Shown here: piece after piece, positions 1 to 64,000 of the stretch | How positions within the stretch are numbered: position 1 is the stretch's first letter | Layout of the letters: each line of letters opens with the position of its first letter | Position numbers and translations under genes: made by a program | Notes under the pieces: generated by a model | Databases searched by the model: none | The model's input: only the letters and a program-made list of their open reading frames with translations | Told to the model about the DNA's origin: nothing | From: Leptolyngbya sp. PCC 6406 | Lineage (GTDB): Bacteria > Cyanobacteriota > Cyanobacteriia > Phormidesmidales > Phormidesmidaceae | Reading direction: 5' to 3' | DNA: 64,000 nucleotides | Assembly: GCF_000332095.2 (NCBI RefSeq) | Contig: NZ_KI913949.1 | Coordinates: forward strand, 124,545 to 188,544

Positions 1-680
1 AAACCATCGTCAGTGGGGGAGATGACGGCACGGTGCGGTTGTGGAGCCGCAGCGGCCAGCCCATTGCTAACCCCTTCATCGGCCATCAGGGAGTGGTCTT
101 TTCGGTGGCGTTGAGCGGGAATGGTCAAACCATCGTCAGTGGGGGAAATGACGGCACGGTGCGGTTGTGGAGCCGCAGCGGCGAGGCCCTGGGCACCCCC
201 TTCACGGGCCATCAGGGAGGGGTCTGGTCGGTGGCGTTGAGCGGGGATGGCCAAACCATCGTCAGTGGGGGAATTGACGGCACGGTGTGGTTGTGGAGCC
301 GCAGCGGCGAGGCCCTGGGCACCCCCTTCACCGGCCATCAGGGAGCGGTCAATTCGGTGGCGTTGAGCGGGAATGGTCAAACCATCGTCAGTGGGGGAGA
401 TGACGGCACGGTGCGGTTGTGGAGCCGCAGCGGCCAGCCCATCGCTAACCCCTTCATCGGCCATCAGAGAGTGGTCTTTTCGGTGGCGTTGAGCGGGAAT
501 GGTCAAACCATCGTCAGTGGGGGAAATGACGGCACGGTGCGGTTGTGGAGCCGCAGCGGCGAGGCCCTGGGCACCCCCTTCACGGGCCATCAGGGATGGG
601 TCTGGTCGGTGGCGTTGAGTGGGGATGGCCAAACCATCGTCAGTGGGGGCGAGGACAGCACGGTGCGGTTGTGGGAGGGA
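1..680 (+). repeat. Tandem 126-bp repeat array encoding WD40 blades
   Basis: The unit beginning AAACCATCGTCAGTGGGGG recurs at 1, 127, 253, 379, 505 and 631, exactly every 126 bp (42 codons). Units differ by only a few bases. A- and B-type units alternate imperfectly, which suggests recent two-unit duplication or gene conversion. Confidence 0.95.
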
Positions 681-824
681 AGTCCGCAGGGGTGGTTGCG
701 GGGGGCGTGTGAGCAGTTGCGGGAGCATTCGGTGTTGCGCGACCCAGATAGCAGCTTTGAGCCGGCGGTGGCGTGGAGGGCGCGGCGGGTGTGTGAGCGG
801 GAGGTGTGGGGAGTGGGGAAGTAG
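3..824 (+). CDS. WD40 repeat protein, 5'-truncated by window edge
   Basis: The reading frame is open from the first bases, so only the C-terminal part is present. It consists of about five and a half 42-residue WD40 blades, each with the pattern SVALSGxGQTIVSGGxDGTVRLW, followed by a non-repeat tail (about residues 220-274) ending in GVGK. Consecutive blades alternate two linkers, QPIANPFIGHQ and EALGTPFTGHQ. WD40 propellers are protein-interaction scaffolds. In cyanobacteria such near-identical blades usually form the C-terminal sensor of NACHT/NB-ARC or kinase proteins, and tails of this general kind (ACEQLREHSVL) follow them, so the missing N-terminus may be an STAND ATPase; that is inference. 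The GTG at 33 is internal and is not the true start. Confidence 0.9.
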   Translation, partial: TIVSGGDDGTVRLWSRSGQPIANPFIGHQGVVFSVALSGNGQTIVSGGNDGTVRLWSRSGEALGTPFTGHQGGVWSVALSGDGQTIVSGGIDGTVWLWSRSGEALGTPFTGHQGAVNSVALSGNGQTIVSGGDDGTVRLWSRSGQPIANPFIGHQRVVFSVALSGNGQTIVSGGNDGTVRLWSRSGEALGTPFTGHQGWVWSVALSGDGQTIVSGGEDSTVRLWEGSPQGWLRGACEQLREHSVLRDPDSSFEPAVAWRARRVCEREVWGVGK

Positions 825-1030
825 GGCTTGCCCTGAGCGGAGTCGAAGGGGAGTGGGGGGGTGGGGGAGTGATGGGGTGATGGGGTGTTGGGGTATTGGG
901 GTGACAGGTGACAGAGAGTTTTGAATTGCACGTAGGGGCGCGGTTTCCGCGCCCAATGCAGGGTGATGGGGTAGAGGCGCGGTTTCCGCGCCCAATGCAG
1001 GATGCGACTGTAGGGTGGGGTGAGGGGGTG

Positions 1031-1095
1031 AGGGGACGGGTTCCTAGCAGCGTCCTCCGTCACCCTCAAAAATCCCGCTTAGGAACCCGTCCCCT
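1031..1095. repeat. 16-bp perfect inverted repeat
   Basis: Arms AGGGGACGGGTTCCTA (1031-1046) and its exact complement (1080-1095) enclose a 33-bp spacer. No T-run follows, so it is more likely a REP-like or mobile repeat than a terminator. Confidence 0.7.
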
Positions 1096-1228
1096 GAGGC
1101 TTATTGCCCTCGTTCCCAGGCGCTGCGGGGGAACGCTGCCCTTGGCGCTCCAGCGCCCCTGGCTATGATCGTGGCTACAATTTTATGAGCAGCAATATGG
1201 TGCCGACCGTGAGCGTCGGCTAGTACTA

Positions 1229-1326
1229 GTACTCGATGGCATAAATAACTTGCCTATTTGATGAAGCAAGAGCCCTTGTGAGACGAGAAATTGCTTTTCT
1301 GCCTTCTGCCTTCCGCCTTTCTGTAC
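1229..1326. mobile_element. TA-flanked MITE, ends GTAC (GTACTCGATGG family)
   Basis: The element begins GTACTCGATGGCATAAATAA and ends in TTTCTGTAC, with TA on both sides (1227-1228 and 1327-1328). Related copies lie at 18055-18180 and, partial and reversed, at 42822-42893. The GTAC ends and TA flanks match those of the IS630 element at 14276-15566, suggesting mobilisation by such a transposase. Confidence 0.65.
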
Positions 1327-1357
1327 TAGTTCCTACGCGACTTCGGAGGCTATAGAT

Positions 1358-1732
1358 ATGACTTCAGCATCCCACAACCAACCAGCTATCATCCGTACAG
1401 AACGAGGGCTGACAATTTCTGGTACGCGCATCACTCTCTACGATGTGATGGACTATGTAACAGCACACTATCCTCCGAAATTTATCCGATCCTTGTTTGA
1501 TTTGACAGAGGATCAAATTAACGCTGCCTTATCCTACATTGAAACAAATCGTCCTAAAGTCGAAGCAGAATATCAGCTTGTTCTAAAGCAATCCGAAGAA
1601 AATCGGCAGTACTGGGAGGAGCGTAGTCGTGAGCATTTTGCTCGTGCTTCAGCCATGCTACCCAGACCAGGACGAGAAGCACTTTGGGAAAAGCTCCAAG
1701 CTCAGAAAGCTAGACATGAGCTAGAAGTATGA
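1358..1732 (+). CDS. DUF433-family antitoxin
   Basis: A 124-residue protein with the DUF433 pattern: IIRTERGLTISGTRITLYDV near residues 11-30, followed by a helix-turn-helix-like stretch (PPKFIRSLFDLTEDQINAALSYIE) and a charged C-terminal helix. DUF433 proteins are small DNA-binding antitoxins that neutralise PIN-like toxins and usually repress their own operon. The downstream toxin frame starts in the ATGA overlap with this stop codon (1729-1732), the usual arrangement for translational coupling. The ATG at 1358 is the first in frame. Family assignment is by motif recognition. Confidence 0.8.
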   Translation: MTSASHNQPAIIRTERGLTISGTRITLYDVMDYVTAHYPPKFIRSLFDLTEDQINAALSYIETNRPKVEAEYQLVLKQSEENRQYWEERSREHFARASAMLPRPGREALWEKLQAQKARHELEV

Positions 1733-2124
1733 ACTTCTTGATTGATCATAACTTGGGGGGACATGCGGAAATCTTATTGGGCAATATTGCGAGTCAAGGT
1801 TGGTTAGAACTGCTACCGATTCGTTTTGTCACCTTCAAGGAAATGAATCTATCAATTAATAGTAGTGATCGAATTGTTTGGCAACTTGCTTAAGTAAATC
1901 AGATGATTTTGCTGACTGCCAACCGAAGCATGAAAGGTGAAGACTCACTAGAACAAGTTCTTCGAGAAGAAAATACTTTGGATTCCTTGCCTGTCATTAC
2001 AATTGGGGATGCGGATCGATTTCTAGCTGATCGAACTTATCGAAACCATTGTGTTGACCGCATTCTCGAAATCTTATTAAATATCGAAATTTGGATGGGT
2101 GTTGGTCGTCTTTTTATTCCATAA
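1729..2124 (+). pseudogene. DUF5615 (PIN-like) toxin with in-frame TAA
   Basis: From ATG 1729 the frame reads MNFLIDHNLGGHAEILLG and continues 54 codons to ...DRIVWQLA, where TAA occurs at 1891-1893. The same frame then resumes without any indel as VNQMILLTANRSMKGEDSLEQ and runs to 2124. Together the halves make one complete DUF5615/Mut7-C-like PIN-fold protein of about 131 residues, with the N-terminal Asp (FLIDHN) and the LLTANR...DSLEQ core. A single CAA-to-TAA (Gln to stop) change explains the break. The toxin is therefore probably inactive unless the stop is read through or the ATG at 1903 produces a fragment. The antitoxin frame is intact. Confidence 0.8.
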
Positions 2125-2138
2125 TGTAACTGTGAAGA

Positions 2139-2167
2139 ACCTCGGAGGTTTCCAAAACCTCCGAGGT
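2139..2167. terminator. Hairpin between convergent genes
   Basis: Thirteen-base arms (ACCTCGGAGGTTT and its complement) surround a 3-nt loop immediately after the toxin frame and 1 nt beyond the stop of the convergent antiporter gene. A bidirectional terminator is the likeliest role; no long U-run is present. Confidence 0.6.
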
Positions 2168-2168
2168 C

Positions 2169-3824
2169 TCAGCTCACACGATCTTCAACCACGAGAACTG
2201 GCAAAGAACTCGTTTCCAAAACTGCTTGAGATACTGAGCCGACTAACACCCCTTTCATTTGTCCATGTCCGTGCTTGCCCATGATAATTTCGGCAACACC
2301 ATAGTCTTGGGCAGTGCGAACAATCTCTTCGGGTACGGGGCCAGTGGTGGTAATAAAGCGATGGCGAATATCCGCTAACCGTTGCCTTACTTCGCGCTGT
2401 AGTTGCGCTAGCCCTTGGGGATCATCCATCTGGATTACATGGAGCACCACCACTTCGCTATCACTGCGTCGGGCTAGCTCAGCAGCTTTGGTCAATACCT
2501 GGGTAGAGAGAGGAGAGGTATCGACGGCGGCTAATAGAATAATGGGCTGTGCCGTGGTCAGAGACCGGCCCGAAGGGGCCATCGCAACTTTGGTCGGGTC
2601 CACCTCACCCAGTTCCAGCAGCTTGGGGGCAAAAGTGGGGATCGCCCAAGCTCCGAGGGGTGCGGTGACCAAAATAGAGAGAGCCGCGATCGCTAATATG
2701 GTCTCTCCACCGGCAATGCCCTGAGCCAGGGGAACCGCCCCGATCGCCGCCTGAACCGTGGCCTTAGCGGAATTCCCCGGCAGTAGAAACAGCCGCTCCT
2801 TCAGGGTCCAATTACTGCCCAGGGTGGATAGATACCAGCCCAGAGAACGCCCCAGCAGAGTTCCAATGGCCAACACCAGCAGCCCCACCAGCACAGTGTC
2901 GCCCAAGACATGCAATTGAATGCTGGCCCCGACCAGCACAAAGAGAATGATTTCTGCAATCGTCCATAAACCATCAAACCCACCCCGCAGCCGTCGCGCA
3001 AGGGGGGCATCCATCTCAATCAAAAAGAATCCCGTGGCCATCACCGCTAAATAGCCGGAGAAAATCGGCAAACCCTCCGCCAACACCACCAACAACAGGG
3101 CAAACCCCGCCCCCACTAGAGCATCCTGAACAGCATTTTGGGTCCAGTTCTGGTGCGCTAATAGCGATACTAATAGCCGTGCCGTTAGCCAGCCCAGAAG
3201 CACCCCCAGGGTAATTTGGAGCATGATCTGGATGGGGAGTATCTGCACTGGGCTGAGGGTGATGCCACCCGGTAGGGTCATGCCCACCGCCGTCCCCTGG
3301 GCAAGAAATGCCAGCAATAGGCTAAACACGAGTAGCAGCAGCACATCAGAAAGGGCACTACCCGTTAGAATGGCATCGGTAATTCCCTTTTTTACGCCCC
3401 AGCCCAGGCTCTTGAGTCGCAACATGGCAGGTACAATCACCGCCGGAGATTCTGCCCCGATAATGCAACCCAGTAGCAGTCCGGTCAGGAAATCAAATTG
3501 GAGCAGTGCCATGGCGGCTATGGCCACTGCGATCGCTTCACAGGTCGCAGGCAGAAACCCCAGCCGTAGTGCCACCGTTCCCTGCTGAGCTAGCTTCTCG
3601 CGATCTAGCCCCAGCCCCGCCTTCATCAAAATCACCATGACCGCAATGGTGCGGAGGGCGTTCGCAGCGCCCAAGACCTCTGGGCTGATGACATTCCCTA
3701 CCTGCGGCCCCAATAAAATACCTGCCAGCACCATTCCCACGAGGGCCGGCACCCTGAGCCGTCGAGCGATTTGCCCGACGAAGAAGCCCATCAGTAAAAT
3801 CCAAATAATGCTTTCTAACATCAC
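2169..3824 (-). CDS. Cation:proton antiporter (CPA2) with C-terminal USP domain
   Basis: A 551-residue inner-membrane protein. About residues 1-400 carry 11-12 hydrophobic segments of the Na+/H+ exchanger family, including RRLRVPALVGMVLAGILLGP near the N-terminus and a polar break GAESPAVIVPAMLRLKSLG in mid-membrane. About residues 425-551 form a universal stress protein domain (ILLAAVDTSPLSTQVLTKA) ending in the nucleotide-binding signature GKHGHGQMKGVLVGSVSQAV. The family exchanges Na+ or K+ for H+; the USP domain may sense adenine nucleotides. Start is the ATG at 3824, and a second Met follows directly. It is transcribed divergently from arfB. Confidence 0.88.
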   Translation of the reverse strand: MMLESIIWILLMGFFVGQIARRLRVPALVGMVLAGILLGPQVGNVISPEVLGAANALRTIAVMVILMKAGLGLDREKLAQQGTVALRLGFLPATCEAIAVAIAAMALLQFDFLTGLLLGCIIGAESPAVIVPAMLRLKSLGWGVKKGITDAILTGSALSDVLLLLVFSLLLAFLAQGTAVGMTLPGGITLSPVQILPIQIMLQITLGVLLGWLTARLLVSLLAHQNWTQNAVQDALVGAGFALLLVVLAEGLPIFSGYLAVMATGFFLIEMDAPLARRLRGGFDGLWTIAEIILFVLVGASIQLHVLGDTVLVGLLVLAIGTLLGRSLGWYLSTLGSNWTLKERLFLLPGNSAKATVQAAIGAVPLAQGIAGGETILAIAALSILVTAPLGAWAIPTFAPKLLELGEVDPTKVAMAPSGRSLTTAQPIILLAAVDTSPLSTQVLTKAAELARRSDSEVVVLHVIQMDDPQGLAQLQREVRQRLADIRHRFITTTGPVPEEIVRTAQDYGVAEIIMGKHGHGQMKGVLVGSVSQAVLETSSLPVLVVEDRVS

Positions 3825-3925
3825 GTCACGTTGATGGAATTCGTTGAATAACGTGACTCGCAGCGATTTGCCTCTCCCGGTACACCCCTGACCTCGGTTT
3901 TCATCCCCAGTTCACTCCTAGAATC

Positions 3926-4345
3926 ATGCTAAAGATTACCGACCATACCGCCATTCCCCTGGGAGAGATTGAACTCAGTGCCGTGCGATCGCAGGGAGCA
4001 GGGGGCCAAAACGTGAACAAAGTCGCCACCGCCATCCACCTCCGGTTTGACATTCACGCCTCCTCCCTATCTCCCCTGTACAAAGAGCGCCTACTCAATC
4101 TAGGGGATCGGCGCATAACCAAAGATGGTGTCATCATCATCAAAGCCCAGCAGCACCGCACCCAGGAGCAAAATAGAGAGGATGCTCTCCGTCGTCTCCA
4201 GGACTTAATCCAAAGCGTTACGGTCACGCCCAAGGCGCGCAAACCGACGAAGCTTTCTCGGACTGCCCAGAAAAAGCGCCTTGACCGCAAAACTAGGCGG
4301 GGGCAGATTAAGGCGCTGCGGGGCAATATTCAGCAGGAATTGTGA
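3926..4345 (+). CDS. arfB: Peptidyl-tRNA hydrolase ArfB (YaeJ), ribosome rescue
   Basis: A 139-residue class I release-factor-like protein. The catalytic GGQ lies at residues 26-28 in SQGAGGQNVNKVAT. A basic C-terminal tail (residues ~105-139, KARKPTKLSRTAQKKRLDRK) is the part that in the E. coli protein inserts into the empty mRNA channel. It lacks the stop-codon recognition domain of RF1/RF2, and its length is normal for ArfB. Its role is hydrolysis of peptidyl-tRNA on ribosomes stalled without a stop codon. It stands alone, 101 bp from the divergent antiporter gene. Confidence 0.92.
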   Translation: MLKITDHTAIPLGEIELSAVRSQGAGGQNVNKVATAIHLRFDIHASSLSPLYKERLLNLGDRRITKDGVIIIKAQQHRTQEQNREDALRRLQDLIQSVTVTPKARKPTKLSRTAQKKRLDRKTRRGQIKALRGNIQQEL

Positions 4346-4373
4346 TGGGGAAACCGCTCAAAGCCTCTAACGA

Positions 4374-4395
4374 ACAAGGGGCTTAAGCCCCTTGT
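4374..4395. repeat. ACAAGGGG/CCCCTTGT palindrome
   Basis: A 22-bp perfect palindrome centred on CTTAAG, just downstream of arfB. Near-identical copies lie at 25720-25745, 29234-29255, 32673-32694 and (imperfect) 63410-63431. All are intergenic and most are close to gene 3' ends. Role is terminator-like or the core of a mobile repeat. Confidence 0.8.
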
Positions 4396-4423
4396 CCTAA
4401 CCTGGATAGCCATTACCATAACG

Positions 4424-4554
4424 GGGTATCAACTCAAAGCGAGACAAATCTCGTGGGGAGGAGTTAGGAGCCAGAATCTAGGAGAGTACTGGCTTCTGAC
4501 TCCTGACTCCTGAATTCCTCGGAACCAATATGGTCTCGGCTTACGTTGATACCC
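4424..4554 (+). mobile_element. MITE family 1 with perfect 8-bp target duplication
   Basis: A 131-bp element from GGGTATCAAC to GTTGATACCC, with imperfect terminal inverted repeats extending about 24 bp (left GGGTATCAACTCAAAGCGGG, right complement GGGTATCAACGTAAGCCGAG). It is flanked on both sides by CCATAACG (4416-4423 and 4555-4562). The interior can fold on itself (ggagttaggagccagaatc against its near complement). No coding capacity. Confidence 0.85.
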
Positions 4555-4579
4555 CCATAACGTCCACGTCTGTCTCAGG

Positions 4580-5386
4580 TTATTCCGGTAGAGGGGTGGC
4601 AATAGGCGGCAGGATACGAACCGCGACGGTATTCTCCAGGGAGCCGATACCCTCGACTTCAATGCGAATGCGATCGCCAACTTGTAGGGGACCTACCCCT
4701 GCCGGTGTCCCCGTCAGCACCACATCCCCTGGCAACAGAGTCATGACCTGACTAATGTAGGCCACCAGTACCTCTGGCTTGAACACCATGTCACTGATGG
4801 GTGCCGATTGTACCGGTTCCGGTAGATCATTCAAAAAGCTCTGAATCTGAGCTTCTGGATTGAGTTCCCGCACAATCCACGGCCCCAGGGGGCAAAAGGA
4901 GTCAAATCCCTTGGCACGGGTCCACTGGGCATCTCGCCGCTGGAGATCCCGTGCAGTGACATCATTGGCGATGGTGTAGCCCCAAATCTTCTCGCGAGCT
5001 TCGGCCTCCGTACAGTCCACACACAATTCCCCAATTACCAGGGCTAATTCCCCTTCATAGTCCACCCGCTGGGACTGGGGTGGATAAAAAATAGAGGCCC
5101 GATCAGCGGTGACGGCGGTAGAGGGCTTGATAAAAAGCAGCGGTTCCGTGGGCAGATCGCCCCCCATCTCTGCGGCGTGTTTGGCATAGTTTTTGCCGAC
5201 TGCGATCACTTTAGAAGGGGCGCAGGGGGCCAGTAGTTGATAGCTATCGGCAGGCAGTGTGGTCTCGGTGACCTGCCCCTGGAGCCAGGGGGGTGCATCC
5301 AAAACCTGAATGCTGCGATCGGGTTGTAAAAGACCGTAATGTAGTTGACCCGACTGGGACTGCACTCGAACGTACCGCTGCGCCAT
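4580..5386 (-). CDS. Fumarylacetoacetate hydrolase (FAH) family protein
   Basis: A 268-residue member of the FAH/2-hydroxyhepta-2,4-diene-1,7-dioate isomerase superfamily. Signature stretches: KVIAVGKNYAKHAAEMG (~59-75), the metal-site segment DYEGELALVIG (~108-118), the IWGYTIANDVTARDLQ motif (~134-149) and GDVVLTGTPAGVGPLQVGD near 220-240. Members cleave or decarboxylate beta-diketo acids such as oxaloacetate or fumarylpyruvate using Mg2+ or Mn2+; the exact substrate cannot be read from sequence. Start is ATG 5386. A family-1 MITE sits 25 bp past the stop. No operon partner is evident. Confidence 0.88.
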   Translation of the reverse strand: MAQRYVRVQSQSGQLHYGLLQPDRSIQVLDAPPWLQGQVTETTLPADSYQLLAPCAPSKVIAVGKNYAKHAAEMGGDLPTEPLLFIKPSTAVTADRASIFYPPQSQRVDYEGELALVIGELCVDCTEAEAREKIWGYTIANDVTARDLQRRDAQWTRAKGFDSFCPLGPWIVRELNPEAQIQSFLNDLPEPVQSAPISDMVFKPEVLVAYISQVMTLLPGDVVLTGTPAGVGPLQVGDRIRIEVEGIGSLENTVAVRILPPIATPLPE

Positions 5387-5541
5387 ATAACCCCTTCTAA
5401 ATCCTGGTATGATTGTAAATCCTTGCCTTTACCCAGAAACGTTGGTTTTGTCATGGCTTTCGGCTTGCGATCGCGGTAGCTCTAGTCAAAATACCACCCT
5501 GGAATCAAGGCCATTAGCCCATAAGGATCCAATTCATCATC

Positions 5542-5907
5542 ATGTCGAAGAAGTTTTTGTACGAGACCATGTATATTCTGCGGCCCGACATCGGGGAAGA
5601 AGCCGTAGATGAGGCCATTGGTAAATTCCAGGCGATTGTTCAAGAGCAGGATGCTGAAATCCTAGAGACCCAGCACCGGGGCAAGCGCCGCCTTGCCTAC
5701 GACATCCAGAAGCACCGGGAAGGTATTTATATTCAGATGGATTATGTCGGCCCTGGTAAGGTCGTGGCGGTTCTGGAGCGGGCGATGCGTCTCAGTGAAG
5801 TGGTTCTGCGCTATCTCACCGTGAAGCAGGACGTAGATGCTCCTGAGGTGGAGGATTTGCCCGTTGATGCCTCTGATTCTGTGGCCCCCCCAGTGGGTGC
5901 CGCCTAA
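5542..5907 (+). CDS. rpsF: 30S ribosomal protein S6
   Basis: A 121-residue protein with the S6 fold signature: [20 protein letters not shown] at the N-terminus, [20 protein letters not shown] in the middle, and [18 protein letters not shown] near 85-103. The C-terminal tail ([20 protein letters not shown]) is acidic and Pro-rich, as is common in cyanobacterial S6. It binds S18 and 16S rRNA in the platform of the small subunit. It is monocistronic here, with a hairpin 28 nt after the stop. The ATG at 5542 gives the standard MSKKFLYE N-terminus. Confidence 0.96.
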
Positions 5908-5934
5908 GGGATCACGCCCCCCTGTTTATCCCTG

Positions 5935-5958
5935 AAATCCCCCAACTCTGGGGGATTT
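5935..5958 (+). terminator. rpsF terminator hairpin
   Basis: AAATCCCCC and GGGGGATTT arms around a 6-nt loop. The downstream sequence is only moderately T-rich (TTTCGTGTCTTTGG). Confidence 0.7.
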
Positions 5959-6022
5959 CGTGTCTTTGGACTTTCGTGTCTTTGGACTATTGATACCCGT
6001 CACAAAAACTAGACACAAAAAC

Positions 6023-6160
6023 TAGTACCGCAGGGCGTAAATCAGCACACCATTGCCGCATCACCCCAACATTTTCCGGTCCCCTCGCCCCCTGGGAGAG
6101 GGCGAGGGGCCGAGGTGTAACACGATCAAACGGTCAGAGTATTTGCACCGCCCAGTACTA
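6023..6160. mobile_element. TA-flanked IS630-type MITE (GTACCGCAGGGCGTAAAT)
   Basis: The element runs from GTACCGCAGGGCG to CACCGCCCAGTAC (6025-6158) with TA duplicated on each side. The interior carries the block TTTTCCGGTCCCCTCGCCCC, also seen at 42459-42610 and, rearranged, at 24232 and 38065. It inserted between copies of CTAGACACAAAAA, which remain on both sides. The ends resemble those of the IS630 element in this window. Confidence 0.75.
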
Positions 6161-6178
6161 GACACAAAAACTAGACAC

Positions 6179-6205
6179 AAAAAAGGGGTAGGCATTGCCT
6201 ACCCC
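6179..6205 (-). terminator. Intrinsic terminator, probably for the hli gene
   Basis: GGGGTAGGCA and TGCCTACCCC form a 10-bp stem; read on the minus strand it is followed by TTTTTTGTG. It lies 220 nt past the stop of the hli gene at 6425. Confidence 0.7.
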
Positions 6206-6424
6206 CAACTTCTCTGACTGTAGTTTCCTAAGATTGCCAAGCTATTGGCTAATAGCAGGCTGGGGGGAACAGCTCTGGCAAGATCAAAACCCAGGCTATT
6301 CCCAAAAAAAGAACGACATAGCACTCGCAGTCCGATTGGGACAACATTAGGAGCCAATTTGCTTGCTCACCAAGTATCCGAAAGGTTCTCGGTGTCTAAA
6401 GCAAATTGGCCAAAGCTATATCAA
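6206..6424. other. 3' region of the hli gene
   Basis: No gene seen. It contains an 11-bp inverted repeat (CCAATTTGCTT 6354-6364, complement 6399-6409) that could structure the 3' UTR of the hli transcript. Confidence 0.4.
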
Positions 6425-6568
6425 TTACATCAGGCCCAGTTGAGACAGGATGCCTTGGCCGGTTAGCAGCTCAGTGGCTAGGCCAATGGTGAAGCCCAGC
6501 ATGGCCAGACGGCCATTCCAGTTTTCTGCGAATTGAGTAAATCCAAATTTGGCTTGCTCTTCAGTCAT
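6425..6568 (-). CDS. hli: High-light-inducible / small Cab-like protein (47 aa)
   Basis: A 47-codon gene found by reading the minus strand: MTEEQAKFGF, then the chlorophyll-binding helix AENWNGRLAMLGFTIGLATE, and the tail LLTGQGILSQLGLM. The ENxNGRxAMxGF signature with Glu and Arg/Asn ligands is diagnostic of single-helix Hli/Scp proteins of the thylakoid membrane, which bind chlorophyll and carotenoid during stress and during PSII assembly. Length fits the short HliA/B/C type. AGAGG about 9 nt upstream of the ATG is a good ribosome site. The gene sits between FIST and rpsF, with its own promoter region in 6569-6665. Confidence 0.93.
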   Translation of the reverse strand: MTEEQAKFGFTQFAENWNGRLAMLGFTIGLATELLTGQGILSQLGLM

Positions 6569-6665
6569 GGTGGAGACCTCTTGTACTTCAAGGGATGAGA
6601 TGAAGGGCGTTTACCACCCTTGTAAAGACATGTTAATTATTTTTTCGCGAATGTGCAACATTTCT

Positions 6666-7922
6666 TCAAAAGTCATCCTGAGAACTGGGCTGACGGCAGA
6701 GGCCAAACACAGAGGTATAGCCGTGGAGGAATGTGGTGCCGCCGATGGGACCAATTTCTCCATTGCAGAAGAATCCACTGAGGGGCACTGGGCCAAGGTG
6801 ATGGTGAAAGAGTCGGGAGTCAAAGTTGGCCTCTTGGTAGAGCCCATGGCCCCGCCCTACACAGGAAAACATGAGGGCTCCCACTGGGGCGCTGGCGGTG
6901 GACTGGTGGGCGTATTGCTGGAGAAGTACTTCTAGATCCTCTGCTGAGGTTTCTGCGTCCCGTAGGTGGAATTGAATACGCTGTCCTGGACGGACGCGAT
7001 CGCCAATTGCGATCGCGCCTACCCGAGGGTCTACCCCCAGCAAGTTGCGGATCAAAAAGTCTCCAGGGCCAAGGGTAATTTTGAAGCCATCCTGGGCAAT
7101 GCCGATGAACAGGGAATGCTGGGCCAGTTGCCGATCTCGATCGCTGAGATCATTCAGCATGGCCTTGAGGCTGGCAAGGGCGGGCTGGGGATCACGATCG
7201 AGGATGTCTGGCGGCTCCAGCTCCAGCAAAATATTGCGCTCGGCGGCGGCCACCCGGTAGTGCTGGCCAATAGGACGACAGCCCTGGGCCACAATCGCCT
7301 CCAGAACCACATGACCCGATAGAGCCAGACCCACAACCCCTTCGGTGTAGTAAGTGCGATCGCAAAAGAGCCCACCATGGCGCTGCCAACTGCTGCCACT
7401 GGCTAGCCCCCCCACTTTCACCGCCTTGGGGTAGGCAAAATCCAACCCCTGCAACAGGTCATTGACCCCCGAAAAGAAGGGATCCGCCAGCACAATAAAC
7501 TGAGGATCCACCCTCGGATCCACCCCCACAGCCTCTACCCAGGCATCGGGAGGGCTATCCAAATCCGGCAAGTCCGTTTCCTTGAGATAAAAGCTCTGTA
7601 CCGTCACCCCCGGCAGAGTGGCCAAACACAAGCTGAGGGCCGGGGCATCCTCCACCTCCAGAGCATCCTCTTCCGAATCCATCCCCACCACGCCACCACC
7701 GCTACAGCCAATCAGCGTGGGAATCTCCAGAGCAGTTTGCAGCAGCGGTAGCACCCGCGAAAATTCACTCGCAAAGGCCGAGGAAATAAAGACTAACCCC
7801 AAATCTGGGGCTGCCGTCAGTTGTCTCTGAGTGCGGGCAACCACCTCCTCCACAGCAGCCTCTAGGGAGACTTGGGTTGAGATCGCACTCACCCACTGCA
7901 TGGGCTCGGCAGGTGTGGGCAT
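6666..7922 (-). CDS. FIST N / FIST C sensory protein
   Basis: A 418-residue soluble protein with FIST_N (about 30-215: LVFISSAFASEF, IPTLIGCSGGGVVG, KAVKVGGLASG) and FIST_C (about 225-400: ILLELEPPDILDRDPQPAL, RVGAIAIGDRVRPGQRIQFH, CVGRGHGLYQEANFD, SGFFCNGEIGPIGGTTFLHG). FIST domains are predicted ligand sensors, possibly for small molecules such as amino acids, and are usually fused to or adjacent to signalling modules; here the protein is stand-alone. Cys in SGFFCNGEIGP is conserved in the family. Start is ATG 7922. Confidence 0.9.
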   Translation of the reverse strand: MPTPAEPMQWVSAISTQVSLEAAVEEVVARTQRQLTAAPDLGLVFISSAFASEFSRVLPLLQTALEIPTLIGCSGGGVVGMDSEEDALEVEDAPALSLCLATLPGVTVQSFYLKETDLPDLDSPPDAWVEAVGVDPRVDPQFIVLADPFFSGVNDLLQGLDFAYPKAVKVGGLASGSSWQRHGGLFCDRTYYTEGVVGLALSGHVVLEAIVAQGCRPIGQHYRVAAAERNILLELEPPDILDRDPQPALASLKAMLNDLSDRDRQLAQHSLFIGIAQDGFKITLGPGDFLIRNLLGVDPRVGAIAIGDRVRPGQRIQFHLRDAETSAEDLEVLLQQYAHQSTASAPVGALMFSCVGRGHGLYQEANFDSRLFHHHLGPVPLSGFFCNGEIGPIGGTTFLHGYTSVFGLCRQPSSQDDF

Positions 7923-8560
7923 GATCGCGACCTCCGTATAAACCTCGCACTGACGATTGTAGGCAGGTTAGTGGGCTCTAGTTAAACTCCTGTTTCAGAT
8001 CTGATCTGAAACCCAGGTCATAGATAGCCGCCCCCAACCCTAGAAATGCGTCAGCAATGGCCCTTCTAGCAAATTCCATTTTCTTCCATTTTGCCGTGGG
8101 GGTATCATCTCTGGAATCTTCCTGGACCCTGGAAGCCTCTGGACTCCTGCTGAGGGATATCAACTCAAAGCGGGACAAATCTCCTGCCTCCTGCCTCCTG
8201 TCTCCCTCGAAGCCAATATTGTCTCAGCTTACGTTGACCCCCCTTCCGAAGGACCGATGACTTCCTTGATGGGGCGGTTCACCGCAGTCGTCGGGGCGGA
8301 TGTCCTCACATAGGCCAAAGCAAAAGGCACGGTATGGTCTAGTTAAATCCTATTTGCCTGTATGGCTGAGCTAAAGGATTCATGAATATAGGGTGCTGCC
8401 TGGACAAGCTCCCCTATGATCCAGACTAGAATCTAGACCGACATCCAGTTTGGCTGGGGTTTACACTGATTCAGGGACAATCGTCCCGTTGTCTTAATGC
8501 TGTCATACTACGGCTTCCTGGCTAGCCAGAAAGGCTGTGGAACGAGTTCAAAGAGGTCCT
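7923..8560. other. Intergenic region between divergent FIST and cp12 genes
   Basis: No gene recognised. It contains a near-palindrome (7992-8012, GTTTCAGATC / GATCTGAAAC around one base), a degenerate family-1 MITE (8154-8241), and about 320 bp upstream of cp12 that must hold its promoter. The palindrome lies about 70 bp upstream of the FIST start and could be an operator; that is a guess. Confidence 0.5.
8154..8241 (+). mobile_element. MITE family 1, shortened copy
   Basis: It starts GGGATATCAACTCAAAGCGG and ends CTTACGTTGACCCC. The centre is shorter than in the 131-bp copies, and no target duplication is visible, so it is an older, decayed insertion. Confidence 0.7.
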
Positions 8561-8785
8561 ATGAGCGATATTCAAGAAAAAATCCAGCAGGAACTGAAGA
8601 GCGCCCGTGACGCTTGTGATGTCTCTGGTAGCAATTCCCAAGAATGCGCAGCAGCGTGGGATGCGGTCGAGGAGCTACAGGCGGAAGCAGCCCACCAGCG
8701 GAACCAGCAGAAACCTCAGACCTCCCTTGAGAAGTTCTGTGATGACAATCCCGAAGCGGCGGAGTGTCGGATTTACGAAGACTAA
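8561..8785 (+). CDS. cp12: CP12 Calvin-cycle regulatory protein
   Basis: A 74-residue intrinsically disordered regulator. The N-terminal half has the Cys pair in DACDVSGSNSQECAAAWDAVEE including the AWDxVEE core. The C-terminal half has the second pair in KFCDDNPEAAECRIYED. In the dark, oxidised CP12 ties GAPDH and phosphoribulokinase into an inactive complex; thioredoxin releases them in light. All four cysteines are present. I take the ATG at 8561, preceded by AAAGAGG, rather than the upstream GTG at 8537, because it gives the usual MSDIQEKI start. Confidence 0.95.
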   Translation: MSDIQEKIQQELKSARDACDVSGSNSQECAAAWDAVEELQAEAAHQRNQQKPQTSLEKFCDDNPEAAECRIYED

Positions 8786-8821
8786 AGCCCTTGGCAATGC
8801 CAGATGTGGAGACGTGCATAC

Positions 8822-8969
8822 TAGGGGCTGTGGGCAATCAAAGCTAGATTTCTTGCTATAGAGCGGTTACAGTCCCTAGCTTGCTTCAGTAGGGCGGGCG
8901 TGGTCATACCTACCTACCCCGCAAGACCTACCCCGCAAGGGTTTCTCCATTAATTGTCCACACGCCCTA
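8822..8969 (+). mobile_element. MITE family 3 (TAGGGGCTGTG...CACGCCCTA)
   Basis: A TA-bounded element beginning GGGGCTGTGGGCAATCAAAG and ending TTGTCCACACGCCC. The centre holds TACAGTCCCTAGCTTG and a duplicated CCTACCCCGCAAG. Other copies: 12755, 17090, 24891, 35743 (reverse) and 63356 (partial). TA target and non-coding interior suggest a Tc1/IS630-type MITE. Confidence 0.8.
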
Positions 8970-9019
8970 GTTCTGCCAACGGGCAGCATCCGTGCGTCTC
9001 CAGATTCCATCCCAATGCT

Positions 9020-9373
9020 ATGACTCTTCAGGTTTACGGCATTCCCACCTGTAGCACCTGCAAAAAAGCGATCGCATGGCTCGATCGCCAGGGTATCGCC
9101 TACGAATTCATCAACACGAAGGAAGCTCCACCCGCCCTAGCACTGATCCAAGACTGGGTTGCCACCCTAGGGGCTAAACCGATGCGTAATACCTCCGGGC
9201 AGTCTTACCGTGCCCTCGGGGAGGAAAAGCAAACCTGGTCTGATGCGGACTGGGTTGCCGCCTTTGCCCAAGATGCCATGCTGCTTAAGCGTCCCCTATT
9301 TGTCCAGGATGGCACAGCGGTACTAGTCGGCTTCCGAGCCACAGAAGCGCAATTGCAGGCCATCCTAAGCTAG
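9020..9373 (+). CDS. ArsC/Spx family thioredoxin-fold protein
   Basis: A 117-residue protein beginning MTLQVYGIPTCSTCKKAIAW, with the active-site CxxC at residues ~11-14. The rest matches the ArsC/Spx/MgsR family (YEFINTKEAPPALALIQDWV, LKRPLFVQDGTAVLVGF). Family members are arsenate reductases or redox-responsive regulators; the CSTC form with a second Cys is more typical of the Spx/YffB/MgsR side than of classical ArsC. The start is placed at ATG 9020, because upstream codons of the longer frame come from the MITE at 8822-8969. No strong Shine-Dalgarno is visible. Confidence 0.82.
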   Translation: MTLQVYGIPTCSTCKKAIAWLDRQGIAYEFINTKEAPPALALIQDWVATLGAKPMRNTSGQSYRALGEEKQTWSDADWVAAFAQDAMLLKRPLFVQDGTAVLVGFRATEAQLQAILS

Positions 9374-9419
9374 TGCCGATACCCTCATTGACTGACTGAC
9401 AAAAGTCTCTACATCCTTG

Positions 9420-9536
9420 GGGTATCAACTCAAAGCGGGACAAATCTCGTGGGGAGGAGTTAGGAGCCAGAATCTAGGAGAGTACTGACTCCTGAATTCC
9501 TCGGAGCCCATCTTGTCTCGGCTTACGTTGATACCC
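9420..9536 (+). mobile_element. MITE family 1 copy
   Basis: A 117-bp copy with intact ends GGGTATCAAC / GTTGATACCC, closely matching the 4424-4554 copy internally. Flanks (CATCCTTG vs CGATGCCC) do not match, so one flank has changed or the element recombined. Confidence 0.8.
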
Positions 9537-9555
9537 CGATGCCCTATCCGATGTC

Positions 9556-10089
9556 CTATTCAGAGAGGGTAAAAGAGTCCAGAAAGCCCTGGACATCTAC
9601 CTTGCCTTCTTGATCCTTAGGGACAACCACCAGTACTTGATACAGCCGATTATCCACAAGATAAAGACGGGCATTGACCGTTGCTGCTGCCCCTGTCTCT
9701 GTCTGGGTATCGATAACCAGGGCTCGGCCCGGATTGCCCGCCAATTCCACTGGGTTTTCGCTAATTAGAGTTCCGCCCACATTATTAACCGCTCCATCAC
9801 GACTGCCATCCAACATGGCGGTGGGATCACTCTGGGCCACAATCTCGCTGGGGTAGTCTGAGTAGGCCACCACATAGGCTGCCTCAGGCTCCTCTGCGGT
9901 GAAGGTGTAGATATCAATGTTACCCACCTGAGTTTCGACTGACTGGCTCGCCTCACTCAAGGTGACGGGGGTAGAAATGGCAAAGCCTCCGGTTTCAGAG
10001 GTGAATTCCTGGATTTCGGGGGCCGCCGTATTGCAGGCCGTCGCCATGAGCAAACTCAGGAGTAAGAGACGTAGGGAGGGCTTTTTCAT
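9556..10089 (-). CDS. Predicted lipoprotein, function unknown
   Basis: A 177-residue protein with an N-terminal signal (MKKPSLRLLLLSLLM) and lipobox ATAC at ~17-20, so it should be lipid-anchored and periplasmic or thylakoid-lumenal. The mature part (FAISTPVTLSEASQ, YVVAYSDYP, GNPGRALVIDTQ, RLYLVDNRLYQVLVVVPKD, VQGFLDSFTL) has the beta-rich pattern of PsbP-fold-like or DUF1795-like proteins, but I cannot assign a family firmly. No cysteines beyond the lipobox. A family-1 MITE lies 19 bp past the stop. Confidence 0.75.
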   Translation of the reverse strand: MKKPSLRLLLLSLLMATACNTAAPEIQEFTSETGGFAISTPVTLSEASQSVETQVGNIDIYTFTAEEPEAAYVVAYSDYPSEIVAQSDPTAMLDGSRDGAVNNVGGTLISENPVELAGNPGRALVIDTQTETGAAATVNARLYLVDNRLYQVLVVVPKDQEGKVDVQGFLDSFTLSE

Positions 10090-10314
10090 AGGTCAATAGA
10101 TCAGTCAATGATCAATAGATTTGCCGGAGAACGGTCTTGATTGGGCGGTTTTGGAGGGCGGTGGAGCCGTGCAGCGTCCCCAGGGAAAAACGACCCAGGA
10201 GATTACAGACTACGGGGTGGAATACGAGGTGCGATCGCAGGATTTCGGATTGTGTCTCATCCGGACTAGACCCGTGAAGGGAAGAAATGAAAGGCCAGTC
10301 CCCCGATTAAAACG

Positions 10315-11886
10315 ATGTTGGCTTCTTTTTCCCCCGTAAATCGATTGCCCTATGCTCAACCCTGGCCAGCGCCGGAAACAACCGATCAGCACTGGCGGAC
10401 CCTGCTGGGGGTTATACCCCTGACCGAGGCAATTCCGAGCCCATTAATATACCCTCCCCTTTCCCAGGGAATATGGCGCGGGTTTTGCAACTGGATGACC
10501 CTATCCTTTGTCGCCGTCTGTACCACCAGCACCGCAGCACTGGTAGCTTACAGCAGCTTAATTCACATTGCCCCAGAACTACCCTGCGATCGTCTGATGG
10601 GACGATGGATTTCCGATCGCACTCGGTTTTCCTGCGCCCAAGAAGTAGCTAGCGGTGGCCAGCTCCCGGATTTAGCAGCAGCCCTAGAAATCATCGCTGA
10701 CTGGTCTCCCAGCCACCCCCTCTTTGGGGAGATGCGCCCCCTCCTGAGCCAGTGGTCTAGTCCCCTTCTGCGGGCCGCTCAAACTAGGGCCGCTCAAGCA
10801 GACCTGGATGGAGCCCTGGCCCTAGGGTTTCAAATTCCCCCCATCAGTCCAGACTATGGCACCGCTCAACACCAGATTGAGATCTGGCAGCAGCTCCGCT
10901 ATGCCCAAGTGCATATCCCCTATGCCCAAGCCCAAACTGCCCTCCAACAACAGGACTGGGCTGGAGCATTTCAGGCGCGACAGGCCATGGAGTCTCTAGA
11001 GGGGCAGGTCTGGCAAACGGGCCTAGTGCCGCGTCTGACCCACCAAATCGAACTAGAACGGCGGGCGAGTAAAACTTGGACCGAGGCCAGCCATCTTGCT
11101 TTTTTAGGCGGAGATGACAACTTAGGATCTGCGATCGCCCTAGGCAGCACCGTGCCCCCAGATGCCTATCTCTGGCAATCAGCCCAGGTCCAACTAGATG
11201 CCTGGAGTGATGAATTGCTAGACCGGGCACTAGAGTACTGGTATGCCGGAGAACTCAACCGAGCCCTACAGTTAGCCGAGCAAGTGCGCCAGTATCCAGG
11301 CCGTGTTGAAGCCGCCCAAGATTTGATCTGGCTCTGTCAGGCACGGCAGTTGGCCCTAGCCAGTCTGCGAGAAGAGGGACAATCCACCACTGCCCGAGCC
11401 GTAGGTCTATACCCAGCCCTCTTAGTTGCCCAACAGATTAGCCCTGAGAGCGATCTTCATCCCCAATCGATCGCAACAGCAACCACTTGGCGAGGGCATC
11501 TTCAAGAACCTACTGCCCCTCTCGTATCGTCCGAGGTTTCTCCACCTGATAGGAACAACGCAGCTACGCTCTCCAATGCAGTCCTCAAGGAGCACCCTGA
11601 GCCCAGTCCAGAGGGGAATCCAGCAGTCGCTGAAGATGCTAGTTCAGATTCCCGCGTCAGTTCCCGCGTAAATTCCAGCCCCAGCCCCGACCGAGAGGCA
11701 GCCCTAGAAACCTCACCCAGCTTCAACCCTGACCCCTTCATTGCCCCAAAAGTCCCCTTACCCTTTGCTCCCGAAAGTGGTCTGTATGGCCCTCTGAGAC
11801 TGCGCATACCCCAGTTTTCCAAAACTGACAAAGACTCCTTGGACCCTAACCCCTTCCGCTCTGACAGCTTTACCACCAGCCCCTAA
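10315..11886 (+). CDS. Conserved membrane-anchored protein with helical repeats
   Basis: A 523-residue protein of unknown function. One hydrophobic segment lies near 60-85 (MTLSFVAVCTTSTAALVAYS). Residues ~110-370 are Ala/Leu/Gln-rich helices resembling TPR-like repeats (LRAAQTRAAQADLDGALALG, AQTALQQQDWAGAFQARQAM, LNRALQLAEQVRQYPG). A low-complexity Pro/Ser-rich tail (~390-523) follows. The hairpin-like helices suggest a protein-binding role outside or at the membrane. Start at ATG 10315 has no clear ribosome site. No operon partner. Confidence 0.75.
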   Translation: MLASFSPVNRLPYAQPWPAPETTDQHWRTLLGVIPLTEAIPSPLIYPPLSQGIWRGFCNWMTLSFVAVCTTSTAALVAYSSLIHIAPELPCDRLMGRWISDRTRFSCAQEVASGGQLPDLAAALEIIADWSPSHPLFGEMRPLLSQWSSPLLRAAQTRAAQADLDGALALGFQIPPISPDYGTAQHQIEIWQQLRYAQVHIPYAQAQTALQQQDWAGAFQARQAMESLEGQVWQTGLVPRLTHQIELERRASKTWTEASHLAFLGGDDNLGSAIALGSTVPPDAYLWQSAQVQLDAWSDELLDRALEYWYAGELNRALQLAEQVRQYPGRVEAAQDLIWLCQARQLALASLREEGQSTTARAVGLYPALLVAQQISPESDLHPQSIATATTWRGHLQEPTAPLVSSEVSPPDRNNAATLSNAVLKEHPEPSPEGNPAVAEDASSDSRVSSRVNSSPSPDREAALETSPSFNPDPFIAPKVPLPFAPESGLYGPLRLRIPQFSKTDKDSLDPNPFRSDSFTTSP

Positions 11887-11945
11887 TCCCTCATGCTGGT
11901 CTGGAAATTCTCCCTGCCCCGCAGCAGTGATGGTGGCGAGACTCT

Positions 11946-12026
11946 GGGTATCAACTCAAAGCGGGACAAATCTCCTGACTCCTGAATTCCTCGGAACCAA
12001 TATTGTCTCGGCTTACGTTGATGCCC
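11946..12026 (+). mobile_element. MITE family 1, short copy with 8-bp target duplication
   Basis: An 81-bp internal-deletion copy: GGGTATCAACTCAAAGCGGG ... CTTACGTTGATGCCC. It is flanked by GAGACTCT at 11938-11945 and 12027-12034, a perfect 8-bp duplication. Confidence 0.85.
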
Positions 12027-12451
12027 GAGACTCTGGAGCAAGATGATTCCAAAACGTGCCAAAAATTCTCAAATCATTTGTTAACTAGGATACAAAACCA
12101 GGCGGATGAAGCTTGCTAAAACCTTTTGGACAAGTTTGGGCAAGAGAAAACTCTATTTTAGGAGGGCCTGATATTTTCTTGACTCAATAGAGGATGGGCC
12201 AATCGCAAACCTGTCCTACTTTTCTCTATTCCACAGCACTTTTGGATAAAACTGTGACTTATAAACCCGACAATCGCAAAAAACAGCGCTAGCATTTATC
12301 CGTAGGCAAAATTTTCATTGGAGCTTTAGCGAGCCCCAACCATTCTTTGTCCGAGCTTTACTTAAATCCAGAATGGGTTTCCTATTCTTTTAAAAGAGCC
12401 ACTTGATAAATCTTGAAATATTGGTTCTTGCAGATTTTGAGCTGACTCTTC
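12027..12451. other. Intergenic, no gene seen
   Basis: AT-richer spacer upstream of the Mo-nitrogenase C-terminal-like gene. No ORF with family resemblance, no obvious hairpin; presumably contains that gene's promoter and leader. Confidence 0.4.
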
Positions 12452-12757
12452 ATGATTAGTTCTGCTTCCAGCTCCAAGGGTGCCCCCCAGTACCCGATTC
12501 CAGACCTGCTTCAGCCTCTTCGTAATTGGATTAACACCTACTCCATTCAGCATCCTCACCATGCTCGCCGCCTTGCCCATCTCATTCCCGCCCAGTGCCC
12601 CTTTGAACAGGACATCATGGTGTGGGGATACCGGGTTGCCCACGTCCCCCCCCTGTGTAAGCTGAATCCCCTCTACGATGAGCTGATGGGCCTGCGGTTT
12701 AGAGCCCTCTGTTATCTGGCTGACGAGTGCGGTGAAGACATTTCAGCCTTGATCTAG
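12452..12757 (+). CDS. Mo-dependent nitrogenase C-terminal-like protein
   Basis: A 101-residue protein matching the cyanobacterial family named after a nitrogenase C-terminal region (PF06967-type). Diagnostic stretches are LIPAQCPFEQDIMVWG and the C-terminal block PPLCKLNPLYDELMGLRFRALCYLADECGEDI. Despite the name it occurs in non-fixing species and its function is unknown; the conserved cysteines could bind metal. The stop codon TAG (12755-12757) is formed by the left end of a family-3 MITE, so the native C-terminus may have been changed slightly. Confidence 0.82.
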   Translation: MISSASSSKGAPQYPIPDLLQPLRNWINTYSIQHPHHARRLAHLIPAQCPFEQDIMVWGYRVAHVPPLCKLNPLYDELMGLRFRALCYLADECGEDISALI

Positions 12758-12884
12758 GGGCTGTGAACAATCCAAGTCAGATTCCTGGTTATGGGGCGAT
12801 TACAGCCCCTGGATTGATTCAGTAGGGCGGGCGTGGTTATGCCTACTCCGCAAGGATTTCCCCGTCAATTGTCCACACGCCCTC
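12755..12884 (+). mobile_element. MITE family 3 filling a convergent gene junction
   Basis: The element runs from TAGGGGCTGTGAACAATCC to CAATTGTCCACACGCCCTC. The right TA has decayed to TC. It spans the whole gap between two convergent genes: its left end is the stop codon of 12452-12757, and its right end encodes the last residues and stop of 12865-13839. Confidence 0.82.
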
Positions 12885-13839
12885 GCACCGGATGCCCTAC
12901 TGCTGTGAGCAACCCTAAAGGCCCTATGGCCTTTAGGCGTTTCAGCTCCTCGGCATTTCGCACCAAAAGCGACCCAGCATACCCCAGGGCGTTAACGGAA
13001 ATCGTGTCGTAGCGGTCCTGGGTCCGAGGTACCGCCAACATCCAGCGACGGGTGACGAGGAGATTGTAAGGACGGTCGGGGATCGCTGCCTCTAGGGTGA
13101 GGCCAATGGCTGCCATCAGTTGTTGGTAGTGGCGAAGTAGGATAGGCGCGATAGTCCTGGCCATAGATTCTTCTGAAGAACTGGTGTTGCCCTTCAAAGC
13201 TATAACGGCTTCTCCAGCATCCCAGTTCACCCCTAGTCCCACGGCCCAAGCCTGAAAGGGAACATTGAGGGGAAATACCTTCCCTACGGGATGGTCTACC
13301 TGGGTGGCAGTGACCAAACTCTCTATGGGCAACGTTGGTCCAGCCGGGGCAATGGGGAGTGGTACCAATTGCAAATGCTTGTGATGCTGGCTGGCTCCAG
13401 CCGCTTGGCCGCCATTGTAAAAAGCCAATCCGTCAATGCCCGCCAAGCCTATGGCCAAGGCAGCGAAATCTGTCTCTGTGAGCCAGGTATCTTGGGCCTC
13501 GTAATGACGGGTCACTATCAAGAGATGATGATCTACCACATTGAACTTGTTAAGGAGACAGGTGTGGCTCTCGGAAAAGTGACCCACCCACAGGTCTAGC
13601 TCATAGGGCAGAAAGGGATTAGACGGCTGGGTAGCCCCATCTTTCCGGGCTTTGATCTGGGCTATATCCTTGCGGATCAGATTGGTTAAAATCCTCACCA
13701 AGAAGGGAATACCACCTTCTTCTAGTAGGGTGAAATCTGTGGCGATGGACTGGAGCGCCCCGGAGGCGATGGCCCGGTCCGTTGTCTGCTGAGCCGCAGT
13801 CCACAGGTTGCCGGGGGTGAGGATAGCCGCTGAATCCAT
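12865..13839 (-). CDS. ATP adenylyltransferase / Ap4A phosphorylase
   Basis: A 324-residue HIT-superfamily enzyme. Recognisable parts: LPYELDLWVGHFSESHTCLLNKFNVVDHHLLIVTR (~98-133), GLAFYNGGQAAGASQHHKHLQLVPLP (~160-185) containing the catalytic HHKHLQ triad, and a C-terminal domain with RPYNLLVTRRWMLAVPR. It phosphorolyses diadenosine tetraphosphate to ADP and ATP, limiting alarmone levels. The native C-terminus appears replaced: the final codons GRVDN and the TGA lie inside the MITE at 12755-12884. Start ATG 13839. Confidence 0.88.
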   Translation of the reverse strand: MDSAAILTPGNLWTAAQQTTDRAIASGALQSIATDFTLLEEGGIPFLVRILTNLIRKDIAQIKARKDGATQPSNPFLPYELDLWVGHFSESHTCLLNKFNVVDHHLLIVTRHYEAQDTWLTETDFAALAIGLAGIDGLAFYNGGQAAGASQHHKHLQLVPLPIAPAGPTLPIESLVTATQVDHPVGKVFPLNVPFQAWAVGLGVNWDAGEAVIALKGNTSSSEESMARTIAPILLRHYQQLMAAIGLTLEAAIPDRPYNLLVTRRWMLAVPRTQDRYDTISVNALGYAGSLLVRNAEELKRLKAIGPLGLLTAVGHPVRGRVDN

Positions 13840-14004
13840 GGGTGGGGACTGACGAATGCCTATGGGTAATGTAGCAGTAGTGGGGCGGTCCCAAGTTGGT
13901 CCCCATGGGATCGCTCGTCCCGCGATAGGATTAAGATTCTAAGAGGCACCAATCCCAGCATGGAAAAAAGTCTGGGCCTGGGCCGAGTAGTAGCCGAACA
14001 TTAA

Positions 14005-14259
14005 ATGGATCCTGCTATGACGATTGTGAGCCTTGTGAAGATTATTTGGGCGGTCTCCGCCGTTGGGCTGACTATCTTGGTCTTGCTCCACAGCCCCAAG
14101 GGGGACGGTTTGGGGGCTTTGGGGGGGCAGGCTCAGTTGTTCACCAGCACCAAAAGTGCTGAAATCACCCTCAACCGCGCAACTTGGACGCTGACAGTCC
14201 TGTTTATGGGGCTTACGGTCATTCTCAGTGCAGGCTGGTTGAATGTCCCGGCAGGATAG
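14005..14259 (+). CDS. secG: Preprotein translocase subunit SecG
   Basis: An 84-residue protein with two transmembrane helices (~8-28 and ~58-76) separated by the SecG loop SPKGDGLGALGGQAQLFTST. It is the auxiliary subunit of the SecYEG channel. A second in-frame ATG at 14017 (MTIVSLVKIIW) is the more typical start; the first gives four extra residues. The IS630 element begins 17 bp after the stop. Confidence 0.93.
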   Translation: MDPAMTIVSLVKIIWAVSAVGLTILVLLHSPKGDGLGALGGQAQLFTSTKSAEITLNRATWTLTVLFMGLTVILSAGWLNVPAG

Positions 14260-14304
14260 ATGAACCAGCGCCCTAGTACTGCTTGGCGGAAGTGGCCAAG
14301 GCAT

Positions 14305-14910
14305 TTATGCGACCAAGGGCTTACCCGTGTAGTTCCACTTGAAGGGCTTAGCCATGGTGCGATTGAAGTAATCGACAAACGCTAAAATCTTCGCCTTGAG
14401 TTGGGCTTGACTGGTAAAACTCGAACGTCGGAGTAGCTTACGTACCAGGATGGAGAACCAAGGCTCAATTTGATTGAGCCAGGAGCAATGCTTGGGGGTG
14501 AAGTGAACGACCAGTCGATGGCTGGGGTCGCTCAAGAACGCCGCTCGGGTCGCCATAGACAGGAGAATGCCCGTCTTCCCTTTCTGGCCCAGATGAATCG
14601 GTTTTTCCTCGCGTTCCGCCACCAGTCGGACGAGAGATTCCGATTGATGAGTGTTGAGGCAATCCATGACCAGATGAATCTTGGAGGCATCTGGAACTTG
14701 GGCCAGTAAGGCTCTGAGGTGACTCTCGAGGTCTTGCTCGGTGCGGGTGTCTCCCACGGTGGCCTGATCCACCTGTCCGGTAGCGACATTGAATGAGGCA
14801 ATCAGGGTTTGAGTGCCATGGCGAATATACTCAAACTCAATGCGGGTACAGCGTCCCGGCTTCATGGCGATGTCAGGCATCGTCCGTTCCAGAGCCTGGA
14901 TTCCCGTCAT
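14305..14910 (-). CDS. IS630 transposase, C-terminal DDE part
   Basis: A 201-residue frame starting MTGIQALERTMPDIAMKPGR, with the second and third catalytic regions: LVMDCLNTHQSESL (Asp) and FTPKHCSWLNQIEPWFSIL (Glu), typical of IS630 DDE transposases. The first catalytic Asp (SLDEMTGIQ) is encoded just upstream of this ATG, so the frame alone would be inactive. Translation probably requires a -1 shift from the upstream frame. Confidence 0.88.
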   Translation of the reverse strand: MTGIQALERTMPDIAMKPGRCTRIEFEYIRHGTQTLIASFNVATGQVDQATVGDTRTEQDLESHLRALLAQVPDASKIHLVMDCLNTHQSESLVRLVAEREEKPIHLGQKGKTGILLSMATRAAFLSDPSHRLVVHFTPKHCSWLNQIEPWFSILVRKLLRRSSFTSQAQLKAKILAFVDYFNRTMAKPFKWNYTGKPLVA

Positions 14911-14927
14911 CTCATCCAGGCTGAAGG

Positions 14928-15506
14928 TCAGCTCGCCGTGTTCGGCACGAGTGGCAGCCTGTTCGTAGACCTGGCAAATGTCTTTGACTTTGTCCTCGAA
15001 GTTAGGGTCGGGGGGGGGGAGAGCCAGTAACGGCTCTGGTGGGGTTTGAGGTCAGCCTCGGCCAACAGTCGGCCCACATGACGGGGACTGATACTCTCGA
15101 CAATTCCCTGCTTGCTCAGTTCATCGGCCAGTTCTCCAGGGGTCCAATGACTGATGGGGCGGCCATACTGCTCGGGCGGTGCACAAGCTAGGGCATAGAG
15201 TTGCGTGATTTGTTCGAGGCTAAAGGTAGCCGGAGCCCCGGGACGAGGGACATCCTGTAGGCGCTCTTCCACAGCGACCTGTTGTTGACTCAACTCCAGC
15301 CAACGCCCCCGCCAGCGGCGACTCATCTCTTTGCTGACCCCCAAGTCTCGGGCGATTTCGCCATGGCCTTTGCCCTCATCAGCTGTGAGGATAATCTTGG
15401 CGCGCAAAGCGAGCTGCTGTGACGTCCGCTGACGTCGAATCAATTGCTCTAAGTCGCTCCGCTCCGTTTCGCTCAAAGTGAGCCTGGCGGCAGTCAGTCT
15501 AGCCAT
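14928..15506 (-). CDS. IS630 transposase, N-terminal HTH part
   Basis: A 192-residue frame with helix-turn-helix segments (RAKIILTADEGKGHGEIARD, LGVSKEMSRRWRGRWLEL) and the winged-helix linker PISHWTPGELADELSKQG. It departs from the family at YWLSPPP, exactly at a run of ten C (15010-15019). Reading on in the -1 frame gives PDPNFEDKVKDICQVYEQAA...LTFSLDEMTG, joining the downstream frame. Either programmed slippage or a mutation in the homopolymer separates the halves. Confidence 0.87.
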   Translation of the reverse strand: MARLTAARLTLSETERSDLEQLIRRQRTSQQLALRAKIILTADEGKGHGEIARDLGVSKEMSRRWRGRWLELSQQQVAVEERLQDVPRPGAPATFSLEQITQLYALACAPPEQYGRPISHWTPGELADELSKQGIVESISPRHVGRLLAEADLKPHQSRYWLSPPPTLTSRTKSKTFARSTNRLPLVPNTAS

Positions 15507-15568
15507 TGTAGAAAAGTCCTCTTTACCCTACCTCTCAATGGTAAGGTCATTTCAGCCACCCAGTACTA

Positions 15569-15770
15569 GTACTCTGGGGCGGAAATCCTGTGATCATTTC
15601 CCCTAGGCGTTGCCTTTCTGCGGTGCATTGCTTCGCGTGGGCGAAGCCACGCCTTAGCGTTATTCACCCTACGAAACTTCTTTACTGGTTCCCAGGCTCT
15701 GCCTGGGAAGCCTCACCGAGGCTCTGCCTCGTCGTTAGAAAACGGTAAGGCTATTTAAGCGGCCCCGTAC
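15569..15770. mobile_element. GTAC-ended MITE next to IS630
   Basis: About 202 bp from GTACTCTGGGGCGGAAATCC to TTTAAGCGGCCCCGTAC, TA on both sides. The interior carries two hairpins (GGTTCCCAGGCTCTGCCTGG; CACCGAGGCTCTGCCTCG) and the block TGCGGTGCATTGCTTCGCG. The same element in reverse, interrupted twice, occupies 23439-23960; pieces recur at 60.92-61.0 kb. Confidence 0.75.
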
Positions 15771-15835
15771 TAGTCGCTGAGAGGGGGAGGCTGAACAAGA
15801 CTTTCCGGCCCCTCTTTTTCCAGCCAGCTAGCCCC

Positions 15836-15914
15836 GTAGGCTGGGTCAAGGTACGCTGACCCAGCCTTGATTATCACCCCTTTGCTGGGTCGCCCTTCGG
15901 TTGACCCAGCCTAC
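15836..15914. repeat. GTAGGCTGGGTCA inverted repeats
   Basis: Outer arms 15836-15848 and 15902-15914 are perfect 13-bp complements, with further GACCCAGCC/GGCTGGGTC copies inside. A similar hairpin lies at 41133-41167. REP-like, possibly terminating the minus-strand lipoprotein gene. Confidence 0.7.
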
Positions 15915-15981
15915 GCAATGATCGCTTGGTATGGGTTGACACACTTCTGCCTTCTTATTTCTGCCTTTCTGTACTAGCCCT

Positions 15982-16638
15982 TCACCAGTCTCCGGAGACG
16001 GCTGAGAGGGCATCTCCCTCGGCGGTGACGATGACAAGGGGCAGCGCTTCGTTAGCCTCGTAGCGCTCGAATTGGACAACTTGAACCCCTTGGCCTGTGG
16101 GGACAACTTTAAGGAGATACTGATTTTCGGACCATTCTAAGCTAACGATGCGATGGCCAATGATCCAGATCTCTGCCATCTCTCCCTGGTTGATGGCTTC
16201 GGGGCGATCGCCTTCGTAGCAGCTCCACATTTCATCGGCGATAGTCCAAAGGCCGCTGAGGTTAATGGGCTCGGTCCGGGCGCTGAGGCCGTAGGTCGTG
16301 AAGGAAATGATGGGCTGGTTCCAGAATTTTTCCGCCAGACTGCGGAGGGGATCTTGGTTGAGATCGTCACCGTATCTTAGGTTTTGTCCCATTTCTTGCT
16401 GCTGGTCCTCTAGGGCGGGACGTACCCAGTCGGGGACTTCGCTACATACTTCGTAGGCTACAACAGCTTTCTCGGGGGGTGTTGCGGGTTTATTGGTTGC
16501 GGCGGTTTGTACCACGGAGGCGGCGGCCTTGGTATCGGGCAGGGCTCCCCAGTTGCTCTGGGGACATCCCCCTAGGCCCAAGCCTACCGCCACTAGGCTC
16601 ACTGCTGCTAACCATTGCTGATATGTCTGTATTGCCAT
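15982..16638 (-). CDS. Predicted lipoprotein, function unknown
   Basis: A 218-residue protein with signal MAIQTYQQWLAAVSLVAVG and lipobox LGGC (~22-25). The mature part is acidic and aromatic-rich (VCSEVPDWVRPALEDQQQEM, SFTTYGLSARTEPINLSGLW, EMWSCYEGDRPEAINQGE), ending QFERYEANEALPLVIVTAEG. I recognise no domain. The two mature Cys could form a disulfide. Start ATG 16638 places the signal peptide correctly. Confidence 0.72.
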   Translation of the reverse strand: MAIQTYQQWLAAVSLVAVGLGLGGCPQSNWGALPDTKAAASVVQTAATNKPATPPEKAVVAYEVCSEVPDWVRPALEDQQQEMGQNLRYGDDLNQDPLRSLAEKFWNQPIISFTTYGLSARTEPINLSGLWTIADEMWSCYEGDRPEAINQGEMAEIWIIGHRIVSLEWSENQYLLKVVPTGQGVQVVQFERYEANEALPLVIVTAEGDALSAVSGDW

Positions 16639-17577
16639 GGGGGCTGCTCTTTATCTGCGACCAATTGAGATAATTGTGTGGGCACGTTTCCTGGTCATAC
16701 CGGGGCAGGCTCGGTATCCAACCCCCTATCTCAGCTCTGGATCTGGGATCGGGAATCGGATGGTATTGGGTAAGGATGGAGTCGATCCCAGGCGTGAAGC
16801 CCTATACCAACGGTCTAGATACTCGCGATCGCGAGCCTGAACTGTTGAAAGTGGCTGTCCGCAGCGCTAACTAGGGCTAAGACCCTATCTAGAAACTTTC
16901 CCAATCCCTTGATATGCAGCAGCCGAAACAGGGTATTCGGATAGGTTCTAAGCCCCAGGAGGCTAAGAGCGGAATTGCGCCTCACACCTTCCTTTACAGG
17001 GCTAACCTATCTGGATCCGAGTGCTTTGGAGACTGTTTTCCTAGCGATTATGGGGATAACCGACCGTGACCTGCGGTGAATTCCTGAACTAGGGGCTGTG
17101 GACAATCAAATCCAGATTCCTGGTTATGGGGCGGTTATAGCCCCTAGCTTGATTCAATAAAGCGGGCATGGTCATGCCTGCCCGGTGAGGGTGTCGCCGT
17201 TGATTGTCCATACGCCCTTGGAGCTCCGATTGCCAAGGACAATCGGATTTCCTAGGAAATAGCTTGAAGTAGGGGCCGGTAAGGTTGGCATTTTCGCTGA
17301 CAGAGCAAATCCCTAGGAAAATTCGTGAATTTCGGAGGTGACAGTAGCTTTTGGACGGGTTGCGCCTCTGGTTTACTGTTGAATTACATTGCCTTAGCCA
17401 GCATTTCCATGGCTTGTAAGCCTTACCAGGGAAATTCATAAAAGTGCCATAGAACTAGAATAGCGGCTGATTCGATGCTTGTTTAGTAAAAATAATGACT
17501 CTTCATTAGGAAAGTCTGTGATCCCCAGAAAATCGCCCTAGAGATCGCGGCCAAAGCGCCCTGAACCTGCCCGCTTT
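16639..17577. other. 940-bp stretch without recognisable genes
   Basis: It contains a family-3 MITE at 17090-17218. Short ORFs within it have no family resemblance. The remainder (16640-17085) has several short inverted repeats but no match I recognise to 6S, tmRNA or RNase P RNA. It could hold an unannotated small RNA or a decayed gene. Confidence 0.4.
17090..17218 (+). mobile_element. MITE family 3, divergent copy
   Basis: TAGGGGCTGTGGACAATC at left and TTGATTGTCCATACGCCC at right; the right TA is lost. About 129 bp, aligned end to end with the copies at 12755 and 24891. Confidence 0.8.
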
Positions 17578-18033
17578 TTAGTAGGCGGGGGCGGCAAGGA
17601 AGGAGATCACTAACCCCAGAACTGATCCGGCGATCACCTGAACTGGGGTATGACCCAGGAGTTCCTTGAGACGGGCTTCGTTAAACTCGGGTTTCTCGCT
17701 GAAGAGCTCGTCAATGATTTGGTTCAGGATTTTGGCTTGCTTGCCCGCTGCTTGTCGGACCCCCGCTGCGTCGTACATGACAATGACGGCGAAGACCGTG
17801 GTGGCGGCAAAGAAGGGACTATTCCAACCCAAGGTTTGACCGATGCCACAGGCGAGGGAAGTAACTAGGGCGGAATGGGAACTGGGCATCCCCCCAGTTC
17901 CCACTAGTACCCTCAGGTTCACCTTACGGTGCTGAACCAGTTCTACAACCACCTTTAGAACTTGGGCCAAGAGGCAAGCGGCCAAGGCCACGATAAGGAC
18001 GCGGTTTTGGAGGATGTTGTTAAGGTCTTCCAT
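17578..18033 (-). CDS. Divergent PAP2 family membrane protein
   Basis: A 151-residue protein of the DUF212/divergent PAP2 family, found across cyanobacteria, plants and firmicutes. It shows the phosphatase-like motif GTGGMPSSHSALVTSLA (~45-61) and the terminal LGHTPVQVIAGSVLGLVISFL. Hydrophobic segments lie at ~11-30, ~60-88 and ~132-148. PAP2 enzymes dephosphorylate lipid pyrophosphates or phosphatidic acid; whether this divergent branch is catalytic is not known. Located 19 bp downstream of a MITE and in the same direction as crtE and folD. Confidence 0.88.
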   Translation of the reverse strand: MEDLNNILQNRVLIVALAACLLAQVLKVVVELVQHRKVNLRVLVGTGGMPSSHSALVTSLACGIGQTLGWNSPFFAATTVFAVIVMYDAAGVRQAAGKQAKILNQIIDELFSEKPEFNEARLKELLGHTPVQVIAGSVLGLVISFLAAPAY

Positions 18034-18054
18034 GGGTTCTGGTTGATCGTGCTA

Positions 18055-18180
18055 GGACTCGACAGCATAAATAACTCACATATTTGATGGACCGGGAGCC
18101 CTCGCGAGACGAGGAATTCCTTTTCATCCTTCTGCCTGCTACGCACGGGCACAGCCCTACTTACTTCTGCCTTTCCGTAC
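18055..18180. mobile_element. MITE at the 3' end of the GGPP synthase gene
   Basis: A relative of the 1229-1326 element: GGACTCGACAGCATAAATAA at one end and TTCTGCCTTTCCGTAC at the other, flanked by TA (18053-18054, 18181-18182). The right TA is part of the crtE stop codon TAG. Confidence 0.7.
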
Positions 18181-19100
18181 TAGTGGGTACGAGCAACGAT
18201 GTAGTCCGCTAGCGCCAGCAGGGGGGCAGAGTCTGCCCCTAGGGGTAGGACCGCTGCTTTGGCCTCATCAATCAATTGCTGGGCCTGACGTCGGGATTCA
18301 TCAATGCCCCAGAAGCTGGGGTAGGTGGCTTTTTGGGCCTGGAGATCCTTGCCGGCTGATTTACCCAGTTCCTCCGAGGTGGCGGTAATGTCAAGAACAT
18401 CATCCACGATTTGAAAGGCGAGGCCAATACGTTGGGCATAGCCGGAGAGGGTTGCGATCGCGGTTTCCCCCGCCCCCGCTAGAATGGCTCCAGAGGTAAC
18501 CGAGAGTTCCAGCAACGCGCCGGTTTTATGGACATGAATATAGTTCAGGGTGTCTACGGTGACCTCGAGATCGCCTTCTGAAGCGAGGTCTACAATTTGT
18601 CCCCCCACTAGACCTTCTGCTCCCACGGCGCGACCCAGATCCGCAATCACCCGCAGCACTCGATCGGCGGGCACATCAGTGGTGTAGCGGGCGATATGTT
18701 CAAAGGCATAGGTCAGCAGAGCATCCCCCGCTAAAATTGCCACATCTTCGCCATAGACCTTGTGATTCGTGAGTTGGCCTCGACGATAGTCGTCGTTGTC
18801 CATGGCGGGTAGATCATCGTGGATCAGCGACATGGTGTGGACCATTTCCAAAGCACAGGCGGTGGGCATAGCTTGGGCAGTGGTGCCCCCCATCAGCTCA
18901 CAGGCCGCTAGACAGAGAATCGGTCGTAGTCGCTTGCCCCCCGCCAAGAGGGAATAGCGCATGGCCTCGTAGATGGTCTCGGGGTAGGCCAGGGGCAGGG
19001 AAGCATCGAGGGCGGCTTCCACTCGTTTTTGGCGATCGCTCAAGTAGGTCTTGAGATCAAAGGACTGGGGAAGGGTATCCGTAGAAGGGGGTGTCACCAT
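18180..19100 (-). CDS. crtE: Geranylgeranyl diphosphate synthase
   Basis: A trans-prenyltransferase of about 306 residues. First Asp-rich motif [14 protein letters not shown], second Asp-rich motif [12 protein letters not shown], plus [15 protein letters not shown] and the [15 protein letters not shown] segment. It condenses IPP with allylic diphosphates to C20-PP for carotenoids, phytol and quinones. I prefer the start at 19100 (MVTPPSTD) over the upstream ATG at 19142, because the family normally begins shortly before FDLKTYL. It is downstream of folD in the same direction, 45 bp away. The stop TAG overlaps the GTAC end of a MITE. Confidence 0.93.
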
Positions 19101-19145
19101 ATTCTGGGTCCGAGTTGCCGTTCTAATGCCGTATGGGTCCATATT

Positions 19146-20036
19146 CTAGGGCAGGGCGTCGGGGGAGACGGCTCCCAGAACACGCCTACAATAGCTCCAT
19201 ACCGTATTGTGCATGAGCATGGCAACCGTCATCGGTCCGACTCCCCCTGGAACTGGAGTTAGGGCGGCGGCGATCCCCTGCACTGCGGCAGAATTGACAT
19301 CCCCCACCAGCTTGCCTTTCCCCAATGGGGTGGGAACTCGATTGATGCCCACATCAATCACTACTGCACCGGGTTGGACATAGTCGGCGGTGACCATTCC
19401 CGGTCGCCCCACCGCCGCCACCAAAATATCCGCCGTTCTGGCCAGGGCAGGTAGGTCGGGGGTGCGGGAATGGGCCAGGGTGACCGTGGCGTTGGCTTCG
19501 GTCAACATCAGGGCCATGGGCTTGCCCACCAGAATGCTGCGCCCTAGGACCACCGCACGTTTGCCCGTTAGTTCAATGTCGCTGTCCGCCAAGAGGGCCA
19601 TTACCCCCGCTGGCGTGCAACTCCGCAGGCCCGTTTCCCCGCGTACCAGTCGCCCAAGGTTGACGGGGTGAAGACCATCGGCGTCTTTGTCGGGATCAAT
19701 GGCATTGAGCAGGGCGATGGTGTCCAAATGTTCCGGCACGGGCAGTTGCAGCAGGATACCATCGACGCGATCGCACTGGTTCAACTCCTGAATCAGGGCC
19801 ATGAGATCGGATTGGGACGTATCCTCCGGCAAGTGTTTTCCAAGGGAGGCAATGCCAATGCGATCGCAGGCCCGCTCCTTATTCCTGACATAGGCGGCAC
19901 TGGCGGGGTTGTTCCCCACCATAATGACTGCTAGACCTGGGGGCCGCCCCACCTGGGGGATCAAGGCCGTGACCCGCTGTTTCAGGTCTGCCTGAAGGCG
20001 ATCAGCAAGGGCTTTACCATCCAAAATCTGAGTCAT
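19146..20036 (-). CDS. folD: Bifunctional methylene-THF dehydrogenase/cyclohydrolase
   Basis: About 296 residues. Catalytic Lys region [20 protein letters not shown], the [14 protein letters not shown] motif, [15 protein letters not shown], and the nucleotide-binding [14 protein letters not shown] and [13 protein letters not shown] signatures. It interconverts methylene-, methenyl- and 10-formyl-tetrahydrofolate for purine and formyl-Met synthesis. I choose ATG 20036 ([10 protein letters not shown]), the usual N-terminus, rather than 20054. Likely co-transcribed with crtE. Confidence 0.95.
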
Positions 20037-20169
20037 CGCAGGAAAGGGGCACATCCACGGGTGAACGATCTAGTATGGAGCCCAATGGGTTGCTCAGCGG
20101 CTCTCGACTCTAGGGTGTGGGTTGCCCTAGTAGTGTCTCAAATTTCGGGAATTTAGGGATTGCTAACTT

Positions 20170-20607
20170 ATGGCTATGGCTGTTTTTCTTCGCCACCCCC
20201 TAAGGCTGGGTAGTCTGCTGCTCATACCAACCTTGTTGGCCTGTGGGGGCTGGGGGCTGTCTACAGAAGCACTGCCTCCGCTGAATTTGCCACTGCCGAT
20301 AGCCCAGCTTCAGGAGCCCCCGTTGGCGGTGGAGGCCCTAGCTCAACAGAGCATCGGCAGTCTGGTGACGATTCAGGGTCAAGTGACCCATGTAGCCCCC
20401 TTCTCGGTGGGCGGGCTCTATCAGCTCACCGATGATACCGGATCGGTATGGGTTCTTACGACAGAGACACCGCCAGATCTGGAAACGATGATCCGGCTCC
20501 AGGGGCAGGTGCAATATGAACAAATTTTGGTGGAGGGCCGCGATCGCGGCGAGCGCTATCTCCAGGAACGCGATCGCATCATCAGGTCTGCTTTAGACCT
20601 TGGCTGA
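20170..20607 (+). CDS. Predicted OB-fold lipoprotein
   Basis: A 145-residue protein with signal peptide and lipobox LLAC (~22-25). The mature C-terminal half (~60-135) reads as a small five-stranded OB-like barrel: GSLVTIQGQVTHVAPF, GLYQLTDDTGSVWVLTT, MIRLQGQVQYEQI. Such bOB-fold periplasmic proteins bind nucleic acids or sugars in other bacteria; function here is unknown. Divergent from folD. Confidence 0.7.
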   Translation: MAMAVFLRHPLRLGSLLLIPTLLACGGWGLSTEALPPLNLPLPIAQLQEPPLAVEALAQQSIGSLVTIQGQVTHVAPFSVGGLYQLTDDTGSVWVLTTETPPDLETMIRLQGQVQYEQILVEGRDRGERYLQERDRIIRSALDLG

Positions 20608-20679
20608 CCAGCCTGTGGGATGTCCCTTTCGGAACCAAAAATGTCTTAACCCATCACCAGCCTAAAAATAGCAATAGCA

Positions 20680-21831
20680 ATGATTCAAAAAGTAGTGGGG
20701 GGAACGATCGCCCTGTGGGCCATGGCCATGGGGAGCGCGATCGCATTTCAAGATACCAGCAACCACTGGGCGCGCCCCTGCATTGACCAGCTCCGGGCAG
20801 CGGGTCAAATCAGCGGCTATCCTGACAACACCTTTCGGCCCCAGGTCCCAGTGACGCGGACGGAGTATGCCGTTTTCCTACTCAATGCCTTTCCCCGCGA
20901 AGATCATTGGCTCCAGGCTGCAACCGCGCCCCTAGGGGGACCACAGCGGGACTTTTCCTATGGCTACGAGGATCCCCGCCTTCCAGGGACAGCGCGGCAT
21001 TCTCCTCATCACCCAACTCCAGAGCCCATCCGTTTTGTCGATGTCCCCACTCATTACTGGGGGTATGCAGCAATTCAGCGGGCCAGTGGCCGACGCTTTT
21101 TTGTAGGCTACCCCGACGGTACCTTTCGCCCCCAGCAAGCAATTCCTCGGATACAAGCGATCGCAGTCCTAGCCCAAGAGATGCGCTATGGCGAGGCCGA
21201 GCACCCAGAGGCGGTACTGACTCGATACTTTGACGACGCTGCCGAGATTCCCGCCTATGCCCGACCCGCGATCGCCACCGCCACCCTAGGGCGCTTAGCG
21301 GTCAACCCACCCCAAGTACGCCGTCTGCGCCCCAACCACACCACCACCCGCGCAGAAGTTGCCGCCCTCCTGTGTCAAGCCCTGGGACTTGCCCGCACCG
21401 TGCCCCTAGACTACATCGCCGCTGGCGATCAATTTGCCATTCCCCCCGAAGCCGGAGGCCGTCGTCCCTTTGCCGAAGGACTCGCAGTAGCCGCCGTCAA
21501 TGGCCGCTATGGCTACATCAATACCCAAGGAGCACTGGCGATCCCCGCCGACTACGACCAAGCCAGTGACTTCAAAGCAGGTATTGCTGCGGTCACCCGG
21601 CAAGGACAGCCCCAGTTCATTGACCGCACTGGCACCGCAGTACAACCGCCCCCTGGCTATATCCCCGCCACCTCAGCGGTGACCCTAAATCATCCTCCGG
21701 AAGGATTGTGGTTGCGCCCCTTCCATACCCGCACCATTGAATACATCAGCGGCATTGGCCTAGGCCAGGTGCCCGTCTATGACACCGCCACCGTTGGCGG
21801 TATCTGGGGCTACGTCCGAGTGGAGCCCTGA
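20680..21831 (+). CDS. SLH-domain and WG-repeat exported protein
   Basis: A 383-residue protein with a signal peptide (~1-22), then three SLH motifs: FQDTSNHWARPCIDQLRAAG (~23-70), FVDVPTHYWGYAAIQRASG (~112-160) and FDDAAEIPAYARPAIATAT (~185-235), each with GYPDxTFRP-type ends in the first two. A WG-like repeat follows (GRYGYINTQGALAIPADYD, ~270-310). SLH domains anchor proteins to peptidoglycan-linked polymers in the cyanobacterial envelope. No porin beta-barrel is present, so it is not an SLH-OprB porin. Confidence 0.85.
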   Translation: MIQKVVGGTIALWAMAMGSAIAFQDTSNHWARPCIDQLRAAGQISGYPDNTFRPQVPVTRTEYAVFLLNAFPREDHWLQAATAPLGGPQRDFSYGYEDPRLPGTARHSPHHPTPEPIRFVDVPTHYWGYAAIQRASGRRFFVGYPDGTFRPQQAIPRIQAIAVLAQEMRYGEAEHPEAVLTRYFDDAAEIPAYARPAIATATLGRLAVNPPQVRRLRPNHTTTRAEVAALLCQALGLARTVPLDYIAAGDQFAIPPEAGGRRPFAEGLAVAAVNGRYGYINTQGALAIPADYDQASDFKAGIAAVTRQGQPQFIDRTGTAVQPPPGYIPATSAVTLNHPPEGLWLRPFHTRTIEYISGIGLGQVPVYDTATVGGIWGYVRVEP

Positions 21832-22152
21832 TTTCAGTGCTGCCTAATCCCAGAGTTAGCTGGTATCAGGTGGAAGGTTTCCAACGGCAGCCAGAGGTGT
21901 TCTCCTGACGAAGAATTCATAGAACTTTTACATGAATGAGTGGATACAAGCGCTGAGCCCGAACATCCACGCACTACCCTAGAAATTATGGGTGCAAAGA
22001 AGCGGTATAAAAACTGACGATCTCGGGGCTAGGACTCTTTAACCTAGAGAATGTATCTTAGGATTCCGATGGGTTGGGTCTAACCGATTACGATCCTCAG
22101 GTATTTCAATAAAGATGATAGGTCATGAAGCCCAAGTAGGGGCCTGAGCACC
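21832..22152. other. Intergenic, promoter region of the next gene
   Basis: No gene or clear repeat seen. It presumably contains the promoter for the 428-residue gene at 22153. Confidence 0.4.
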
Positions 22153-23439
22153 ATGAACACCTGGTCGGCTTACCATAGCCGCTCGATCAGCCCACAGGAA
22201 CAGGCACTATACGATCACTGGCTGCGGTGCATGGAGCAGGAAGCTCCGCAGGAGGTGATTGCTCGCTTTCGTGCCCTATTTATTGAAGGGGTTGGTTACC
22301 CAGACCGAGAAGTTGTCCGACTTTTGGATGAAATCTTGGCCTCTAAGGATGTGGAGCAGTACTTTCGCTACATCTTGAATCGTTGCTGCCACATTATGGT
22401 CAATCGCTGGCAGGGGCGACCCCAGCTACAGGCTGCGATTCCTGAACTGATCGACTGTTTTGAACAATCTCCTACCCAGCCTGTCAATGAACTGTCGCGA
22501 TCGCGACAGGCCCGCAAGCTGCGGGATATGGCCACCCAGTTTACGGATACGGAACACTATCTCACTCTATGCCGTTTGGCTCGGTTGGTAGATGTAAACG
22601 ACTCCGTCGAGGATTCCCCCCAACGCCCCCTCGGTACATTGATCCGGCGGTATCCCTATCTCTACGAGCACTGTCTGGTCAATGAGGAAAGCACCCAAGA
22701 GCAGCAACAGGTGGTGCGCCGTATTCAGGCGGAAGCACAACAGAAATTTGAGATTGACCTGTCTCAATACGTTACCTACCGGGTGCGCCGTGCCCGTCTC
22801 CAGCGCCAAGGGCAGGAGACGGCTGCCGCTATCGCCCGCCTTCGCCCCCTAGAAAACCCCACCCTCCTTAGCGATCGCGACTTGGTATCCTCTCTCCGCC
22901 AGTTTTCTGGCAAAGGTACGGATGGCCGGAGTTATCGGGACTCTGCCCAGAGTTTTCTACGCCAACACCAAGCCACTACCTACGGCGATTTCAAGGCTAG
23001 CCTCTATGAGTACATCACCGATGCCGTAGCTCCCGGTTATGGCAGCCGAAAATTCAACAAACTGCTTTCGGATAAGCTAAACAATACATTTGTTGAAAAT
23101 GAAGAGCAGCCCTTGAATGATTTTTTGATGGTGCGGACCTGTAGTCAGCTTTTCAACTTTTTAGTGGTTGACTCTCCTCGAAATCCTCACCATTTCATCT
23201 TCCTGGATTTGATTAATAACCTAGGTCCAACCTTGACGACAGGTGTTTTACTCAAGTTGGTTTTGCTGTGCCGTAAGGTCAAACCCTATCTAGAACGGCG
23301 CTTTTCCATTCTGTTTAGCCACTATGAAACGGCAACTCGCGATAGTGTCGGTTGGTTGGTAAATATGCTGGAAAATCTGAATATCGCCCTGAGCCTCAAC
23401 TTTGGCTCCCTAGACGTTTCCCATATTCTTGCCCTCTAG
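22153..23439 (+). CDS. Conserved cyanobacterial protein, unknown function
   Basis: A 428-residue, mostly helical soluble protein without signal or membrane segments. Distinct stretches: HSRSISPQEQALYDHWLRCM (N-terminal), YFRYILNRCCHIMVNRWQ, LIRRYPYLYEHCLVNEESTQ, and a C-terminal block (CSQLFNFLVVDSPRNPHHFIF; LGPTLTTGVLLKLVLLCRKV; FSILFSHYETATRDSVGWLV). I recognise it as a type common in cyanobacteria but know no function. The TAG stop is formed at the TA target of the composite MITE that follows. Confidence 0.75.
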   Translation: MNTWSAYHSRSISPQEQALYDHWLRCMEQEAPQEVIARFRALFIEGVGYPDREVVRLLDEILASKDVEQYFRYILNRCCHIMVNRWQGRPQLQAAIPELIDCFEQSPTQPVNELSRSRQARKLRDMATQFTDTEHYLTLCRLARLVDVNDSVEDSPQRPLGTLIRRYPYLYEHCLVNEESTQEQQQVVRRIQAEAQQKFEIDLSQYVTYRVRRARLQRQGQETAAAIARLRPLENPTLLSDRDLVSSLRQFSGKGTDGRSYRDSAQSFLRQHQATTYGDFKASLYEYITDAVAPGYGSRKFNKLLSDKLNNTFVENEEQPLNDFLMVRTCSQLFNFLVVDSPRNPHHFIFLDLINNLGPTLTTGVLLKLVLLCRKVKPYLERRFSILFSHYETATRDSVGWLVNMLENLNIALSLNFGSLDVSHILAL

Positions 23440-23509
23440 TACTCTGCTGCGTAATTCTTGCCCTCTAGTACTCTGCTGCGTAATTCTTGCCGTTTTCTAA
23501 CGACGAGGC

Positions 23510-23640
23510 GGGCATCAACGTAAGCCGAGACAATATGGGCTCCGAGGAATTCAGGAGTCAGAATCCAGTAATCTCCTAGATTCTGGCTCCTAACTCCTAA
23601 CTCCTCCCCACGAGATTTGTCCCGCTTTGAGTTGATACCC
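23510..23640 (-). mobile_element. MITE family 1, nested, 8-bp target duplication
   Basis: 131 bp, reverse orientation: GGGCATCAACGTAAGCCGAG ... GCTTTGAGTTGATACCC. Flanked by GACGAGGC at 23502-23509 and 23641-23648. The uninterrupted target sequence exists at 15724-15745 (reverse), confirming a clean insertion. Confidence 0.9.
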
Positions 23641-23702
23641 GACGAGGCAGAGCCTCGGTGAGGATTCCCAGGCAGAGCCTGGGAACCAGAAAAGAAGTTT
23701 CG

Positions 23703-23849
23703 GGCCACTGTCATCGTTTCGGCCACCTACGGCCATTCATGGATAGTTTACCTGAACTATTGAGCCCTAAAGCCTTGCTCCCCAACGATTACGGCTTCCT
23801 GGGGGCTTACGCTGGCTTAGTTTGAGTGGCCGAAACGATGATTAACGCC
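23703..23849. mobile_element. 147-bp MITE (TCATCGTTTCGGCCAC ends), 8-bp duplication
   Basis: Ends share GGC then five variable bases then TCATCGTTTCGGCCAC (perfect 16-bp core at 23711-23726 and 23826-23841). AAGTTTCG flanks both sides (23695-23702, 23850-23857). Target matches the intact copy at 15.67 kb. A family different from 1 and 3; single copy here. Confidence 0.85.
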
Positions 23850-23962
23850 AAGTTTCGTAGGGTGCATAGCGCTAAGGCGCGGCTTCGCCCACGCGAAGCA
23901 ATGCACCGCAGAAATGCCACGCCTAGGGGAAATGGGCACAGGACTTCTGCCAGCTAGTACTA

Positions 23963-24069
23963 GTGGGTCATTTGCTTTGAACGTGGCCATTAACTTGCTG
24001 ACCCAAGCCACTGCTACCCCAAGCTTTAGGAGCGTTCAAGAATGGCTATATTCATTCCGAATGACCCAC
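23963..24069. mobile_element. TA-flanked element with GTGGGTCATT ends
   Basis: Begins GTGGGTCATTTGCTTTGAA, ends TTCATTCCGAATGACCCAC, TA on both sides; the left TA is shared with the composite MITE before it. 107 bp, no coding capacity. Confidence 0.65.
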
Positions 24070-24231
24070 TAAGTAGATCGGGTTAATTAATCCGAGGCTT
24101 ATGAACATAGGCTTGATCGCTTGAAACAGCCTATACGCAAGGATTCAAGAGAGTTTACTGTTCTTAACACATCTCGAACTTTATGTATCGACCTACTTAG
24201 TCCATTTTTAATGACCATTAAAAATGGACTA
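24070..24231. other. Unassigned spacer with a strong hairpin
   Basis: No gene. At 24198-24231 two 16-bp perfect arms (TAGTCCATTTTTAATG and complement) flank a 2-nt loop; the right arm ends in the TA target of the next MITE. Confidence 0.6.
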
Positions 24232-24621
24232 GTACTGGGCGGCGGAAATACCCTGGCCGTTCCATCGTGGTACACCTCGGCCCTCACCCTAGCCCTCTCC
24301 CACGGGGCTACTGTGTACACACAAGTCTTAAAACCGTTGCCTAGTGCCTATTTCAGGCATCAGTCAGTTCTCAATAAACCCAGTCTATTGAGAACTGGCA
24401 ACGAGAAATCAAGGTTCTAGAGCATCAAGATTTTGAGAAAACGAGCCAGAGATCGATTGTGTATGCAAAATAGCCTCCTGGGAGAAGGGGCTGGGGGATG
24501 AGGGAAAGCCCTGGCCGCAAGAGTTTCAGGAGTTATGTATACACAGTAGCCCACGGGGAGAGGAGACCGGAAAAGGTTGGGCTGGCGCGACAATAGTGGG
24601 CTGATTTACACCCTGCGGTAC
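24232..24621. mobile_element. GTAC-ended MITE carrying a nested 242-bp insert
   Basis: From GTACTGGGCGGCGGAAATAC to TTACACCCTGCGGTAC, TA-flanked. The central CCTAGCCCTCTCCCACGGGG motif is split by the element at 24308-24549. Close relatives: 6023, 38063, 42459. Confidence 0.8.
24308..24549. mobile_element. 242-bp element with CTACTGTGTA ends, 9-bp duplication
   Basis: Left end CTACTGTGTACACACAAGTC, right complement CTACTGTGTATACATAACTC. Flanked by CCCACGGGG (24299-24307 and 24550-24558). A fragment of a related end occurs at 24643-24675 (CTACCCTGTTACATAAGTCC). No ORF of note. Confidence 0.82.
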
Positions 24622-24890
24622 TAGCCCTCTCTCAGGGGGCTACCCTGTTACATAAGTCCTGAAACCCTTGCGGAAAGCGCTTGCCCCACCCTGCGGGAAG
24701 CAAGCTATGCCCATTTTTGAGAGCGTCTTGTAGGTTGGGTCAAGCGCCAGCGCGACCGAACACCTACCGCTTTACCTGCTGGTGCCGCCGAATTGTTGGG
24801 TTTTCTTCTGCTGGGGCACCCTGACTCCCCACCCCCATTTCTATGGAGTATGATCGGGAAACTAAACTCCCGATGTCCCCATCTCTGTAC
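24622..24890. other. Repeat debris upstream of lepB
   Basis: Contains the fragmentary CTACCCTGTTACATAAG end and GTAGGTTGGGTCAAG, a REP-like piece. No gene seen. Confidence 0.4.
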
Positions 24891-25020
24891 TAGGGGCTGT
24901 GAACAATCAAAGCTAGATTCCCGCTTATGGGGCAGTTACAGCCCCTAGCTTGAGTCATTAGGGTGGGGGTGGTTATGCCTACCCGACAAGGATCTCCGCG
25001 TTAATTGTCCACACGCCCTA
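24891..25020 (+). mobile_element. MITE family 3, complete copy
   Basis: 130 bp from TAGGGGCTGTGAACAATC to TTGTCCACACGCCCTA, TA intact at both ends. It ends 22 bp before the lepB start codon, so the lepB promoter or leader now contains it. Confidence 0.85.
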
Positions 25021-25042
25021 GCTACCCTCGCCTGTACCGAAT

Positions 25043-25618
25043 ATGTCAGATTTGTCTTCGCCCCCCCAGCAACCCACCCCAGAGAAGCAGCGTCAGGTTA
25101 ATCCCTGGGTTGAGGGACTGCAAACCATCGGCCTGAGTATTGTGCTGGCCTTAGGCATTCGGACCCTTGTGGCCGAAGCCCGCTACATTCCTTCGGGTTC
25201 CATGGAACCCACCCTGGAAATCAACGATCGCCTTGTCATTGAGAAAATCAGCTATCGATTTAATCCCCCTGTGCGGGGCGATATTGTCGTCTTTTGGCCC
25301 CCAGAGAGTTTGTTTCCGGCGGGAGCACGCCGCGATGCCTTTATCAAACGGATCATTGGTCTGCCGGGAGACACCGTTGAGATCAGGGATGGAACCGTCT
25401 TCGTGAATGGGGACGCCTTGGAGGAAAACTATATTAAGGCAGAGCCTGACTATATTTGGGGGCCGGAAACTGTCCCTGTGGATCAGTATCTGGTGTTAGG
25501 GGACAACCGTAACAGTAGCTATGACAGCCACGCTTGGGGATTTGTCCCCCGTGACAACATCATTGGCCGTGCTGTGGTGCGTTTCTGGCCTCCCAACCGC
25601 GTTGGGGGCATTGATTAG
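25043..25618 (+). CDS. lepB: Signal peptidase I
   Basis: A 191-residue membrane protease. One N-terminal membrane helix (~27-43). Catalytic Ser53 lies in IPSGSMEPTLEINDRLVIEK, and the general-base Lys102 in FIKRIIGLPGDTVEI. Box E is LGDNRNSSYDSHAWGFVPRDNIIGR. It removes signal peptides of exported proteins at the plasma and thylakoid membranes. Length fits cyanobacterial LepB. The start is only 22 bp from a family-3 MITE, so the promoter may lie within the element or further upstream. Confidence 0.94.
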   Translation: MSDLSSPPQQPTPEKQRQVNPWVEGLQTIGLSIVLALGIRTLVAEARYIPSGSMEPTLEINDRLVIEKISYRFNPPVRGDIVVFWPPESLFPAGARRDAFIKRIIGLPGDTVEIRDGTVFVNGDALEENYIKAEPDYIWGPETVPVDQYLVLGDNRNSSYDSHAWGFVPRDNIIGRAVVRFWPPNRVGGID

Positions 25619-25695
25619 GGGATTGTTGGCTGAGGCGTAAACTCCTGACAGTTCCAGCTTGGGAGCCCAATCCACGGCTTAACACTCACTGACTT

Positions 25696-25796
25696 ATAGC
25701 ATTGGCCATCTAGGTTAGGACAAGGGGCTTAAGTAAGCCCCTTGTTTGCTCTAGGCTTTGAACGTCCTAACGATAGTGACTCCTGCTATAACACCC
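25696..25796. mobile_element. MITE-like repeat containing the CTTAAG palindrome
   Basis: From TATAGCATTGGCCATCTAGG through the palindrome at 25720-25745 to CGATAGTGACTCCTGCTATA. The same unit, reversed, lies at 32628-32722; a partial copy follows arfB at 4364-4418. It ends 2 bp from the stop of the convergent gene at 25799. Confidence 0.7.
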
Positions 25797-25798
25797 AC

Positions 25799-26728
25799 CT
25801 ACTTAACAAAAAGAATGGATTTGATGGGCCGCTCTACGAATTGGTTCTGAGCGTTGAGGCGACCGTAGTGGGTTGTGCCCTTGAAGAATAGGCTGCTGGA
25901 ACTGCCGCCATCCAGGTTTAGGGCTGCTGTTACCCCCAGGGTCTTCAGAAATTCCGCCATACCTTCTAGGGTTAGGCCCGTGGGGGCGTCTTGGTCGAGC
26001 CGCTGAGCCGCGATGGCAAATACCACAGTCCCATCAGGTTTCAGACCGATGGCGGACCGCGCGTTGGCGTAGCGACTACCCAGGGCATCTCGCACCACCT
26101 CCCCTGCGGGGTTATCCGCTAGAAATCCCTCCTCATAGGCCGTTATGGCAGGCAACAGTTGGGGGCCTGCGCCCACGGCGGCATCGAGGGTACATGCTTC
26201 TGGAATCGGGGCGGAATGGGGCATGATCCCATAGCGCTGGCGATCTCCACAGTCGTAGATGCGGAACTCTGAGCGGTCCAATATAGCGTCTAGATAGGAC
26301 TGGAGATCGGGGTTTTCCATTAGGCGCAGATTTTGGCGGGGATCGGCGATGAGGGATCCGCCAATGGTGATGTAGGAGGTGGTCAATCCATTCTGCGGAT
26401 CAAAAAATCCGGCATTGACAGCCGCGATCGCACCTACCTGGGGGGCCAAATCCTGGACGAGATTCAGCCCTTCCGCCACGGCCACCTGGACACGGTAGCC
26501 CGATTCTGGGGGAATGGTGACGACATGCACTTGGCTGCTAGGCAGGTCGTAGACGTTGTAGGTCACTTCAGCGGCGATCTCTGGGGTCACCACAGGATCT
26601 GCGATGGTCTTTGACGGACCTTTGTCCATCGCAGATTCCCCTTCAAGATGCTGGGATCGCGAGCAGCCCATCGTCGTCATGCCCATGGCCAACAGAATCA
26701 GAACAGCGCCGTACCCAGGGGAAGGCAT
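25799..26728 (-). CDS. NAGPA-like phosphodiester glycosidase domain lipoprotein
   Basis: A protein of about 309 residues with a DUF2233/NAGPA domain: AAVNAGFFDPQNGLTTSYIT (~100-120), AVGAGPQLLPAI, RYANARSAIGLKPDGTVVFA and the terminal LGVTAALNLDGGSSSSLFFK. The family removes phosphodiester-linked sugars, for example from envelope polymers. The N-terminus has a hydrophobic signal and Cys in TTMGCSRS, a plausible lipobox. I prefer the start at 26728 (MPSPGYGAV), directly before the signal; the longer frame from 26797 would overlap remA by 17 bp. Downstream of remA. Confidence 0.85.
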   Translation of the reverse strand: MPSPGYGAVLILLAMGMTTMGCSRSQHLEGESAMDKGPSKTIADPVVTPEIAAEVTYNVYDLPSSQVHVVTIPPESGYRVQVAVAEGLNLVQDLAPQVGAIAAVNAGFFDPQNGLTTSYITIGGSLIADPRQNLRLMENPDLQSYLDAILDRSEFRIYDCGDRQRYGIMPHSAPIPEACTLDAAVGAGPQLLPAITAYEEGFLADNPAGEVVRDALGSRYANARSAIGLKPDGTVVFAIAAQRLDQDAPTGLTLEGMAEFLKTLGVTAALNLDGGSSSSLFFKGTTHYGRLNAQNQFVERPIKSILFVK

Positions 26729-26780
26729 GTCCCCCCAGAGTATGGACAGGGCACGGCGCTGTTGGGATGCCGTGATGGGT

Positions 26781-27041
26781 CTAGGATGCCGGGGCATCTT
26801 TGCTGGTGACGAAACGATGGGCGACGGTCTCTGGTTGAATCGCAGATAGGATAATGTGCCCCGAGTCCGTAATCATCACCGCCCGCGTGCGGCGACCATA
26901 GGTGGCGTCCACGAGCTGCCCGCGATCGCGGGCATCGGCAATAATGCGCTTAATGGGGGCAGATTCCGGGCTGACAATAGCGATAACCCGATTGGCTGAG
27001 ACAATATTGCCAAAGCCAATATTGATGAGCTTAATATCCAT
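26781..27041 (-). CDS. remA: RemA-like DNA-binding protein (DUF370)
   Basis: An 86-residue DUF370 protein: [20 protein letters not shown] at the start, then [20 protein letters not shown] and [20 protein letters not shown]. In Bacillus the homologue RemA is a ring-forming DNA-binding activator of matrix genes; in cyanobacteria its role is open. Start at ATG 27041 gives the canonical N-terminus; upstream in-frame codons are not conserved. It precedes the glycosidase gene in the same direction. Confidence 0.9.
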
Positions 27042-27414
27042 ATAAAATCCTAAGGCTTTGAACCAGGGGGGATCTGAAGCGAAGCAGCCAGGGAACACAG
27101 AACCCAACCCTGGGGCAAAAGGGCTAGGGGCCAGCAGTAAAATATCGATTTTGGGCTAATTACCGCTGAAATGAAGCTTTAGACCTATGGTAGCCACAAA
27201 AAAATAGACCTACAACCGACCAAACGGGCTCCAGAGCATTTTCCTGTCCAGGGATAGTCACGGGTGGAGTAGTTTGTACCATAGAGATTGTTCACGGGCT
27301 GCCCTAGCGGTGGTTCCGTTGCCAGAGGATCCAGTTCCCGGAAGATCCAGTTCCCGGAAAATCCATCCCCGGATCAAAATACCCACCCTCCGAACCCACA
27401 CCAGGAAACGTGTC
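27042..27414. other. Divergent promoter region of remA and rqcH
   Basis: No gene. It contains a perfect tandem 16-bp duplication GATCCAGTTCCCGGAA (27328-27343 and 27344-27359) with a third partial unit, 55 bp upstream of the rqcH start. Confidence 0.55.
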
Positions 27415-29193
27415 ATGCAGCCCGTAGACTTCACAACCCTCGCAGCCACCGCTGCGGAGCTGCGCTACCAATGGTTGCCTGCCCGCTGTGAACAGGTGGT
27501 ACAGCGGGATCTGACCACCGTGGCCATGGCGCTGCGGACCCTTTCGGGGCGGGGCTGGCTGACGATTTCCTGGCATCCCCAGGCGGCGCGGCTCCATCTG
27601 GGGGAGGCTCCCCCCCGCACCCCCGATACCTTTACCTTTAGCCAGCAGCTCAAACACCAACTCAATGGGCTTGCCCTAGTTGCGATCGCGCCCATCGCCC
27701 CCTGGGAACGGGTGCTAGATCTCCAATTTGCCAATCGACCGGGAGATCCGGTCCTGTGGCACCTCTATGTCGAAATCATGGGCCGTTACAGCAACGTAAT
27801 TTTGGTCAACGATCGCAACCAAGTGGTAACCGCTGCCCACCAAGTTAGCGAGCAGCAGTCTAGCCTGCGGCCCATCCTCACTGGAGCCCCCTACAGTCCC
27901 CCCCCATCCCTCTCGGGGCCATTGCCCAGTATTGAAGAGTCCCAAGATCGCTGGCAAGAACGGGTGGCCCTCGTGCCTGCACCCCTGCAAAAAGCCCTCC
28001 TCAGTGCCTACGGTGGCCTCAGTGCCTCTCTGGCCCAGCAGGTGATTCAGCGGGCGGAACTCGATCCCCGCCAGGGCAGCGACACCCTGGGAGCGGCGGA
28101 TTGGGAACGGTTATTTCATCAGTGGCAAGGGTGGCTCCATTGCCTAGAATCCGACAGCTTTACCCCAGTGTGGACCGAGACGGGCTATGCGGTGTTGGGG
28201 GATTCGACCCAGGTGCCGCCGGGGCAAACGGTGCAAACCCTCTTGCGGGACTACTACACCGCTGAGGTCAATCGTCAAACCTTTGGTCGTCTGCACAATC
28301 AGCTCAGCCAAACCCTGAAGGCCCGTCTCAAAAAACTGCGCCACAAGGCGGATGGCTTCCGCGATCGCTTAGATTTGTCGAACCAAGCGGAGCAATATCG
28401 CCGCCATGCAGATCTACTGATGGCCTACAGTCACCAGTGGCAGCCGGGAATGCGACGTTTCTGTCTAGAGGAGTTTGAAACGGGAGAGCCGGTGGAGATT
28501 CCCCTAGAACCGGATAAGACAGCGATCCAGACGGCCCAAGCATTTTACAAAAAACATCAGAAATTAAAGCGCTCGCGCCGAGCCATTGAACCCCTACTCG
28601 CCGCTGTGCAGGAAAAGGTGACCTACCTGGAGCAGGTGGATGCGGCCCTACACCAGATGGAGGACTATGAGATCCCCACCGATCTGGAGGCACTGGAGGA
28701 TATTCGAGACGAGCTAATTCAGCAGGGCTATTTGGAAGATTCCAGCTATCGCCCCCGTGCCCAGAAGCCGGGAGATGATGCCTGTCTGCGGAAGTTCGTT
28801 ACTCCCGGTGGCTGGGAGGTGTGGATTGGCCGAAACAACCGCCAAAATGATCTGATGGTCTCCCGCCTTGCCAGTGATTATGACCTCTGGTTTCACACCC
28901 AGGAAATTCCCGGCAGTCATGTCCTACTGCGCCTGAGTCCCGGTGCAGTGCCCAGCGATCGCGATCTCCAATACGTTGCCAATCTGGCGGCTTACTTTAG
29001 CCGCGCCCAGCAGGCGGACCAAGTGCCTGTGGTTTACACGGAGCCCCGTCATGTCTACAAACCCAAGGGAGCTCTCCCCGGCATGGTGATCTACAAGCAG
29101 GAGCGGGTCTTATGGGGCCAACCCCAGAAAGCTTTGGGGCAACTGGATGGGGATCTTCTGGAAACGGCTAATCCGGCCCTGGCACCGGGATAA
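27415..29193 (+). CDS. rqcH: Ribosome quality control protein RqcH (NFACT)
   Basis: A 592-residue NFACT protein. The NFACT-N domain begins MQPVDFTTLAATAAELRYQW and contains the cyanobacterial variant of the tRNA-binding fold. A long coiled coil lies at ~300-440 (LKARLKKLRHKADGFRDRLD). The C-terminal NFACT-R domain has WEVWIGRNNRQNDLMVSRLA and DLWFHTQEIPGSHVLLRL. RqcH recruits tRNA-Ala to stalled 50S subunits and adds Ala tails for degradation; older annotations call it fibronectin-binding. Start at ATG 27415; the preceding open frame is not conserved. Confidence 0.92.
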   Translation: MQPVDFTTLAATAAELRYQWLPARCEQVVQRDLTTVAMALRTLSGRGWLTISWHPQAARLHLGEAPPRTPDTFTFSQQLKHQLNGLALVAIAPIAPWERVLDLQFANRPGDPVLWHLYVEIMGRYSNVILVNDRNQVVTAAHQVSEQQSSLRPILTGAPYSPPPSLSGPLPSIEESQDRWQERVALVPAPLQKALLSAYGGLSASLAQQVIQRAELDPRQGSDTLGAADWERLFHQWQGWLHCLESDSFTPVWTETGYAVLGDSTQVPPGQTVQTLLRDYYTAEVNRQTFGRLHNQLSQTLKARLKKLRHKADGFRDRLDLSNQAEQYRRHADLLMAYSHQWQPGMRRFCLEEFETGEPVEIPLEPDKTAIQTAQAFYKKHQKLKRSRRAIEPLLAAVQEKVTYLEQVDAALHQMEDYEIPTDLEALEDIRDELIQQGYLEDSSYRPRAQKPGDDACLRKFVTPGGWEVWIGRNNRQNDLMVSRLASDYDLWFHTQEIPGSHVLLRLSPGAVPSDRDLQYVANLAAYFSRAQQADQVPVVYTEPRHVYKPKGALPGMVIYKQERVLWGQPQKALGQLDGDLLETANPALAPG

Positions 29194-29233
29194 CCCTTGC
29201 GTCCTGAGCCTTGCCCCATGAATCTCTATACAG

Positions 29234-29255
29234 ACAAGGGGCTTAAGCCCCTTGT
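29234..29255. repeat. ACAAGGGG/CCCCTTGT palindrome
   Basis: Exact 22-bp copy 41 bp beyond rqcH; likely acts as its terminator. Confidence 0.8.
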
Positions 29256-29559
29256 TCGCCGAAGTGTTATTAAGTTGAGGTGTCCCTCATACATTAGGGA
29301 ACCGCTATGGATACAGGGTCCAAAACCCCATGTCAGCAGGTCACCACAAAATCCTGAAGATATATGACAGAAAAACTGTAAGGCTTGATACAATGGCCCG
29401 TGGAGCAGAACGGAACTGGCAAGTCCGCTGCGACTGTGTCCGAAACTCAGGGTTTTGGCGCGGTTTCCTCCACTGAGAGAGCAACAACATTCTTTTGGGT
29501 CGGTTCCCCTGGAGCCGACTTTTTTTTCGTCCTACCGTCTGGCCCCAGCCCTCTTTACA

Positions 29560-32559
29560 ATGGCGACAGCCCCATTAGCGCGATCGCGGCTCAACCCTGT
29601 GGCAGATCATTCCTCTCCGTTGCTAGCCTCTCCCCTGCTAGTCCTAGTAGATGGCCATTCCCTGGCCTTTCGTTCCTACTACGCCCACGCCAAGGGAGCC
29701 GAGGGGGGGTTACGCACCTCCACAGGCATCCCTACCAGCGTCTGCTACGGCTTTTTGAAATCCCTGCTGGATACGATCGAAACCGAGCAGCCCCAGTACG
29801 CGGCGGTGGCCTTTGACCTCGATCAGCCCACCTTTCGTCACCAGGAAACCGAAACCTATAAAGCTGGTCGCCCGGAAGTGCCAGAGGACTTCCTCGAAGA
29901 CGTGAGGAATCTGGAAGCCTTGCTGACGCTCCTAGGCTTCCAGATCGTGACAGCCCCCGGCTTTGAGGCGGACGACGTGATCGGCACCCTCGCCACTCAG
30001 GGGAAGGCGGAGGGTTACCGGGTGAAAATTCTCAGTGGTGACCAAGATCTTTTCCAACTGATCGACCCTGAAGGGCAGATCTCATTGCTATACCTCAGCA
30101 GCCTCTTTGCCAAGGGAGCTAACCGGGGTAATTCGCGGGAGTTTACCCAAGAGCAGGTGAAGGAAAAGCTGGATATCCTGCCCCATCAGGTGGTGGACTA
30201 TAAAGCCCTCTGCGGCGACGCCTCCGACAATATTCCCGGCGTCAAGGGCATCGGGGCCAAGACAGCGGCGAAGCTGCTGAATGAGTACGGCAGCCTGGAT
30301 GCCATCTACGCCGATCTGGCCAACATCAAAGGGGCGACCCAAAAGAAGCTGACGGAGGGGCGGGAGTCGGCCTACCACTCCCAGTACATGGCCCGCATTG
30401 TCACGGATGTAGATTTAGGGGTCCCCCTGACGGATTGCCACCTCACCGGATTTGATCCAGAGCCCGTGGTGGCGGGGCTGAAGCGGTTGGAATTGCAGCA
30501 GTTCATCAACCGTCTGCCAAAGATTCAAGCGGCCCTGGGGGGAGCGGTGACGGCAGCCCCAGCCGAAGAAGAACCCGCCGCGCCGATCCCCGTCGCAACC
30601 TCTGAAGGCCAGGAAAAATCAGCCCAATCCGCTTGGGAAGATCCCGATCTGGCCTTCTTCACAGCAGCGGAGACGGACCAGGCCCAGACGGTACGTCCTG
30701 CCGCCATTTCCCCCCAAATCATCACCACCGAAGTCCAACTGTACGAACTGGTGGATCTGCTCTCTACCCAGACCGATCCCGCTCACCCCGTCGCCTGGGA
30801 CACGGAGACCACTAGCCTGGAACCCCGCGACGCTGCTCTGGTGGGCCTGGGCTGTTGCTGGGGAGCGGGACCAGCGGATCTGGCCTATATTCCAGTGGGC
30901 CATACCGGCGGGGAACAATTGCCCCTGGATCTGGTATTGGCTACCCTGGGTCCGGTCTTGGCAAGTGCTGACTTTCCCAAGGCACTGCAAAACGCCAAGT
31001 ACGATCGCTTGGTGTTGCGTGCCCAGGGGATTGACCTCGCGGGGGTCGTGTTTGACCCGATGCTGGCCAGCTATGTGCTGAACCCCGACACCAGCCACAA
31101 TCTCACCGATCTCTCCCTACGCCACCTCAGTCTCAGCGCCCAGAGCTACGGCGATCTAGTACCCAAGGGTAAAACCATTGCCGAAGTTGCGATCGCGGAT
31201 GTAGCCTACTACTGCGGCACCGATGTCCACACCACCTATCGCCTAGTGGCAAAACTGCGATCGGCCCTAGGGGAACTGCCCCAGTTAGAACAACTCTTTG
31301 ATCAAGTGGAGCTGCCCCTAGAGCCCGTCCTAGCGGAGATGGAACACCAGGGCATTCGCATCGACTCCGACTATCTGGCCACCTTTTCAAAACAGTTGGC
31401 AGAGGATCTGGACCGAATTGAGCATAGTGCCTACCAAGAAGCGGGGGACACCTTCAATTTAGGGTCACCGAAACAGTTGAGCGAACTGTTGTTTACCCAA
31501 CTGGGGCTGGACAAGCGCAAGTCCCGCAAAAATAAATCCGGCGGCTACTCCACCGATGCCGCCACCCTGGAAAAACTCCAGGGGGATCATCCCGTCGTAG
31601 ACCTGATTCTGGAGCACCGCACCCTATCGAAACTCAAGTCCACCTATGTGGATGCCCTACCAGAGCTGGTTCGCCGCGATACCCACCGGGTCCACACAGA
31701 CTTCAACCAGGCTATCACCGCCACGGGTCGCCTCTCTAGCTCCAACCCCAACCTGCAAAATATCCCCATCCGTACCGCCTTCAGCCGTCAAATCCGCGCC
31801 GCCTTTATACCGGAACCAGGATGGATTTTGGTATCGGCGGACTATTCCCAGATTGAACTGCGGATCCTGGCTCACCTCAGCGATGAGCCTGTACTGGTCT
31901 CCGCCTATAACAACCGGGAGGATGTCCACGCCCTCACCGCCCGTTTGCTGTTTGAAAAGGACGACATTACTCCCGAAGAACGCCGGCTGGGGAAGGTGAT
32001 CAACTTTGGCGTCATCTACGGCATGGGAGCATCTCGCTTTGCGCGGGAAGCGAATGTGGGCCGCACCGAAGCCAAGGCATTTATCGATCGCTACTGCGAT
32101 CGCTATCCCCAGGTCTTTGCCTACCTGCAACAGATGCAGCGAGAAGCGATCGCCCTGGGCTATGTCCACACCCTGCTGGGGCGGCGGCGCTATTTCAACT
32201 TCACCAGCGGCACCTTAAAGGGATTGCTGGGCAGCGATCCAGACACCATTAACTTAGATGAGCTGAAACGCATCGGCGGCTACGATGCCGGACTGCTGCG
32301 GGCGGCGGCCAATGCTCCCATCCAGGGCTCTAGCGCCGACATTATTAAAGTCGCCATGATCCGACTGCATGAATTGCTCAAGGGCTACCAGGCGCGGCTG
32401 CTGCTTCAGGTCCACGATGAATTGGTGCTGGAGGTGCCGCCGGAGGAATGGCCCGAGCTTCAGGGCAAAATTGCCCAGGTGATGGAGTCGGCGGTAACCC
32501 TCAAGGTGCCCCTGGTGGTGGAAGCCCATGGGGGACCGAATTGGATGGAGGCGAAATAG
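29560..32559 (+). CDS. polA: DNA polymerase I
   Basis: About 999 residues with three domains. The 5'-3' exonuclease (~25-310) has LVDGHSLAFRSYYAHAKG and AVAFDLDQPTFRHQ. A variable linker follows (~335-400, Ala/Glu-rich). The DnaQ-like 3'-5' exonuclease has AWDTETTSLEPRDAALVGLG, so proofreading acidic residues look present. The polymerase has motif A VSADYSQIELRILAHLSDE, motif B RRLGKVINFGVIYGMGASRF and motif C LLQVHDELVLEVP. It fills gaps and removes RNA primers in repair and replication. Start ATG 29560 (MATAPLARS); the frame is open upstream to 29455, but those codons are unlikely to be used. Confidence 0.95.
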   Translation: MATAPLARSRLNPVADHSSPLLASPLLVLVDGHSLAFRSYYAHAKGAEGGLRTSTGIPTSVCYGFLKSLLDTIETEQPQYAAVAFDLDQPTFRHQETETYKAGRPEVPEDFLEDVRNLEALLTLLGFQIVTAPGFEADDVIGTLATQGKAEGYRVKILSGDQDLFQLIDPEGQISLLYLSSLFAKGANRGNSREFTQEQVKEKLDILPHQVVDYKALCGDASDNIPGVKGIGAKTAAKLLNEYGSLDAIYADLANIKGATQKKLTEGRESAYHSQYMARIVTDVDLGVPLTDCHLTGFDPEPVVAGLKRLELQQFINRLPKIQAALGGAVTAAPAEEEPAAPIPVATSEGQEKSAQSAWEDPDLAFFTAAETDQAQTVRPAAISPQIITTEVQLYELVDLLSTQTDPAHPVAWDTETTSLEPRDAALVGLGCCWGAGPADLAYIPVGHTGGEQLPLDLVLATLGPVLASADFPKALQNAKYDRLVLRAQGIDLAGVVFDPMLASYVLNPDTSHNLTDLSLRHLSLSAQSYGDLVPKGKTIAEVAIADVAYYCGTDVHTTYRLVAKLRSALGELPQLEQLFDQVELPLEPVLAEMEHQGIRIDSDYLATFSKQLAEDLDRIEHSAYQEAGDTFNLGSPKQLSELLFTQLGLDKRKSRKNKSGGYSTDAATLEKLQGDHPVVDLILEHRTLSKLKSTYVDALPELVRRDTHRVHTDFNQAITATGRLSSSNPNLQNIPIRTAFSRQIRAAFIPEPGWILVSADYSQIELRILAHLSDEPVLVSAYNNREDVHALTARLLFEKDDITPEERRLGKVINFGVIYGMGASRFAREANVGRTEAKAFIDRYCDRYPQVFAYLQQMQREAIALGYVHTLLGRRRYFNFTSGTLKGLLGSDPDTINLDELKRIGGYDAGLLRAAANAPIQGSSADIIKVAMIRLHELLKGYQARLLLQVHDELVLEVPPEEWPELQGKIAQVMESAVTLKVPLVVEAHGGPNWMEAK

Positions 32560-32590
32560 ACGACAAGTCCCAGGTTGGGGCAGACAAAAG

Positions 32591-32620
32591 AAAGAGGCAA
32601 GGAGAATTCCTTGCCTCTTT
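32591..32620 (+). terminator. polA terminator
   Basis: AAAGAGGCAAGG and CCTTGCCTCTTT form a 12-bp perfect stem with a 6-nt loop, 31 nt past the polA stop, followed by GTCAC. The T-run is inside the stem. Confidence 0.75.
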
Positions 32621-32627
32621 GTCACAC

Positions 32628-32722
32628 ATAGCAGGAGTCACTATCGTTAGGGCTTTTCAAAGCCTGGAACGAACAAGGGGCTTAAGCCCCTTGTCTTAAC
32701 CTAGATGGACACTGCTATAGCA
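32628..32722. mobile_element. MITE-like repeat containing the CTTAAG palindrome
   Basis: Reverse copy of 25696-25796: ATAGCAGGAGTCACTATCG ... palindrome 32673-32694 ... TAGATGGACACTGCTATAG. It lies between the convergent polA and glnN. Confidence 0.7.
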
Positions 32723-32777
32723 GTCTGGTTCTAGTCGGACTGGCGACGGCTATACAGCCTAGAACACGGTCTAGAAC

Positions 32778-34952
32778 CTACTTGATGAACAGCATCTCTT
32801 GGTAGGTGGGCAGGGGCCAGAAGCTATCAGCAATCTCACCCTCTAGGGCATCGGCGTACTCTCGCACTGCATCCATCAAAGGTCGCAGAGTGGTGGCACA
32901 ATAGGTCATCTTCTCCTCTGTGGTGGCGAAGTCGTGCTTTTCTAGGGCGGTGCTCAGGTTGCCGATTGCCCCCACCATAGAATTGGTCAGATCCGCCACG
33001 GTTTGAGCACTGGTTTTATCGAAGGTGACGCCTAAATCCGCCAGACTGGTGATGGTCGAGGATAGTTTCGAGAGGTATTCCACCGCTGCGGGATAAATCA
33101 TGGTTTTAGCCATGTTAATCACTAATTTGCACTCCACCTCAATGGAGAGGATGTACTGTTCGGCATAGACCTCAAAGCGACTTTCCAGTTCCACGGGGGT
33201 GAGTACGCCCGTCTTTTTGAATAAGTCCTCGATGTACTCTTCCTTGAGTACAGGTAGGGAGTCAGCAGTGGTGGGCAGGTTGGACAAGCCGCGCTCCTCC
33301 ACGGCCATTTTGTGCCACTCCTCGGAGTAGCCATTGCCACCAAAGACCACGGCACTGTGCGCTTCCATCACTTCCTTGAGCACGGTAATGATGGCAGCAT
33401 CCAGGTCCATTCCCTGGGCTAGTTCGCTTTCTAGGCGGTTACCAATCCATTCGAGGGAATCCGCCAGCATCGTATTGAGGACGATCAGCGGTCCGGAAAC
33501 AGACTGGCTGGAGCCGACGGCTCGAAACTCAAAGCGGTTGCCAGTAAAGGCAAAGGGGGAGGTGCGGTTGCGATCGCCCGCATCCTTGGTCAATTCGGGC
33601 AGGACAGCTACCCCTAGATCCATCACTCCTTTTTGGGTCGATTCTTTGACGGTGCCCGTTTTGATCTGTTCAAACACCTCCTCTAGTTGGGTGCCCAGGT
33701 ACACCGACATAATGGCGGGGGGCGCTTCGTTGGCCCCGAGGCGGTGGTCATTACTGGCAGTTGCGATCGCGGCCCGCATTAGTGGCCCATACTTATGGAC
33801 CCCCCGAATCACTGCCCCACAGAACACGAGGAACTGGGCATTTTCATGGGGAGAGTCGCCAGGATCCAGGAGATTCCCCTGGGTCGAATTCCCCACGGAC
33901 CAGTTGACGTGCTTCCCAGAACCGTTGATACCTGCAAAGGGTTTCTCGTGGAGCAGACACACAAACCCATGCTTTTTAGCCGTGTGCCGCAGCACCGTCA
34001 TCAACAGTTGCTGGTGGTCACTGGCGACGTTTGCCGCCTCAAAGAAGGGAGCAATTTCAAACTGGCCGGGAGCCACTTCGTTATGGCGGGTCTTGGCCGG
34101 AATACCCAGTTTGTAGAGGGTAGTCTCCACATCCTGCATATAGACCTGTACCCGCTCGGGGATTGCCCCAAAGTAGTGGTCATCAAATTCTTGCCCCTTG
34201 GCGGGGGCCTTGCCAAACAAAGTCCGCCCTGCTAACAACAGGTCAGGTCGCTGACTGGCAAAGTTGGCATCCACCAGAAAATATTCTTGCTCTGCCCCGC
34301 AACTGGAGTTGACATGGGCGACATCATCATTGCCCAAGAGGGTCAGCACCTTGCGGGCCGCTTTATCCATGGCAGCTATGGAGCGCAGCAGCGGCACCTT
34401 TTTGTCTAGAGCCTCCCCGGTCCAAGACACAAACACCGTGGGGATGCACAGCGTAGAGCCATTGTCCGTTTCCATGATGTAGGCAGGACTGGTCACGTCC
34501 CAGCCGGTGTAGCCTCGCGCTTCAAAGGTGTCGCGAATGCCCCCATTGGGGAAGGAGGAGCCGTCCGGTTCCCCCTGGACTAGCACCTTGCCCGAAAACT
34601 CAGAAATAACGTTGCCGTCTCCCTGAACGGAGATAAAGCCGTCATGCTTCTCCGCCGTCAAGTTGGTCATGGGGTAAAACACGTGGGCGTAGTAAAGCGC
34701 CCCTTTGGCCATGGCCCAATCTCGCATGGCGGTGGCCACAGCATCGGCCACAGAGGGATCCAAAGCTTCCCCAGTAACAATGGTTTTTTTGATGGATTTA
34801 AAAACGGTCTTGGGGAGACTCGCCTGCATTTTGCTGAGGTTGAAGACGTTCTCCGCCCAGATATCTTCTAGCCGCGATGGGGGTTTGGGTGGTATCAACT
34901 CCCGATTAATAATCTGGTGAATTGCTTTAACCCGGCCTTCATTTCCACTCAT
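32778..34952 (-). CDS. glnN: Glutamine synthetase type III
   Basis: A 724-residue GSIII, the length typical of the family. Motifs: [40 protein letters not shown] (Glu ligands), [40 protein letters not shown], and the ammonium/glutamate-site region [20 protein letters not shown]. It makes glutamine from glutamate and ammonium at ATP cost; in cyanobacteria glnN is often induced by nitrogen starvation through NtcA. I found no GTA-N8-TAC site in the upstream 450 bp. Start ATG 34952. Confidence 0.96.
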
Positions 34953-35742
34953 GCCTCATGTCCTACTCATAGTTTTTCGCGAAACTCGAACTACCCGATG
35001 GTGCTGAGGCAGTTGTCTATCCTAATAGATGGCTTCCATAGGATGGTGGATATACCAAAATCCAAAACCGTCATGCTTAGACAGTTCCATCTAAGGATTT
35101 GCCCCATTCCCACGAATCCAAAAAAAGGGCATCACTGATGTCGAGGCATCTTGCCAATGCCCATTAAGACCATCACCCCAAGATTTATGGGGATGATTAC
35201 TCGATCACAGGCGCATTCTGAAGCTGTATATCAGTGACACCTTACAGTTTGGAGTATTTCAAGTGTTGAACTTGATTCAGCTCATTATCCTCACAAAGAA
35301 AATGGCCGATTGTGCGAATAGTTACAAAGTAGAGTCGGGAGTGAGGGTAACCCTTCAGCCTGTCTTCTAGGGCGGGCTGAATAACAGAGAAAATCTACGT
35401 AAAACCTATCAAAACGAACTAACCAAGACGGAGCCTAGTCTGGCGTTCGTGCAGCCATCCAAAATCAACATCTACGCCCCTTGCCACTGTTGAATGCAAG
35501 GCATAGCAATCCCATTTGATTTTTGAAGGTCTTTGTAGCGTGGGTGAAGCGAAGCGTAACCCACGGAACAAAACGCTTGCTCAAAGCTCATGCAGGATCG
35601 CTATAGTGAATGCAATGTGGCGGATTGTGAAGAGGGTTGAGGCGTCCAATTCAGAATAGCGGCTGTCGTTGTCCCCTAAAAACAGGGACAACGACAGCCT
35701 TGGATCTACAGGATCCAGGGGTTTTCGGACCACCAAAACTGT
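34953..35742. other. Long leader region upstream of glnN
   Basis: No gene. A loose TGT-N9-ACA lies at 35225-35239. Short hairpins include CGTGGGT/ACCCACG (35538-35564) and a strong 15-bp stem at 35662-35700. The length suggests a lost gene or regulatory RNA. Confidence 0.4.
35662..35700. repeat. 15-bp perfect hairpin
   Basis: GGCTGTCGTTGTCCC (35662-35676) and its complement (35686-35700) around a 9-nt loop containing TAAAAA. It resembles a terminator stem, but no gene ends nearby. Confidence 0.7.
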
Positions 35743-35872
35743 TAGGGCGTGTGGACAATTAACGGGGAAATCCTTGCGGGGTAGGCATGACCACGCCTGC
35801 CCTACTGAATCAAGCTAGGGGGTTTAACCGCCCCATAACCAGGAGTCTGCCTTTGATTGTCCACAGTCCCTA
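35743..35872 (-). mobile_element. MITE family 3, reverse copy
   Basis: TAGGGCGTGTGGACAATTAA to TTGATTGTCCACAGTCCCTA, TA at both ends, 130 bp. The distal TA abuts the tandem array at the rpmB stop. Confidence 0.85.
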
Positions 35873-35932
35873 GTATTTGGCCCTAGTATTTGGCCCTAGT
35901 ATTTGGCCCTAGTACTTGGCCCTAGTACTTGG
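35868..35932. repeat. Five 13-bp tandem repeats at the end of rpmB
   Basis: CCCTAGTATTTGG three times then CCCTAGTACTTGG twice. The last unit overlaps the final rpmB codons (AAG TAC TAG on the minus strand), so the array looks like a slippage expansion of the gene's own stop region. Confidence 0.9.
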
Positions 35933-36158
35933 ACAGATCGATGCCTGCTTCCCGTGCCATCACGCTTAGTCCCTTCTTCTCTAGGGTTTTGATGGCCTTC
36001 GTGGAGAGGCGGAGCTTGACGAAGCGCTTGCCCTGGGGCCACCAGACCCGCTTGCTTTGGAGGTTGGCTTCTTGCACACGCTTGGTGCGCCGGTGAGAGT
36101 GGGAAATGGCAAAGGCGTTGTTTGCCTTCTTGCCAGTTAGATCACAGTGGCGGGCCAT
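35922..36158 (-). CDS. rpmB: 50S ribosomal protein L28
   Basis: A 78-residue protein starting [20 protein letters not shown], with [20 protein letters not shown] and [20 protein letters not shown]. Length and sequence fit cyanobacterial/plastid L28. I choose ATG 36158 over the frame's first ATG (36209), because all L28 proteins begin near MxRxCxLTGK. The final residues LSKY and the stop lie in a 13-bp tandem array. Confidence 0.95.
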
Positions 36159-36312
36159 ACTTGTCTCCAGGATGCTGAGGTGTTGACACAAACAACCATT
36201 GTAAGGCAACTGGGCTGCGCTATAGAACCCCTATGGCGTCAGTTTTGGTGTAACCGATGCTACATCGCAATAGCCTGAGGGATTTCCCTTACCCATAACT
36301 GACCAATTCGGG

Positions 36313-37395
36313 TCAAGACTTGCTGCGGGCTTCCGGCAAAATGAGCATGGCATCCCCAAAGGAATAAAACCGATAGTTAGCCGCGATCGCATCTTGGTAG
36401 AGGTCTAGAAGCCGCTGGCGTCCGATCAGGGCGCTCACCATCATTAACAGACTTGATCCCGGTAGGTGAAAGTTGGTGAGCAACCCGTCTAAGACCCGCC
36501 ATTGATAACCGGGGTAGATGAATAGATTGATTTTGCCCCGGTGCGGTTGCAACTCGCCTCCCTGGGCGGATCCCTCCAACGCCCGAGCCACAGTGGTCCC
36601 GACGGCAATCACCCGCCCGCCCCTAGCTTTGGTGGCGTTGATCTGATCCACGGTCTCTGGCGAAATTTCTATCCACTCGGAATGCATGGTGTGCTGTGTA
36701 ATATCCTCCGTTTCCACGGGACGAAAGGTGCCGATGCCGACATGGAGGGTGAGGAGGGCACGATCAACGCCAGCCTGTGCCAAGCGTTGAAATAGCTCCG
36801 GTGTGAAGTGTAGTCCTGCTGTCGGCGCTGCGACGGCCCCTAGGGCTTCGGCGTAGATGGTTTGGTAGCGTTCTGGGGGGGCCGTGGAATCGGTGATGTA
36901 GGGGGGCAGGGGCATTTCCCCCAGGGTATCGATCACGGTAGCGAGGGGTTTGCCGTTGGGGACCGCAAAGTCTAGGAGGCGACCATGGGTGTCAGGGTCG
37001 GTTTCCACAACCTGGGCGATGAGATCGGGGGCGGTGGCATTAGGGCCAAAGTAAATCTCTGTTCCGGGCTTCAGTCGTCTGCCCGGTTTGACGAGAGCCA
37101 GCCAGCGCAAAGGGCCGCGTTCTTCTAACAGCAAAATTTCTACCGCAGCTCCCCCTGGCTTATACCCATAGAGGCGGGCGGGAATGACGCGGGTATTGTT
37201 CAAAACCAGTAGATCGCCGGGGCGCAGGATCTCGGGCAGGTCGTAAATGTGGTGGTGTTGATGGCTGGTGGCAGAGGTGACTGCTAGGAGCCGTGCGTGA
37301 TCGCGCGGTTCAAGAGGATTTTGGGCAATGCGGTCAGGGGGCAAGTCATATTGATAGGCCGAGAGAGCCTGATCCTCTGTATCGCGATCGCCCAT
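36313..37395 (-). CDS. queA: S-adenosylmethionine:tRNA ribosyltransferase-isomerase
   Basis: About 360 residues. Diagnostic: [20 protein letters not shown] at the N-terminus, [22 protein letters not shown], the [20 protein letters not shown] block, and [15 protein letters not shown]-like [19 protein letters not shown] near the C-terminus. It transfers the ribosyl part of SAM to 7-aminomethyl-7-deazaguanine in tRNA, the penultimate step of queuosine synthesis. Start at ATG 37395 (MGDRDTEDQ) is preferred to 37485. The gene is divergent from the small gene at 37503. Confidence 0.94.
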
Positions 37396-37502
37396 AGGTA
37401 AATATTGGGTAGAACTCCCAGGGTAAGCCGGGGGGGTCTCCCCCTGACGGCGGGCAAGGTATTGCAGACAATAGAAATGTAACACCAGACCGGAGGGTCA
37501 CG

Positions 37503-37892
37503 ATGGACTACATCTATCACCTCGCCAACGCTAGCCTTACCCTTCGTGTGGTGGAACACCTGATTGATATGGAGGCTTTACCCCTATCCTTTATGACGGT
37601 GATCCACCAGATTGATGGTTGGGTGATCAAGGTCCGGCTCTACGACACCGTAGAGACTGCGATCGCAGAAGACTTCCGAGCTTACCTGAGTGAATTGGGC
37701 ATTCCCCACGAGCCCAATATCCGCCTCCGCATGGCCCTCTGGGGCTTGGAAACGGGACAATCTCCCGTAGATGTGATGCGCCGTTATCAAGTAGCGGTGG
37801 TGTCTCATGGTAGACCCGAAAGCGAAGAGATCGAAGCCTTTCGCAACCAGTTCGTCATGGGCCTAGGTTATTGCCCAGAAACCTTGGCGTAA
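37503..37892 (+). CDS. Conserved hypothetical protein
   Basis: A 129-residue protein I do not recognise. It is soluble, with an alternating pattern: MTVIHQIDGWVIKVRLYD (strand), IAEDFRAYLSELGIPHEPNI (helix), MRRYQVAVVSHGRPESEEIE (strand-helix), FRNQFVMGLGYCPETLA at the end. Good composition and position (divergent from queA with a shared 107-bp region) support a real gene. Confidence 0.7.
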   Translation: MDYIYHLANASLTLRVVEHLIDMEALPLSFMTVIHQIDGWVIKVRLYDTVETAIAEDFRAYLSELGIPHEPNIRLRMALWGLETGQSPVDVMRRYQVAVVSHGRPESEEIEAFRNQFVMGLGYCPETLA

Positions 37893-37977
37893 CGGTCTTC
37901 TCGTAAGGTTTGACGATCTTCTTAATCAACAGCATCAACAGTTCACCACTGGGATGTGGACGTAATTCCTTTAGTGT

Positions 37978-38600
37978 TTGGCCTACTTGGATTTACCGCA
38001 GGATGCTTGGGTCTTAGAGATCAGCTTCCAACAGCCGATTCTCCTTGCGGATGCAGCGGGGCTAGTACTCTGCGGCGCAAATACTCTGACCGTTTCATCG
38101 TGGTACACCTCGGCCCCTCACCCTAGCCCTCTCCCACGGGGAGAGGGGACTAGAAAATATGGGACTGGTGCGACAGGATGGTAAGCCTATTTTAGGCTAG
38201 GTGTACTAGTCCCTGTTGAACTGGACAAGGCTCAAGTCGAACTTCTAAACTTCTAGATTATGTCTGTTTTACGGATCATAATTTCTCCCTGGTGCCGTTG
38301 CGGCAGGGGCATTTCCGCGAACTCAAGACTGAAGCATTTGTTGCTGATCCCTACCGCCTCCGCCATAATCGCCGCAATCTGAAGGTCATCGAACGGGTTC
38401 TAGTGCCGGGGGATGCCATTGTGGTTTGGGGAACTGTTAGGGAGCAAGAAGGGGTTCGGCGTATTTGGGCCAGACGCATTTCCGACTCCCAAACCTACCC
38501 ACTCTATGGAGCGGTTCTAGTTGCGATCGCGAGTTTCATCGTGACCTATATCTGTTTGGGCATCGTACTATCCTCCCTAGGGCTACTGTTCTTCCAGTAA
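37978..38600 (+). pseudogene. GIDE-like membrane protein gene, broken
   Basis: Three pieces read as one protein. Piece 1 (to 38064): LPQDAWVLEISFQQPILLAD in the 37978 frame. After removing the MITE at 38065-38206 plus one TA it continues AAGLVPVELDKAQVELL. Then an 8-bp tandem duplication AACTTCTA (38240-38247, 38248-38255) shifts the frame and creates a TAG. Removing one copy restores DYVCFTDHNFSLVPLRQGHF...VADPYRLRHNRRNLKVIERV...PGDAIVVWGTV and two C-terminal hydrophobic segments to 38600. The order (beta-rich domain, RVIERVLVPGD, membrane tail) resembles the GIDE domain of MULAN-like proteins. The 5' end is also missing: a TAG lies in frame at 37972. Confidence 0.7.
38063..38208. mobile_element. 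GTAC-ended MITE inside the GIDE-like gene
   Basis: GTACTCTGCGGCGCAAATAC to TTTTAGGCTAGGTGTAC, TA duplicated (38063-38064, 38207-38208). The interior carries CACCCTAGCCCTCTCCCACG. Reading frames on both sides join when it is removed with one TA. Confidence 0.85.
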
Positions 38601-38681
38601 GGGGCGTTCCAGTAAGGGACGACAGTATGTTCATCCCCTGGAAGGAATACACTAAGGCCGTAAAATTGGGGCAAGTTGTGA

Positions 38682-39044
<363 letters not shown>

Positions 39045-39205
39045 ATTACAGAATGTTGCCAAAGTCAACGTTTTTTATCAGCTCCCTTCAAAATCCAAAG
39101 TGAACTCCTTAAGCTGACCCTAAGCGGACTGCTACACCTAAATTTTTTTAATGGGATGTAGCCTTCTGTGAAATTCATTTTGTCGTATATCTGGCAATCA
39201 TCACT

Positions 39206-40267
39206 ATGACTTCTACCCTGAGTACCCGCAGCAATGCGAGCTTATGGGAGCGGTATTGTCAGTGGGTTACTAGCGTTGAAAACCGCCTCTATGTGGGCTG
39301 GTTTGGCACGCTAATGATCCCCACTCTGATCTCCGCTACCGTATGCTTCATCATTGCCTTCATTGCAGCACCCCCCGTCGATATTGACGGTATTCGTGAG
39401 CCCGTTGCTGGCTCCCTGCTGTATGGCAACAACATCATCTCTGGCGCGGTTGTTCCTTCTTCTAACGCCATTGGTCTGCACTTCTACCCCATCTGGGAAG
39501 CCGCTTCCCTGGATGAGTGGTTGTACAACGGTGGTCCCTACCAACTGATTGTCTTCCACTTCCTCATTGGCATCTTTGCCTACATGGGGCGGCAGTGGGA
39601 GCTTTCCTACCGTCTGGGCATGCGTCCCTGGATCTGTGTGGCCTACAGCGCACCGCTGTCCGCTGCGACCGCCGTGTTCCTGATCTATCCCTTGGGCCAA
39701 GGCTCCTTCTCTGATGGGATGCCCCTGGGGATTTCCGGTACCTTCAACTTCATGATTGTGTTCCAGGCGGAGCACAATATCCTCATGCACCCCTTCCACA
39801 TGCTAGGGGTAGCGGGCGTGTTTGGCGGTTCCCTGTTCTCCGCGATGCACGGTTCCTTGGTGACCTCCAGCCTAGTGCGGGAGACCACCGAGACTGAGTC
39901 CCAAAACTACGGTTACAAGTTTGGCCAAGAGGAAGAAACCTACAATATCGTTGCAGCCCACGGCTACTTCGGTCGTCTGATCTTCCAATATGCCAGCTTC
40001 AACAACAGCCGTTCTCTGCACTTCTTCCTCGGCGCATGGCCAGTGGTGGGCATCTGGTTCACCGCTTTGGGGGTCAGCACCATGGCCTTCAACCTGAATG
40101 GTTTCAACTTCAACCAGTCGGTGTTGGATAGCCAGGGTCGTGTGATTGGCACCTGGGCGGACGTAATCAACCGTGCCAACCTGGGTATGGAAGTGATGCA
40201 CGAGCGTAATGCGCACAACTTCCCCCTCGATCTAGCGGCCACCAAGGCCCCTGAACTCGTGGGCTAG
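39206..40267 (+). CDS. psbA: Photosystem II reaction-centre protein D1 (353 aa form)
   Basis: A full-length D1 of 353 residues. Visible ligands are at standard numbering: Tyr161 and Asp170 ([11 protein letters not shown]), His190, His198, His215 and His272 (haem-type pigment and iron sites), Ser264 (QYASFNN), and His332, Glu333, His337, Asp342, Ala344 for the Mn cluster. Gln130 makes it a D1:1-like form. The C-terminal extension after Ala344 is only nine residues (ATKAPELVG). Most cyanobacteria have 16, giving 360; nine is the chloroplast state. It forms the PSII core with D2 and binds P680, pheophytin, QB and Mn4CaO5. A strong terminator follows. Confidence 0.98.
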
Positions 40268-40304
40268 GATCTGACTGAGGTCATAACATCCTCCGGGATG
40301 GGTC

Positions 40305-40336
40305 AAAAGCCCCCGCCAGTGCTGGCGGGGGCTTTT
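40305..40336 (+). terminator. psbA intrinsic terminator
   Basis: A 14-bp perfect stem, AAAAGCCCCCGCCA and complement, around GTGC; the right arm ends CTTTT then ATCG. 37 nt past the stop. Confidence 0.9.
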
Positions 40337-40480
40337 ATCGTGTTTGGTCCCTCCAAGAAGAGAGGCTGAAATATGGACGTTAGGATAAATGGGATGGCAA
40401 TCCCGTTGGCAGTGTCTCCCTGTTCTCAGCCATTCCTGTTGTCAGCCATCCTTCAATTCATTCCCCCAAGGATCCTTGCT

Positions 40481-41122
40481 ATGGTGCAGGTCGCAATTAC
40501 CGAGGCAATCACCACATTGGCGGAGGTGGAGCGACGCTTTCATCTACACCGCACTGAGGATGAAGACTTCTTCGCCGAATGGCAATCCCCCCGGCCCAAG
40601 GTGGGGCTAGAGGTGCAGCGATCGCTGACGCAGTTGCGCCAGCGATATCTCTATCACCGCTCTCTAGGATCCCTATTAGAGGGAACGGTGACCTTGCTCT
40701 TGGTGTCCCCCCTACTTGCGATCGCGGGGTTATACGATCCGCCTTTTCGGGTCCGTACAGAGGCATCGGTACAGATCACCCTAGACGATGGAGAGGACGT
40801 TTTGCGGGGGCGCATCGACGTGCTGGTTCTACAGGAAACACTCTGGGTGGTGGTGGTAGAGGCCAAGAAAAATACCCTCTCTGCCTGGTCTGCATTGCCG
40901 CAAACCCTAGCCTACCTGATGGCAAATCCTCAGCCAGCCCAGCCGGGATACGGTCTAATCACTAACGGTGATGACATCCTCTTTGTTAAGCTCCAAGCAG
41001 GGGAAGTGAACCGCTATGGTCTCTCACGAGGATTTGCCCTGTTCACTTCGGCGGCAGAACTGGAGCAAGTTTGGTCCATTCTGCACCAGATTGGTAGCAG
41101 GATTTCAGGGGAAGCGCTCTAG
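40481..41122 (+). CDS. PD-(D/E)xK nuclease-like protein (HsdR N-terminal type)
   Basis: About 213 residues. The central RGRIDVLVLQETLWVVVVEA-KK segment has the D...ExK pattern of the PD-(D/E)xK nuclease superfamily, as in the N-terminal domain of type I restriction subunits. GYGLITNGDDILFVKLQ follows, as in stand-alone cyanobacterial HSDR_N proteins. No helicase or methylase genes are nearby, so it is not a complete restriction system. I choose ATG 40481 (MVQVAITEAITTL); the frame is open from 40373. Confidence 0.8.
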   Translation: MVQVAITEAITTLAEVERRFHLHRTEDEDFFAEWQSPRPKVGLEVQRSLTQLRQRYLYHRSLGSLLEGTVTLLLVSPLLAIAGLYDPPFRVRTEASVQITLDDGEDVLRGRIDVLVLQETLWVVVVEAKKNTLSAWSALPQTLAYLMANPQPAQPGYGLITNGDDILFVKLQAGEVNRYGLSRGFALFTSAAELEQVWSILHQIGSRISGEAL

Positions 41123-41132
41123 CGTAGCTGCT

Positions 41133-41167
41133 GTAGGCTGGGTAAAACGAAGTGAGACCCAGCCTAC
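41133..41167. terminator. Hairpin between convergent genes
   Basis: GTAGGCTGGGT (41133-41143) and its complement (41157-41167) with a 13-nt loop. Same repeat family as 15836-15914. Likely terminator for both convergent genes. Confidence 0.65.
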
Positions 41168-41185
41168 AAATTCAAACTTGATGCA

Positions 41186-42058
41186 CTAGGGTCGCAGGGT
41201 GAACTGGCGGCGCAGGGCAAACCACGCCAGGGGGAGAGAGCGTTCAGCGGTGCGGAGGACGGGAATCCGCAGATACTTGCCGAGGAGCAGGCGACCGAGC
41301 CCCTTGATGCGACCGTAGCAGCGCCCCTGGAGGTAGACCCAGATACTGCTTTTGCCCGTCTTGGTCTGGGCGTAGGGGGGCAAGAAGCTGAGGGGACCGT
41401 AGAGGACATCGGCCCGGTGGGCTCCGCTGAGGCGGCGCTGGCGGTGGACATGGCTACGGTGTTCCGGATTGGAAATGCCGCCATGTTCGCCGTAGTTGCG
41501 GAAGGGGACGTAGTTGGTAAATCCGCGATCGCTGAGGTAGTAGTCTAGGCCCGAATCCCAAGGAGAGTAGGCCGTGGGGCCGGGATCTTGGGCGATTTCG
41601 TTGGCATAGTCCATTAGACACTGGGCGCTGCGGGGGGTGACGACATAGGCCACCATCGCCGTGGAATAGCCTACGGCATAGCCCGATGGTGTCACCCGGT
41701 ACACCTGAGGTGCGCAGGTGTAGAGCCATGCTATGCCTAGGGCGTCATCCTGGGGATCAAAGGCGGGGGGCAGGTGGCCGATACCCTGGACCGGGACAAA
41801 ATCCGCCTCCACGATCAGGGTGGGTTTGTCGCTCTGGGTGGCCCGCTCCCAGGCGGTGCGGTGGTTGAGTAGGCATAAAAAGCTGCGGGAATAGGTGTCG
41901 TAGCCCGGTTGGTGGACTTGACGCAGTACTTCGCAGGGCAAACCCGCTTCCCCCAGGGCCGTCTCTAGGACAGTGGTTTCTTCCTGGTAGGCCAGGATAA
42001 AGGTTTGGCCAATACCGGCGGCAAGGGATGTTGGGGGAAAAGCCAAGGGAAGGACCAT
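41186..42058 (-). CDS. Putative LPS glycosyltransferase (family 25-like)
   Basis: A 290-residue protein. TFILAYQEETTVLETALGEA near the start, LCLLNHRTAWERATQSDKPT with LIVEADFVPV, and SGYAVGYSTAMVAYVVTPRS match the lipopolysaccharide-type GT25 fold (LNHRxAWE plus an acidic EADF motif). It probably adds a hexose to an envelope glycan. The C-terminal ~50 residues are basic and aromatic (KGLGRLLLGKYLRIPVLRTA) and may bind the membrane. Family-level call; donor unknown. Confidence 0.7.
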   Translation of the reverse strand: MVLPLAFPPTSLAAGIGQTFILAYQEETTVLETALGEAGLPCEVLRQVHQPGYDTYSRSFLCLLNHRTAWERATQSDKPTLIVEADFVPVQGIGHLPPAFDPQDDALGIAWLYTCAPQVYRVTPSGYAVGYSTAMVAYVVTPRSAQCLMDYANEIAQDPGPTAYSPWDSGLDYYLSDRGFTNYVPFRNYGEHGGISNPEHRSHVHRQRRLSGAHRADVLYGPLSFLPPYAQTKTGKSSIWVYLQGRCYGRIKGLGRLLLGKYLRIPVLRTAERSLPLAWFALRRQFTLRP

Positions 42059-42287
42059 GGCGGGGATTAGAAATCTGTTGGTGTAGCCCTAGCTTCGCCG
42101 CAAATTTGGTTTTGGGCAAGGTTTTGGGCAAGGGCAGCGCTGGGTTGGCGAAGCGCGTCAAGATAGGAAGGCAGCGCAGGCAGAAGCTATGGGCATTGGT
42201 ATTTGGGTGTTGGGGGATTAGCAGGGCGCGTAATGCCCCTTAATCTTTGCGGCTATGGGCTCCCCTGACTTCATAAATAAACCTTGC

Positions 42288-42340
42288 CCAAGTCCAGAAG
42301 TGGAGTTTTCCCACCGGGGAAACTCCACTTCTGGACTTGG
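42288..42340. repeat. Perfect 21-bp-arm hairpin
   Basis: Arms 42288-42308 and 42320-42340 (CCAAGTCCAGAAGTGGAG...) are exact complements around an 11-nt loop TCCCACCGGGG. Confidence 0.85.
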
Positions 42341-42458
42341 TATAGAACAGTACTAGTGTTACCTCAGGAAAATTTTGACGGGTCCAAGACCCTCAAAATT
42401 TAACCCCCACTAAACTCCAGGGTTTCGGTCACCCGTAAATCATTAATTGACTGAGCAC

Positions 42459-42610
42459 TAGTACCGTAGGGCGTAAATCAGCTCACTATTGTTGCGCCAG
42501 CTCAACAGCTCAACATTTTCCGGTCCCCTCTCCCCGTGGGAGAGGGCTAGGGAGGGGGGCCGAGGTGTTCCGCGATAAAACGGTCAGAGTATTTACGCCG
42601 CACAGTACTA
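42459..42610. mobile_element. GTAC-ended IS630-type MITE
   Basis: GTACCGTAGGGCGTAAATCA to TTTACGCCGCACAGTAC, TA both sides. Very similar to 6023-6160 over its whole length. Confidence 0.8.
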
Positions 42611-42611
42611 G

Positions 42612-42714
42612 TGGTTTGACACAGCTAAAACTGTGCTTTAGAAATTCCAGCGAATTCCTTGTTAGTGGGCAAAGCCCACCTTAAGTAATGCACTATTTTA
42701 GCTATGTCGTACCA
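42612..42714. mobile_element. 103-bp element with TGGTTTGACACAGCTAAAA ends
   Basis: Left TGGTTTGACACAGCTAAAAC; right complement TGGTACGACATAGCTAAAAT, about 16 of 20 identical. It contains an internal GTGGGCAAAGCCCAC hairpin. Target duplication unclear. Confidence 0.6.
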
Positions 42715-42821
42715 GTAGGGTGTTCAACGCGGATTGGTGATCACAAAATGTAAGGAACAAAATTGTTGCCAATTAGGAGACAATTTCCTTTATTTGGCGG
42801 ACATTAGATTTTGTTCCTTAG

Positions 42822-42893
42822 GAGAAGGGCAAAAAGGAATTCCTCGTTTCACGAGGGCTCCTGCTCCATCAAATAGGTAGTTGTTTATGCCAT
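42822..42893 (-). mobile_element. Partial MITE overlapping the VOC gene start
   Basis: Reverse partial copy of the 1229-1326 family: GGAATTCCTCGTTTCACGAG ... CATCAAATAGGTAGTTGTTT, ending ATGCCATCGA. The outer GTAC end is missing because coding sequence takes over. Confidence 0.65.
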
Positions 42894-43255
42894 CGATTCA
42901 ACTGGCATTCCTGGCCTTGGCCGTGCACGATGTAGACTGGGCCGTGGGCTTCTACCAGGGACTCCTGGGCCAGTCGCCCCAGCCCTATCAGCCCGGTCGC
43001 TATGGGGAATTTCACCTGCCGGGGTTGCGTTTAGCCCTGTTTCGCCCTCAGGACAGTCAAGTTGCAGAATTCAATGCCTCCACCAGCGGCTCCATGAGCC
43101 TCTGTCTGGAGGTGGCGGATCTAGAAAGCGCGATCGCACATCTCACCCGCCTGGGCTATCCTCCCCCCGGTGCCATTCTCACCGCCAGCCATGGCCGGGA
43201 AATCTACGCCTACGACCCCGACGGCAACCGCCTAATCCTGCATGTTACGGAGTAG
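42887..43255 (+). CDS. VOC/glyoxalase-family protein
   Basis: A 122-residue vicinal oxygen chelate protein: LAFLALAVHDVDWAVGFYQG, YGEFHLPGLRLALFRP, GSMSLCLEVADLESAIAHLT, and GREIYAYDPDGNRLILHVTE with the C-terminal Glu. VOC proteins bind divalent metal and include glyoxalase I, dioxygenases and resistance proteins; substrate unknown. The ATG at 42887 and the next codons (ATGCCATCGA) come from a MITE end; a TTG at 42881 is an alternative start. It overlaps the convergent DUF3593 gene by 11 bp. Confidence 0.82.
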   Translation: MPSIQLAFLALAVHDVDWAVGFYQGLLGQSPQPYQPGRYGEFHLPGLRLALFRPQDSQVAEFNASTSGSMSLCLEVADLESAIAHLTRLGYPPPGAILTASHGREIYAYDPDGNRLILHVTE

Positions 43256-43592
43256 GGGGTGGGGAATCTGAATTGGGGCGAGAGCGCCGAAGGCTCATCA
43301 CCGCCTGCCGGAAGCCCAACACCACCAAAATATTAGACAGGGTGAGAAAGGACTCCGCGCTGCCGTGGAGCCAATCCACATTGGCCAGTTCCTTGCCGTA
43401 GACCCGTTGGGCATAGAGGCCAGCGGGGATCGTCACCGCCACAAAAATCAGCAGCACGTAGAACCCGATTAGTGCCAGCTTAGGCGTTTGGCGCGATCGC
43501 GTCACAAAGAAGAGAAATCCCAAGTAGGGAAACAGGGAAATCGCAAAGAGATTTTGCTTATCCAGTAGGGTTGCAAAAAGGGAACCGTCCAT
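43245..43592 (-). CDS. DUF3593 membrane protein
   Basis: About 115 residues, three hydrophobic segments (FAISLFPYLGFLFFV, LIGFYVLLIFVAVTIPAGLY, SFLTLSNILVVLGFRQAV), with the DWLHGSAESFLTLSN motif of this cyanobacteria/plastid family. Starts in a TAATG overlap with DUF2499 upstream, implying one transcript and perhaps one complex. Function unknown; both families track with oxygenic phototrophs. Confidence 0.9.
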   Translation of the reverse strand: MDGSLFATLLDKQNLFAISLFPYLGFLFFVTRSRQTPKLALIGFYVLLIFVAVTIPAGLYAQRVYGKELANVDWLHGSAESFLTLSNILVVLGFRQAVMSLRRSRPNSDSPPPTP

Positions 43593-43897
43593 TACGCCTC
43601 CGTTTGGCGAGATTGATGCCAGATCCACCAGGCAGCGGCACAGGCGGTGGTGTTGCCCACCACCGTCATCCCCGCTTGCAGGGTCACCAGCCACACCAGA
43701 TGGGGGGCATTATCGAAAAAGTGCCAGGTGCAAGCACACATGGCGCTGACCAGCGACGGCAGCATCCCAAAGGAAAGGGCGCGCCATGCTGGTCGCTGAC
43801 TGACCTCTGCATAGAGCCAGATAAACCAGATGGCGGCGATCCACTCGACGACACTGGTGATGTGAACCATCCAGGTGGGAATAGACAAGGCGTGCAT
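43592..43897 (-). CDS. DUF2499 membrane protein
   Basis: About 101 residues: MHALSIPTWMVHITSVVEWI, AAIWFIWLYAEV, SAMCACTWHFFDN, LQAGMTVVGNTTACAAAWWI. Three or four membrane segments and a conserved CxCTWHFFxN motif. I prefer start 43897; a longer frame to 43957 encodes a repetitive EKALEKPLDKAV leader from AAAGCC-type DNA repeats and is unlikely. Forms a pair with DUF3593. Confidence 0.88.
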   Translation of the reverse strand: MHALSIPTWMVHITSVVEWIAAIWFIWLYAEVSQRPAWRALSFGMLPSLVSAMCACTWHFFDNAPHLVWLVTLQAGMTVVGNTTACAAAWWIWHQSRQTEA

Positions 43898-44030
43898 AGC
43901 GGCGTCTTTTCTAACGGCTTTATCTAACGGCTTTTCTAAAGCCTTTTCTAAAGGCATAGAGCCTGTCGCCTCAGGGCATCCCGTCAGTATTTCAGTATTG
44001 TAGAGGGTGGTCTTCACACTTCGGGGCACC

Positions 44031-45143
44031 ATGCGGGCAGTGCTGTGCGGTTACTACGGAATGGGCAACGGCGGCGACGAGGCATTGCTGGCATCCCTGC
44101 TGCAAATGTTGCCGCCGCAGGTGACGCCCCTAGTGCTATCGGGGGATCCGGTCGAAACCGCCCGCCGCTACGGCGTTGAGGCCCGTCCCCGCAAATCCTT
44201 AAAGGCGGTGTTCTCGGCCCTGGGGCAGGGGGATGCCCTGATTTGGGGCGGTGGCAGTCTGATGCAGGATGCCACTAGTGCCCTGAATCCCCTCTATTAC
44301 GGTGGCCTGATGGCGCTGGCCCAGGCGCGGGGGCTCAAAACCGTGGCCTGGGCGCAGGGTATTGGCCCGCTGCATCGGCCCTGGAATCGTGGGTTGACCC
44401 GGTATCTGCTGCGTCGCTGTACCGGGGTCAGTGTGCGGGATCATGCCTCGGCGGCGTTAGCGGCCCAGTGGCAGGTGCCTGCATGGCTAGCCCCCGATCC
44501 CGTGTGGGCGATGGCGGCTCAGCCCCTACCGGGACTGTGGGAGTTGCCCGCGCCTCGGGTGGCGGTGGCCCTGAGATCGCACCCCTGGCTGACGGCAGCT
44601 CGTCTGGCGGATTTCACCCAGGCGTTGGGGAATTTTCAGCGGGCCACCCACACCTGTATTCTGCTGGTGCCCTTTCAACCCAGTCGGGATGGTGCGATCG
44701 CAACCCATCTCCAGGCCCATCTCCCCGGCCCCAGCCAGATCCTGGCCCCCCAGGATCCCCGCCAACTCAAGGGTCTATTTCGAGGGGTGGAAATGGTGAT
44801 CGCCATGCGCCTCCACGCCCTGATCATGGCCGCTGCCGAGGGTTGCCGCTGCTTTGCCCTCAGCTATGATCCCAAGGTGACCCACCTGATGGCGGATGTG
44901 GGAATGCCGGGTTGGGCCATGGATCCGGCCTCGCCTTCGGCTATGCCCTCCACCCCGATTTCCACCTCAATCCCTTTAGATCCCCTAGATCTGCGGCCTT
45001 GGCCCACCACACCAGAGGCCATGGCCCAGGACTGGATCGAGCATTTCGCCAACGGCGATCCCCCCAGCCCGGACCAGATTCAATCCCGGTGCGATCGCGC
45101 CTATCTCCACCGCGATTTACTCCAAAAATCCCTCCTGGGTTAA
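44031..45143 (+). CDS. csaB: Polysaccharide pyruvyl transferase CsaB
   Basis: About 370 residues. N-terminal CGYYGMGNGGDEALLASLLQ, then LIWGGGSLMQDATSALNPLY, VAWAQGIGPLHRPWNRGLTR, VSVRDHASAALAAQW, and the C-terminal MRLHALIMAAAEGCRCFALS. It adds ketal pyruvate to a cell-wall polymer, which creates the ligand for SLH domains. The SLH protein at 20680 in this window would be a client class. Start ATG 44031; the frame is open from 44007. Confidence 0.92.
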   Translation: MRAVLCGYYGMGNGGDEALLASLLQMLPPQVTPLVLSGDPVETARRYGVEARPRKSLKAVFSALGQGDALIWGGGSLMQDATSALNPLYYGGLMALAQARGLKTVAWAQGIGPLHRPWNRGLTRYLLRRCTGVSVRDHASAALAAQWQVPAWLAPDPVWAMAAQPLPGLWELPAPRVAVALRSHPWLTAARLADFTQALGNFQRATHTCILLVPFQPSRDGAIATHLQAHLPGPSQILAPQDPRQLKGLFRGVEMVIAMRLHALIMAAAEGCRCFALSYDPKVTHLMADVGMPGWAMDPASPSAMPSTPISTSIPLDPLDLRPWPTTPEAMAQDWIEHFANGDPPSPDQIQSRCDRAYLHRDLLQKSLLG

Positions 45144-45302
45144 CCGTCAGTCCCTGTCCTCCGTGTTTTAGGGAAAGGGAGGGCAAAACGGGTATGCCCC
45201 TGTAACTCCAGCGATTGGCGGGGTTACCTAGCGCCTCTAGTTATCAATGACCCAATTAGGGAAATCCGATACCCTTTACCTTGTTCCCGTGAGAGGTCAT
45301 CT
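45144..45302. other. Short promoter region
   Basis: GGGAAAGGGAGGGC and a GAGAGG ribosome site near 45291; nothing else noted. Confidence 0.4.
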
Positions 45303-46640
45303 ATGCAACGCCTGTTCATGCACAATCCCATCGCTGTAGCGACCCTATGGATTGTGACCTACATTGGGGTTTCTCTCTTTCCTCTAGCCGTCATACTGCT
45401 GTACCCGGCCCCTCTCGACCGAGGGTTTTGGCTGGAGTTCTCTGTTGCCCTGGGCTTCATGGGCCTAGCCATGATGGTGCTACAGTTTGCCCTCACCGCC
45501 CGCGTCAACCGGATCGAGGCGTCCTATGGCATCGATATTTTGCTCCAGTTTCACCGCTACACCTCCTTGGCGGCATTTTTAATGGTGCTGGTGCATCCGG
45601 TGATTTTATTCGTGGTTGACCCCGAAACCCTGGGGCTGCTGAATTTTTTCGAGGCTCCCTGGCGGGCGCGGATGGCAGTCATGGCCACCTTGGCCTTTTT
45701 GACTATGGTGGTGACAACGATCTGGCGAAAGCCGCTGAACATTCCCTATGAGCCCTGGCGAGCCGCCCATAGTCTTTTGGCGGTGGTGGCGGTGGGGTTT
45801 GGCTTTGGCCATGCCCTGGGGGTGAGCAACTACATGGGCCTGTTTTGGAAAGGGGTGCTGTGGTCGGCGATGGGGCTGGTGGCCCTGTGGCTAATGCTCT
45901 ATGTGCGGCTGGTTAAGCCCATGCTGATGACCAAGCGTCCTTACCTAGTCGAGGCGGTCGAACCCCAGCGCGGCGATGTCTGGACCCTGGCCCTGCGTCC
46001 CCACGGCCACGAAGGATTTACCTTCCAACCGGGGCAGTTCGCATGGCTTACCCTCGGCATTCACCCGATCGGCATGAGGGAGCATCCGTTTTCTATGTCT
46101 TCGAGCGGCGACCACCCGGAGCGGCTTGAGTTTGGCATTAAGGCCCTAGGGGACTTTACCCGCAGCATCAAAGACGTTAAACCCGGCACCAAAGCCTACC
46201 TAGATGGTCCCTACGGCGTGTTCACCACCGAGCGCTATTGGGACAGCGCCGGGTTTGTGCTGATCGCGGGCGGCATCGGCATTACGCCCATGTACAGCAT
46301 GTTGCTAACAGCGGTCGAGCGTCAGGATGATCGTCCGTTTTTGCTAATCTATTCAGCCTCATCCTGGGAGGACTTTACCTACCGAGAGGAATTAGAAGTC
46401 CTCAAGGACAACATTGATTTAACAATCATCTACGTGCCGCGCCACCCTCATGAGGGTTGGACTGGAGAAACCGGCTACGTCAATAAGCAGCTCCTGGCCC
46501 GCTATATTCCGCTCCACCGGGGTAGCCGCCATTACTTTATCTGTGCCGCTCCGGTGATGATGGATGGGGTCGAAGCTGCCCTCTTTGACCTAGAGGTGCC
46601 GGTTACCCACGTTCATATGGAACACTTTAATTTGGCTTAG
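45303..46640 (+). CDS. Ferric reductase-like transmembrane / FAD-NAD(P)H oxidoreductase
   Basis: A 445-residue protein. About residues 10-215 have six membrane helices with four His in haem-like spacing (FHRYTS, MVLVHPVIL, AAHSLLAV, FGFGHALGVSN). About residues 225-445 form a ferredoxin-reductase-like module: FTFQPGQFAWLTL, MREHPFSMSSSG (FAD), LIAGGIGITPMYSMLL and HYFICAAPVMMDGVEAAL (NAD(P)H). It passes electrons from NAD(P)H across the membrane, to iron, oxygen or an unknown acceptor. First gene of an operon with the 55-aa ORF and tenA. Confidence 0.88.
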   Translation: MQRLFMHNPIAVATLWIVTYIGVSLFPLAVILLYPAPLDRGFWLEFSVALGFMGLAMMVLQFALTARVNRIEASYGIDILLQFHRYTSLAAFLMVLVHPVILFVVDPETLGLLNFFEAPWRARMAVMATLAFLTMVVTTIWRKPLNIPYEPWRAAHSLLAVVAVGFGFGHALGVSNYMGLFWKGVLWSAMGLVALWLMLYVRLVKPMLMTKRPYLVEAVEPQRGDVWTLALRPHGHEGFTFQPGQFAWLTLGIHPIGMREHPFSMSSSGDHPERLEFGIKALGDFTRSIKDVKPGTKAYLDGPYGVFTTERYWDSAGFVLIAGGIGITPMYSMLLTAVERQDDRPFLLIYSASSWEDFTYREELEVLKDNIDLTIIYVPRHPHEGWTGETGYVNKQLLARYIPLHRGSRHYFICAAPVMMDGVEAALFDLEVPVTHVHMEHFNLA

Positions 46641-46644
46641 GATC

Positions 46645-46812
46645 ATGCGCTATAGCATCATGCTTCAGATCGTTGTGGTGACAACGCTGATTCTGGTCGG
46701 GTCCGGGGCGTTCTTTGCCCGGTTGCAAAATCGGTCCCAACCCCAGCAGCTCGAGGGCAGCCGGGGGAACGCAGCTTTCAAATCTGAATTGACACTTGCT
46801 GAACACCTATGA
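46645..46812 (+). CDS. Small single-span membrane protein (55 aa)
   Basis: MRYSIMLQIVVVTTLILVGS then GAFFARLQNRSQPQQLEGSR to LTLAEHL. One hydrophobic helix (~6-24) and a polar C-terminal tail. It begins 4 nt after the reductase stop and ends in an ATGA overlap with tenA, so it is translationally coupled on both sides. I do not recognise a family. The tight fit argues strongly for a real gene, perhaps an accessory subunit of the reductase. Confidence 0.72.
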   Translation: MRYSIMLQIVVVTTLILVGSGAFFARLQNRSQPQQLEGSRGNAAFKSELTLAEHL

Positions 46813-47429
46813 GTCTTTCCACCACCCTTTGGCAAGCCAATCTGGCCCTGGCCACGGCCTCCCTCCACAGTCCCTTTGTCCAGAGCCTCTATGGGGGCAC
46901 TTTGCCGGAGGAAAATTTTGCCTACTACGTGGGGCAGGATGCCTTTTTTCTAGAAGCCTTTGCCCGCGCCTACAGCATTGCCGCCGCTAAGGCTCCAGAC
47001 TGGCAAGGGTTCCAGACTTTCCATGACCTAGCGGGGGGCGTGCTGCAAGAGTTGCACCTGCACGAAAGCTATGCCGAGCAATGGGGGGTGACGTTGACGG
47101 CGGTGGCTCCCGGCGGCGCAACCCGGCGCTATACCGACTTTTTGCTAGCCACCGCCTGGAGTCAGCCCATTGGGGTGACGGCGGTGGCGATGGCCCCCTG
47201 TATGCGGCTCTATGCCTTTATCGGTCAATCCCTGGCCCAGGGCGGCATTCCCGATCATCTTTATGGCGACTGGGTCCGCACCTACAGCAGCGATGAGTTT
47301 GAACCCCTGGCCCAGCAGTTGGAGCAATTCATCGACACCTACAGTGCCGATACTCCCTTGGTGCGGGAGACCTATACCTATGCGATGGTGTGCGAACGGG
47401 ATTTCTTCCAAGCAGCCTGGGAAATTTAA
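46809..47429 (+). CDS. tenA: TenA/THI-4/PqqC family protein
   Basis: A 206-residue helical protein: NLALATASLHSPFVQSLYGG, NFAYYVGQDAFFLEAFARAY, FHDLAGGVLQELHLHESYAE, and C-terminal TYTYAMVCERDFFQAAWEI. TenA hydrolyses degraded thiamin (aminopyrimidine aminohydrolase) for salvage; related members handle other substrates. The Glu pair (ELHLHE and CERDFF) fits the TenA active site, but the classical TenA Cys near residue 135 is replaced here (VAMAPCMRLYAF has one). Coupled to the 55-aa membrane protein. Confidence 0.85.
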   Translation: MSLSTTLWQANLALATASLHSPFVQSLYGGTLPEENFAYYVGQDAFFLEAFARAYSIAAAKAPDWQGFQTFHDLAGGVLQELHLHESYAEQWGVTLTAVAPGGATRRYTDFLLATAWSQPIGVTAVAMAPCMRLYAFIGQSLAQGGIPDHLYGDWVRTYSSDEFEPLAQQLEQFIDTYSADTPLVRETYTYAMVCERDFFQAAWEI

Positions 47430-47499
47430 TCGCTCTTGAATAGCTTGGGTCTTCTCAAGACATAACCTTCCAAGTCGTGTGTTGAACCTGCTTAACCCG

Positions 47500-47720
47500 A
47501 ACTCAGGTTGTTTACCTCACCGCCACAGGAGATACAGCCGCCATGGCCATTGGCGAACAACCCGCCACCATCCTGGAAAGTAACTTAATCGCCCTGCTCC
47601 AAGGGGATTCCCTACCCTACCCTACGCCCAGGCCACCGGCCCCACCTCCACCCTGGAAAATCCACCCCCTATCCGCAACAGCGATCCCCGCAGCCCAAGT
47701 TCAACCGCCCCCAACCTAGG
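47500..47720 (+). pseudogene. Possible decayed coding fragment
   Basis: A frame without a start reads VYLTATGDTAAMAIGEQPAT then ILESNLIALLQGD, which looks protein-like. At CCCTA repeated three times (47614-47628) coding character seems to pass to another frame (YAQATGPTSTLENPPPIRNS). It faintly recalls filamentous-haemagglutinin-type repeats. Weak evidence. Confidence 0.3.
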
Positions 47721-47966
47721 GGCTGCGCAAACGACTGGAGAAGAGCAATCACCACCACCCAGAAACCAGGAATGGCAACAGGGTTTGGGACGGGTGCATT
47801 CCAGTTTTGCAAATGTCATTCTGTTCGCGTTAGCGGCTCTGCAACAGCAACGTAGCGATAGCAAAGTGCAGAATCCCGATCTGGCGCGAGGACTGAGATC
47901 CTTCGCTACACTCCGTTCCGCTCAGGATGACAAAAGTGTGATGTGCCCGATCAAACCTGCTATCGA
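47721..47966. other. Spacer, no gene seen
   Basis: Includes a common cyanobacterial REP-like piece (CTTCGCTACACTCCGTTCCG). Boundary of the AT-richer island. Confidence 0.4.
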
Positions 47967-49721
47967 CTATAGGCTAACCAAACCCAAAAGAGTAGAGATT
48001 TCTGTCACTAGTTTGCCAACATTAGCTACGAATTGAGTCGCTGGCTCTACCGACGCAATCGTGCCCCTAATCAACTTAACGGCTCTTTTTGCCAGTCTCT
48101 TACGATTATCATCTTCAGGCTGTTGCGCCACCTCTGCAAGCACCTCAACCTGTTCTAATGCCTCCACCTTATCTTCCTGAGGCAACAAATCTTGTTCGTC
48201 CATTAACAGCTCTTGCAACTGTCTAAGCAGTTCTTTAACTTCTCCGCTATTGGTATTTGCATCATCCGGAATTTTGTTGATTGAATTAGCTACGTTGCTT
48301 GCAATAGCATCGATATTGACAACACTATTACTAATATTCCCAACACTAATATTTCTTTGAAACACTTGTTTGCCTCCACTATCAATCATAACATTCCCCT
48401 TTGTAGAACCTGTAGTAGTAACAACAGCGTTATCTCCAATGACTATAATATTGTTGCGACCATCATTTCCAGCAGCCTTTATTGATTCTACAGCCGATTC
48501 TTCTACCTCATTAAAATCCTCTCGATTTTTGTCACTAACTATTAAGACCTCTATTTTACTAGGTTGAAATAAGGTCTTGTCTAATTTCGTTCTACTAAAG
48601 GTAACATTTGTAAGGCTGGAATTCAAAAAACTGGTTTTAAAATTGCCTATAACTGCATCAAATACTGCTCTAACAGCCCCATATTTTTCCTGCTTTAGCC
48701 TTTTTCTTCTGGCAGTTTTAAATTGTTGAATAAACTGAGAAAATTTATCTACAAGAAAACCACTATCTTTCGTATGCAAATCACCTCGGAAAAGAGGGGA
48801 AAATTTTCCTTCATCCGCATATTCAAGAAAATCGCTTCCAACAAAATTTGCCGTTTGCTGTTTTTCTTTCCTTGCTTCAAGACCAAGAAAACTCCCTGAA
48901 ATAATCCATGCGATACTGAGGGCAAAAGTCAACAAGTGAGTCAGGGAAGATTCGTACTCGCTTTCGCCAGCCAAGATAAAGCCAAAAACAATACCCAAAC
49001 CTGCAAATCCATATATGACGAACTCTATGATCAACCCAAAAGCATTTTTGTTTCTACTGACCTTAAATGCAACTATTTCTCTGTTTATATAAATAGCCTG
49101 AGATTGCATTAAAAAAGACGAAAAAATACCAACAAAGCAAGACAGACTGATGAGTGAAATCGCAGCAAAGTTTGCTAAATCATCAGGAAAAAATATCTGG
49201 ATGCAGAAATTTGCGAAAACCACAAATAATAGGAAACCCAAGAAGTGTTTTCCCAAACCCCAAATAAAAGACCAGAAAATTGAAAATATCAGCAGTAAAA
49301 TGAAGCACACAATGATTACTATTGCAGCCGGTGAACCTAGTTCATGATTCAATGAGTCAATAGCGATAAAAATAAAATAAGCCGTGCAATAGGTTCCAAT
49401 CATTCCTGAGACAGCAGCAAGAAAAAAAGCCAGAATTCTTAGCCATATTGATGTTATATTGGTAATACCTGTCTCACAATCATTCATATTTACATTGAAT
49501 AATTGTGTGTCTTTGAAGCTAGCGCCCTGAAGCTTTGAACCTGAAAAGTCTACGTCTCTTATCTCTAAACTATCAAAACTAAACCCTCTCCAATCCTCTC
49601 TATAAAAGTTTACTCTTTCATCTGATATGAGCGCCTCTTTACTAAGGTGAGGACTTTCAACGCCTGTTAGTTTGCCATCGGCAACTAAATCCCAAATCTT
49701 TTTTTCTTTTGGCTTACTCAT
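47967..49721 (-). CDS. Pentapeptide-repeat membrane protein with C-terminal helical module
   Basis: A 584-residue protein in four parts. First, short pentapeptide-like stretches (~38-85: WRGFSFDSLEIRDVDFSGSK). Second, six hydrophobic helices (~90-285). Third, a cytosolic stretch with more pentapeptides (FLNSSLTNVTFSRTKLDKTL) and a repetitive beta segment (NNIIVIGDNAVVTTTGSTKG...RNISVGNISNSVVNIDAIAS). Fourth, a helical C-terminal domain (~475-584: VKELLRQLQELLMDEQDLLP, KVEALEQVEVLAEVAQQPED, RAVKLIRGTI...STLLGL). The last module is common at the ends of cyanobacterial signalling proteins and looks like an adaptor or effector-associated domain. 35 bp downstream of the HEAT gene, same strand. Confidence 0.75.
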   Translation of the reverse strand: MSKPKEKKIWDLVADGKLTGVESPHLSKEALISDERVNFYREDWRGFSFDSLEIRDVDFSGSKLQGASFKDTQLFNVNMNDCETGITNITSIWLRILAFFLAAVSGMIGTYCTAYFIFIAIDSLNHELGSPAAIVIIVCFILLLIFSIFWSFIWGLGKHFLGFLLFVVFANFCIQIFFPDDLANFAAISLISLSCFVGIFSSFLMQSQAIYINREIVAFKVSRNKNAFGLIIEFVIYGFAGLGIVFGFILAGESEYESSLTHLLTFALSIAWIISGSFLGLEARKEKQQTANFVGSDFLEYADEGKFSPLFRGDLHTKDSGFLVDKFSQFIQQFKTARRKRLKQEKYGAVRAVFDAVIGNFKTSFLNSSLTNVTFSRTKLDKTLFQPSKIEVLIVSDKNREDFNEVEESAVESIKAAGNDGRNNIIVIGDNAVVTTTGSTKGNVMIDSGGKQVFQRNISVGNISNSVVNIDAIASNVANSINKIPDDANTNSGEVKELLRQLQELLMDEQDLLPQEDKVEALEQVEVLAEVAQQPEDDNRKRLAKRAVKLIRGTIASVEPATQFVANVGKLVTEISTLLGLVSL

Positions 49722-49756
49722 ATGTTTGGGTGTTCACTTTATCTATTTTTAAGAGC

Positions 49757-52700
49757 TTAAGAGCACTGAAGAATTCGTCTAATAAGTCGGAAGCGACATC
49801 CCCGACTTTGACCTCTTCTGCTGTTGATATCTCTGACTGCGGCGTTTGAGGCTGAGTTTGAAACTCGATCATCCAGAGTGGAAAGGAGAATGATAGTGCT
49901 CAAGTTTTGATCTAAGTCAGCAATTAAACGAGCGCTACGCAATGAAACGAGTCCTTCAGCACTGCCAAACCCCGTGAGAGCATAAGGAGCATTTGAATTT
50001 CCACTTGCGTCTTGTAATGCTTGAAGATTCTCTAGGCTATTTCTAAAAGCATCAGTGAATAAATCTGGAGTAAGTTGCTCAATTAAACATTTCTCATCAC
50101 CTTCAACTGACCAAGCAGATGGTTGAAGAAGACGACATAATCCATTGCCTGCCGCTAGGCGCAATTCCGCATATTCATTTTCCTGCCAAAAAACAGATGA
50201 GAGAGCATTCTTGATTATTTCAAGATCCTGAGTCTGTATATTTTGAATATTACGTTCCGATATCCCACTCAGGCTGAGAATAGCACTAAGGCGTAGGGCA
50301 ACATTGCTGTCCTGGGTTGCGTTCGCCAGTTGGGTCACCAACAAAGAGTTCCAAACAGGAATACTGCTAGCATAGGAGGCCGCAACTGCTCGCACATTCA
50401 CTGGCAAGTTCTCTCGTAAGCTAGCTCCATAGAGGTTAGCAACGTTGATTTCAGGAGATTGCCGTTGACCAATTACATATAGTGCGAGAGCAGCTAAATC
50501 ATTTAAATGACTTGCACTTTCACTGTTGTTGGTATTAGAACTAGCTGACAGTAGACGATTGTATAGCTCAATCAGCTGCGTAGTCACTGCATGGCGATTA
50601 ATGCTGTCACTCAAGACTGACTCATCAAGGCCAATTTGCGCGATCGCGTAGCTAGCAGCCACAAAAACTGGAGCTTTAGCCAATACAGTACGTTCATCCA
50701 CAGAAACGATCAAGTTGTAAAGCAGTGGCAGTGCCTCTCTTCCAATTTCTGGATTACTCTGTCCAAGTCTCCCTAGGGCATAAGCGGCAGCTTCCTGAAT
50801 CTCAAGTCCATCATCAAATTGACCTTGTACACCAGAGGTTAGGATACTTGTCAGTAGAGTAACTACGCGACGATCAGTAATACGCAGTTCACCTAATATA
50901 TAGATGGTGCGCGATCGCAGTAATGCCGAAATAGTGGTTTGACTAGCAATATTGACTAAGTCGTTGACAATTTCTGACTGTTGTAAAGCACCGGGCCAAC
51001 TGGATTCATTTATTTGACCAAGTTGCCAGATCAGTTCAATTGCCTGCAAGGCGACCTGCTCATTGTTGCTATTAAGCTGCTGGCGGATGCTAGGCATTAC
51101 CAAGCTAGGAGTATAGCTTGCAAAAGCATCAACTGTCGCTGCCACAACCCTTGAATCAGTTCCATTGAGTTGATCAAATAAAATAGCAGTATCTTGATTG
51201 CGATCGTAAATTCCTAAGAATCCCATCGCTTGAATGGCACTGGCTTGGATCAGTGGGCTGGTGCGTGCGGTGGGAGCATTAGTCGGTAGCTGGATTAGCT
51301 CTCGCAGAAATCTAGACACATTAGCAAACTCACCAATGCGGGAGTTGAAGTTGGGAGACCATGTTGAAGTCAGGAGGTGAATTGCACCAAAGCAGAGACG
51401 CTCTTGGGTCAAGAGATTGGCTTCAGGAGACAGACACTCTCCATAAACCCCAGAACCGGAGGTGAAACCTAAGTTGCGAATAATATTGCGACGAGCGCTG
51501 AGTTCAAGGGTTGAAAAGGCTTGAGGCTCCAAGTTAGTTAGTACGGTCAAGACCTGGTTGCGAAATTCCCTCGCAGATTCAAAGCGACTCAAAGAAGTGA
51601 CGGAGTAGTTGGTTGAGTTATTTGCCTCCTCAGGATCTAGAGGAGGGTTCAGCATCGGTGCCAAGAACTCGTGAATAATGATATTCAGCTTTTGCTGTCG
51701 TGGATCATTTTCCAGATCACTGGGCTGGAGTTTTGCGTCACTAATATCTTGTTGCAGATCAGCATAAAGCTTCTGAGCCGTTGCTTCAATGTATTGCAAT
51801 TTCAGAGATCGCCGCTGTATGAAATCAGCCCTTTGCGCTGGATTAGCAATATTACCCACCCAGACATCACGAATTCTAGGAGAATCACCACACTTTTGAG
51901 ATAGAGTTCCTAGAGAATCAAATGCTAGGGCACAGAGGGCATCGTACTGCTCCGGAGCTTCTGCGATCGCCAACTCCCCGATAGCTTCGATGGCAGGATT
52001 CTGCATAGCCCGCTTCATTTGCTGATATTCCCTTGGTTCTAACCCCCATCGAACGGCCTGAAATGTCTCGGTCGCCTGATCTGATTGACCGTGAACAGTT
52101 TCAGGTAATCGATTAACATCCCCTTGTCGCAAGATGGGACAGCTCTCATACTCATTCGGCTGGATATTTATATCATCGATCAGCAGTGGCAAGAATCGCT
52201 CTCCATTTGCAATATCGACCAGGCAACGAACTACCCTAGGAAGCTCAGCATGGGGTTGAGGTAACCCATTTGCAGATGCCAGGGGTTTAATTTGGCCAAG
52301 CGCAGCGATCGCCCCCGTTCTCAACAGCGTCAACTGCTCTAACAAAGGTACAATCGGCTCTGAGGGTGTTGCGTCAGGTGCGGTAACTTGAGGGATACAC
52401 AAGTTACCGAAATAACTTCTATTTTCTTCAGAACTTCGATTTTCTCTAACAAGCGGCTGTGGATAAATGTAGAGATAGTTCAGCAGTTGATTAATAACAT
52501 ATATATCCCTTATTTCAGTATTTGCTAAAGCATAGGCTGCACCAATACAGGAGTTAATCGAATCAAAGGAGCCTGCCAACACATGCTGTATATCAGCAGT
52601 AATTTCGTTAATAGATTCGTTATCATTGCTGCTTTTAGGATCATTACTGCTGCTGCTTTCAGTATTATTGCTACTTTCAGCGACGCTAGTAGTCGCTAGT

Positions 52701-55297
52701 TGCGCCAAAGTAGGCAGGGCATCTTGCACCAACAAGCGACGCAATCGACTCCCTGAATTGTTGCTAGTTTCCAACGCCTGAGGCGATATTCCAATCAATT
52801 CTACTGCACCCAGTACAGCCGCCCGAGTGGTGGAATTTTGCAAGCAGATACGATCCCGATTATCAGCATTGGCTTCGTAGGCGCAGTCTCGCTCCCGCTG
52901 CTCAGGATAAGCCGAACCTCGCTCAGGAAACTCGACCGCAGCAATGAGTTCATCAATGAGACGTTGCTGCCTGGGATGAATACGTCCCAAAACATAGCGC
53001 ACAATACTGTCGCGGACATCATCTTCACGATATCGATTAGCAAGCGCTATCTGCTCCGCCACTGATGGCCTCCGAAAGCGCGGTTGCAGAGCCCGTTCAG
53101 CCAGCAAATCACGTCCTTGTAAAACCCTTAAGAGATAGCGAACGGTCTTGATATCATCCTCGTTGATCTCAACCCCTGAACTCTGGCTGATACCCACCTG
53201 CCCTAAAACATAGGCTGATGCAATCGCCGAGCGATCGCTACCCCTGTCAGGCAATTCATAAGCACACTGACTGCTGTAGTCATCAAAGTCTTCGATCAAA
53301 AATTGATAACGAGGAGCTAGGTCTACTCCATTGGGCCAGATTGTTAGTCGTGTCGGGGAAAGCAGCGCTAACATACAGACTCTTAATTCCGTAACTAGAG
53401 CATTAGTGGGTTCCTGAGCCGGAGCTGAGCTTGTCAAAGCAGCATTCGAGTTCGATCGCTGATATCGACTTTCAAGGGCAGCACCATAACGACTCAAGCC
53501 ATAGGCAGATAGAGCAATGACTCGCTCGTTAGAATCATTGAGAGATAATGCTAAAACACTGAGTACATTAATCTGTTTTCCCGCTTCATCATCTGGGCTA
53601 CCCGTGCAAAGTTGGTCAAGACCAGGATCTTCTCTTTCAAAAATGGTATCTGCTGGCGAGTTATACCAGTAAGGCTTTAACCTAGTTTGCACCAATAAAT
53701 TTGGCCAATAAGGGGCAAGCTGCCCTAGAGCATAGGCTGCACTCCGTCGAATCTCTGCATCTCTAGAGCAGAGAAGATTGTGGCCTAAAAAGCGGACGAT
53801 CACTGCTTCAGGCGGCTCGGCTTCCGTTTCTGCATTTGGTTCAGGCAGTTGGCGATAACTCACGGCCCCTAAAGCTTCTATGGTTCTCTTTCGGAGAGTA
53901 GGATCACCGGAACCAGACAAATAAGCAATTGCCTGATAGATCTGCTGAAAATTACGTCTATAGACCTGATCGAAAGCAATCTCTGCCCGTTGCTGGATGT
54001 CTATCTGGCTCGATAGTCCGCTCTGCAATAGACTCAACAGATTCATAGACGTTGAGAAGCTAGTGCCTGGTGGTGGAGTGCTTTGGTAGAAAATAGAATT
54101 AGTTACCGTTGGATCAGGAGTCACCGCTAGCTGCAAAGGAGACAAGGGGGTCGTGATCGGAGGTAGCTGCTGGGTGCGGTAGTCAGCGATACGACTGGCA
54201 ATTTCTAATGCACTGACTCGATGGGGCAGAGGCTCTGCGGTGTCTTCTGCTATTTCGCGGAGTTGCTGCTGCACAGAGCCACCAAAAGTCCCATGAAAGC
54301 CTAAGCGTTCTAGACTAGCGATCGCTGCGGCCTGTACTAAGGTGGTTTCCTGAGGATTTGCCGCTACCCGGTTAAGAAGTTGCACATACTTGTCGGGTTG
54401 GACTGCTGTGCTAATGAACAGAAACGCTGATAGCGTTTCTACTTGGGCAACCCGTAGGGCTTCCTCTTGGCGGCTAAGGGGTTCCTCCTCTTGGCGACTA
54501 AGGGGTTCCTCCTCAGTGCGAAGAGAGTGTTCCAAGGAGTCCATCAGCAACTCAATAATCCCCTCACTGGTACTGGCATTGAGGGTCGCCATAGCAGATG
54601 TGAAAGCAGGCATGGCCTGCAATTTATAACCGATGTCCCTAAGCGCCTCCCATCCAGCAAGTGAACTAGTCAGAGACAAGTGGGAATTGTCCGCTGTGCT
54701 GCTTGCCAGACTTAACAACGCTTCAATTACCGTAAGAATGCCTTCGGTCCTGCCGGGTTCAGTAGATGACTCATCGCTACGGATGTCATATACGGCCAGT
54801 GACCTTACTGCGATCACAGCAGCATGACGTACCGCAGCCTGATCTGAACCCAAGAGAGGTAAGACTGCGTTCAGCAATGTAGGAATCTCAGCCCTTAGCA
54901 AGGGATCTTCGTGATCCCTTGCTAACAGCGTAATTAGACTGTGGAGGACAGCAAGATGAGAGGTCGTAATCCGGGAATCGGTACCTCGGCGCGCCAGTAT
55001 GATGACCAAATCTGCTATCAACTCTCCTGTAACGTCACAGGCTGAAACCTGCCGTACAGAAACGTTGAGCGGGGCTCCATCGATAAGGGTGGCCACTCCT
55101 GTGCAGCTAGTAGCTTGAGCCAAACGAGGATCAAGGCTTATAGGCAATGACAGACCTAAAGTTGCCATTGCCAACTCTGCTGACAACAAAGGCAGCAACC
55201 CCAAAAACAAAATAGATGCTTTAGCGACCTGTGGCATTACCCTGATCCAGAAATTGTTACCTTTGGCATAAGATGCAATTGCCCAAACATGATGCAC
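49757..55297 (-). CDS. Giant exported HEAT-repeat protein
   Basis: An 1846-residue protein. An N-terminal signal is visible: VAKASILFLGLLPLLSAELA (~24-43), cleavable after AMA or LAQA. Almost all the rest is HEAT/PBS-like helical pairs, for example AAVRHAAVIAVRSLAVYD, EIRRSAAYALGQLAPYWP, EIQEAAAYALGRLGQSNP, ALRLSAILSLSGISERNI. A Ser/Asn-rich linker (SSNNTESSSSNDPKSSNDNE) lies near 870-900, and an EEPLSRQE duplication near 260. The Met at 55237 gives a tighter signal peptide than ATG 55297. Ends in a basic, Cys-containing tail (RGCRFRLIRRILQCS). Role probably scaffold or protease substrate outside the cytosol. Operon with the pentapeptide gene. Confidence 0.8.
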   Translation of the reverse strand: MHHVWAIASYAKGNNFWIRVMPQVAKASILFLGLLPLLSAELAMATLGLSLPISLDPRLAQATSCTGVATLIDGAPLNVSVRQVSACDVTGELIADLVIILARRGTDSRITTSHLAVLHSLITLLARDHEDPLLRAEIPTLLNAVLPLLGSDQAAVRHAAVIAVRSLAVYDIRSDESSTEPGRTEGILTVIEALLSLASSTADNSHLSLTSSLAGWEALRDIGYKLQAMPAFTSAMATLNASTSEGIIELLMDSLEHSLRTEEEPLSRQEEEPLSRQEEALRVAQVETLSAFLFISTAVQPDKYVQLLNRVAANPQETTLVQAAAIASLERLGFHGTFGGSVQQQLREIAEDTAEPLPHRVSALEIASRIADYRTQQLPPITTPLSPLQLAVTPDPTVTNSIFYQSTPPPGTSFSTSMNLLSLLQSGLSSQIDIQQRAEIAFDQVYRRNFQQIYQAIAYLSGSGDPTLRKRTIEALGAVSYRQLPEPNAETEAEPPEAVIVRFLGHNLLCSRDAEIRRSAAYALGQLAPYWPNLLVQTRLKPYWYNSPADTIFEREDPGLDQLCTGSPDDEAGKQINVLSVLALSLNDSNERVIALSAYGLSRYGAALESRYQRSNSNAALTSSAPAQEPTNALVTELRVCMLALLSPTRLTIWPNGVDLAPRYQFLIEDFDDYSSQCAYELPDRGSDRSAIASAYVLGQVGISQSSGVEINEDDIKTVRYLLRVLQGRDLLAERALQPRFRRPSVAEQIALANRYREDDVRDSIVRYVLGRIHPRQQRLIDELIAAVEFPERGSAYPEQRERDCAYEANADNRDRICLQNSTTRAAVLGAVELIGISPQALETSNNSGSRLRRLLVQDALPTLAQLATTSVAESSNNTESSSSNDPKSSNDNESINEITADIQHVLAGSFDSINSCIGAAYALANTEIRDIYVINQLLNYLYIYPQPLVRENRSSEENRSYFGNLCIPQVTAPDATPSEPIVPLLEQLTLLRTGAIAALGQIKPLASANGLPQPHAELPRVVRCLVDIANGERFLPLLIDDINIQPNEYESCPILRQGDVNRLPETVHGQSDQATETFQAVRWGLEPREYQQMKRAMQNPAIEAIGELAIAEAPEQYDALCALAFDSLGTLSQKCGDSPRIRDVWVGNIANPAQRADFIQRRSLKLQYIEATAQKLYADLQQDISDAKLQPSDLENDPRQQKLNIIIHEFLAPMLNPPLDPEEANNSTNYSVTSLSRFESAREFRNQVLTVLTNLEPQAFSTLELSARRNIIRNLGFTSGSGVYGECLSPEANLLTQERLCFGAIHLLTSTWSPNFNSRIGEFANVSRFLRELIQLPTNAPTARTSPLIQASAIQAMGFLGIYDRNQDTAILFDQLNGTDSRVVAATVDAFASYTPSLVMPSIRQQLNSNNEQVALQAIELIWQLGQINESSWPGALQQSEIVNDLVNIASQTTISALLRSRTIYILGELRITDRRVVTLLTSILTSGVQGQFDDGLEIQEAAAYALGRLGQSNPEIGREALPLLYNLIVSVDERTVLAKAPVFVAASYAIAQIGLDESVLSDSINRHAVTTQLIELYNRLLSASSNTNNSESASHLNDLAALALYVIGQRQSPEINVANLYGASLRENLPVNVRAVAASYASSIPVWNSLLVTQLANATQDSNVALRLSAILSLSGISERNIQNIQTQDLEIIKNALSSVFWQENEYAELRLAAGNGLCRLLQPSAWSVEGDEKCLIEQLTPDLFTDAFRNSLENLQALQDASGNSNAPYALTGFGSAEGLVSLRSARLIADLDQNLSTIILLSTLDDRVSNSASNAAVRDINSRRGQSRGCRFRLIRRILQCS

Positions 55298-55768
55298 AAG
55301 TAGATAAACCTTGGTGGATATTCAAGTGATCCACCCTAGGTAAAACTTAGGGCTTAACTAAACTTGGCGTTTAGAAAGTCAATCTTAAGGATAGAAAAAG
55401 TGCTACGTTCGCAACAGCAACATGCCTATCAATATTCTGCGGCCAACCAATACATCCGTGCAAGAAGTTTTTTGAAGCCACCAAGAAACACGTGAACATC
55501 ATGCCTAGAATCATCAAGCTGCCCAAACAAGCAGGAAAATGCATCCCAAGGCACCATTTTGATCGCGAATTCATGATAATCGGATGAGGGATCGCAGGAA
55601 AGTAGCATCCTCCTTATAGATATAATCCTTAAATAATGAGTATCTATGCTTGTGAGTCATTCCTCTGTAAGATTCAGATTTTCTTTGCTTTGCCAGAGGT
55701 GTTAGGGGATCTTTTGTTATTCTCCGACAGGTTTTTATTGAACTTTTGTTAATCTCAGGAGTGATTCC
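55298..55768. promoter_or_regulatory. Divergent promoter region, HEAT and CHAT genes
   Basis: 470 bp of AT-rich DNA between outward-facing genes. AGGAG precedes the CHAT start by 8 nt. Short antisense ORFs here have no family resemblance. Sharing one regulatory region suggests co-expression of both sides of the island. Confidence 0.55.
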
Positions 55769-58174
55769 ATGAAGCATTCAGGACGCAACTACAACTCTCG
55801 CCACGTGAGCGCCAGCTCAAAACATAGCTTTCAACGCCACTCCTCCTCTGCCAAATCAATTTTAATTGCTTTGGTGCTCGTGAGCGGCACACGCCTACTG
55901 GATAAGTCAGCCCTGGCTACTACGGTAAGACTAGTGCCCGCTACAGCATTGGAGCAATCAGGGTATGTAAGGTCTGACTGTGAAGCACTTGAACCACAGT
56001 CAGGGTCAGAGACAGGTGCCCAAGTGGTTTTGAGTTACTGCATTCAAGGCTCTAGTTTGTACGGCTCAACTCATGGGGAGGAAATTGGTTTTGAGGAAGC
56101 AGTACATAGGGTTCTAGCCTCGTATCAGGGGCGCTCTGTACGCCGTCCAGAACTTGCAGCAATTCGAGATGAAATCACCCTGATTTACTTGCAACAGGGG
56201 TTCCTCACCTCATGGGCTGAGAGTGTCACGATTCAGCCCGATGGCACCTTAGTTGTGTCAGTGGTTGAAGGGTTTATCCAAACTGTTTGCGCCTTAGGAG
56301 CAGCCAATAGCTGTCGTCCTTTTGAGGGTACACCCTATGCCAGGTATGTCTCGGCTTACTTGGATGACATTATCAAACAACGTCCCATCAATATCAAGGA
56401 GCTGGATCGCCGATTGCGGCGACTGGCTTCAGATGAACGGTTCCAGACTGAAAAGGCTCTCTTCCGCCTACAAATTCCTAGCGAGAGCTTTTTTGATCGA
56501 CTTGTGACTGATCAGCCAACAGAAGATGGAACTGAAGCTCCGGTAGCACCAGAGCTTCAGTGGGAGGAACTTCGACGGCAATTAGAAAACTACCGTACAT
56601 TCGTGCCTGAACCCGGTGCCAGCATCCTGGAAATTGATTTGCAGTTTCGACCTGAAGTCGAAGATAGTGAGGCGAGATCAAATAACGCTCCTTTTGTGCC
56701 CACTAACCGGGTTCTAGAGGAACGGAGGAGAGATGCTTTTCGGGAATACTTCGGCAGTGATGTACGTCGATCCGTAGTGGATCCACTACAGGATCCGCTA
56801 CGGGATCCTGTAGTGGATCCTAGTTTAATTCGGTATAGTCTCCATAGTCTGGAAATGCAGGAGCCTAGCATTCGTGCAGCGGTTGTATACATTGCTTCCG
56901 AGGGCGATCGTGTCTTTATCAGCATTGAAACCTCTCAAAGTCCCACGGTTGAAATAGAAACAATTACTCGCTTTGAAGTGAATATTGATGACGAGGAATT
57001 TCAGAGACAAACCATTGAGCTAGATGGAGGTAGTTCAGACTCTGAGGATAGAACTAGTAATCCCTTGGCTGAAATTTTGGAATTTTTTGGACTTCGCCAA
57101 GGAAATAGGGTTACACGAGATGAATTGGCTCTTGAAGTAAGAAATCTATGGAGTGAAATTCAAAATCCTCGTTCTGAAAGTTATCTTCGATATTCTGCTG
57201 AGTTGTATAGCTTACTGATTCGTCCTGTAGAAGAAGTTTTGAAGGATCAGGGCATAGAAGTTAATACACTACTTTTCGTCATGGAAAACGGGCTGGGATT
57301 ACTGCCTGTAGCAGCCCTATATGATGCTGAAAGCGGCCAGTTCTTAGCGGAAAAATATAAGATTGGTATTATCCCTAATTTTAGCTCTCTAGATTTACGA
57401 CCTTCGCACCTAGAAAGGGCAGACATTCTAGCAATGGGCGCTTCAGAATTTCAGGATTCTAACCTCTATCCTCCGCTGAATGCTGTCCCTTTAGAGCTAG
57501 AGATGATTAAGCGTATATGGCCAGATGATCGAACTGTTACTGATAGCCTTAACAGTCAATTTACCTTGGAAAGGTTGCGTAATGCTCGTCGAAACTATCC
57601 ATACCAAATTGTTCACTTGGCTACCCATGCCAGCTTTCTACCGGGAAAACCTGGAGATTCCAATATTCAACTCTGGGACACTTCGCTGCCGCTCCAAGAA
57701 CGCCAAATTGCGAGTCTAAATTGGAACCAACCCCCTTTAGAGCTTCTGGTACTCAGTGCTTGTCAAACTGCCTTAGGGGATGAATCAGCGGAGTTGGGGT
57801 TCGCTGGTCTTTCCCTCCAATCCAATGTGAAATCTACCCTAGCTAGTCTCTGGTATGTAAGTGATCTAGCATCACTCATTTACATGATGGAATTTTACCG
57901 TAGCTTGTCTGCAGGGGTAACAAAAGTAGAAGCTGTGCAAACCGCACAATTAGCGATGCTGGATGATCAGCGATTGAGGCAGAATCTCCGAGAGCTACGG
58001 AGAGTAATTAACGAATTATTACTAGATGAGCCTCGACTTCGGCGTTTTACAGAAAGTGAATTGCAAGGCTTAAGACGCTTACAAGAGGCTGTTGGAAAGG
58101 AGCAGGAAGTAATTGAAAATTTCTCGCATCCTTTCTACTGGTCTTCTTATACTTTGGTAGGGAGTCCATGGTAA
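55769..58174 (+). CDS. Exported CHAT-domain (caspase-like) protease with POTRA-like domain
   Basis: An 801-residue protein. Signal peptide ~28-51 (SILIALVLVSGTRLLDKSAL, then A|TT). About 95-200 resembles a ShlB/FhaC-type POTRA: LAAIRDEITLIYLQQGFLTS, TIQPDGTLVVSVVEGFIQTV, INIKELDRRLRRLASDERFQ. A variable acidic part (~205-400) includes a DP-repeat. CHAT domain ~430-801: catalytic His620 in IVHLATHASF, catalytic Cys665 in LLVLSACQTALGDESAELGF, and the terminal HPFYWSSYTLVGSPW. CHAT proteases are caspase/separase relatives; export with a POTRA is unusual. No TPRs are present. Start ATG 55769 has a good AGGAG. Confidence 0.88.
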   Translation: MKHSGRNYNSRHVSASSKHSFQRHSSSAKSILIALVLVSGTRLLDKSALATTVRLVPATALEQSGYVRSDCEALEPQSGSETGAQVVLSYCIQGSSLYGSTHGEEIGFEEAVHRVLASYQGRSVRRPELAAIRDEITLIYLQQGFLTSWAESVTIQPDGTLVVSVVEGFIQTVCALGAANSCRPFEGTPYARYVSAYLDDIIKQRPINIKELDRRLRRLASDERFQTEKALFRLQIPSESFFDRLVTDQPTEDGTEAPVAPELQWEELRRQLENYRTFVPEPGASILEIDLQFRPEVEDSEARSNNAPFVPTNRVLEERRRDAFREYFGSDVRRSVVDPLQDPLRDPVVDPSLIRYSLHSLEMQEPSIRAAVVYIASEGDRVFISIETSQSPTVEIETITRFEVNIDDEEFQRQTIELDGGSSDSEDRTSNPLAEILEFFGLRQGNRVTRDELALEVRNLWSEIQNPRSESYLRYSAELYSLLIRPVEEVLKDQGIEVNTLLFVMENGLGLLPVAALYDAESGQFLAEKYKIGIIPNFSSLDLRPSHLERADILAMGASEFQDSNLYPPLNAVPLELEMIKRIWPDDRTVTDSLNSQFTLERLRNARRNYPYQIVHLATHASFLPGKPGDSNIQLWDTSLPLQERQIASLNWNQPPLELLVLSACQTALGDESAELGFAGLSLQSNVKSTLASLWYVSDLASLIYMMEFYRSLSAGVTKVEAVQTAQLAMLDDQRLRQNLRELRRVINELLLDEPRLRRFTESELQGLRRLQEAVGKEQEVIENFSHPFYWSSYTLVGSPW
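56779..56820. repeat. Perfect 18-bp hairpin inside the CHAT gene
   Basis: GGATCCACTACAGGATCC (56779-56796) and its complement (56803-56820) around GCTACG, within a tandem GGATCC-rich stretch encoding VVDPLQDPLRDPVVDP. May be an inserted palindrome kept in frame. Confidence 0.85.
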
Positions 58175-58427
58175 GCATCGGTCTATAAAGTCCAACTGAA
58201 CTAACAGCTTGGTCTGTGGTAGCTTCTCTTTTGTGTTCTACGTCTTGCCATACAGGCAGATGGGGGCTATCGCCTTATTGAGGAAAATTGTTTATCGGAC
58301 TTTGCCAGAGCCAAGGGATAGAACAGAAAAAATCACTGCGGGCATTTGCCATGGCTCTTCCTGGCATCCCCACTATATTAATGACCCCAATGTGGGCAAA
58401 TCAACCCTGGTTAATCAGCCTCCCATC
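58175..58427. other. Spacer at the island edge, no gene seen
   Basis: Between convergent CHAT and murJ genes. No clear terminator stem. Confidence 0.4.
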
Positions 58428-60098
58428 TCAACGACGCCAGAAGCGGCCCAAGAGGCGGTTGGCGACTTGGCTGGCTTCGGGAATCCGAAGGAACAGCGTA
58501 CCGACACTGAATAGGGCAATGCCGACCGTACCCGCGATCGCAAGTTGCAGCAACCGAATCAAAAAGCCCGCTTCCCCCATCACCTGCTCTAGCCCCAGAC
58601 GAGTACCCCAAGCTGCCACCCCGGCGATGGCACTGAGTACCGTTAGTCCCGCAATCGGGCGACTCCAGGCCAGCCAAGGCAAGCCATTCAGCTTGCGATC
58701 CAAAATCACCACCATGGCCAGCGTCGAGATAATATTCACTCCCACCGTAGCCAGCACCAACCCCGGAGCCCCAAACCAGCGAATAAAGAAAAAGTCCAGC
58801 ACCGCATTTAGAGCAATATTCGCGAGGCTAATGCGGAAAGGCGTCTGGGCATCCCCCAGGGCATAGTAGACCCGCACCAGCACATCCCGCGCCAGGTACA
58901 CAAACATCCCCAGCCCGTAGGCCACCAGCACCGAAGTCACGATTTCCGCCGCCCCGAGGTCAAAGGCCCCCCGCTCGTAGATCACCTGCACAATGGGCAG
59001 GGCCAGGGTCATGATCAGCGCCCCCAAGGGCAGCATGGTCAGGGCCGTCATCATCAGACTTTGACGAATCCGGTCCTTCAGTTCCGGCCAATTTTCCGGG
59101 GCCGCCAGCCGCGCAAAGATGGGGAGAAACGGAACCAAAATCACATTGGAAATGATCCCCAGGGGCGTTTGCACCAGTAGGTTGGCATAGCCCAGCGCCG
59201 CCGCCGTACCGGGAATGTAGGAGGCAAAGAACAGGTCGGTGAAGACATTGATCTGCATCATCCCCGAGGAAAAGGTGGCGGGGCCGAGGATGTTGAACAC
59301 CTCTCGTACACCGGGATCCCGCCAGTTGAACCGCAGCCGCAGCCGTCCCAGCCCTGATCGCCACAGGGCTGGGAGCTGCACCAACCACTGCAACACCGCC
59401 CCCAGCAGGGTTGTCCCCGCCAGCACCATCCCCCCCACCATGTAGAAACTGGGGTCAGTGATTTGGTTGCCAATGACGCCGTAGAGAATGCCCAGCCCCG
59501 CAATCACCGCTACGCTGGAAAACATAGGGCTGACGGAGGGCAGCCAGTATTGATCGTCCGCATTCAGGGTGCCAAAGCCGATGCCTACCAACCCCGCAAA
59601 CACCGCCATGGGGGCCATGATTTGCAACTGACGGATGGCGATATCCCGCGCTTCCGGGGTTGTCTCCGACAGCCCTTGGGCCACAAAGTCGATGACGGGG
59701 GCCGCAAAGAGCATCATCCCCACGGATACAACGAGGAGTACCAACCCCACGAGGGTACTGATGGACTCTACCAGGGGGCCAATATCCTCCCGTTCGCGTT
59801 TGGCCACAACGCTGACAATGGCGCTGTGGAACGGGCCGTTGATGCCCCCCAATAGAATCAGCAAAAAGCCGGGGATAACATAGGCAAAGTTGTAGGCATC
59901 GGCGACGGGGCCAACGGCAAAGGCCGCCGCGATCGCTTGTTGCCGCACCAGCCCAAAGACTTTGCTAATCAGGGTGGCGGCGGCCACAATACCGGCAATG
60001 CCAGCCAGGGAACGGGTCGGTTTGGCGTTGGCCACAGGTGTCTCAACCGTTACAAAAATCAATCCTTCCCATTTAATCGCGAATTGGGATCCACGCAT
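58428..60098 (-). CDS. murJ: Lipid II flippase MurJ
   Basis: A 556-residue, 14-helix MOP-family flippase: SLAGIAGIVAAATLISKVFG, LVRQQAIAAAFAVGPVADAY, PGFLLILLGGINGPFHSAIV, and PLGIISNVILVPFLPIFARL. It moves lipid II across the plasma membrane for peptidoglycan synthesis. The N-terminal ~25 residues of the frame are not conserved, so a GTG near 60035 is a possible start. Confidence 0.93.
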   Translation of the reverse strand: MRGSQFAIKWEGLIFVTVETPVANAKPTRSLAGIAGIVAAATLISKVFGLVRQQAIAAAFAVGPVADAYNFAYVIPGFLLILLGGINGPFHSAIVSVVAKREREDIGPLVESISTLVGLVLLVVSVGMMLFAAPVIDFVAQGLSETTPEARDIAIRQLQIMAPMAVFAGLVGIGFGTLNADDQYWLPSVSPMFSSVAVIAGLGILYGVIGNQITDPSFYMVGGMVLAGTTLLGAVLQWLVQLPALWRSGLGRLRLRFNWRDPGVREVFNILGPATFSSGMMQINVFTDLFFASYIPGTAAALGYANLLVQTPLGIISNVILVPFLPIFARLAAPENWPELKDRIRQSLMMTALTMLPLGALIMTLALPIVQVIYERGAFDLGAAEIVTSVLVAYGLGMFVYLARDVLVRVYYALGDAQTPFRISLANIALNAVLDFFFIRWFGAPGLVLATVGVNIISTLAMVVILDRKLNGLPWLAWSRPIAGLTVLSAIAGVAAWGTRLGLEQVMGEAGFLIRLLQLAIAGTVGIALFSVGTLFLRIPEASQVANRLLGRFWRR

Positions 60099-60110
60099 GG
60101 AAAGCCAATG

Positions 60111-60142
60111 AAAAAAGGTGAACCGCGATCGCGGTTCACCTT
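60111..60142 (-). terminator. Intrinsic terminator built on a HIP1 palindrome
   Basis: A perfect 28-bp palindrome centred on GCGATCGC (60115-60142). Read on the minus strand it is followed by TTTTTT. It lies 48 nt after the stop of the gene at 60191 and 12 bp before the murJ start. Confidence 0.85.
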
Positions 60143-60190
60143 GAGGGAGTCAGAGTTGGACTAAGTGCAGGTCCAATAGGCTGGCTGGAC

Positions 60191-60547
60191 CTATTCTTCG
60201 GAATAGGTCCAGACCTCCACCTCACAAATATTTACGTCGAAGCTAGAAACCTCACCGCCATCAGAGAAGAGGGCCAGCATGTCGTAGCGGCAATCGGGAG
60301 ATCCATCCACCACCGTCATGTTAACCATCTCCCCCGGAGGCAGAGATTGCCCCTCAGGAACGACATTATCCTCCCAGCTCGTGGAGGTAATGGGGGAAAT
60401 GTAGAACTCTACAATGGCAGCGCTGGTGTTGTTCTGAATTTGGAAGACGACATCCTCTGCCAACGCGGCGGTTGTCGCCAGAAGCGGCGCGGGGATCGCC
60501 ATCAGGGCTGCGAGGGCAGTGGTCCGAAGGGGGGCAGTTTGCAGCAT
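60191..60547 (-). CDS. Small exported protein, unknown function
   Basis: About 118 residues from ATG 60547: MLQTAPLRTTALAALMAIPA, cleavable signal ending ATTAALA. Mature part ~88 residues: DVVFQIQNNTSAAIVEFYIS, SWEDNVVPEGQSLPPGEMVN, CRYDMLALFSDGGEVSSFDV, ending CEVEVWTYSEE. Two mature Cys likely form a disulfide. Beta-rich; resembles small periplasmic proteins conserved in cyanobacteria, but no function is known to me. A longer frame from 60595 is possible. Confidence 0.78.
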   Translation of the reverse strand: MLQTAPLRTTALAALMAIPAPLLATTAALAEDVVFQIQNNTSAAIVEFYISPITSTSWEDNVVPEGQSLPPGEMVNMTVVDGSPDCRYDMLALFSDGGEVSSFDVNICEVEVWTYSEE

Positions 60548-60595
60548 AGAAGGAAGTGTGGGTTGAGAAATTATCGGCCTAAATCTGTTCCTCAA

Positions 60596-61170
60596 GCCCC
60601 GTGGGCCTCATTCCTTAAAATTCAGACCAATATCGACCCACCTACCGAGTAACCCTCCTATTTCCTCCGGGCAGGCTCCGCCTTAGGGGTATTGCTCCTA
60701 CGGAACACAGGGGAGGCAGAGCCTCCGGCAGCGGTACCCAGGCAGAGCCAGGGCACCAGAAACAAATTCAAAATTTCTGTCACCCCCTGCATTGGGCGCG
60801 GAAACCGTGTCCCTACGGTGACATCCACCCACGCCAAAGCCCAATATCAGTCACCCGCGCACACCGGGCAACCACAAGGGATTGCCCCTACGGTTCTGTC
60901 ACGTCTTGCATTGGGCGCGGCATCTCTGCGGTGCATTGCTTCGCGTTTCGCAAGCGATATAAAAAGTGAAGCCACGCCTTAGCGTTATGCACCCTACGGG
61001 AAATTCAATTCAAAACTCAAAATTCAAAACTCAAAATTTCTGCCACCCCCCCCACACAAGCCCTTCGGGCAGGCTAACTACCTGGGAGTGGCTTCGCCAA
61101 CGCCTTTCTTGAATGCCGTTAGGCTATACACACCCTCATACCCCCACACTCCCCCCAACCCTCACACCCC
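60596..61170. other. Repeat-rich intergenic region
   Basis: No gene. It contains GCAGGCTCCGCC/GGCAGAGCCTCC REP pieces, two reverse copies of the GGCGCGG...CCAATGCA repeat, a piece of the 15569-type MITE (60927-61000) carrying a 22-bp insert, and AATTCAAAACTCAAAATTCA tandem repeats. Confidence 0.65.
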
Positions 61171-61620
61171 CTACCCCCACCGGGCGTCTCCGAGGAGTTG
61201 ATCGAGCAAGGCTTGCCAAGTGGCGTTGGGCTGCCAAATTTTGTGCAAGTCGGCCATGGCTTTATCACTGGCGATGCCTTGCTGTATCCGCCATGCATAC
61301 ATGAATGCTGACACCCGCATGTTGGCGGCGCAGTGCACCAGGATTTTCTGGTTTGGGTGGGCGGCCATGGCTGCTGTGAAGGTCTGAAAGGCTTCCACTG
61401 TAGGCGCTTCCCACACTACGGGAATGGAAATGTAGGTCATGCCGTAGCTCTCCACCCGCGATCGCTCATCCGACAGGGCATTGTCAGAACTGGGTAGCGC
61501 CAGGTTGATCACCACCTCAAAGCCAGCCTGGTGAATGGCTTTGAATTGGTCAGCGGTAGGTTGCCCAGAGGTCGCTAGCCGATCCGTCAGGGGAAGATAG
61601 TTATAAATACTCGTGAGCAT
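61171..61620 (-). CDS. Protein tyrosine phosphatase-like protein
   Basis: About 149 residues: LTSIYNYLPLTDRLATSGQP, FEVVINLALPSSDNALSDER, then the P-loop-like KILVHCAANMRVSAFMYAWR. Overall like the DSP/beta-lactamase-hydrolase-type PTP family. The loop is C-x4-R (CAANMR) rather than the canonical C-x5-R. Starts 17 bp after the MOSC stop; ATG 61620 is preferred to the TTG at 61641. Likely co-transcribed with the MOSC gene. Confidence 0.82.
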   Translation of the reverse strand: MLTSIYNYLPLTDRLATSGQPTADQFKAIHQAGFEVVINLALPSSDNALSDERSRVESYGMTYISIPVVWEAPTVEAFQTFTAAMAAHPNQKILVHCAANMRVSAFMYAWRIQQGIASDKAMADLHKIWQPNATWQALLDQLLGDARWG

Positions 61621-61637
61621 AGACGGCAATTCAAAAT

Positions 61638-62432
61638 TCAAAATCCATCTCCATCATCCCTGAAGCACGGGTCTCCTAGACACAACACCTTCCCTGCCTC
61701 GGTCGCTGCGACACGGGTATTTACGGCGAGGCGATAGAAGTGGTTGAAACGCGATCGCGCCACCCCCGCTGGCAGAGACTGCGATCGCAGTTGGCTAAAC
61801 CGGGATTGAAACGCCTTGATTGCGGCTCCACTGTGGGTATCGCGGGTGGGCACAATGCAGCGCTGGCAGGGATTAATACCCTGGAGGGTGACAGCACCGA
61901 TGGAAAAAGCAACCGGATCCCCATTTTCTGAAAAAAGCTGGTCTTCCCAAAAGGCGGGCACCCCATCAATTTCCAAGTTAGTCCGAAAGCGACGGCGGGT
62001 TTCCTCTAGGGATAGCTCAAACCAGCCCGCCACCGTTGCCAGCGTGGCGGTGCTAATCACCGTGGGACCGGGGGAGATCGTGTCATCGGGGAAACCCATT
62101 TCACGATTGCGGCTCAGGGTCACGGGCTGCTGGAAATAGCGCCCCAACCATGCCTCTAAGGCCGTGCGATCGCGGGTCAGGTCAAACCCGACTTTTTCAC
62201 TGTCACCGTCTCGCCAGAGGGTAATGTGGCTCAGGTCTGGGGAAAAGTGCGATCGCAGAGTATGCACCTGGGCATTACGCTTGCCGTTAATAAACTGGCT
62301 CCGCTGATCCATCAAGGCAAAGGCGCGATCGCCCTCCAGGGCTCCACTGGCCAGCAACGTCGCCGTCGGCACCGCGAGGCCATCTAGGGACTTGAGGGGA
62401 TAGAGATCAATCCGAGCTAGGTGGGGAGACAT
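61638..62432 (-). CDS. MOSC domain-containing protein
   Basis: A 264-residue protein with MOSC_N (RIDLYPLKSLDGLAVPTATL, ~6-25; GDRAFALMDQRSQFINGKRN) and MOSC (about 120-255: RRRFRTNLEIDGVPAFWEDQ; LQGINPCQRCIVPTRDTHSG). The conserved Cys lies in NPCQRCIVPTRD. MOSC proteins bind sulfur or molybdenum cofactor and deliver or reduce N-hydroxylated substrates. Start ATG 62432. Confidence 0.9.
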   Translation of the reverse strand: MSPHLARIDLYPLKSLDGLAVPTATLLASGALEGDRAFALMDQRSQFINGKRNAQVHTLRSHFSPDLSHITLWRDGDSEKVGFDLTRDRTALEAWLGRYFQQPVTLSRNREMGFPDDTISPGPTVISTATLATVAGWFELSLEETRRRFRTNLEIDGVPAFWEDQLFSENGDPVAFSIGAVTLQGINPCQRCIVPTRDTHSGAAIKAFQSRFSQLRSQSLPAGVARSRFNHFYRLAVNTRVAATEAGKVLCLGDPCFRDDGDGF

Positions 62433-62695
62433 AGGTCAGGCGGGCATGATGGATGGGAAACTGGGGAGCCGGAAAGTCTTGTCCGGCCTCCCCCTCTCCC
62501 AGATCCCTGAGCTTGTCGTTGGCTTTGCCTGCCTGTAGCGCAGAAGGGGGAGAGGGGACACGGCATTCAAGGAAGGCTTAACCTGCCCGATAGGGCTTGG
62601 GGATGAGGGCCAAGGTGTTTGTACACAATAGATCCTGATGGGAGAGTCGCGTCAACCATATCCTTGGGGTTCCGTCTCCCCTTACACTGGATCTA
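62433..62695. other. Intergenic, no gene seen
   Basis: Contains a CCTCCCCCTCTCCCAG-type repeat fragment; presumed promoters of the divergent MOSC and plsY genes. Confidence 0.4.
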
Positions 62696-63358
62696 GTGTC
62701 AGCGGGGATCGTTCAGGTGGCTTGGGTTACCGGATTGGGACTGTTGGTTCTGGCCTATTTTCTGGGGTCGATCCCCACGGGCTATCTCGTAGCCAAGGCC
62801 GTTCAAGGCATTGATATCCGTCAGTATGGCTCTGGCAATACGGGGGCGACAAATGTACTGCGAGTGGTGGGCAAGCCCGCCGCGATCGCAGTTTTATTAG
62901 TAGATCTGACCAAGGGTCTGCTGGCGGTGTTGGGAATGGGGCAACTGCTGCCCATGGTCGTGACCTCCAGCACCGTGCTAAACCTATCGCCCTGGTGGAT
63001 TACCCTGGCGGGACTGTTGGCGATTGTGGGTCATAGCAAATCTATTTGGCTGCAATGGAGTGGGGGCAAGTCCGCCGCCACGGGATTGGGGGTGTTGTTG
63101 GCAATGGCATGGCCCGTGGGGCTGGGGGTTGCCCTCGTATTTGCCACTACCTTGGCCTTCAGTCGCATTGTCTCTCTAGGGTCGATGGTGGCAGCAGTGG
63201 CGGCGGCGGTGCTGATGGCGATGACCCAGCAGCCCCTCCCCTATACCCTAATTGCGATCGCCGGTAGCCTCTACGTGATCCTGCGCCACCGCACCAATAT
63301 TGATCGCCTCCTTTCTGGGACTGAGCCTCGCCTGGGGAGCCAGTCGAGCCACAGCTAG
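62696..63358 (+). CDS. plsY: Glycerol-3-phosphate acyltransferase PlsY
   Basis: A 220-residue membrane enzyme: LAYFLGSIPTGYLVAKAVQG, DIRQYGSGNTGATNVLRVVG (catalytic block 1), VGHSKSIWLQWSGGKSAATG (block 2), and LYVILRHRTNIDRLLSGTEP. It transfers acyl from acyl-phosphate to glycerol-3-phosphate. GTG start at 62696. The stop TAG (63356-63358) is formed by the end of a partial family-3 MITE. Confidence 0.94.
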   Translation: MSAGIVQVAWVTGLGLLVLAYFLGSIPTGYLVAKAVQGIDIRQYGSGNTGATNVLRVVGKPAAIAVLLVDLTKGLLAVLGMGQLLPMVVTSSTVLNLSPWWITLAGLLAIVGHSKSIWLQWSGGKSAATGLGVLLAMAWPVGLGVALVFATTLAFSRIVSLGSMVAAVAAAVLMAMTQQPLPYTLIAIAGSLYVILRHRTNIDRLLSGTEPRLGSQSSHS

Positions 63359-63389
63359 GGGCTGTGGACAATCAAAGCCAGATTCCTCA
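63356..63389 (+). mobile_element. MITE family 3, left-end fragment
   Basis: TAGGGGCTGTGGACAATCAA then AGCCAGATTCCT; only the first 34 bp of the element remain. Confidence 0.75.
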
Positions 63390-63409
63390 ACTTAATGACA
63401 CTTCGGCGA

Positions 63410-63431
63410 ACAAGGGGCTTCAGTCCCTTGT
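63410..63431. repeat. Imperfect ACAAGGGG palindrome
   Basis: ACAAGGGGCTTCAGTCCCTTGT, two mismatches from perfect; between convergent plsY and TPR genes. Confidence 0.7.
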
Positions 63432-63447
63432 CTGTACTTATCCGTAC

Positions 63448-64000
63448 TTAATCCGAGTGAGGACCGCTACAAATGCCCTGTACCTGAGCCAACCATTGCC
63501 GCACTTGGTTAGCCTGGGGGCTTTCCAGTGGGATCTGGGAGGTGGGATGGGCAAAGCAGTCGAGGGCGTGGCAGTAATCTGCGATCGCACCATTCCAGTC
63601 TCCCCACAGGTGACAGGTACGCCCCCGCTCTCCATAGATCAGCCCGGTCAATTGGCGAAACACCAGGGCTTCATCCAGGGCCATCAGGGCCGCATTGTAG
63701 CGGCGCAGTTTCCGCAGGGTAACGGCTTGGTTGATGCGCGCACGAATGTGGATCGGGTTGAGATTGATGGCCCGGTCATAATCCGCCAGCGCCAAATCTA
63801 AGGCTCCCTTGACCGCCGCCCCTGGGCCAGCAAAGTAATTGCCTCGATTGTTATAGGCCGCCGCCAACAGAGGATCCAAGCTCAAGGCCCGGTTGTAATC
63901 TCGCAGCGCCGCCTCTCCCTGCCCCGCCCACGAATACACCAAGCCCCGGTTGCTATAGTCCTCAGCACTGTGGGGATAGCGGCTCAGAACCCCTGTCAGA
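63448..64000 (-). CDS. TPR protein, 5'-truncated by window edge
   Basis: The frame is open past 63942 to the window end, so the N-terminus is missing. Visible repeats: YSNRGLVYSWAGQGEAALRD, YNRALSLDPLLAAAYNNRGN, LADYDRAINLNPIHIRARIN, then a less regular region ending CSGPHSD. TPRs form protein-binding superhelices. Partner and location cannot be inferred from this part. Confidence 0.85.
   Translation of the reverse strand, partial: LTGVLSRYPHSAEDYSNRGLVYSWAGQGEAALRDYNRALSLDPLLAAAYNNRGNYFAGPGAAVKGALDLALADYDRAINLNPIHIRARINQAVTLRKLRRYNAALMALDEALVFRQLTGLIYGERGRTCHLWGDWNGAIADYCHALDCFAHPTSQIPLESPQANQVRQWLAQVQGICSGPHSD

Follow-up and report, generated by a model that had tools for sequence, protein, structure and literature searches.

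Short tandemly repeated repetitive (STRR) sequences are heptamers of cyanobacteria, and insertion sequences of the ISL3 family duplicate 8 bp of their target and have a D..D..E order in the transposase. Prokaryotic MITEs, among them Nezha in cyanobacteria, are described as short, noncoding elements with TIRs and target duplications that are present in dozens of copies and depend on a partner transposase working in trans (PMC10969869). The BrickBuilt MITE of Porphyromonas gingivalis contains tandem repeats within the element and occurs in intergenic copies, and no transposase is reported to have been demonstrated as its mover (PMC4596501).

The MITEs of Leptolyngbya sp. PCC 6406 reported here are ordinary in kind, and what is new is a recurring heptad core together with a transposase family that is unrecognised in protein annotation, although it may possibly have an entry under another name in an insertion sequence catalogue. 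Compared with prokaryotic MITEs in general, they differ in this heptad hairpin core and in a partner family that carries no transposase label. BrickBuilt likewise has a tandem array inside the MITE, but its repeats are 23-bp direct repeats rather than 7-bp repeats in complementary arms, and it is not known to have a DUF6399 partner (PMC4596501). The core resembles STRR sequences in being built of tandem heptamers, but arrays of the PCC 6406 type were found only inside MITEs (0 of 13 outside them in ~395 kb, a sample chosen around MITEs). Searches of the literature returned no mention of DUF6399, and of 65 papers with the end string GGGTATCAAC the ten listed were unrelated by title.

MITE copies in the window and across the genome

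The window, which is the whole stretch of 64,000 nt that was analysed out of a genome of 5.78 Mb in three contigs, contains all five of the elements named in the preliminary description, with one start corrected from 8154 to 8155. The features are as follows.

4416–4423, unstranded: left target duplication CCATAACG, by direct reading and flank comparison
4424–4554, + strand: MITE copy 1, 131 bp, ends GGGTATCAACTCAAAGCGAGAC (left) and GGGTATCAACGTAAGCCGAGAC (right) around a heptad hairpin core
4555–4562, unstranded: right target duplication CCATAACG, by direct reading and flank comparison
8155–8242, + strand: MITE copy 2, 88 bp, degenerate ends GGATATCAAC / GGGGGTCAAC, core collapsed, flanks agreeing at 5/8 and thus without duplication
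9420–9536, + strand: MITE copy 3, 117 bp, perfect ends, flanks agreeing at 1/8 and thus without duplication
11938–11945, unstranded: left target duplication GAGACTCT, by direct reading and flank comparison
11946–12026, + strand: MITE copy 4, 81 bp, with most of the heptad arms lost
12027–12034, unstranded: right target duplication GAGACTCT, by direct reading and flank comparison
23502–23509, unstranded: left target duplication GACGAGGC, by direct reading and flank comparison
23510–23640, − strand: MITE copy 5, 131 bp, in reverse orientation relative to the other copies
23641–23648, unstranded: right target duplication GACGAGGC, by direct reading and flank comparison

Flank comparison confirmed the perfect 8-bp duplications that had been read at three copies (CCATAACG, GAGACTCT and GACGAGGC). 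The ends described as common to the family are not strictly identical, as three of the five copies have at least one end departing from GGGTATCAAC, and GGGCATCAAC is read in some copies. The recurrence of the ends exceeds chance: across the window, GGGTATCAAC occurs 15 times at up to one mismatch, compared with 3.39 (sd 2.01) in shuffles. The window also contains three tandem repeats: a 126-bp unit (5.3 copies, 88% matches) at 1–674 that continues beyond the window start, a 29-bp unit (2.3 copies, 100% matches) at 23425–23491, just upstream of MITE copy 5, and the 13-bp unit CCCTAGTATTTGG (five copies, 98% matches) at 35868–35932.

Genome-wide, allowing at most three mismatches, a 22-bp end pattern was matched 142 times, compared with a single match for the reversed control, and at the same tolerance 70 left ends and 69 right ends were found while their reversed controls gave no match. 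Apart from a lone right end that lies on contig 2, these are chromosomal and resolve into 58 opposed end pairs and 22 single ends, or approximately 80 copies in all. Many of the single ends are, as judged by eye, diverged or cut MITEs. The 58 pairs span 81–153 bp without a transposase gene, and 43 of them overlap no open frame of at least 120 aa. Inverted ends, 8-bp duplications and genome-wide copies bear out the identification of these elements as MITEs.

The 8-bp flanks of the pairs are perfect in 18 cases, agree at 7/8 in six and at 6/8 or fewer in 34, while perfect flanks of other lengths were found in two pairs at 2 bp, in none at 3–7 bp, in one at 9 bp and in none at 10–13 bp. When each left flank was set against every other pair's right flank, perfect agreement occurred in 2 of 3306 combinations and agreement at 7/8 or better in four, versus 24 of the 58 real pairs. 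The lack of duplications elsewhere, which the preliminary description had named as the observation that would speak against it, was thus found for 34 of 58 copies but not for the other 24. The two perfect control matches fit the octamer TAATCCTG being common to two copies; this octamer houses the MITEs at 737018–737148 (131 bp) and 2399814–2399951 (138 bp) of G000:C1, a double use that may reflect either a preferred target or coincidence. Mean divergence from the consensus was 5.4% for copies with perfect flanks, 9.5% for those at 7/8 and 8.2% for the remainder, and the 24 copies at 7/8 or better differed in divergence from the other 34 (p = 0.023). At the locus of the copy at 9420, two genomes of the same genus were too diverged to yield an exact empty site, the sequence aligning at 69–76% on either side of the MITE with 54 bp in G048 versus 234 bp in the window. 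The ends were not found at two mismatches in three same-genus genomes that were 61–87% complete.

DUF6399 insertion sequences in related genera

The statement that the window holds no transposase with such ends extends to the whole PCC 6406 genome according to searches of it. DUF6399 was not found there, the best match of an 11-protein profile (E = 0.30) being taken as chance. Nine of the 23 single ends (22 chromosomal and one on contig 2) lack a plain MITE core, and for these no second end was found under 5–6 mismatches within 10.5–11 kb. From the 8-bp duplications the preliminary description had predicted an autonomous partner that duplicates 8 bp, and this prediction was answered in sister genera by a DUF6399 insertion sequence with matching ends.

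Named genomes were scanned with an exact pattern, which returned 16 stretches. One of these, L214 (JAIXVO010000571.1), has a 554-aa open frame enclosed by opposed ends that are separated by 1.75 kb; the frame matches the Pfam family DUF6399 (6.5e-51) and has a weak match to a helix-turn-helix. Twenty stretches were fetched, of which 12 could be delimited at both ends and, with L214, make up 13 elements; for L250, L257–L260, L266 and L267 at least one end was absent or ambiguous (in L257–L260 two ends and a duplication were never found together), and L268 lay outside the analysis. The delimited elements are 1744–1759 bp long, typically encode a protein of ~534 aa and have a perfect 8-bp duplication in 10 of 13 cases, the exceptions being L261 (4/8), L263 (3/8) and L214 (5/8). 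Five copies in G015 differ at 0–6 of 1756 bases, a near-identity that is a sign of recent movement.

The left and right ends of the MITE each match the corresponding end of L263 (5′ and 3′, respectively) at 22/24 positions. However, the right MITE end also fits the 5′ end of L214 at 23/24, so that the side-specific matching of ends is suggestive only. As the best agreement between MITE and insertion sequence is 22–23/24, and the closest element, L263, is among those without a duplication, the exact partner of the PCC 6406 MITE lies outside the sampled elements. Among 63 genomes of the host family, 17 encode DUF6399, and the ends occur in 16 of these compared with 14 of the 46 without it (p = 6e-6, uncorrected for species relatedness).

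Taken together, these patterns make it highly likely that the PCC 6406 elements are MITEs whose 24-bp ends are, or formerly were, recognised by a DUF6399 transposase from an insertion sequence of ~1750 bp. We infer that DUF6399 moves the MITEs in trans and once acted in the PCC 6406 lineage. The transposase would bind the 24-bp ends and excise the element, which would then be joined to a target cut with an 8-bp stagger, and the 8-bp duplications would result. The insertion sequence would since have been lost from PCC 6406, or would only ever have been a visitor, leaving orphan MITEs to decay while their hairpin core gains and loses whole heptads. A system in which both trans-mobilisation and heptad expansion could be followed is offered by G022, taken as Nodosilinea nodulosa PCC 7104. 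On NZ_JH976537.1 this genome carries a DUF6399 element at 2172355–2174104 (duplication GGGCAGCA; 528-aa open frame with a later start than in its relatives), and it also carries a heptad-core MITE at 171474–171609 (duplication GGAGTTTG).

The heptad hairpin core

Between their ends the MITEs consist of a heptamer hairpin, one arm repeating GGAGTCA or GGAGTTA and the other arm its complement. Identity at lag 7 was 0.472 versus 0.245 in shuffles, as measured on the 55 copies that reach 117 bp and without the three shorter ones. In folding comparisons with shuffles, z-scores were −5.2 to −7.5 for the three window copies that retain all or nearly all of the core, −4.1 for the 81-bp copy and −0.97 for the degenerate 88-bp copy. 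It could be argued from such folding, seen in four of the five window copies, and from the 43 of 58 copies that lie clear of open frames, that the hairpin is transcribed and useful to the host (as a terminator or in RNA stability), so that copies are kept beyond mobile debris. We regard this as unlikely, as long inverted repeats fold by construction, no Rfam match was found in window positions 4000–24000, and only one of 29 consensus pairs showed a two-sided change (35 of 58 copies, from the 131- and 138-bp classes), so that covariation within the genome gives selection on an RNA no support.

The two lengths first noticed in the window had been attributed to internal deletion. This remains apt for the 81- and 88-bp copies, which resemble larger deletions. 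In contrast, 44 of the 58 copies are 124, 131 or 138 bp long and 50 fall in one class (5 modulo 7), indicating that most differ by whole heptads and not by a single internal deletion. The same lengths bear on the possibility that the MITE arose from an insertion sequence simply by internal deletion, with further deletions producing its length classes one after another. Such an origin would account for the ends that both kinds of element have in common and for the loss of most of the core in the two shortest window copies. Past base 24, however, the resemblance stops: MITE positions 25–50 are identical to three insertion sequences at only 3–6 of 26 positions (three on the left, four to six on the right), which is the level of chance. 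On these alignments the core is no remnant of any sampled insertion sequence, and derivation by deletion appears unlikely.

Related MITEs with the same periodicity occur in other genomes, and heptad cores recur across several genera. In G015, an 8/8 duplication flanks every one of the 12 copies sampled, which are 149 or 156 bp long, although eight of the 12 have identical flanks and the set therefore represents five independent insertions. Those eight loci (L293, L295, L296, L298, L299, L300, L302 and L303) constitute one MITE insertion in eight copies, with flanks identical over 100 bp or more on one side and more than 200 bp on the other, suggesting that the MITE is carried within a different repeated element that is itself probably mobile. 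Duplications were 8/8 in three and 7/8 in two of eight MITEs sampled from G012, and among eight more short pairs, taken from other genomes, they were 8/8 in two and 7/8 in three. One of the MITEs with an 8/8 duplication (L182) lies in a genome that carries a DUF6399 gene, and G015 likewise carries the gene.

Among lags 2–15, identity was highest at lag 7 in G015 (0.593, five copies), in G012 (0.443, seven of eight copies) and in five single copies from other genomes (0.415–0.481), and a single end, L178, had a lag-7 identity of 0.349 (z = 1.8). The dominant heptamer varies, being GAAGTCG in G015, GAAGTCA in G012, GAAGCCA in L182, GGAGCTA in L188 and GGAGCCA in L190, with L191 and L173 fitting the pattern less well. 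The arms stay complementary even though the heptamer differs from genome to genome, which suggests copying from arm to arm, or joint expansion of the two. L185 and L196 have unrelated cores and lacked the lag-7 peak; these elements (L196, G050:C130 1501–1661, with a perfect 8-bp duplication; L185, G027:C24 1336–1522, without one) have the same ends around another core, a palindrome of the TTCGACAGGCTCAGGGCGAACGG type.

Nature and spread of the DUF6399 proteins

Five acidic residues (D143, E144, D197, D217 and E449) are invariant in all 14 aligned DUF6399 proteins, down to 26% identity, and D143, D197 and E449 are candidate catalytic residues. From their sequences and the elements that enclose them, the DUF6399 proteins are very probably transposases, with a chemistry that is likely to be DDE. 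A domain of unknown function would thereby become a very probable transposase with a testable end sequence and cut spacing, and entries labelled 'DUF6399 domain-containing protein' would be relabelled. The single-sequence structure model of the L214 protein was poor (pLDDT 42.6) and does not support a DDE fold, and a sequence search of the PDB matched a helix-turn-helix only (Z-DNA-binding domains, E = 0.00036), its other matches being taken as coiled-coil or chance.

The DUF6399 proteins may be kin to ISL3 transposases. Weak matches to Pfam DDE_Tnp_ISL3 were obtained for five of 11 DUF6399 proteins (best E 0.0043, 17.3 bits versus a cut-off of 23, covering residues 186–268 around the second D) and to the NCBIfam ISL3 model for two of 11 (best E 0.0074), so that the 11 members fall short of both cut-offs. 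Small hhalign alignments against five ISL3 transposases gave only a short helix-turn-helix match at 7.8% probability and lent no support to wider homology. The ISL3 family is alike in its 8-bp duplication (as in 10 of the 13 DUF6399 elements), its D..D..E order and this similarity near the second D, but the ends of the resident ISL3 elements (GGCTCTTCCGG) differ from those of the DUF6399 elements. Mobilisation of the MITEs by a resident ISL3-family insertion sequence, for which one could cite 16 ISL3-model matches in the genome (ten with a shared top score and 423-aa open frame) and the weak ISL3 signals in the DUF6399 proteins, is very improbable, as the resident right end is GGCTCTTCCGGTCTGGC, unlike GGGTATCAAC (five copies compared, the left end being imprecisely delimited), and the MITE ends fit DUF6399 elements instead. 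The ISKra4/ISMich2 group has GGG ends and an 8-bp duplication, and no ISKra4 model was among the NCBIfam matches listed for the 11 members (25 of 26 families).

DUF6399 was detected in two of 386 genomes drawn from across the phylum, in one of them above the cut-off. Homologues occur in five plasmid records, where those annotated are called 'DUF6399 domain-containing protein' or hypothetical. No DUF6399 relative was found in phage records, and in viral contigs two stretches matched a pattern, neither encoding a relative. Ends were searched for and not found in Crinalium L273 and Acaryochloris L275; in Acaryochloris L272 the 3′ end matches and the left end and duplication are not clean. A distant gammaproteobacterial homologue in Thiodictyon (29.4% identity in tblastn, 26% in alignment) lies in an element of 1916 bp with inverted repeats matching at 19/22 and a perfect 8-bp duplication, GTCCAACC. 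It is put forward tentatively, as a reading about which we remain slightly sceptical, that DUF6399 constitutes an insertion sequence family of its own, ranging from cyanobacteria to gammaproteobacteria and sustaining in trans a long-lived, non-autonomous heptad-core lineage that persists across genera and in which the heptamers (GGAGTYA, GAAGTCA, GAAGTCG and GAAGCCA) change in concert between arms, for example by arm copying at the palindrome.

As a separate observation, the ten PCC 6406 ISL3 copies that tie for the top score and have a 423-aa frame (e.g. G000:C1 424962–426065) represent an element that was apparently recently active.

Follow-up and report, generated by a model that had tools for sequence, protein, structure and literature searches.

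POTRA domains are known as the receptor part of outer-membrane barrels and, as a rule, belong to the same chain as the barrel. In two-partner secretion (TPS), the passenger TpsA has a TPS domain, which the POTRAs of the transporter TpsB recognise in extended form, probably via beta-augmentation (PMC5422565). A survey of the Omp85/TpsB superfamily describes ten subfamilies with their architectures, and its text holds no occurrence of 'peptidase' or 'fused' (PMC4104836). On the protease side, Craspase has a TPR-CHAT protein that is similar to separase and becomes active when the surroundings of its His-Cys dyad change conformation (PMC9729208). Our literature search found no paper that joins 'CHAT domain' with POTRA or two-partner secretion, and no paper on passengers that combine a TPS domain with CHAT. 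The parts of the protein described here are known already; this search turned up neither the POTRA-CHAT arrangement nor an account of its origin.

The window, a stretch of 64,000 nucleotides from Leptolyngbya sp. PCC 6406, carries a single gene for such a POTRA-CHAT protein. In origin and architecture it is very probably a collapsed two-partner-secretion cassette, because both halves of the fusion are closest to two genes of one locus. The TpsA-CHAT/TpsB pair (type Vb) of Adonisia turfae CCMR0081 and other cyanobacteria, which would be the source of both halves, shares locus and neighbours with the fusion. In contrast to this pair, the fusion is one gene without TPS domain, beta-helix part and barrel, and its order is POTRA then CHAT. 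With the TpsBs FhaC, HMW1B and CdiB it has an ShlB-type POTRA1, and probably POTRA2, in common; it lacks their 16-strand barrel and hence a translocation pore, and carries a protease instead. In type Vd PlpD, too, a passenger enzyme shares its chain with a POTRA-like domain, but PlpD keeps its barrel and has an N-terminal passenger, whereas no barrel is found by Pfam in the fusion and its passenger is C-terminal. TPR-CHAT (Csx29, Craspase) and eukaryotic separase share the caspase-like His-Cys dyad of CHAT and a solenoid partner. Their solenoid is present in cis, whereas a separate and probably exported HEAT protein is encoded next door in the fusion locus. The POTRAs occupy the place of the TPRs, and the setting is probably the envelope and not the cytoplasm.

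Domain content of the fusion gene

The features of the gene are as follows, in positions of the window.

55769..58174, + strand: POTRA-CHAT fusion gene, 801 aa (ORF list, Pfam, RBS by eye)
55769..55918, + strand: export signal-like region, aa 1-50 (hydropathy)
55979..56041, + strand: Cys pair C71/C91 ahead of POTRA1 (Cys positions)
56024..56293, + strand: POTRA1, aa 86-175 (Pfam PF08479, hhalign, fold match, blastp)
56324..56668, + strand: probable POTRA2, aa 186-300, end strand PGASILEID (TpsB collinearity; blastp cover to aa 237)
56480..56605, + strand: fusion-specific insert in POTRA2, aa ~238-279 (alignment, model secondary structure)
56669..56716, + strand: fusion junction, aa ~301-316 (blastp boundaries, alignment)
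56714..57190, + strand: TpsA-derived pre-CHAT linker domain, aa 316-474 (blastp, 50% to Adonisia TpsA-CHAT)
56779..56820, + strand: in-frame 18-bp perfect inverted repeat of GGATCC units, adding about 12 aa, PLQDPLRDPVVD
57188..58165, + strand: CHAT domain, aa 474-799 (Pfam PF12770, E 2e-57)
57626..57628, + strand: putative catalytic His620 (HLATH), invariant in 10 CHATs
57761..57763, + strand: putative catalytic Cys665 (LSAC), invariant in 10 CHATs

The reading frame starts with ATG, and AGGAG is read directly 7 nt upstream, at 55757-55761; a convergent MurJ-like gene follows downstream from 58428. By hydropathy, the first 50 residues consist of a basic n-region, the hydrophobic segment SILIALVLVSGT (30-41) and an A-x-A-like end, SALA before T, and one further hydrophobic peak coincides with the POTRA1 strands near aa 161. 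The cysteines C71 and C91 may form a disulfide. An equivalent pair, C59/C86, is read from the sequence of the second fusion described below, and a similar one from the Adonisia TpsB.

The original prediction was made for aa 1-237. This interval covers the signal-like region, all of POTRA1 and the first half of POTRA2, whose last strand PGASILEIDL (near 282-291) lies beyond it, as does CHAT (57188-58165). It placed an ShlB/FhaC-type POTRA pattern in residues ~95-200, and its elements YLQQGFLTSWAE, DGTLVVSVVEGFI and PINIKELDRRLRRLASD are present, within residues 138-223. PF08479 (POTRA_2) matches aa 109-168 with E 4.9e-6 and 26.7 bits, above the curated Pfam cut-off of 24 bits, a value that holds for CHAT as well. 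In P0002, the independent homologue, the same family is found with E 6e-11 and 42.5 bits. When a profile of the two fusions is set against one of nine cyanobacterial TpsBs in hhalign, the probability is 99.1% and E 5e-19, and a profile search of the PDB retrieves CdiB 6wim (1.5e-5) and the cyanobacterial Omp85 2x8x (9.5e-4). From the P0002, profile-profile and PDB matches we conclude that the POTRA_2 match is not due to chance, and the assignment as ShlB-type POTRA is borne out.

The fold points the same way. An AF2 model of residues 71-324, built from a two-row alignment, is weak at pLDDT 45; its best Foldseek matches are the POTRA-bearing cyanobacterial Omp85, CdiB and BamA. The original prediction named an unrelated fold as its refutation, and rows 1-47 of the VIA-align search with this pLDDT-45 model are all POTRA domains (FhaC POTRA1, BamA, CdiB). 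FhaC 4qky aligns with Z 7.8 over model positions 14-98, corresponding to residues 84-168; a Z below 8 is not proof by itself, but all top rows agree, and they match the sequence evidence. The low-pLDDT model has the order alpha-alpha-beta-beta (H38-47, H56-72, E78-85, E90-97) with a first strand hinted at 16-19, at Z values of 5.3-7.9. POTRA1 is clearly an ShlB-type POTRA. A second POTRA at aa 186-300 is probable from its alignment with TpsB POTRA2, with which it is collinear in the motif PIN..L...LR.L and in the final PGASILEID strand; tested alone it gives a weak 11% in hhalign. The insert in POTRA2 is common to the fusions of the window and of G391, missing from the TpsBs and partly helical (H191-207 of the modelled construct). 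A full-length AF2 model from three rows is uninformative (pLDDT 41), and a POTRA-CHAT contact is not readable from the models because of their pLDDT of 45 and 41.

PF12770 (CHAT) matches aa 474-799 with E 2e-57 and 195 bits, so that the caspase-like domain foreseen in the same protein is intact. Beyond POTRA_2 and CHAT the protein has no notable Pfam match: no ShlB/Omp85 barrel is found, in line with the prediction, and CHAT occupies the 3' end of the gene; TPS domain (PF05860) and any TPR family N-terminal to CHAT are missing as well. It is very unlikely that CHAT is inactive and the protein a scaffold or adhesin-like envelope component. We know of no CHAT of this subfamily that has been assayed, and a sequence-profile search for PDB relatives of the domain gave none at E 0.01, both of which count for that reading; against it, His620 and Cys665 are invariant together with their surroundings across the ten compared CHATs.

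Within the linker, the inverted repeat inserts PLQDPLRDPVVD, which is not in the three homologues, and no comparable second copy of 56779-56820 was found in the genome.

Probable parent cassette and second fusion

The same locus, with HEAT and pentapeptide neighbours, occurs in four genomes, two with separate CHAT and TpsB genes and two with a fusion. In Adonisia turfae CCMR0081 (L033), the pentapeptide membrane and HEAT genes lie on one strand and the CHAT gene diverges from them. Its product of 1230 aa has a TPS domain (1.8e-36), a long middle region and CHAT, and is a genuine TpsA; the gene is followed by that of a TpsB of 758 aa with POTRA and barrel. In the cassette of G400, the CHAT gene encodes 611 aa without TPS domain and is also followed by a TpsB gene. 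This TPS-less CHAT (L095 10285-12120) adjoins an intact TpsB.

Both halves of the fusion trace to this locus. In blastp, CHAT and linker match the Adonisia TpsA-CHAT with 8e-173 and the G400 CHAT with 7e-158, versus 3e-35 between the CHAT half and the one own-genome CHAT compared. The POTRA half matches the cassette TpsBs of Adonisia (9e-17) and G400 (1e-13), versus 2e-4 for the best of three own-genome TpsBs. Similarity to TpsB stops and similarity to TpsA-CHAT starts at the junction, where barrel and TPS/beta-helix part are missing. The CHAT, POTRA and HEAT trees all group the window with G391 and G400 with Adonisia, with supports of 99/99 for CHAT, 85/83 with 93/92 for POTRA and 100/100 for HEAT. 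G553, where TpsA-CHAT adjoins TpsB, is sister in the CHAT and POTRA trees. The view of a module borrowed from secretion machinery can be made specific: a single two-partner-secretion cassette supplied both parts, its TpsB the POTRAs and its TpsA the CHAT. The simplest account is that they were fused once, within that cassette. For the TpsBs and CHATs compared, blastp and tree do not favour an origin of POTRA or CHAT at a different locus of the own genome.

The gene order is TpsA-CHAT then TpsB in Adonisia, G553, G151 and G215. Since the loci run in this order, an arrangement of POTRA then CHAT needs a tandem-copy or inverted intermediate, and none was found among the surveyed loci. Tandem TpsA-CHATs do exist in L149 and probably in L141. 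A simple deletion in a locus with TpsB before TpsA was rejected, as the surveyed TpsA-CHAT loci with adjacent TpsB have the opposite order. CHAT passengers occur across several cyanobacterial families, some in tandem and some with TpsB directly downstream; in most of them a TPS domain can be recognised:

L141, 5190-9062: CHAT passenger
L143, 2-4015: CHAT passenger
L144, 4166-7849: CHAT passenger
L145, 496-5652: CHAT passenger
L146, 8053-13803: CHAT passenger
L147, 7829-12055: CHAT passenger
L148, 4521-8183: CHAT passenger
L149, 2325-9956: CHAT passenger

They are apparently exported CHAT proteases. Plasmid records label such TpsA-CHAT loci only as 'filamentous hemagglutinin N-terminal domain' or 'CHAT domain' proteins. 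By the Rosetta-stone argument, the POTRA-CHAT fusion leads one to expect that TpsB POTRAs and CHAT passenger are also in functional contact where the cassette is unfused.

The original prediction called for a survey of POTRA-CHAT fusions and their neighbours. A search of 65 genomes of the family brought up P0002, a second intact fusion of 846 aa in G391, another genus of the same family. It aligns collinearly with residues 8-801 of the window protein (42% identity). Leaving aside the short signal region, four-fold sites are randomised between the two genes (18-29% identical), while amino-acid identities are 41% (POTRA1), 36% (POTRA2), 52% (linker) and 63% (CHAT). The whole chain has therefore been kept by purifying selection.

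The second fusion and the selection on it exclude an assembly artefact and make plain decay unlikely. An erroneous joining of two genes in assembly or gene calling, whose probability we put close to nil, could appeal to the occurrence in only one genome of the genus, with three congeners (all incomplete) that have no match to the cassette profiles at this strength. It is refuted by P0002, a diverged and intact fusion that a different genus carries at this locus; in addition, the window is internal to a contig of 5.47 Mb, and the genome is 99.96% complete. It is unlikely, too, that the gene is the remnant of a decaying TPS locus in which CHAT is still useful, for example with the HEAT protein, and the POTRAs are a neutral export leader or spacer. 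The faster divergence of the POTRA half (36-41% vs 63% for CHAT) and the POTRA_2 score of 26.7 bits, barely over the cut-off, would fit such a remnant. Against it stand the identity of 36-41% that the POTRAs keep between genera despite randomised four-fold sites, the conserved core motifs TSWAE and DGTL..VVEG, and the extra POTRA2 insert common to both fusions.

Two fusions are known. No third was found in a draw of 386 genomes of the phylum with the N-terminal part as query, among 390 genomes of the class with the CHAT-linker profile, which a fusion with unrelated linker could escape, or among the reading frames of the loci examined.

Neighbouring genes and predicted working

Two genes on the other strand complete the cassette:

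49757..55297, - strand: HEAT-repeat protein, transcribed divergently from the fusion (Pfam; likely start ATG at 55237)
47967..49721, - strand: pentapeptide-repeat protein, third cassette gene, with hydrophobic, membrane-like segments (Pfam)

HEAT and pentapeptide neighbours accompany all four cassettes. The HEAT orthologue adjoins the CHAT gene in each of them, and none of the other genomes searched has it. Counting full-length matches for the CHAT-linker profile (A2), this profile and that of the HEAT protein hit the same four of 65 genomes of the order and the same four of 390 of the class. As HEAT and CHAT coincide exactly in these four genomes, the HEAT protein always accompanies the CHAT protein and is probably a working partner of it. 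All four HEAT proteins have signal-like N-termini. A similar pentapeptide gene lies beside the HEAT gene in all four cassettes, with varying sequence and orientation. In the G391 cassette, an ORF of 156 aa adjoining the pentapeptide gene (L094 10678-11148) has the motif NxYGDxAxIxxQYG in common with the pentapeptide C-terminus.

The fusion keeps the grip domains of the transporter and the protease without channel and export tag, which suggests that the protease stays inside the envelope. We consider the envelope location likely, and more narrowly the protein is probably periplasmic, as judged by the signal-like N-termini, the conserved Cys pair and the signal-like N-termini of the HEAT partners. 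It is distinctly unlikely that the fusion leaves the periplasm, its POTRAs docking in trans on another Omp85/TpsB barrel that exports or displays CHAT. Other TpsBs are kept in both fusion genomes, and the TPS-less CHAT of G400 adjoins a TpsB, so that a CHAT may use a barrel without TPS domain. Nevertheless, it is just the two genomes with a fusion that have lost the cognate barrel: G400 (58% identity, 8e-133) and Adonisia have it, and elsewhere in the genomes of the window (G000) and G391 only generic barrels were found (34-43%, best about 4e-54). Moreover, POTRAs normally act within the barrel protein, and the fusion has no TPS domain.

For the envelope protease, we propose that signal-like region, POTRA1 and POTRA2 of TpsB were joined to linker and CHAT of its own TpsA-CHAT passenger, with loss of the beta-barrel and the TPS/beta-helix part. 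The protein would be exported by Sec and, without barrel or TPS domain, would be retained in the envelope, either in soluble form or anchored by its signal, as a CHAT cysteine protease, its activity and partners being predicted from sequence. The POTRA pair may pack on linker and CHAT as an off state or feed extended substrate strands to the protease. The separately exported HEAT protein could provide an alpha-solenoid arm in trans, as regulator or substrate, and the pentapeptide membrane protein could anchor or signal. These specific roles of POTRAs and HEAT protein are tentative. It is conceivable, at a similar level, that the system is a self-contained envelope protease, with POTRAs re-purposed from docking to substrate presentation or autoinhibition under a dedicated exported HEAT solenoid, and would then be comparable to a separase split over two exported proteins. 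For the explanation as a whole, from collapsed cassette to envelope CHAT protease with POTRA and HEAT roles, our confidence is middling.

In this locus, POTRAs outlive their barrel, fused to their own former cargo. The fusion offers a natural experiment on POTRA function in the absence of a pore and, if the reading is true, a secretion pair could be converted to a resident enzyme through loss of channel and export tag.

The own genome holds a large CHAT repertoire of 26 matches. Its TPR-CHATs, e.g. L097 5375-7954 beside TpsA and TpsB genes, resemble the fusion in CHAT, signal-like N-terminus and proximity to TPS genes; they differ in having TPR for POTRA and in belonging to a separate CHAT clade of the tree. 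In L097 5375-16000, TpsA-like genes, a TpsB and the signal-like TPR-CHAT stand in a row on one strand.
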